From contig SVSO01000034.1 in the NCBI GenBank assembly GCA_015064195.1, positions 1-18,179 of the forward strand: a stretch of DNA of 18,179 nt, in the 5' to 3' direction. Below are positions 1 to 18,179 of this stretch, piece after piece. Within the stretch, counting starts at the first letter, position 1; the number at the start of each line of letters is the position of its first letter. The notes below the pieces were generated by a model, which ran no database searches, was not told the origin of the DNA, and was given only the letters and a program-made list of their open reading frames with translations. Origin of the DNA: Oscillospiraceae bacterium. GTDB taxonomy: Bacteria; Bacillota_A; Clostridia; Oscillospirales; CAG-272. The position numbers and the translations under genes are program-made.

Positions 1-347
1 TGGCGATTGAGCTGCCACGGCCATTCACGGTAGCCGTTGTAGGTGGGATTGTGCTCCCAGTCGATGGCTCCTTCAAAGGTGTACGGAACGCGGCAGGAGA
101 TGAAGGTGTGCGCCATGGCACGCTCAGCCGCTTCCCGAACCGCGTCCGCATTTGCCGCAAGAGCTTCCTTTTTCCCGGCGAGATACTGTCCGGCATCCAG
201 ATGCTCGCGCACATAGGCGGCGAAGATCTTCTGCGCGCCGGCAATATCCCCCTGCTCTGCCAGCTTGGGCAGGCATTGCAGCTCCGGAATTCCGGTATCC
301 AGACAGGCGGTGAAAAATTCTCTGTCACTGAGTCTTGTAGTATTCAT
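1..347 (-). CDS. Heparinase II/III family protein, N-terminal part (runs off the window)
   Basis: Only the first 115 codons are present; the gene continues beyond base 1. The start ATG (347-345) is preceded by GGAGG at good spacing. There is no signal peptide, so the product is probably cytoplasmic. The segment is alpha-helical (about residues 6-85) and ends in FEGAIDWEHNP (91-101) followed by YNGYREWPWQLNR (103-115). That pattern is typical of the N-terminal helical domain of heparinase II/III-type lyases, which cleave uronic-acid-containing polysaccharides or oligosaccharides by beta-elimination. The catalytic Tyr/His region lies outside the window, so activity and substrate cannot be judged. 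It begins 12 bases after the stop of the upstream solute-binding protein gene, so the two are very likely co-transcribed. Another alpha/alpha-toroid lyase family is possible but less likely. Confidence 0.8.
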   Translation of the reverse strand, partial: MNTTRLSDREFFTACLDTGIPELQCLPKLAEQGDIAGAQKIFAAYVREHLDAGQYLAGKKEALAANADAVREAAERAMAHTFISCRVPYTFEGAIDWEHNPTYNGYREWPWQLNR

Positions 348-359
348 GGAAATCCTCCG

Positions 360-1796
360 TCAGTCCAGTGCCGCAGTAAAGCTTTCGATGCTTGCGTTGA
401 TGGCGGAAATATTCTTTGCCAGCTCGGAGGCCAGATTGCCGTTGTGATTCTGCACCATGCGGTAGAGCATCCAATATCCCCAGTCAAAGTAGATGCCCGC
501 ATCGCAGGACAGATTGCCCAGCACCATTTCCAGCATCTCGGCGGATTCGTCATCCCGCAGTGCCTTGGTGGTAACTGCCGTCTCGATGAATGCCGGCGTC
601 ACAAGCTCCCGGCCGTAATAGCCCAGCGCTTCGCAGATGTGACCGGCCTTGTCAAGCTCGGTATTGGTGGCAGGAACCATGAGCCACGAATCCCAGAAGC
701 CGCTCAGCGGCGCGGTATATTCCTCCGATTCCTCCCACTTGGGGAACGGGATCACGCCGAAATCCGCCTCAAAGGTGCGCGCCATATTCATGCGCTGGAG
801 GTTGGTGATCCAGAAAAACAGAGCGTTCCGGTTGATCAGCACATTGGGCCCGCCCTCCTTGAAGCGTCCGTCCTGCATGGCGATCACTGAATCCGTATCA
901 TCGATGATGTCTATGTAATGCTGTACGATGTCCATCACGCGGGGAGAATCCAGCGAGGAGGTGGGAACGCCGTCCGCATCCTTTTTGACCAGCGATTCGC
1001 CGGCCTGATTGATGAACTGCATGATGTTCAGTGCTTCCGTGCAGAAGCCGAAGCTGTCCCGATCCACATTGACCACCGTATCGCCGTCCAGATCCGCCTG
1101 CGCCAGCTTTCCGGTTTCGTGGGCATAATCAATGGTGAATTTTCCCTGCCGCACCACGTCGTACATATCGATGTTGTGGATCTCGGCAAGCTCTTTATTA
1201 AAGAAGGTAATGGTTGCAGAGCCGTTGGTGGTGACGATCATGTCGCCGGTGGCGGACAGCGTTTTGCCCTTAAAGGTCATGGCTTCCACAGACTTTTCCG
1301 CCCACCATTCGTTTGTCAGATCCAGCGTGTCAATATCGGAAAGGGGCACGAGGAAATCCGGCTCGGTGAAGATCTTGGAGGTCAGCTGACCGGGGATGTA
1401 TGCCACATCGAACTCATCATCGCCTGCGAGAATGGTATTTTTGAGCGAGGAAAGATCCTGACTGTTCCGGCCGCCCTCGATCTTGCAGCCCTTGATGTCC
1501 ACATTGTACAGCTCCTCCACGATGCGGTTGCGCTCATAGATGGAGTCGTTGAGCACGTCGCCGTTCTGCTCCTCGATGAACGCAGACTGCATCCAGTCTC
1601 CCACATCATTTTCGGCGATGATGAACGGCTCACCGTTATAATCCGCGTCGGCGGGCGTAAATGCCGGGGCAGTCTCCGCCGGTGTGGTTTCCGCATCGGA
1701 GGCCGCGGTGGTATCCACAGCGCCGCTGCCGCCGCAGGCAGCGAGAGACGCCAGCATACTCGTCAATATCATCAGAATTATCGCATTTTTCGTCAT
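360..1796 (-). CDS. Extracellular solute-binding lipoprotein, family 1 type (SBP1)
   Basis: This 478-residue protein would capture a sugar or oligosaccharide outside the membrane for an ABC importer. It has a lipoprotein signal peptide: MTKN start, hydrophobic core, LAAC lipobox with lipidated Cys21. A Ser/Thr/Ala/Asp-rich linker follows to about residue 52. Motifs shared with the other two binding proteins here are NGDVLND (78-84), AGDDEFD (124-130), WW (164-165), a D235-x-D237-G-D239 loop resembling a dockerin calcium loop, and DFGVIPFP. A ribosome site AAAGGAG precedes the ATG by about 8 bases. The gene lies between an AraC regulator and a heparinase-type lyase on the same strand. No permease or ATPase gene is adjacent, so its transporter must be elsewhere. 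The family assignment is firm; the ligand is unknown, and acidic oligosaccharide is an inference from the neighbours. Confidence 0.9.
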   Translation of the reverse strand: MTKNAIILMILTSMLASLAACGGSGAVDTTAASDAETTPAETAPAFTPADADYNGEPFIIAENDVGDWMQSAFIEEQNGDVLNDSIYERNRIVEELYNVDIKGCKIEGGRNSQDLSSLKNTILAGDDEFDVAYIPGQLTSKIFTEPDFLVPLSDIDTLDLTNEWWAEKSVEAMTFKGKTLSATGDMIVTTNGSATITFFNKELAEIHNIDMYDVVRQGKFTIDYAHETGKLAQADLDGDTVVNVDRDSFGFCTEALNIMQFINQAGESLVKKDADGVPTSSLDSPRVMDIVQHYIDIIDDTDSVIAMQDGRFKEGGPNVLINRNALFFWITNLQRMNMARTFEADFGVIPFPKWEESEEYTAPLSGFWDSWLMVPATNTELDKAGHICEALGYYGRELVTPAFIETAVTTKALRDDESAEMLEMVLGNLSCDAGIYFDWGYWMLYRMVQNHNGNLASELAKNISAINASIESFTAALD

Positions 1797-1846
1797 CGAT
1801 TTTGTCTCCTTTATAATAATTTATAATAATTTTCCCGCAAAATCGG

Positions 1847-1877
1847 GGGGAGGGTACACCTATAGTATACCCTCCCC
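1847..1877 (-). repeat. 10-bp perfect dyad overlapping the SBP1 promoter
   Basis: GGGGAGGGTA (1847-1856) and TACCCTCCCC (1868-1877) are perfect inverted copies with an 11-base spacer. On the minus strand the first-transcribed arm reaches into the -10 box and the second arm lies just past the predicted start point. It could be a terminator-like hairpin for read-through from the upstream AraC gene, or an operator. The U-run after it is poor (CCGATTTT), so termination would be weak. Confidence 0.6.
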
Positions 1878-1892
1878 TGCAAGCTTTGTAAA
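1864..1892 (-). promoter_or_regulatory. Promoter of the SBP1-heparinase operon
   Basis: On the minus strand, -35 TTTACA (1892-1887), a 17-base spacer and -10 TATACT (1869-1864) give a good sigma-A promoter with a predicted start near 1857. The leader to the ATG at 1796 is about 60 bases. The -10 overlaps the dyad at 1847-1877. Confidence 0.65.
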
Positions 1893-1927
1893 TGTGTTTT
1901 CATCAGATATTTTTTTCGATGTGGTAA

Positions 1928-2746
1928 TTACATACGCCTTGTTTCGATCCGGTGTTCCGGCATCGCACCCACATCCTTTGCCATCCGCCGGTAATCCGTG
2001 GGTGACAGTCCCGTCTGCTGATGGAACACGCGGGAGAAATAGAACCGGTCGCAGAAGCCCGCCCCCTCGGATACCTCCTTGATGGAAAGCTCCGATTCCG
2101 AAAGCATCCGCTTCGCCGCTTCGATATGCTCCTGCAATGCCCATTCGCTGATAGCCATTCCCGTCTCCCGCTTGAACAGCTCCGAGCAGTAGGACGGCGC
2201 AAGATGCACCCTCCCGGCGATATCCTCCACTGTCATGCGTCGGGACAGATCATCCAAAATGACCCGCTTCATCTGCGTGACATGGGGATTTTCCGCCGGT
2301 TTTTCCACCGGCTGATTGAGCCGCAGAAGCTCACATACCGCCAGCGCAAGCAGGGCATCGCTTCTCTCCTGCCAGAACTGCTCTTTCGCGCCGTATGTGG
2401 CGATCATCCGCCGCAGGGCAATGTCAAGCTCCGCAGAACGGGTATGCTTCACACAGTGCTCCAGCGGAAGCGGCTTTTCACCGCCGGCGTAATCGAAATT
2501 GATGGCCGTGTAGAAGACCGGTGCGGTGCAGGCCTTCCGATCGCGCAGCATTCCCTTGGGGCAGTAATAAGCCTCACCCGCACGGACGGTCAGCGGCTCT
2601 CCGTCCACCATATAGGTGAATTCTCCCTCATACACGATCGTCAGATCATGACTCTGGGCAATCTCATACCGCTCCGCCGACTGCCTGCGGACATGGAGCA
2701 GATATTCGATGCGGAAATTATGATATGGTTCCGGACTCTTTGACAT
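1928..2746 (-). CDS. AraC family transcriptional regulator (AraC-1)
   Basis: This is a 272-residue regulator. The N-terminal half is a cupin-like sensor (about 8-100, with YMVDGEPLTVRAGEAYYCPKG). The C-terminal AraC/XylS DNA-binding domain (about 155-255) has two helix-turn-helices: MTVEDIAGRVHLAPSYCSELFK (171-192) and the region around SIKEVSEGAGFCDRFYFSRVF (221-241), followed by the family signature GLSPTDYRR. An in-frame ATG lies 45 bases upstream at 2791, but a TATAAT -10 box overlaps it, so that codon is not in the mRNA. The start chosen here has AGCAGGTG just upstream. It is divergent from uxuA and upstream of SBP1 and the lyase on the same strand, so it probably activates one or both in response to a sugar. 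The ligand cannot be read from the sequence. Confidence 0.9.
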   Translation of the reverse strand: MSKSPEPYHNFRIEYLLHVRRQSAERYEIAQSHDLTIVYEGEFTYMVDGEPLTVRAGEAYYCPKGMLRDRKACTAPVFYTAINFDYAGGEKPLPLEHCVKHTRSAELDIALRRMIATYGAKEQFWQERSDALLALAVCELLRLNQPVEKPAENPHVTQMKRVILDDLSRRMTVEDIAGRVHLAPSYCSELFKRETGMAISEWALQEHIEAAKRMLSESELSIKEVSEGAGFCDRFYFSRVFHQQTGLSPTDYRRMAKDVGAMPEHRIETRRM

Positions 2747-2789
2747 ATTACACCTGCTCTCTGTAATCCCGGATGGATTTGATACATTC

Positions 2790-2818
2790 ATTATACATCA
2801 TCCCGGCGGAAAAATCAA
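2790..2818 (-). promoter_or_regulatory. Promoter of AraC-1
   Basis: On the minus strand, TTGATT (2818-2813), a 17-base spacer and a perfect TATAAT (2795-2790). Predicted start is near 2783, which leaves the ATG at 2746 as the first usable start codon. Confidence 0.75.
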
Positions 2819-2838
2819 TCGGCATCCGCAAAAAACTG

Positions 2839-2867
2839 TTGCATTTTCAAGGAAACTGTGGTATAAT
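2839..2867 (+). promoter_or_regulatory. Promoter of uxuA
   Basis: TTGCAT (2839-2844), a 17-base spacer and a perfect TATAAT (2862-2867). It is divergent from the AraC-1 promoter, with only 20 bases between the two -35 boxes, so one bound regulator could control both. The leader is about 57 bases. Confidence 0.7.
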
Positions 2868-2930
2868 AGGGGTGGAGTGACAATCGTACACTTAAAACCG
2901 TGTATCCACACGCTTTCAAGGAGGAAACTT

Positions 2931-4013
2931 ATGCCAATGCAAATGACATTCAGATGGTACGGCGAAGGCAACGACCGCATTAAACTGTCTGATATCAAGC
3001 AGATCCCCGGTGTAACGGGAATTGTCTGGGCTCTGCATCACAAGATGCCGGGCGAGGTTTGGGAAGTCGAGGAGATCGCCGAGGTCAAGCGCCAGCTTGA
3101 TGAGTACGGCTTCAACATGGATGTTGTCGAATCCGTAAATGTTCACGACGATATCAAGATCGGTCTGCCCACCCGCGACGGTTATATCGAAAACTACAAA
3201 ACCACCATCCGCAATCTTTCCAAGTTCGGTGTCAAGGTGATTTGCTACAACTTCATGCCGATTTTCGACTGGACGAGAAGCAATCTGTTCCATCCCGTAG
3301 GCGATGGTTCCACCGCGCTTTTCTATGAGAAGAATATGATTCAGGATGACTACAACGCCATGGCGAAATACATTCTGGATTTCACCGAAAAATACAATAT
3401 GTCCTTCCCCGGCTGGGAGCCTGAGCGTATGGCGAAGCTGGATGAGCTGTTCAAGGCTTACGAGGGCATCGACCACGAAAAGCTGTGGGCAAACCTCAAG
3501 TATTTCTTAGAAGCCATCATGCCCACCTGCCGCGAGTGCGACATCAAAATGGCCATCCACATGGACGATCCGCCGTGGGATATCTTCGGACTTCCGCGTC
3601 TGCTCATCAATGAGGAAAACATCGACCGCTTCCTCAGAATGGTGGACGATGAGTACAACTGCCTCACCCTCTGCTCCGGCAGCCTGAATGCGGATCCCAA
3701 CAACAATGTTGCGGATATCGTCCGCAAGCACTGCGACCGCATTGCATTTGCCCACATCAGAAACGTGAAGCATTTCGAGAACGGCGACTTCTCCGAAGCA
3801 AGCCACAGAGACTGCGACGGCGATACCGGCATTCTTGAGATCCTCAAGGCGTACCACGACTGCGGCTTCGAGGGCTATATCCGCCCTGACCACGGCAGAC
3901 ACCTCTGGAATGAAGGCCCCGGCAATGTCCGCCCCGGCTACGGACTGTACGACCGCGCCCTCGGCATCATGTATATGCTGGGCGTATGGGACAGTCTCGA
4001 CAAGTTCAACTGA
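2931..4013 (+). CDS. uxuA: Mannonate dehydratase
   Basis: This 360-residue enzyme dehydrates D-mannonate to 2-keto-3-deoxy-D-gluconate in the cytoplasmic glucuronate pathway. The TIM-barrel sequence carries the family landmarks: ALHHKMPGEVW near the N-terminus, AIHMDDPPWDIFGLPR (208-223), LCSGSL (247-252), FAHIRNVK (273-280), RPDHGRHLWNE (318-328) and RPGYGLYDRALG (334-345). His210, Cys248, His275 and Asp320 fit the metal-binding set, and His321 and Tyr337 the catalytic pair, described for the Streptococcus enzyme; the correspondence is by motif, not by alignment. The open frame continues upstream to an ATG at 2877, but AAGGAGG lies directly before 2931. Length suits the Gram-positive type, shorter than the E. 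coli enzyme. It is monocistronic with its own promoter and terminator; uxaC, uxuB, kdgK and kdgA are not in the window. Confidence 0.96.
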   Translation: MPMQMTFRWYGEGNDRIKLSDIKQIPGVTGIVWALHHKMPGEVWEVEEIAEVKRQLDEYGFNMDVVESVNVHDDIKIGLPTRDGYIENYKTTIRNLSKFGVKVICYNFMPIFDWTRSNLFHPVGDGSTALFYEKNMIQDDYNAMAKYILDFTEKYNMSFPGWEPERMAKLDELFKAYEGIDHEKLWANLKYFLEAIMPTCRECDIKMAIHMDDPPWDIFGLPRLLINEENIDRFLRMVDDEYNCLTLCSGSLNADPNNNVADIVRKHCDRIAFAHIRNVKHFENGDFSEASHRDCDGDTGILEILKAYHDCGFEGYIRPDHGRHLWNEGPGNVRPGYGLYDRALGIMYMLGVWDSLDKFN

Positions 4014-4029
4014 TTCTGACATCACGCAT

Positions 4030-4066
4030 AACAGGCACTGCACAAACCGTGCAGTGCCTGTTTTTT
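4030..4066 (+). terminator. Rho-independent terminator of uxuA
   Basis: CAGGCACTGCAC (4032-4043) pairs perfectly with GTGCAGTGCCTG (4049-4060) around an AAACC loop, followed by six T. It begins 16 bases after the uxuA stop. Confidence 0.95.
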
Positions 4067-4106
4067 CGACAGTGGAGCATCCTAAAGAAGCCTGCTTTTT
4101 CCGGAA

Positions 4107-4120
4107 TTTTTGCGCAAAAA
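4107..4120. promoter_or_regulatory. 14-bp perfect palindrome upstream of a -35 box
   Basis: TTTTTGCGCAAAAA is a perfect palindrome ending 3 bases before the TTGACA box of the next gene. The position suits an operator, or an A/T-rich UP-like element. No known regulator can be assigned. Confidence 0.45.
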
Positions 4121-4123
4121 ATA

Positions 4124-4153
4124 TTGACAAAACTGCCGTTTTCATGATATAAT
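4124..4153 (+). promoter_or_regulatory. Consensus promoter of the secreted repeat protein gene
   Basis: Perfect TTGACA (4124-4129), an 18-base spacer and perfect TATAAT (4148-4153). Predicted start is near 4160. This excludes the ATG at 4154 as a start codon. Confidence 0.85.
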
Positions 4154-4183
4154 ATGTTAGATTTTATAAAACGGAGGTTTTCA

Positions 4184-6061
4184 ATGAAACACATCGTTAA
4201 AATTCTCATGACAATGGCAATCATCGCCCTGCTTGCGGTTGGCGCAAGTGCGATCACAGAGTCGGAGCTGACCGCCAATGGCTACACCGATGGCGGCGAC
4301 ATTACGAATACCGGCTATGCTTATATCGACGGCTCGCTTCCCACGGCCAAGAAATACTACACCGCAGGCAGCGGTTTTCTCACCGCCGAAGCTTCCAGCG
4401 GCAGTCTCCTCGTCACGCTCTATGACGCGACCATCAATGTGAACACGGATGTGACCACGGGCGACGACAATTGGTACGGCATTTACTGCGAAGATTACCC
4501 TCTCATCGTTGAACTGAACGGCACGAACAGCATCACCGTGAAGCCCGATAACAGCATCGGACTCGGATACGGCATTTACAATGACAGCACTGATATCACC
4601 ATTCACGGCAATGGAGGCGGAAGCCTTGCCATCGCTGCAACCCAGGACGGTATCGGCGGCAAAGGCGCTGTCACCATCGATAGCTGCACCCTCACGCTGG
4701 ATTCGCCGTTTGATATCTATTTATATAATGCCTCCACCATCACCATCAAAGATTCCACTGTGACCGGCAAGTCCTATTTCTATGCGAATCAGCTTATTAC
4801 CCAGAACAGCTCGGTTTTGGTCCCCAGATTTTTCGATAACTATGGAAATGCCACGATCCTTTCTGACTACACCATCGACGACTATACGACATCTTCCAGC
4901 AATGATCTGACCATCACCTCCGGCGTTACCTTAACCGTGGATGATGGCGGCAAACTTAAACTGGATGGCGACCTCATCCTTGAATCCGGCGCATCGGTTG
5001 TCAACAACGGCACTATTCTTTTCTACAGCGATCTCACCTACGACGAGATCAGCAGTCTGGGCATCACCGGCACAGGCATGATCTATCTGGATTCGACCGG
5101 CGCTCATTATGATAGCCTCGGCAATGTATACAACTTTGTTGACACCCTCACCCTCAGATATTTTGATGATGCCGGTTCTTGTTACACGTGGGATTACGAT
5201 ACACAGACCCTGACACTGGAGGACGGATTCCACTGCACGGATGATATCGACTTCCGCGTTGACGGCGATGTGACCGTTATCGTGAAGGGCGAAGCCTATG
5301 TGGAAGACGATTTTGAGAACGACGATCCTTCCACCGATATCACCATCACCGGCGGCGGCACGCTGACAGTTGACGGCGACATTGAGATCGAACACGAGGA
5401 TCATGACACTTCCCTCACCATCGCGGCCGGCACTACGGTCATCACAAACGAGGAAATGGAAGTTGACAATCTCTATCTCTACGGCACGCTGGAGGTTTAC
5501 AACGACAACGAGAACGAAGCCATCGAAATCAACGACAGAATGATCGTCGGAAGCGATGCCACCCTCATCATCTCTCAGGAATACGATGAATACCAGGCGA
5601 TCGTTTTCTACAACGAGCTGAATCGTCCCACAAGCCAGCTGTTCAGCGGCATGAATGCGACCCTCGCTGCCGGAGAGGATGAATTCGGAACCTCGATTTA
5701 CTTCCTTGCGGACAAATCGGGCAATATCCTCTATGAGATCGGCGTGGAGGATGACAACAATCTGTTCGGCGGCACGAATTTCATGGCGATGATCGTGCTG
5801 TGGCGCATGAGCCAGCGGTACGCAGTGGACGTGGACGTGGAAGGCTTGGGCACGGTTGACGTTGCCGGCGCGGATGAAACGGACGGTGCGCTCACTGCAA
5901 AGTGGAGCACCGATGTTGACTTCACCGCAACGCCCGCTGACGGCTGGGAGCTGTCCGACATCAAGGTTGACGGCGAGTCCGTAGCCATCGACAATTTCCG
6001 CATCAACAACATCAAGAAAAATCACGCCATCACCTTCGTTTTCACCGAAATCGCGGCATAA
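4184..6061 (+). CDS. Secreted beta-rich repeat protein with C-terminal InlB-like repeat
   Basis: The product is 625 residues with a classical signal peptide: MKHIVK, hydrophobic core to about residue 20, probable cleavage after ASA near residue 23. The body is rich in Thr, Asp, Gly and short beta-strand units such as DITIHGNGGGSLAI, GAVTIDSCTLTLDS, DLTITSGVTLTV and DITITGGGTLTVDGDIEI, suggesting a beta-helix or stacked beta-sandwich surface. The unit YTWDYDTQTLTLEDG resembles the WxYDxxTxTLTL motif of putative carbohydrate-binding repeats in clostridial exoproteins. The last 81 residues match the divergent InlB B-repeat pattern (GLGTV...ATPADGWELSDIKVDGESV...NHAITFVF). No LPXTG, SLH or choline-binding anchor is seen, so it is probably released or loosely held. 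The start is set by CGGAGG before 4184 and by the promoter. Function is unproven; adhesion or glycan binding is an inference. Confidence 0.85.
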   Translation: MKHIVKILMTMAIIALLAVGASAITESELTANGYTDGGDITNTGYAYIDGSLPTAKKYYTAGSGFLTAEASSGSLLVTLYDATINVNTDVTTGDDNWYGIYCEDYPLIVELNGTNSITVKPDNSIGLGYGIYNDSTDITIHGNGGGSLAIAATQDGIGGKGAVTIDSCTLTLDSPFDIYLYNASTITIKDSTVTGKSYFYANQLITQNSSVLVPRFFDNYGNATILSDYTIDDYTTSSSNDLTITSGVTLTVDDGGKLKLDGDLILESGASVVNNGTILFYSDLTYDEISSLGITGTGMIYLDSTGAHYDSLGNVYNFVDTLTLRYFDDAGSCYTWDYDTQTLTLEDGFHCTDDIDFRVDGDVTVIVKGEAYVEDDFENDDPSTDITITGGGTLTVDGDIEIEHEDHDTSLTIAAGTTVITNEEMEVDNLYLYGTLEVYNDNENEAIEINDRMIVGSDATLIISQEYDEYQAIVFYNELNRPTSQLFSGMNATLAAGEDEFGTSIYFLADKSGNILYEIGVEDDNNLFGGTNFMAMIVLWRMSQRYAVDVDVEGLGTVDVAGADETDGALTAKWSTDVDFTATPADGWELSDIKVDGESVAIDNFRINNIKKNHAITFVFTEIAA

Positions 6062-6147
6062 GATCCCGTATCTCATCCTGTCGCCCCCCATGGAGAATGC
6101 CGGCCAGTGATTGTCGCTTGCCGGGCGACCACCTCCTTGGCAGATTA

Positions 6148-6156
6148 TGCTATAAT
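6148..6156 (+). promoter_or_regulatory. Extended -10 promoter of the VWA gene
   Basis: TGCTATAAT is a perfect -10 with the TGn extension. No good -35 is found at 16-18 bases upstream; TTGGCA at 6137 is too close. Predicted start is near 6163, giving a leader of about 45 bases. Confidence 0.6.
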
Positions 6157-6196
6157 ATGACTGTAAGGTAAACAAACCGAGCAGTCATATTTTTTT
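6154..6196 (+). terminator. Terminator-like hairpin whose left arm overlaps a promoter -10
   Basis: AATATGACTG (6154-6163) and CAGTCATATT (6182-6191) form a perfect 10-bp inverted repeat with an 18-base loop, and a T7 run ends at 6196. No other terminator follows the secreted-protein gene ending at 6061, so it may end that transcript. The stem is A/T-rich and the loop long, so strength is uncertain. Transcripts from the TGCTATAAT promoter would start at about the end of the left arm and so could not form the hairpin. Confidence 0.5.
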
Positions 6197-6207
6197 GGAG
6201 GTACAGC

Positions 6208-6849
6208 ATGAACAACATCACAGAAATCGTATTTATCCTTGACAAGAGCGGTTCCATGGCAGGGCTGGAGGCGGACACCATCGGCGGCTTCAACGCGATG
6301 ATCGACAAACAGCGCAGGCTGGAGGGCGACACGTGGGTATCCACCGTCCTGTTCGACAACGAGTCCACCGTGCTCCACGACCGCGTGAAGCTGGAGCGCA
6401 TCCCGAACATGACCGACCGCGACTACACCGTGGGCGGATGCACGGCGCTTCTCGATGCGGTGGGCGGCGCGATCCGTCACATCGGCAACATCCACAAATA
6501 TGCACGGCCCGAGGATGTGCCGGCGAAGACCATGTTCGTCATCACCACCGACGGCATGGAAAACGCCAGCCGGCGGTATGATTACGAAGCCGTGCGGAAA
6601 ATGATCGAAGTGCAGAAGGAGCGGGGCTGGGAATTTCTCTTCCTCGGTGCAAACATTGATGCGGCGGCGGAAGCAAAGCGGTTCGGCATCGATGAGACGC
6701 ACGCGGCAAACTATCACTGCGACAAGGCGGGAACTGCGCTCAACTACGAGGCGGTATCGGATGCCATCGCAAACGTGCGGCGCGGCAAAAAGCTGAGCGC
6801 GCGCTGGAAAGCGAGAATTGACGAGGATTATCAGAGCCGTTCGCGGTGA
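6208..6849 (+). CDS. Small cytoplasmic von Willebrand factor A (VWA) domain protein
   Basis: The 213-residue protein is almost entirely one VWA (Rossmann-like) domain. The metal-ion-dependent adhesion site is complete: DKSGSM (Asp12, Ser14, Ser16), Thr79 in GGCTALLDA and Asp115 in ITTDGMEN. No signal peptide or membrane segment is present, so it acts inside the cell, probably in metal-dependent protein binding. The last 20 residues are basic and charged (RRGKKLSARWKARIDED). GGAGG lies 7 bases before the ATG. It has its own promoter, and a strong hairpin follows at 6879. VWA proteins often pair with a MoxR-type AAA ATPase, but none is nearby. The partner and process are unknown. Confidence 0.9.
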   Translation: MNNITEIVFILDKSGSMAGLEADTIGGFNAMIDKQRRLEGDTWVSTVLFDNESTVLHDRVKLERIPNMTDRDYTVGGCTALLDAVGGAIRHIGNIHKYARPEDVPAKTMFVITTDGMENASRRYDYEAVRKMIEVQKERGWEFLFLGANIDAAAEAKRFGIDETHAANYHCDKAGTALNYEAVSDAIANVRRGKKLSARWKARIDEDYQSRSR

Positions 6850-6873
6850 TGGGAATCCATCCGCTCCAAGAGG

Positions 6874-6906
6874 AAAAAGATCCCTCCCATTTGCATGGGA
6901 GGGATC
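6874..6906 (-). terminator. Terminator between the convergent VWA and SBP2 genes
   Basis: GATCCCTCCCAT (6879-6890) pairs perfectly with ATGGGAGGGATC (6895-6906) around a TTGC loop. On the minus strand the stem is followed by five T, fitting the end of SBP2, which stops at 6921. On the plus strand only GTTT follows, so it probably works less well for the VWA gene. Confidence 0.88.
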
Positions 6907-6920
6907 GTTTCGCTTTGCGA

Positions 6921-8369
6921 TCAGTTTTCAAGCGTCCGGTACTGCTCGTTGATCTTGTCGATATTCGCCTGACAGGTCTTCTCGTTCTTCGCATAGAAGG
7001 AGGCGAAATTCATGCTGGGATTCTTTACCAGATTGTAGCCCGTGGAGTTGAGTGCGCCGATGCCGTAGAAATAGCCGATGTCGCAGACACGGCCGTCACG
7101 GATGATGTCGATCATCGCGGCGGATTCCTCATCGCGGGTGTATTTGGTCTGAAGCACCACGTCGTAATAGGTGGGCACTACATCACGCCAGCCAAGATAT
7201 GCCAGCTGTTCGATCACGATGCTCATCATCTCGTGATCCGTTGCCGTGATGGGGATGAGAATGAGGCTGGAGCCTGCATCCACGTTGGCGTAATATTTGT
7301 CGATGGATTCGTCCATCTTGGGCCACGGAACGATGCCGAAATCATCCGTCATGTCGCGCATTCCCATGGTGCTTCTGATCTGGATATCGACGAACATCGA
7401 CCGGCCTTCCTTGAACACCTGAGCCGGGATAGGATCTTTTTCCGTGTAGATGTAAGCACACGAATCCGCAGTGAAGGCAAAGAAGCGGTCAAATATGTCA
7501 ACCGTCTGCTCGGTGTTGAGCGTTAGCATCATCGCGCCGTCCTCATCCTTGCCGCAGACACGCTGATTGCCGGAATACAGCACCTGAATCGGGCCGCCCC
7601 ACCATGAAGTCGAATATCCCACCTGATCGTTCTCGGCATCGATGACTGTATCGCCGTTGAGATCCTTGGCGGCCAGTCGTGAATATTCGGCGAATTTGTC
7701 AAAGGTCCACTTGCCGTCCAGCACAAGCTGATAGGGATATTCCAGCTTATACTCCTCAAACATCGCCTTATTGAACAGCATACACGTGGATGCACCGGTG
7801 TTCAGATGGGAAATGTCACCGATGGCGGCGTAGATCTTGCTGTAGAAGGTGTATGCCGCACGGGCATCCTGATTCCACCACGGTTTCTCAAGATCCACAT
7901 AGGGCATCTTGCTGTTCCAGTCGGCAACCATTCCTTCGCTGACATAGGTATTGACATACCGTCCATGGGGAACGATCATATCATAGGTATCGTCGCCGGC
8001 GAGGATGGAGCTTCCCGCCTTCTGACCGTATTTGTCGCCGGGATTGCGGAACATCTCGATCTTGACATTGAACTGCTCCTCAACGGAGGAATTCCGTGCA
8101 AAGACGGCATCGTTCATAATGTCACCGTTTGCTTCCGGCACATACAGATCGTAGTAAAAGCTGTCGTCATCGCGCATATAGATCGTGATGACCTCGCCGC
8201 CGTAATCCTTGGCCGGAAGATCGGGCTTCATCGTATCGGCGGTCGTTTCAGTGGGCGCAGTGGTGTCCGCAGCGGAGGTATCCGTACCAGCCCCTGCACT
8301 GCCGCAGGAAGCAATCTGCGCGGTCAGCAAACCGCAGAGCAGCATGGTGGAAATCGCTTTTTTTGTCAT
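6921..8369 (-). CDS. Extracellular solute-binding lipoprotein, family 1 type (SBP2)
   Basis: A 482-residue ABC-type binding protein anchored by a lipid on Cys22 (IASC lipobox after MTKKAISTMLLCGLLTAQ). An Ala/Thr-rich linker extends to about residue 53. It repeats the motif order of SBP1: NGDIMND (81-87), AGDDTYD (124-130), KPWW (162-165), GKWTF (219-223), the calcium-like loop D236-x-N238-G-D240 and DDFGIVPWP. It is therefore a paralogue. The ATG is preceded by GAAAGGA at a rather long spacing of about 11 bases. It is monocistronic, with its own promoter and terminator, and divergent from the AraC-2 gene. No permease, ATPase or catabolic enzyme shares its transcript, so its ligand cannot be guessed beyond a sugar or oligosaccharide. 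Confidence 0.9.
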   Translation of the reverse strand: MTKKAISTMLLCGLLTAQIASCGSAGAGTDTSAADTTAPTETTADTMKPDLPAKDYGGEVITIYMRDDDSFYYDLYVPEANGDIMNDAVFARNSSVEEQFNVKIEMFRNPGDKYGQKAGSSILAGDDTYDMIVPHGRYVNTYVSEGMVADWNSKMPYVDLEKPWWNQDARAAYTFYSKIYAAIGDISHLNTGASTCMLFNKAMFEEYKLEYPYQLVLDGKWTFDKFAEYSRLAAKDLNGDTVIDAENDQVGYSTSWWGGPIQVLYSGNQRVCGKDEDGAMMLTLNTEQTVDIFDRFFAFTADSCAYIYTEKDPIPAQVFKEGRSMFVDIQIRSTMGMRDMTDDFGIVPWPKMDESIDKYYANVDAGSSLILIPITATDHEMMSIVIEQLAYLGWRDVVPTYYDVVLQTKYTRDEESAAMIDIIRDGRVCDIGYFYGIGALNSTGYNLVKNPSMNFASFYAKNEKTCQANIDKINEQYRTLEN

Positions 8370-8406
8370 AATATCAGCGTCCTTTCAGAGCAATCTTTAC
8401 ACTTTT

Positions 8407-8435
8407 ATTATACACGTTATCCCCCTCAAATTCAA
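8407..8435 (-). promoter_or_regulatory. Promoter of SBP2
   Basis: On the minus strand, TTGAAT (8435-8430), a 17-base spacer and perfect TATAAT (8412-8407). The leader to 8369 is about 30 bases. Confidence 0.75.
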
Positions 8436-8478
8436 TATGCGGTTTTTGCCATCCTTTAACAATATTTGACTTTTTTCC

Positions 8479-8507
8479 TTGACATCCCGGAAAAATTATG
8501 ATAAAAT
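8479..8507 (+). promoter_or_regulatory. Promoter of AraC-2
   Basis: Perfect TTGACA (8479-8484), a 17-base spacer and TAAAAT (8502-8507). Predicted start is near 8514, so the leader is only about a dozen bases and begins with the ribosome site GAGGTGA. This rules out a GTG start at 8517. Confidence 0.75.
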
Positions 8508-8525
8508 AATTGTGAGGTGAATATC

Positions 8526-9395
8526 GTGGAAAAGCTGGAATTTATCTCCCCCTATGTACGCTATGCCATTATCGGTTTTTTTCATAAATCCCAAAACAAG
8601 TATCTCTCCATCGAGCATTCCAATTTTCTGTTATTTGTCACGGAAGGCAGTTATGTGCACACCGTCAACGGCCAGCGCATCGTCATGTCGCCGGGAATGC
8701 TGCTTCTGATCCCGCCCTATACCAATCAGGTGCTGGGCGGCTGTCTGACCAAGGAAGTGACCATCGCGCTCATCGATTTTGACCTGTTCGACAGCGATGA
8801 GGGCCGCTCCATTCCCCATATCGTTGTCCCGGAATACCGGCGCATCAAGGAGCGGGAATTGCTGTTCACCAATTATCCCACGCTGGTCAAAGTGAACGCC
8901 GAGCAGTGGAAGCGGCATCTTCGCTGTGTCAGATACATCGTTGACAACTACCGGAAGACCGATCTTGCCGCCGGACTGCGCGTGAAAAGCTGTATGCTGG
9001 AGATCCTCTCCATTTTCCTCTCCGGCACACCGCAGAACGAAGCCTGCCCGCGCTCCTCTGCATCCCGCTACATCGCCGAGATCATCCGCTATATCGATCT
9101 GAACTACAAAGATCCCGCCCTCTCCGTTTCCGCCATCGCCGATCATCTGGGGCTCAGCCTTTCCTACCTGTCCCGCATCGCCGGTCAGGAGCTGGGCTGT
9201 CCGCTCTCCGAATACATCACAAAGATACGGCTTGAGAAGGCGAAGGATTTCTTCACCCTCGGACGCCGCGTTACCGATGTGGCCCAAAGCTGCGGATTCC
9301 TGTCCATCCAATCCTTCTCCCGCACCTTTCACCGCGCAGAGGGCATCAGTCCCAGCGAATACCTCAGACAGCTTTCCGAAAAAGAACAAAAATAA
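8526..9395 (+). CDS. AraC family transcriptional regulator (AraC-2)
   Basis: This is a 289-residue regulator starting with GTG at 8526, the first start codon with a ribosome site (GAGGTGA, 8514-8520) inside the predicted mRNA. A cupin-type ligand-binding half occupies about 10-95 (HTVNGQRIVMSPGMLLLIPPYTNQ). A helical linker follows. The AraC/XylS DNA-binding domain spans about 182-283, with helices LSVSAIADHLGLSLSYLSRIAG (199-220) and VTDVAQSCGFLSIQSFSRTF (249-268), then GISPSEYLRQL. It is divergent from SBP2, with 44 bases between the two -35 boxes, so SBP2 is the obvious target. The first and second half-domains differ enough from AraC-1 that these are distinct paralogues rather than a recent duplication. 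The inducer is unknown. Confidence 0.92.
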   Translation: MEKLEFISPYVRYAIIGFFHKSQNKYLSIEHSNFLLFVTEGSYVHTVNGQRIVMSPGMLLLIPPYTNQVLGGCLTKEVTIALIDFDLFDSDEGRSIPHIVVPEYRRIKERELLFTNYPTLVKVNAEQWKRHLRCVRYIVDNYRKTDLAAGLRVKSCMLEILSIFLSGTPQNEACPRSSASRYIAEIIRYIDLNYKDPALSVSAIADHLGLSLSYLSRIAGQELGCPLSEYITKIRLEKAKDFFTLGRRVTDVAQSCGFLSIQSFSRTFHRAEGISPSEYLRQLSEKEQK

Positions 9396-9429
9396 TGCGA
9401 AGTCCGGACGATTCACGCCCGGACTTCGC
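9388..9429. terminator. Shared terminator for convergent AraC-2 and AraC-3
   Basis: GCGAAGTCCGG (9397-9407) pairs perfectly with CCGGACTTCGC (9419-9429) across an 11-base loop. On the minus strand the stem is followed by ATTATTTTT, suiting AraC-3, which stops at 9441. It starts 1 base after the AraC-2 stop. The plus-strand side has no long T run, so it is less certain for AraC-2. Confidence 0.8.
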
Positions 9430-9440
9430 CATTTATGATC

Positions 9441-10262
9441 TTACACCGGATAGTACAGCTTCTTATACTTGAGCGGTGTGCAGCCGTAATATTTGCGGAA
9501 CAGCTCAATATATCCGGAATAATCGGGAAATCCGCTCATCTCGCACGCCTCCGATACCGAGTGACCGGCACGCAGCAGATGGGACGAATGCACCAGCCGC
9601 TTGTTTTGGAATGCGGCATACGGCGTGGTGTCAAGATGCTTTTTGAAATGCCGCTCCAGCGTGCTGATGCTCACATGGCAATCCGCCGCCAGCCGCCGGA
9701 TGTCCAGCTCCTCGGTCAGATTCTCATCCATATACCGCAAAGAGTAGCGGATATCCTCCGGAAAGGTGTAGGATGACATCGACTGCGAAATGCTGGTGCC
9801 CTCCTCGAGCAGCTTCATCATCTGAAAAAAGGCGATCTTGTAATCCAGCTCCGATCCTGCCTGCCCGAGAAAAACGTGCAGAACCTCCATCATTTTTGCT
9901 AACTGCTCCTCCGTCAGCTGGATCAGATTGGAATCGCCGCGCTCACGGTCAAAAAACAGGTGCAGCAGGTCGTTGTCCTGCTCCGTGCCGATGAGCAGCC
10001 AGAAATGCTCATGGGGCGCATTGCTGTGATAGATGCAGTGATGGTTCTCATACGGCCGGGTGATGATGACACTGCCGCGGGTGATGCCGTAGATGCCGCC
10101 CTCCACCTCAAAGGAAACATTTCCGCTCAGGTTGATGTAGATCTCGCATTCCTTGTGAATATGACAGCCCTCCGGCCGCGGATATCGCCTGTCCCCGGCA
10201 TGATAGGTCACGGACAGCGAAAGTTCACTGTTTTTCGACAGCTTCATCTGATTAAAACGCAT
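9441..10262 (-). CDS. AraC family transcriptional regulator (AraC-3)
   Basis: A 273-residue regulator. The N-terminal cupin sensor carries a His-x-His motif (CHIHKECEIYINLSG, 33-47) and RGSVIITRPYENHH (62-75), typical of sugar-sensing AraC proteins. The C-terminal DNA-binding domain (about 165-270) has helices LDIRRLAADCHVSISTLERHFK (186-207) and VSEACEMSGFPDYSGYIELFRK (236-257), then GCTPLKYKK. AAAGGGGG precedes the ATG by about 8 bases. It is divergent from the operon that begins with the GH28-like gene. Its TTGACA box directly abuts the weak -35 of that operon, an arrangement expected if AraC-3 activates the operon and possibly controls itself. The inducer may be a galacturonide, by inference from the target genes. 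Confidence 0.92.
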   Translation of the reverse strand: MRFNQMKLSKNSELSLSVTYHAGDRRYPRPEGCHIHKECEIYINLSGNVSFEVEGGIYGITRGSVIITRPYENHHCIYHSNAPHEHFWLLIGTEQDNDLLHLFFDRERGDSNLIQLTEEQLAKMMEVLHVFLGQAGSELDYKIAFFQMMKLLEEGTSISQSMSSYTFPEDIRYSLRYMDENLTEELDIRRLAADCHVSISTLERHFKKHLDTTPYAAFQNKRLVHSSHLLRAGHSVSEACEMSGFPDYSGYIELFRKYYGCTPLKYKKLYYPV

Positions 10263-10282
10263 GGCATCGCCCCCTTTTGCTT

Positions 10283-10312
10283 ATTATACCATGTTTTCTG
10301 CCGAAATGTCAA
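10283..10312 (-). promoter_or_regulatory. Promoter of AraC-3
   Basis: On the minus strand, perfect TTGACA (10312-10307), an 18-base spacer and perfect TATAAT (10288-10283). It is a strong promoter with a leader of about 15-20 bases. Confidence 0.75.
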
Positions 10313-10341
10313 TGGAAAAATGCAAAAATATTTGATATAAT
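10313..10341 (+). promoter_or_regulatory. Promoter of the GH28-like/SBP3/EamA operon, weak -35
   Basis: Perfect TATAAT (10336-10341), but the hexamer 17 bases upstream is only TGGAAA (10313-10318). A strong -10 with a poor -35 suits an activator-dependent promoter. Confidence 0.55.
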
Positions 10342-10382
10342 AGAATTACAGCGATCATTCACAAACGACGGAGGTAAAATCT

Positions 10383-11747
10383 ATGAAAGTAATCAAAATT
10401 CTGGCAAGCACCGTGGCGAAGCTTGACTCCAATGTTCACACCGGCGGCGGAACGGATGACACTGCCGCACTGCAGGGCGTGCTGGATCTTGCAAAGGACG
10501 GCGATACCGGTGTACATCTCGTCATGGACGGCGCGGCGCTCATCACCAAGCTGAAGCTTCATTCCAATACCACCATCGAATGCATGAACAAGGACTGCGG
10601 CTTCTATCAGATCGATCATACCGATGATTCCATGATTACCAACGCCGAGTGGAATCATTACGAAACCAAGACCCGCAATATCTCCCTCCTCGGCGGCACT
10701 TACAATCAGAACTGTCTGAATCAGGCCCACGACAACAAGCGTGAGGCGGAGTATTACACCACCCCCGACGGACGGACACTCAAGGAGTTCCGCTTCACGC
10801 TCTGCATCGAATTCTACGGCGTGCAGAACCTGCTCGTCCGGGACATCACCATCGCCGGCTTCCGCACCTTCGCATTTACGGTGGGATGCTTTAAAAACGT
10901 TACGGTGGAGGATGTGTGGCTGGATATGCAGCACCACATGATGGGCAATCAGGACGGCTTCCATTTCTGGGGACCGGGACAGTATCTCACCGTGAGAAAC
11001 TGCGGCGGATGCGTCAGCGATGACATCATGAACATCGGCCCGGATGAGATGGACAAGATCTCCGACATCACGGATGTGCTGGTGGACGGCATTTTCTGCG
11101 ACGATGCGGAACAGGCCATCCGACTTCTCACCCGCGGCACCGGTCGGCTGGATCGTGTCACCATCCGCAATGTGACGGGCCAGTACCGCTCCTACGGCTT
11201 CTACATCAACCCGTGGTTCCCCGAATCCTGCGGCAATTTCGGTAATATTTTCTTTGAAAATATCGACCTCAAGGAACATAAGCACACCTATCCCTACTAC
11301 GGCCCGATCCTGTTCTCGGTGGGCGGAAATATCGAATGCCTCACGCTCAAGAATATCCGCCATCACAACAGCTACGACGACCGGCGGCTCATCGACTTCG
11401 GCCTGCCCTTCTACAGCAGTTACAATAAAACACTGGATGAAAGCTCGCTGGAGCATACCCAGCGGATGCAGACGGTCATCATCGACGGGCTGACCATCAC
11501 GGAAAACGAATCCGATCCCATGGGCAAGACTTACATCAAGATCCACGAAAATATCGAAACAATGGTGCTGAAAAACGTTCTCGTGCTGAAAGATCAGGAG
11601 CGCGACAACGGTACATTCCTCGATTTCGCCGAGATGGGACACATCGACAATCTCATCACGGAATCCATCTGCATCAAGGGTGTGGAAACGGTATGCAGCG
11701 ATCGCAGCCGCATCGGAAGCCAGACCCATCCGAATGACGAACTTTAA
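10383..11747 (+). CDS. Cytoplasmic pectin-lyase-fold protein, GH28/pectate-lyase-3-like
   Basis: The 454-residue product is a right-handed parallel beta-helix protein. It opens with TGGGTDDTAALQGVLDLA (20-37), the usual start of the pectate-lyase-3/polygalacturonase superfamily. Repeated beta-coils follow, such as NLLVRDITIAGF, NVTVEDVWLDM, YLTVRNCGGC, DRVTIRNVTG and IFFENIDL. Two acidic sites in the right order recall GH28 polygalacturonase: NQDG (189-192, for NTD) and SDD (212-214, for DD). The GHG and RIK motifs of classical GH28 are not seen. There is no signal peptide, so it would act on imported oligosaccharides. GGAGG lies 8 bases before the ATG. It leads an operon with SBP3, 19 bases downstream. 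The substrate is probably a uronide; lyase, hydrolase or epimerase activity cannot be distinguished. Confidence 0.8.
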   Translation: MKVIKILASTVAKLDSNVHTGGGTDDTAALQGVLDLAKDGDTGVHLVMDGAALITKLKLHSNTTIECMNKDCGFYQIDHTDDSMITNAEWNHYETKTRNISLLGGTYNQNCLNQAHDNKREAEYYTTPDGRTLKEFRFTLCIEFYGVQNLLVRDITIAGFRTFAFTVGCFKNVTVEDVWLDMQHHMMGNQDGFHFWGPGQYLTVRNCGGCVSDDIMNIGPDEMDKISDITDVLVDGIFCDDAEQAIRLLTRGTGRLDRVTIRNVTGQYRSYGFYINPWFPESCGNFGNIFFENIDLKEHKHTYPYYGPILFSVGGNIECLTLKNIRHHNSYDDRRLIDFGLPFYSSYNKTLDESSLEHTQRMQTVIIDGLTITENESDPMGKTYIKIHENIETMVLKNVLVLKDQERDNGTFLDFAEMGHIDNLITESICIKGVETVCSDRSRIGSQTHPNDEL

Positions 11748-11766
11748 TTCAGGAGGTAAATCTAAC

Positions 11767-13269
11767 ATGAAAACCCGCATAACCACAGCGCTCCTTCTCA
11801 TTGCTATGCTCGCTTCCGTATCCTGCGGCGGCGAAGCGTCAGTTGACACCACAGCAGACACCGCTTCCGACACCACCACGGCGGAAGTGACCACCTCGAT
11901 CCCGGAGCTTGACATTCCCGATGATGTGGACTACGGCGGCGCGACCTTCACCGTGGAAGCCATCGATGCCCGGGGAAAGCCCACACAGGCCATCAACAAT
12001 CCCTTCTCGCTGGAAGAAGCCAACGGCGACATCCTCAACGATATTGTTTTCGAGGCGGTAGAGCGGGTGGAGGAGCGGCTGAACATCCAGTTTGCGCAGC
12101 AGTATTCCAGAGACGCCTTCGACTACGGCCGTCTTCGCACGAACGCCATGTCCGGTGACGGCTCCATCGATGCTTTCTCCTACATCGACCGCTTCGGCGT
12201 CAATCAGACAGCGGACGGCTGTGTCATCCCCTACGGCGACATTCCCAACATCAATCTGGAAAATCCGTGGTGGTATGAGGACATCAACAATGCCATCTCC
12301 ATCGCCAACAAGCTTTGCTATGCCGTCGGCGCGATGAATCTGGACGTGGTCTCCCGAATGACCACACTGCTGTACAACAAGCGCATCCACGAGGAGCTTC
12401 AGCTGGAAAGCCCCCACAAGCTGATCGAGCAGGGCAAGTGGACCATGGATAAGCTGTACGAGATGATCGAAGCGGCGGCGCGTGACATCGACGGCGACAA
12501 TCAGATGACCGTGGATGATATCTGGGGCGCAGTTTATACTCACGACGCATGGTACAACAACTTCCACTCCCTTTCCGGCTATCACATCGTGAAAAAGGAT
12601 GGAGACGATCTGCCTTACATGAACGTGGCCGGAAACGAGCCGCTGTTTGACACATGGCAGAGACTGCTTGCTTACACGCTGGAAGGCAATGTATTCGTTG
12701 TCAGCTACGCAGGCGATACCAAGAAATATGACATCGAAAAATCCACCTACACCGAGCCGCTCTATATGTTCATGGACGGCAAGGCACTGTTCACCAGCAC
12801 CCTGAATCTGGGTCATCTCGGCTATCTGCGCGATATGAAGGACGATTTCGGAATCCTGCCCTTCCCGCACGTGGAGGAGGAAGAACCGGGTGCGGTTTAC
12901 GGCGGCTTCAATCCCGCAGTCGGTCAGCCGCTGTTTGTACCGTCGTCCAACAGCGATCCCGCCCGCACCGGCTATGTATTCGAGGCACTTTGCTACGAAT
13001 ATTACACCACCGTTGTCGATCCCTACATTGAAAGCGTCGCTCTTGTCAAGCAGACCCGCGACGAGCAGTCCACCGAAATGCTCAAAATGATGCTCTCCGA
13101 CATTCAGGTAGACTTCTCCTGCGGATACTGGTACGATGATACCAACCACTGGTGGTACGATGTGTTCCGCTCCGGTAAGGATACCTTCGTCTCCTCCTAC
13201 GAAAAGCAGGCTCCCAAGGCGGAAGCCGCGCTGGAAAAAACCATCGCAATTTTTGAAAGCTTCCATTAA
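11767..13269 (+). CDS. Extracellular solute-binding lipoprotein, family 1 type (SBP3)
   Basis: A 500-residue ABC-type binding protein, third of its kind in the window. The start MKTRITT is set by AGGAGGT 9 bases upstream; the open frame reaches further up but into the preceding gene. The lipobox ASVSC places the lipidated Cys at residue 20, followed by a Thr/Asp/Ala-rich linker to about 50. Shared motifs are NGDILND (86-92), ENPWWYED (165-172), GKWTMDKL (223-230), the loop D240-x-D242-G-D244 and DDFGILPFP. It is co-transcribed with the GH28-like protein, which makes an oligouronide ligand plausible, and with the EamA transporter 12 bases downstream. MalF/MalG-type permeases are absent. Confidence 0.92.
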   Translation: MKTRITTALLLIAMLASVSCGGEASVDTTADTASDTTTAEVTTSIPELDIPDDVDYGGATFTVEAIDARGKPTQAINNPFSLEEANGDILNDIVFEAVERVEERLNIQFAQQYSRDAFDYGRLRTNAMSGDGSIDAFSYIDRFGVNQTADGCVIPYGDIPNINLENPWWYEDINNAISIANKLCYAVGAMNLDVVSRMTTLLYNKRIHEELQLESPHKLIEQGKWTMDKLYEMIEAAARDIDGDNQMTVDDIWGAVYTHDAWYNNFHSLSGYHIVKKDGDDLPYMNVAGNEPLFDTWQRLLAYTLEGNVFVVSYAGDTKKYDIEKSTYTEPLYMFMDGKALFTSTLNLGHLGYLRDMKDDFGILPFPHVEEEEPGAVYGGFNPAVGQPLFVPSSNSDPARTGYVFEALCYEYYTTVVDPYIESVALVKQTRDEQSTEMLKMMLSDIQVDFSCGYWYDDTNHWWYDVFRSGKDTFVSSYEKQAPKAEAALEKTIAIFESFH

Positions 13270-13281
13270 TTCAAGTCTATT

Positions 13282-14148
13282 ATGTTCTGGCATTACTTCT
13301 TCCTCGCCGTCTCGGTGGCCGCAAACGTCGCCGGCGGCAGTGTAAACAACCGTTTTTCCAAGGATGAGGGCATCACCGCCGCGGATAAATACCGGTTCAA
13401 CATCGCAAGCTCCGCGGCGGCACTCCTCATCGCGGCGATCTTCGCCAAATCCTGGTCCATCTCCCCCTACACGCTGGTGATGGGCATCCTGTTCGGCATC
13501 CTCAACGGCGGTTCCTTCTTCGCTCGAACCTTCGCGCTGTCGGAAGGCTCGCTGGCTCTCACTACCCTCATCGGCAGCTGCGGAATGCTCATCCCAACCG
13601 CCGCCGGTGTGCTGTTCTGGGGCGAGGGCATCGGTCTGCTCCAGATCGTGGGCATCGTGGTGATGATCGGCGCACTGGCACTGGTGGTGGGCGTAAAGCT
13701 TGACGGAAAGCTTTCCGTCAAGTGGCTGATCTACAACGCTGTTCAGTTTCTCTGCGTCGGCTTCATCAGCATTCTCCAGAAGCTTCAGCAAGGCTCGGAT
13801 TATGCCCACGAAAGCGGCGGATTTCTCATGATCGCATTCATCGTGTCCGCTCTCATCAATGGGGTCATGCTGGCGGTCGAATGCAGAAAAAGTGAGAAAA
13901 AGCCGCCGCATCTTCGCAAATGCGCGTGGGGATTTCTCACTGGATGCGGCTGCGGCATCAATCATGTTTTCAATCTCGCTCTTGCCGGTATGCTTCCGGC
14001 GGTGATCTTCTTCCCCATCGCCAACGGCGGCGGCATTCTCCTTTCGGGACTTGCGGGATGGCTGCTGTTCGGCGAAAAATGCACCGGTCGGCAGTGGCTG
14101 GGATTTCTCCTTGGAACCGCATCCATTCTGATGATCGGACTCGGTTAA
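13282..14148 (+). CDS. EamA/DMT superfamily membrane transporter
   Basis: A 288-residue integral membrane protein with about ten hydrophobic segments in two related halves, the usual size and layout of EamA (drug/metabolite) transporters. The first half has ILFGILNGGSFFARTFALSEGSLALTTLIGSCGMLIPTAAGVLFWGE. The second half ends in the matching FPIANGGGILLSGLAGWLLFGEKCTGRQWLGFLLGTASILMIGL. A hydrophilic loop around CRKSEKKPPHLRK (about 203-215) separates parts of the second half. It begins 12 bases after SBP3 and ends at a strong terminator, so it is the last gene of the operon. Its ribosome site is poor, suggesting lower or coupled translation. The substrate is unknown; EamA proteins are usually exporters of metabolites and do not use binding proteins. 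Confidence 0.85.
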   Translation: MFWHYFFLAVSVAANVAGGSVNNRFSKDEGITAADKYRFNIASSAAALLIAAIFAKSWSISPYTLVMGILFGILNGGSFFARTFALSEGSLALTTLIGSCGMLIPTAAGVLFWGEGIGLLQIVGIVVMIGALALVVGVKLDGKLSVKWLIYNAVQFLCVGFISILQKLQQGSDYAHESGGFLMIAFIVSALINGVMLAVECRKSEKKPPHLRKCAWGFLTGCGCGINHVFNLALAGMLPAVIFFPIANGGGILLSGLAGWLLFGEKCTGRQWLGFLLGTASILMIGLG

Positions 14149-14154
14149 TAGCAG

Positions 14155-14192
14155 AACTGCGGCCGCAGGATCTCCTGCGGCCGCAGTTTTTT
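14155..14192 (+). terminator. Strong terminator of the GH28-like/SBP3/EamA operon
   Basis: AACTGCGGCCGCAGGA (14155-14170) pairs with TCCTGCGGCCGCAGTT (14173-14188), and the T run extends to 14192. The stem is very GC-rich, with a tight loop. Confidence 0.95.
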
Positions 14193-14240
14193 CACTTTAC
14201 CAAATCTTTACGTCGATTATATTAAGATGAAATAAGAATA

Positions 14241-14249
14241 TGGTATGAT
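14241..14249 (+). promoter_or_regulatory. Probable extended -10 promoter of the PiT operon
   Basis: TGGTATGAT is an extended -10 about 40 bases before the start codon. The -35 region is A/T-rich without a clear TTGACA. An alternative is TTTACC with TATATT just upstream (16-base spacer). No Pho-box-like direct repeats were recognised. Confidence 0.4.
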
Positions 14250-14287
14250 AAATACAATTGACAATCTCATCTGAAAGAAGGACATAT

Positions 14288-15337
14288 ATGGATATTCTGT
14301 TGTTTTGGGAGCAAATGACCGCCAATCCGCTGCTGTTCATCGCGGTTGCACTGACCCTTGGTGTGATCCTCGTCAACGGCTGGACCGATGCTCCGAACGC
14401 GATCGCTACCTGCGTCGTGACACGGTGTATGCCGCCGAAGGCCGCGATCCTGATGGCGGCGGTGTTCAATTTTCTCGGCGTATTTATGATGACACTGCTC
14501 AATGCCGCCGTCGCGGAGACCATCACCAAAATGGTGGATTTCGGCGATGATCCGGACAAAGCCATCATCGCCCTGAGCGCGGCTCTGTTCGCCATCGTTC
14601 TCTGGGCGACGCTGGCATGGGTGTTCGGCATTCCCACCAGTGAGAGCCATGCGCTGATCGCCGGTCTGACGGGAAGTGCCATCGCCATCCACAACAGCAT
14701 CGAAGGCGTCAACGGCAGTGAATGGGTCAAGGTCATCTACGGCATCGGGATCTCCGTGGTGCTGGGATTCGGCCTCGGCTGGATCGTGTGCAAGATCGTG
14801 ACGATGCTGTTTGCCAAGGCAGACCGTCCGAAAACTGAGCCGTTCTTCCGGGGTGCGCAGATCGCCGGTGCCGCTTCCATGGCGTTCATGCACGGCGCGC
14901 AGGACGGTCAGAAATTCATGGGCGTCATCCTGCTCTGCGTTTATATGTCGCAGGGACAGGCTCTTCCCTCCGATATCCATATTCCGGTCTGGCTGATGAT
15001 CGTCTGCTCGGTGGTCATGGCGGCAGGCACGGCAATGGGCGGCAAGAAGATCATCAAATCCGTGGGCATGGATATGGTCAAGCTGGAGAAATATCAGGGC
15101 TTCTCTGCCGATATTGCGGCGGCGATCTCCCTCCTGTTCTGCTCGGTATTCAGCCTGCCCGTCTCCACAACTCACGCCAAGACCACCTCCATCATGGGTG
15201 TGGGTGCGGTCAAGCGTGTCTCCGCCATCAACTTCGGCGTGGTCAAGGAAATGGTGCTCACATGGGTGCTCACCTTCCCCGGCTGCGGTCTGGTCGGATT
15301 TCTGATGACAAAACTGTTTATGTTCATATTTACCTGA
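14288..15337 (+). CDS. Low-affinity inorganic phosphate transporter, PiT family
   Basis: A 349-residue multi-pass membrane protein that moves phosphate, usually as a metal-phosphate complex, using an ion gradient. Both inverted-repeat signatures of the family are present: NGWTDAPNAIAT (30-41) with IPTSESHALIAG (115-126) in the first half, and AFMHGAQDGQKFMGV (199-213) with LPVSTTHAKTTSIMGVG (290-306) in the second. Length is typical for Gram-positive PiT proteins without a large central loop. An upstream TTG at 14258 is in frame, but AGAAGGA sits just before the ATG at 14288. It is followed after 19 bases by the DUF47 gene, the usual two-gene PiT operon. Confidence 0.93.
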   Translation: MDILLFWEQMTANPLLFIAVALTLGVILVNGWTDAPNAIATCVVTRCMPPKAAILMAAVFNFLGVFMMTLLNAAVAETITKMVDFGDDPDKAIIALSAALFAIVLWATLAWVFGIPTSESHALIAGLTGSAIAIHNSIEGVNGSEWVKVIYGIGISVVLGFGLGWIVCKIVTMLFAKADRPKTEPFFRGAQIAGAASMAFMHGAQDGQKFMGVILLCVYMSQGQALPSDIHIPVWLMIVCSVVMAAGTAMGGKKIIKSVGMDMVKLEKYQGFSADIAAAISLLFCSVFSLPVSTTHAKTTSIMGVGAVKRVSAINFGVVKEMVLTWVLTFPGCGLVGFLMTKLFMFIFT

Positions 15338-15356
15338 CGGAAAGGAAACGATAAAA

Positions 15357-15977
15357 ATGGCTAAGGGCGATAAGATTTATTTTGAAAATTACGTGGAATG
15401 CGCATCCCTCGCAAAGAAAGCCGCCGCGTATCTGGTGAGCTGTCTTGAAAACTACGATCCGGAGAAGATCGTCACCATGCTGGTGGATATGCACGGATAC
15501 GAGCACGGCGCGGATATCAAGAAGCATGAGATGAGCGCAACGCTGGCGAAAGCATTTGTCACGCCGGTGGAGCGGGAGGATCTGGATATGCTCAGCGGAC
15601 AGATGGACAACGTCCTCGATCTGTTGGAGGAAGTGATGCAGGATCTGTATATTTACAACATCCGCGAGATCGAGCCGGCGGCGATCGAATATGCAAAGAA
15701 TCTGGAAAAAGGCTGCGATCTGCTGTTCGAGATCATGAGCGAGTTTGAAAACTTCAAGAAATCCAAGAAGATCCACGATCTCATCATTGCCTGTAACGAT
15801 GTGGAGGAGGAATGCGACAAGCTCTACCTCACCACCATGCACAATCTGACAAAGAATTCCACCGATGTTCTCACGACACTCTGCTGGTACAAGATCTTCG
15901 ACTGCTTTGAAGAATGCGCCGATGCCTGCGAGCACGTCAGCGAATGCGTCGGTTCGATCATCATGAAAAATACCTGA
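15357..15977 (+). CDS. DUF47/PhoU-like Pit accessory protein
   Basis: A 206-residue, mainly alpha-helical cytoplasmic protein with the size and pattern of DUF47 (phosphate transport regulator) proteins, which are PhoU-like helical bundles and probably modulate the adjacent PiT carrier. Typical features are the paired acidic stretches VDMHGYEHGADIKKHEMSATLAKAFVTPVEREDLDML (43-79) and the region NDVEEECDKLY (147-157), which in PhoU-like proteins help bind metal. AAAGGA precedes the ATG by about 10 bases. The gene is 19 bases after PiT and ends at a good terminator. The regulatory role is family knowledge and is not shown here. Confidence 0.92.
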   Translation: MAKGDKIYFENYVECASLAKKAAAYLVSCLENYDPEKIVTMLVDMHGYEHGADIKKHEMSATLAKAFVTPVEREDLDMLSGQMDNVLDLLEEVMQDLYIYNIREIEPAAIEYAKNLEKGCDLLFEIMSEFENFKKSKKIHDLIIACNDVEEECDKLYLTTMHNLTKNSTDVLTTLCWYKIFDCFEECADACEHVSECVGSIIMKNT

Positions 15978-15983
15978 AAAATA

Positions 15984-16017
15984 CAGCGCACGAAGCTCAT
16001 TCGTGCGCTGATTTTTT
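15984..16017 (+). terminator. Terminator of the PiT-DUF47 operon
   Basis: CAGCGCACGAA (15984-15994) pairs perfectly with TTCGTGCGCTG (16000-16010) around a GCTCA loop, followed by ATTTTTT. Confidence 0.95.
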
Positions 16018-16032
16018 ATGTGTGCCGCCGGT

Positions 16033-17178
16033 TTATTCGCCGAACAGCTCCGCCGTCTGCTTCATGCGGTCGGCGATCTTTACTTCAAAGGGACAGCGTG
16101 TCTCGCAGGAACCGCAGGCGATGCAGGCCGAGGCGTGCCCTTCCAGCTGATGATAGTGATCCTTCACCGATGCGGGGATCTCCGGCTGCATGACGGCCAG
16201 ATCGTACAGCTTGTTCACCAGCGCGATGTCGATGTCCGCCGGGCAGGGCTTGCAGTGGCCGCAGTAGGTGCACTGTCCGGTATAAGCGTGACGCGGTGCG
16301 CCTGCCAGCACGGATGCGTAGTCCTTTTCTTCATCGGTTGCAGTCTCATAGGCCACCGATTCCTCCACCTGCCACGGTGCGTCGAAGCCGGTCATGACCG
16401 CCGCAACGCCGGGACGGGTCAGGCAGTAGTGGATGCACTGCACCGGTGTCAGTGCGACGCCGAAGGGCGAACGCTTGGCATCCAGAAGTCTGCCGCCTGC
16501 GAATGCCTTCATGACGGTGATGCCCACGTCATGCTGCTCGCAGAGACGGTACAGCTCCGCCTTTACGGGATCGATGCCGCCGAGGGACGGATCGTATTCC
16601 TCCACGAAATAGTCGCCGATGTCCTCGCTCGGCGGAAGCAGATCGAAGGCGGGATTCATGGAAAACAGCAGATTCTCAATGGCGCCGCTTTCGATGGCGA
16701 TCCGGGCGATGTCGGGATTGTGGGTGCTCATGCCGATGTGACGGATGACGCCCTTCGCCTTCAGTTCGCGGGCGTAATCGAGGATGCCGTTGTCGATGAT
16801 CTGCCGCCAGTCCTCCCGTTTGTCCACGAAATAAAGCATTCCGAGGTCGATGTAATCCGTCTCCAGCCGCGCGAGCAGATCGGCGAAGGCTTCCTTCACC
16901 TCAGCAAGATCGCGGGTGCGGGTATGCTGGCCGTTTTTGTGGATGGAGCAAAGATGGCCCTGAATGTACCACTCCTCCCGATGCCCGCGGATGGCCGCAC
17001 CGATGTTGGAGCGTACATTCGGCTCGCTCATCCAGCAGTCGAGGATGTTGATGCCCGCATCGTGGCAGGCATCGATGATCGCCTTGCATTCCGCGAAATC
17101 GTGCCGCTCCAGCCATTCTGCGCCAAGTCCGATCTCGCTGACCATCAGTTCCGTTTTACCAAGTCGTCTGGTTTTCAT
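16033..17178 (-). CDS. Aldo/keto reductase family protein with two C-terminal 4Fe-4S clusters
   Basis: This 381-residue protein joins an aldo/keto reductase TIM barrel (about 1-290) to a ferredoxin-like tail. The barrel opens with RRLGKTELMVSEIGLG (4-19). The tail has CTYCGHCKPCP (Cys303, 306, 309, 312) and CIACGSCETRCPF (Cys352, 355, 358, 362), enough for two 4Fe-4S clusters. Such proteins are common in anaerobic Clostridia. Of the usual catalytic tetrad only Asp47 is clear: the Tyr position in LDCWMSEPNVRSNIG and the Lys position in YIQGHLCS are changed, and the usual His in LGMLYFVD is Tyr. Classical NADPH-dependent carbonyl reduction is therefore doubtful. ACGGAGAG precedes the ATG. It is monocistronic, convergent with the PiT operon. 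The substrate is unknown. Confidence 0.88.
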   Translation of the reverse strand: MKTRRLGKTELMVSEIGLGAEWLERHDFAECKAIIDACHDAGINILDCWMSEPNVRSNIGAAIRGHREEWYIQGHLCSIHKNGQHTRTRDLAEVKEAFADLLARLETDYIDLGMLYFVDKREDWRQIIDNGILDYARELKAKGVIRHIGMSTHNPDIARIAIESGAIENLLFSMNPAFDLLPPSEDIGDYFVEEYDPSLGGIDPVKAELYRLCEQHDVGITVMKAFAGGRLLDAKRSPFGVALTPVQCIHYCLTRPGVAAVMTGFDAPWQVEESVAYETATDEEKDYASVLAGAPRHAYTGQCTYCGHCKPCPADIDIALVNKLYDLAVMQPEIPASVKDHYHQLEGHASACIACGSCETRCPFEVKIADRMKQTAELFGE

Positions 17179-17203
17179 AAATCTCTCCGTAGGTTGAATT
17201 TCA

Positions 17204-17215
17204 CCGGATATCCGG
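17204..17215. repeat. 12-bp palindrome in the leader of the aldo/keto reductase gene
   Basis: CCGGATATCCGG is a perfect palindrome about 25-35 bases before the start codon and just downstream of the predicted transcription start (near 17219). It may be an operator or a small 5' hairpin. Chance cannot be excluded for a 12-bp palindrome. Confidence 0.35.
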
Positions 17216-17225
17216 CGGTACTTCC

Positions 17226-17254
17226 ATTATAATCGTTTTCGGTAAAAAAGTCAA
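17226..17254 (-). promoter_or_regulatory. Promoter of the aldo/keto reductase gene
   Basis: On the minus strand, TTGACT (17254-17249), a 17-base spacer and perfect TATAAT (17231-17226). The leader is about 40 bases. Confidence 0.8.
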
Positions 17255-17279
17255 GTGGAACTGCGAAAGTTTTACCGAA
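17238..17279. promoter_or_regulatory. Inverted repeat TTCGGTAAAA / TTTTACCGAA flanking a -35 box
   Basis: TTCGGTAAAA (17238-17247) and TTTTACCGAA (17270-17279) are perfect 10-bp inverted copies, centres 32 bp apart, about three helical turns. The -35 of the aldo/keto reductase promoter lies between them. This is a good operator candidate, perhaps for the regulator starting at 17539. Confidence 0.5.
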
Positions 17280-17400
17280 GCGGCATCGTTCCGGCATCCC
17301 AGCGTGTCCGCGATGTCTGTATGCTCAATGACGACCCGGAAGCTCCTTACGGTACGCTGTTTGCCGCAGACATGGGCATCATGGACAGATACGTGAACAG
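17255..17400 (+). other. Coding-like segment of unknown origin in a 360-base intergenic region
   Basis: Bases 17179-17538 hold no confident gene. Within them the plus-strand frame from GTG 17255 reads ELRKFYRSGIVPASQRVR and then LNDDPEAPYGTLFAADMGI, with codon use like neighbouring genes, to about 17400. There is no ribosome site or promoter for it. The open frame runs on through the TTGCAA/TATAAT promoter of the next gene, which real coding would not be expected to do. It may be a decayed gene fragment or chance. No family was recognised. Confidence 0.25.
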
Positions 17401-17437
17401 CGGAAAAAACAAAATCCTATCACCCGGAATATTTTCC

Positions 17438-17466
17438 TTGCAAACGCCTCGCGGTAATGTTATAAT
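17438..17466 (+). promoter_or_regulatory. Promoter of the sugar-sensor regulator gene
   Basis: TTGCAA (17438-17443), a 17-base spacer and perfect TATAAT (17461-17466) with a TGT extension just before it. An AT-rich run (TATATATATATAG) follows in the leader. Predicted start is near 17473, giving a leader of about 65 bases. Confidence 0.75.
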
Positions 17467-17538
17467 ATATATATATAGTAATCTGGATCAGTCTGCGATA
17501 ATTCCATCGGAATACACAGAACAGAAGGGAGGCCGCCC

Positions 17539-18179
17539 ATGGAACACGAACCCATACTTGTGCTGATGCAGCCGGAGGTGCGGAATTCTTACTGGGCCGA
17601 CCACATCCGCAACGGCATCCGGGACGGTGCTCGCGAATGGAACGATACCATCTGCGCCGTAGATCCCGCCGCCGATCTTAGCGGACGGCATATTCTTGTC
17701 GTTGGAAGCAACGGCAGCTGGCTGGAAGCTTCCGTCACTCAGCTCATGCATCGGGGCGCGCATCCGGTGATCGTCAACGCCTGTATGCTTCCGATGCAGC
17801 AGTTCCGGTGCAGCGGCGTTGTGTTCGAGCTTGAGGAAATGCTGGACAAATGCCTGTCGCTGCTGGAAGCATCCGACAGACGGCACACCGTGCTGCTGGG
17901 CGCAAATCCCAACTCCGTCACCGACCATGTGAAGGCGGATGCGTTTACCAAAGCCGCCGCACATCTGCATCCGGACAATATCATCTGGGCAGAGGACAGC
18001 CTTGAGAGATGCGTTGCCGAATTCGCCGCCGGGCTTGAAAAATCCGGGTGCGATTCGGTCATCTGCGCCAATGATACCGCCGCTGTTTATCTGACCCGCT
18101 GTCTTAGCTCCATGGGATACCGCCTGCCCGAACAGCTCTATATCATCGGCATGGGCAATTCCTATGTGGGTGCAAATGC
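17539..18179 (+). CDS. Regulator with LacI-type periplasmic-binding-like sensor domain (C-terminus missing)
   Basis: Only the first 213 codons are in the window. GGGAGG precedes the ATG by about 7 bases. The protein starts directly with the first beta-strand of a type 1 periplasmic-binding-protein fold (EPILVLMQPEV, then YWADHIRNGIRDGAREW, 18-34). It later shows the LacI/GalR ligand-domain hallmark VICANDTAAVYLTRCLSSMGYRLPEQLYIIGMGNS (about 174-208). There is no signal peptide and no N-terminal LacI helix-turn-helix. Either the DNA-binding domain is C-terminal, as in XylR (AraC type) or in LuxR-type fusions, or the protein lacks one. The ligand is probably a sugar. It may act on the inverted repeat at 17238-17279. 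The missing C-terminus decides its class. Confidence 0.75.
   Translation, partial: MEHEPILVLMQPEVRNSYWADHIRNGIRDGAREWNDTICAVDPAADLSGRHILVVGSNGSWLEASVTQLMHRGAHPVIVNACMLPMQQFRCSGVVFELEEMLDKCLSLLEASDRRHTVLLGANPNSVTDHVKADAFTKAAAHLHPDNIIWAEDSLERCVAEFAAGLEKSGCDSVICANDTAAVYLTRCLSSMGYRLPEQLYIIGMGNSYVGAN

What the first reader, a model, noticed from the sequence alone, without database searches (positions are those of the whole stretch)
360..13269. Three paralogous binding lipoproteins, each beside its own AraC regulator, with no ABC permease or ATPase
SBP1, SBP2 and SBP3 share one motif order (lipobox, NGDhhND, WW, GK[FW]T, D-x-[DN]-G-D, DFGhhP[FW]P) and each neighbours a different AraC gene: AraC-1/SBP1, SBP2/AraC-2, AraC-3/SBP3. 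Ordinary sugar loci encode SBP-permease-permease together. Three orphan SBP modules in 13 kb suggest one shared permease with swappable receptors, or SBPs used for surface capture or sensing. Two modules also carry a uronide-active enzyme.
Basis: partly seen in the sequence, partly recalled or inferred. Interest (0 to 1): 0.7.

Follow-up and report, generated by a model that had tools for sequence, protein, structure and literature searches.

The report
Orphan sugar-binding receptors sharing distant transporters
Three surface proteins of an uncultured Clostridia-like bacterium that look built to catch sugars have no ABC transporter genes beside them; related genomes carry up to more than a hundred such receptors, which probably share a few transport machines encoded elsewhere.

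Summary
SBP1, SBP2 and SBP3 are lipoproteins of one sugar-binding-protein family (28-31% identical). The SBP2 model has a MalE/UgpB-type fold. No ABC permease or ATPase was found in the window. One correction: a GH28-like gene separates SBP3 from AraC-3. The three are old paralogues, not a local triplication.

The window's genome is not held, so the rest comes from relatives. Four Clostridia MAGs have 90, 133, at least 150 and 140 family members against 17, 19, 18 and 20 permease domains of all importer types. In G001 (best SBP2 match), 0 of 86 members lie within 2 kb of a placed permease (15 of 17 placed); 52 lie near an AraC gene (shifted mean 23). SBP and AraC similarity are not significantly correlated there, and AraC genes are rare in two other SBP-rich genomes.

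Across 147 genomes of the order the family co-occurs with a locus holding two permease pairs: both 28, locus only 1, family only 6. G001 lacks its marker gene. 'Shared permease, swappable receptors' is the best reading, with a named candidate; coupling is not shown.

The parts
360..1796 (-). SBP1, lipoprotein sugar-binding protein, orphan; putative operon AraC-1 > SBP1 > heparinase II/III-like
   Evidence: (SBP_bac_1 25.8 bits, cut-off 26)
1928..2791 (-). AraC-1 regulator with cupin-like N-terminal domain
   Evidence: HTH_AraC 1.8e-19, HTH_18 3.8e-19; Cupin_2 just below cut-off
2931..4013 (+). UxuA mannonate dehydratase, divergent from AraC-1; start 2931 inferred from an AAGGAGG just upstream and the Pfam start
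   Evidence: (PF03786 3.3e-150)
6921..8369 (-). SBP2, lipoprotein sugar-binding protein, orphan, divergent from AraC-2; AlphaFold2 model pLDDT 91.4
8517..9395 (+). AraC-2 regulator; counterpart pair with SBP2 in G001 (L148), 44% identical
9441..10262 (-). AraC-3 regulator, divergent from GH28-like and SBP3
   Evidence: AraC_binding 2.7e-12, HTH_18 7e-18
10383..11747 (+). GH28-like (pectin-type) glycoside hydrolase, between AraC-3 and SBP3; just below the Pfam cut-off
   Evidence: PF00295 2.7e-4, 20.6 vs 22.9 bits
11767..13269 (+). SBP3, lipoprotein sugar-binding protein, orphan, directly after the GH28-like gene
13282..14148 (+). EamA-type secondary transporter, 12 bases after SBP3 on the same strand; relation to SBP3 unproven
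3..347 (-). start of a heparinase II/III-like gene running off the window, downstream of SBP1
   Evidence: PF16889 1.5e-10

Best explanation
[not shown]
For: OB_MalK hits are 1-2 per genome in 10 of 10, a lower bound, since it missed the System 1 ATPase of G002 that one search shows. 0 of 86 SBPs in G001 lie within 2 kb of a permease, 15 of 17 placed; none of 79 SBP loci, 147 SBPs, holds a CUT1 permease by my eight profiles. The locus has the same gene order in 13 of 13 genomes fetched for it, which were chosen because permease hits showed the pattern (G058 split over two contigs, one G3a seen only). G3b has one orthologue in 52 of 59 genomes of the family plus one split copy. Over the same 147 genomes, with a 400-bit line set after seeing the gap from 402 to 317 bits: both 28, SBPs only 6, locus only 1, neither 112; Fisher p 4e-23. 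With the looser E <= 1e-60: 31, 3, 26, 87; p 6e-13. System 2, used as control, shows no association: 2 of 8 above 370 bits, p 1.0; 2 of 19 at E <= 1e-40, p 0.24. In G006 a family SBP lies directly downstream of G3b (L137). The EAA pattern is found in 13 of 13 G3b and 13 of 16 G3a. MsmK has no permease in the stretches read at L100, L101, L102 and L116. Precedent for one ATPase serving several pectin importers: B. subtilis MsmX (PMC5730181, passages).
Confidence: 0.45

Rival explanations
1. The SBPs do feed shared permeases, but through System 1 (MalK1-F1-G1-SBP_bac_8) or System 2 (F2-G2 with HlyD-like and MacB-like proteins) or several of them, not the double-pair locus.
For: G001 has both systems and no G3b match. 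In G003 a family SBP is inserted between F1 and G1 (L091). System 1 was read in four genomes (G001, G002, G003, G008) and is suggested in G007, G009 and G010 by an OB_MalK hit beside PF00528 hits.
Against: System 2 orthologues show no association with the family over 147 genomes (2 of 8). System 1 brings its own SBP_bac_8 lipoprotein where scanned (L080) and was not seen among the permease loci read in G004, which has 140 SBPs (not all of G004's permeases were read).
Confidence: 0.25
2. The SBPs are not transport receptors but surface capture or sensing proteins: they hold glycans at the cell surface or report ligands to regulators.
For: Almost none has a permease beside it. 52 of 86 in G001 lie near an AraC gene. 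Non-transport roles were proposed for orphan TTT SBPs (PMC5994714, passages).
Against: The three window AraC proteins match only cupin-type and HTH domains, no membrane sensor domain, so a direct SBP-AraC signal has no evident route. Two genomes with 133 and >=150 SBPs have only 15 and 8 AraC genes. The SBP2 model is a two-lobed MalE-type receptor. The family tracks a permease locus.
Confidence: 0.17
3. Some SBPs work with secondary transporters beside them, for example SBP3 with EamA, as in the TAXI-GltS system.
For: EamA starts 12 bases after SBP3 on the same strand. An EamA-family protein is also among 30 near neighbours of SBPs in G002/G003 loci. SBP-linked secondary transporters exist (PMC12344293, start of abstract in a search listing only).
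Against: In 184 fetched loci only one homologue of the window's EamA (of four at E <= 1e-5) lies within 1 kb of a family SBP, and on the opposite strand (L061). EamA proteins are not known to need SBPs (recalled).
Confidence: 0.05
4. Ordinary loci in which the permease genes were lost by a local deletion in this strain.
For: None beyond the absence of permeases in the window.
Against: The counterpart of SBP2 in another species is orphan too, as are the 147 SBPs within the stretches held of 79 loci (some stretches end at contig ends).
Confidence: 0.02

Closest known systems
[not shown]
   Same: One SBP family grows to many copies while membrane components stay few; genes scattered over the genome and beside regulators; shared-permease and sensing hypotheses were both proposed.
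   Different: There the SBPs belong to the tricarboxylate family of proteobacteria. Here they are CUT1/MalE-type lipoproteins in Clostridia, and a specific ABC permease locus co-occurs with them.
B. subtilis pectin importers YtcQP-YteP and YesOPQ with the shared ATPase MsmX - PMC5730181, passages read
   Same: SBP and permease pairs for pectin fragments without their own ATPase, energised by one lone MsmX-type ATPase; a UgpC/MsmK-like standalone ATPase is found in relatives here.
   Different: There each SBP is encoded with its permease pair. Here dozens of SBPs have none, and the sharing would extend to the permease. Homology of YtcQ to this family was not tested.
UgpB / MalE (cluster D, CUT1) binding proteins
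   Different: About 480-500 residues, 7-15% sequence identity to the listed structures, genes not in an importer operon.
Shared ATPase MsmK of streptococci (PMC4519317, start of abstract in a search listing only)
   Same: One ATPase for several sugar ABC importers.
   Different: Sharing at the ATPase level only.

Membership tests
CUT1 / MalE-UgpB-type solute-binding protein | Two-lobed type-D SBP fold | tested here: met
   [not shown]
CUT1 / MalE-UgpB-type solute-binding protein | Pfam SBP_bac_1 above the gathering cut-off | tested here: inconclusive
   SBP2 29.7 bits (met), SBP1 25.8 (below 26), SBP3 no match
CUT1 / MalE-UgpB-type solute-binding protein | Export signal with lipobox cysteine | tested here: met
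   Pattern LAAC, IASC, SVSC starting at residues 17-19
Complete CUT1 importer locus | SBP encoded with two MalF/MalG-type permeases | tested here: not met
   None in the window; none in 79 SBP loci; 0 of 86 SBPs within 2 kb in G001, 15 of 17 permeases placed. Exceptions among relatives: L091 and L137
TTT-family orphan SBP expansion | Belongs to the TTT SBP family | tested here: not met
   Pfam gives SBP_bac_1 for SBP1 and SBP2 and no TTT family for any; fold of SBP2 is MalE type
Orphan SBP expansion (works like) | Many SBPs of one family, few matching membrane components | tested here: met
   In relatives G001-G004: 90 to >=150 SBPs vs 17-20 PF00528 domains; not testable in the window's own genome
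MsmX/MsmK-shared importers | Lone UgpC/MsmK-type ATPase away from permeases | tested here: met
   In relatives L100, L101, L102, L116; L105 has a permease pair 7 kb away; not found in G001; not testable in the window's own genome
MsmX/MsmK-shared importers | ATPase shown to energise the permease | not testable with these tools
   Needs genetics or biochemistry

The most novel reading that the evidence does not exclude
A clade of uncultured Clostridia runs glycan uptake as a hub: dozens to over 150 orphan CUT1 receptors plug into one single-copy locus that carries two permease pairs together with DUF5696 and Yip1/propeller accessory proteins, driven by one lone ATPase. It would be a Gram-positive ABC counterpart of many receptors feeding one machine.
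Probability: 0.35. Interest if true: 0.78.

Novelty: new variant of a known kind. Interest (0 to 1): 0.55.

Why it matters
ABC importers are usually read as one SBP with its own permease pair, and orphan SBPs as leftovers (general knowledge). If dozens of receptors share one permease, sugar uptake range in these Clostridia is set by receptor number and local regulators, and permease specificity must be broad. That bears on ABC importer specificity, on how gut bacteria diversify diets, and gives a testable role to DUF5696, for which a held-library search found no paper.

Tried and rejected
System 2 was my first candidate for the shared permease because it lacks an ATPase and a family SBP. It was dropped because its G2 orthologues (8 of 147 genomes above 370 bits) do not track the SBP family (2 of 8).

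Co-duplicating SBP-AraC cassettes: not supported within G001. Over 40 pairs (38 from G001, 2 from the window), Mantel r is 0.07, p 0.10; nearest-neighbour concordance is 1 of 40; paralogous SBPs 46-57% identical have AraC neighbours at 16-21%. I fetched 40 of the 43 G001 stretches that held such pairs. The window SBP2 and its G001 counterpart are mutual best; AraC-2's best match is that locus's AraC, but that AraC is slightly closer to another G001 AraC (46 vs 44%).

Sequence search of the PDB: SBP2 alone gave nothing; the A2 profile gave only weak hits, best AbnE 6rjy E 0.004 and a Bdellovibrio MalE 6ffl E 0.0045. Same-strand neighbours of SBPs in the 79 loci (74 of 75 scanned) are mixed, sugar enzymes and housekeeping genes; in the 25 most frequent families shown none matches more than 2. 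Of 30 neighbours in nine G002/G003 loci one is an RpiR regulator. Literature: seven searches on orphan SBPs, expansions, shared permeases and DUF5696 listed no report of this expansion; only open-licence papers are held. Searches for 'Flemingibacterium' and Lpl/Ytc names added no such report.

Rows dropped: I used 86 of 92 SBP matches (six short fragments left out), 119 of 121 AraC matches (two partial ones left out), and 15 of 17 PF00528 matches (two were not listed); contig lengths for the shifts were known for nine contigs and otherwise taken as the last feature.

Full report
What is there. The window encodes, in order: the start of a heparinase II/III-like gene (-), SBP1 (-), AraC-1 (-), UxuA (+), a large secreted-looking protein without a significant Pfam match (+), a VWA-type protein (below the Pfam cut-offs) (+), SBP2 (-), AraC-2 (+), AraC-3 (-), a GH28-like gene (+), SBP3 (+), an EamA transporter (+), a PHO4-type phosphate transporter (+), a DUF47 PhoU-like protein (+), an aldo/keto reductase with iron-sulphur sites (-), and a partial sensor-type regulator (+). 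SBP3 starts at 11767. AraC-3 and SBP3 are separated by the GH28-like gene.

Origins of the three. Database searches give each SBP its own close set: SBP1 78-43% identity, then full-length relatives at 35% or below; SBP3 61-41%, then 30% or below; SBP2 54% downwards, 1433 hits in all, besides P0004, 100% identical over 77% of SBP2. In some searches only the roughly 8000 candidates sharing most words were scored. In a 140-sequence FastTree, SBP1's set has support 1.0 (20 tips) and SBP3's 1.0 (6 tips), each apart from the others. They are old paralogues of one family, not a recent triplication.

The family in whole genomes. The window's genome is not held. A scan of species genomes with a profile of the family (A2) confirmed 165 relatives, of which the best 80 were kept as 79 loci, all from records titled Clostridia, Clostridiales, Eubacteriales, Oscillospiraceae, uncultured Ruminococcus or Flemingibacterium, many named after animal gut samples. 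The same genomes have 17, 19, 18 and 20 PF00528 permease domains of every importer type. OB_MalK gives one or two ATPases in 10 of 10 clade genomes; this is a lower bound, since it missed one in G002 (L087). Where I read the permease loci, several looked like phosphate, polyamine or nitrate/sulphonate systems (type names recalled from sequence features).

Orphan status. In G001, 0 of 86 substantial SBP genes lie within 2 kb of a PF00528 domain and 3 within 5 kb; 15 of its 17 permease domains could be placed. In the 79 loci (1.26 Mb, 147 SBPs) no CUT1 permease was found with my eight permease profiles; three loci have an ATPase hit, one of them the MsmK-type ATPase next to SBPs in G004. Two exceptions turned up elsewhere: a family SBP between F1 and G1 in G003 (L091) and one directly after G3b in G006 (L137).

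AraC pairing. In G001, 52 of 86 SBPs have an AraC helix-turn-helix within 1.7 kb; circular shifts give a mean of 23 and a maximum of 37 in 1000; 36 of the 52 are divergent with AraC upstream. The SBP2/AraC-2 pair has a counterpart in G001 (L148): 54% and 44% identity, same divergent layout. The SBPs are mutual best matches in the pair set; the AraC match is not reciprocal, since the G001 AraC is 46% identical to another G001 AraC. So pairing is real and can be conserved between species. But it does not behave as a co-inherited cassette: over 40 pairs SBP and AraC similarity are not significantly correlated (r 0.07, p 0.10), and G002 and G003, with 133 and at least 150 SBPs, have only 15 and 8 AraC genes.

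Which one tracks the family. In an evenly drawn sample of 147 genomes of G001's order, 34 have the SBP family at E <= 1e-20. G3b orthologues above 400 bits, a line set after seeing the gap from 402 to 317, occur in 29 and both in 28; Fisher p 4e-23. At the looser E <= 1e-60 the table is both 31, SBPs only 3, G3b only 26, neither 87, p 6e-13. The six with SBPs only are G001 and five genomes with one or two weak hits (G048, G053, G075, G122, G136); G110 has the locus only. System 2 G2 orthologues above 370 bits occur in 8 and both in 2, p 1.0; at E <= 1e-40 in 19 and both in 2, p 0.24. In G001's family, G3b is found in 53 of 59 genomes, one copy each except one split copy. Of the six without it, SBP counts are 90 (G001, E <= 1e-8), 56 (G193), 1, 1, 0, 0; of four checked with it, at least 150, 79, 35 and 0 (G187, a 0.9 Mb genome); the split-copy genome G180 has 18. 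The trend fits, with clear exceptions. Common descent could produce part of the association.

How it most likely works. Local regulators beside sugar enzymes switch on individual receptors. The receptors, tethered outside the membrane, bind different oligosaccharides and dock on a common permease, and a common MsmK/UgpC-type ATPase drives transport. The neighbours in this window (UxuA, GH28-like, heparinase II/III-like) suggest uronic-acid-containing glycans such as pectin; this is inference. B. subtilis gives a precedent for one ATPase driving several pectin importers (PMC5730181, passages), and TTT-family expansions give a precedent for many orphan SBPs with few membrane parts (PMC5994714, abstract and passages). 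Docking, energisation and ligands are not shown here.

Verdict. The isolated trio is a small sample of a genome-wide receptor expansion with a specific, testable candidate hub. The main weakness is that the genome with the best SBP2 match lacks the hub's marker gene in its assembly and the window's own genome is unavailable.

Noticed in passing
L089, L128-L141 (relatives): A strictly ordered locus with two CUT1 permease pairs, an NHL/Yip1 protein and a DUF5696 protein; its last permease is found in 53 of 59 family genomes, one copy each (one split); no paper on DUF5696 found in the held library.
   Followed up: partly
L082, L088, L092, L095, L110, L114 (relatives): A CUT1 permease pair in an operon with an HlyD/RND-adaptor-like protein, in three scanned loci a MacB-core protein and in two a weak SBP/propeller protein: an odd mix of importer and efflux-type parts.
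   Followed up: partly
window 13282-14148: EamA-type secondary transporter 12 bases downstream of SBP3, followed by PHO4 phosphate transporter and DUF47 genes.
   Followed up: partly
window 4154-6061: 635-aa secreted-looking protein with no significant Pfam match, between UxuA and a VWA-type protein (6208-6849).
   Followed up: no
G001 whole genome: 121 AraC-type HTH matches in a 3.0 Mb genome and 89 in G004, against 15 and 8 in two other SBP-rich genomes.
   Followed up: partly
L091 1772-6276 (G003): A family SBP gene sits inside System 1, between its two permease genes: the only such case among the loci read.
   Followed up: partly
window 17255-18177: Partial regulator-like gene with a LacI-type periplasmic-binding-like domain (17539-18177) at the right edge.
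   Followed up: no
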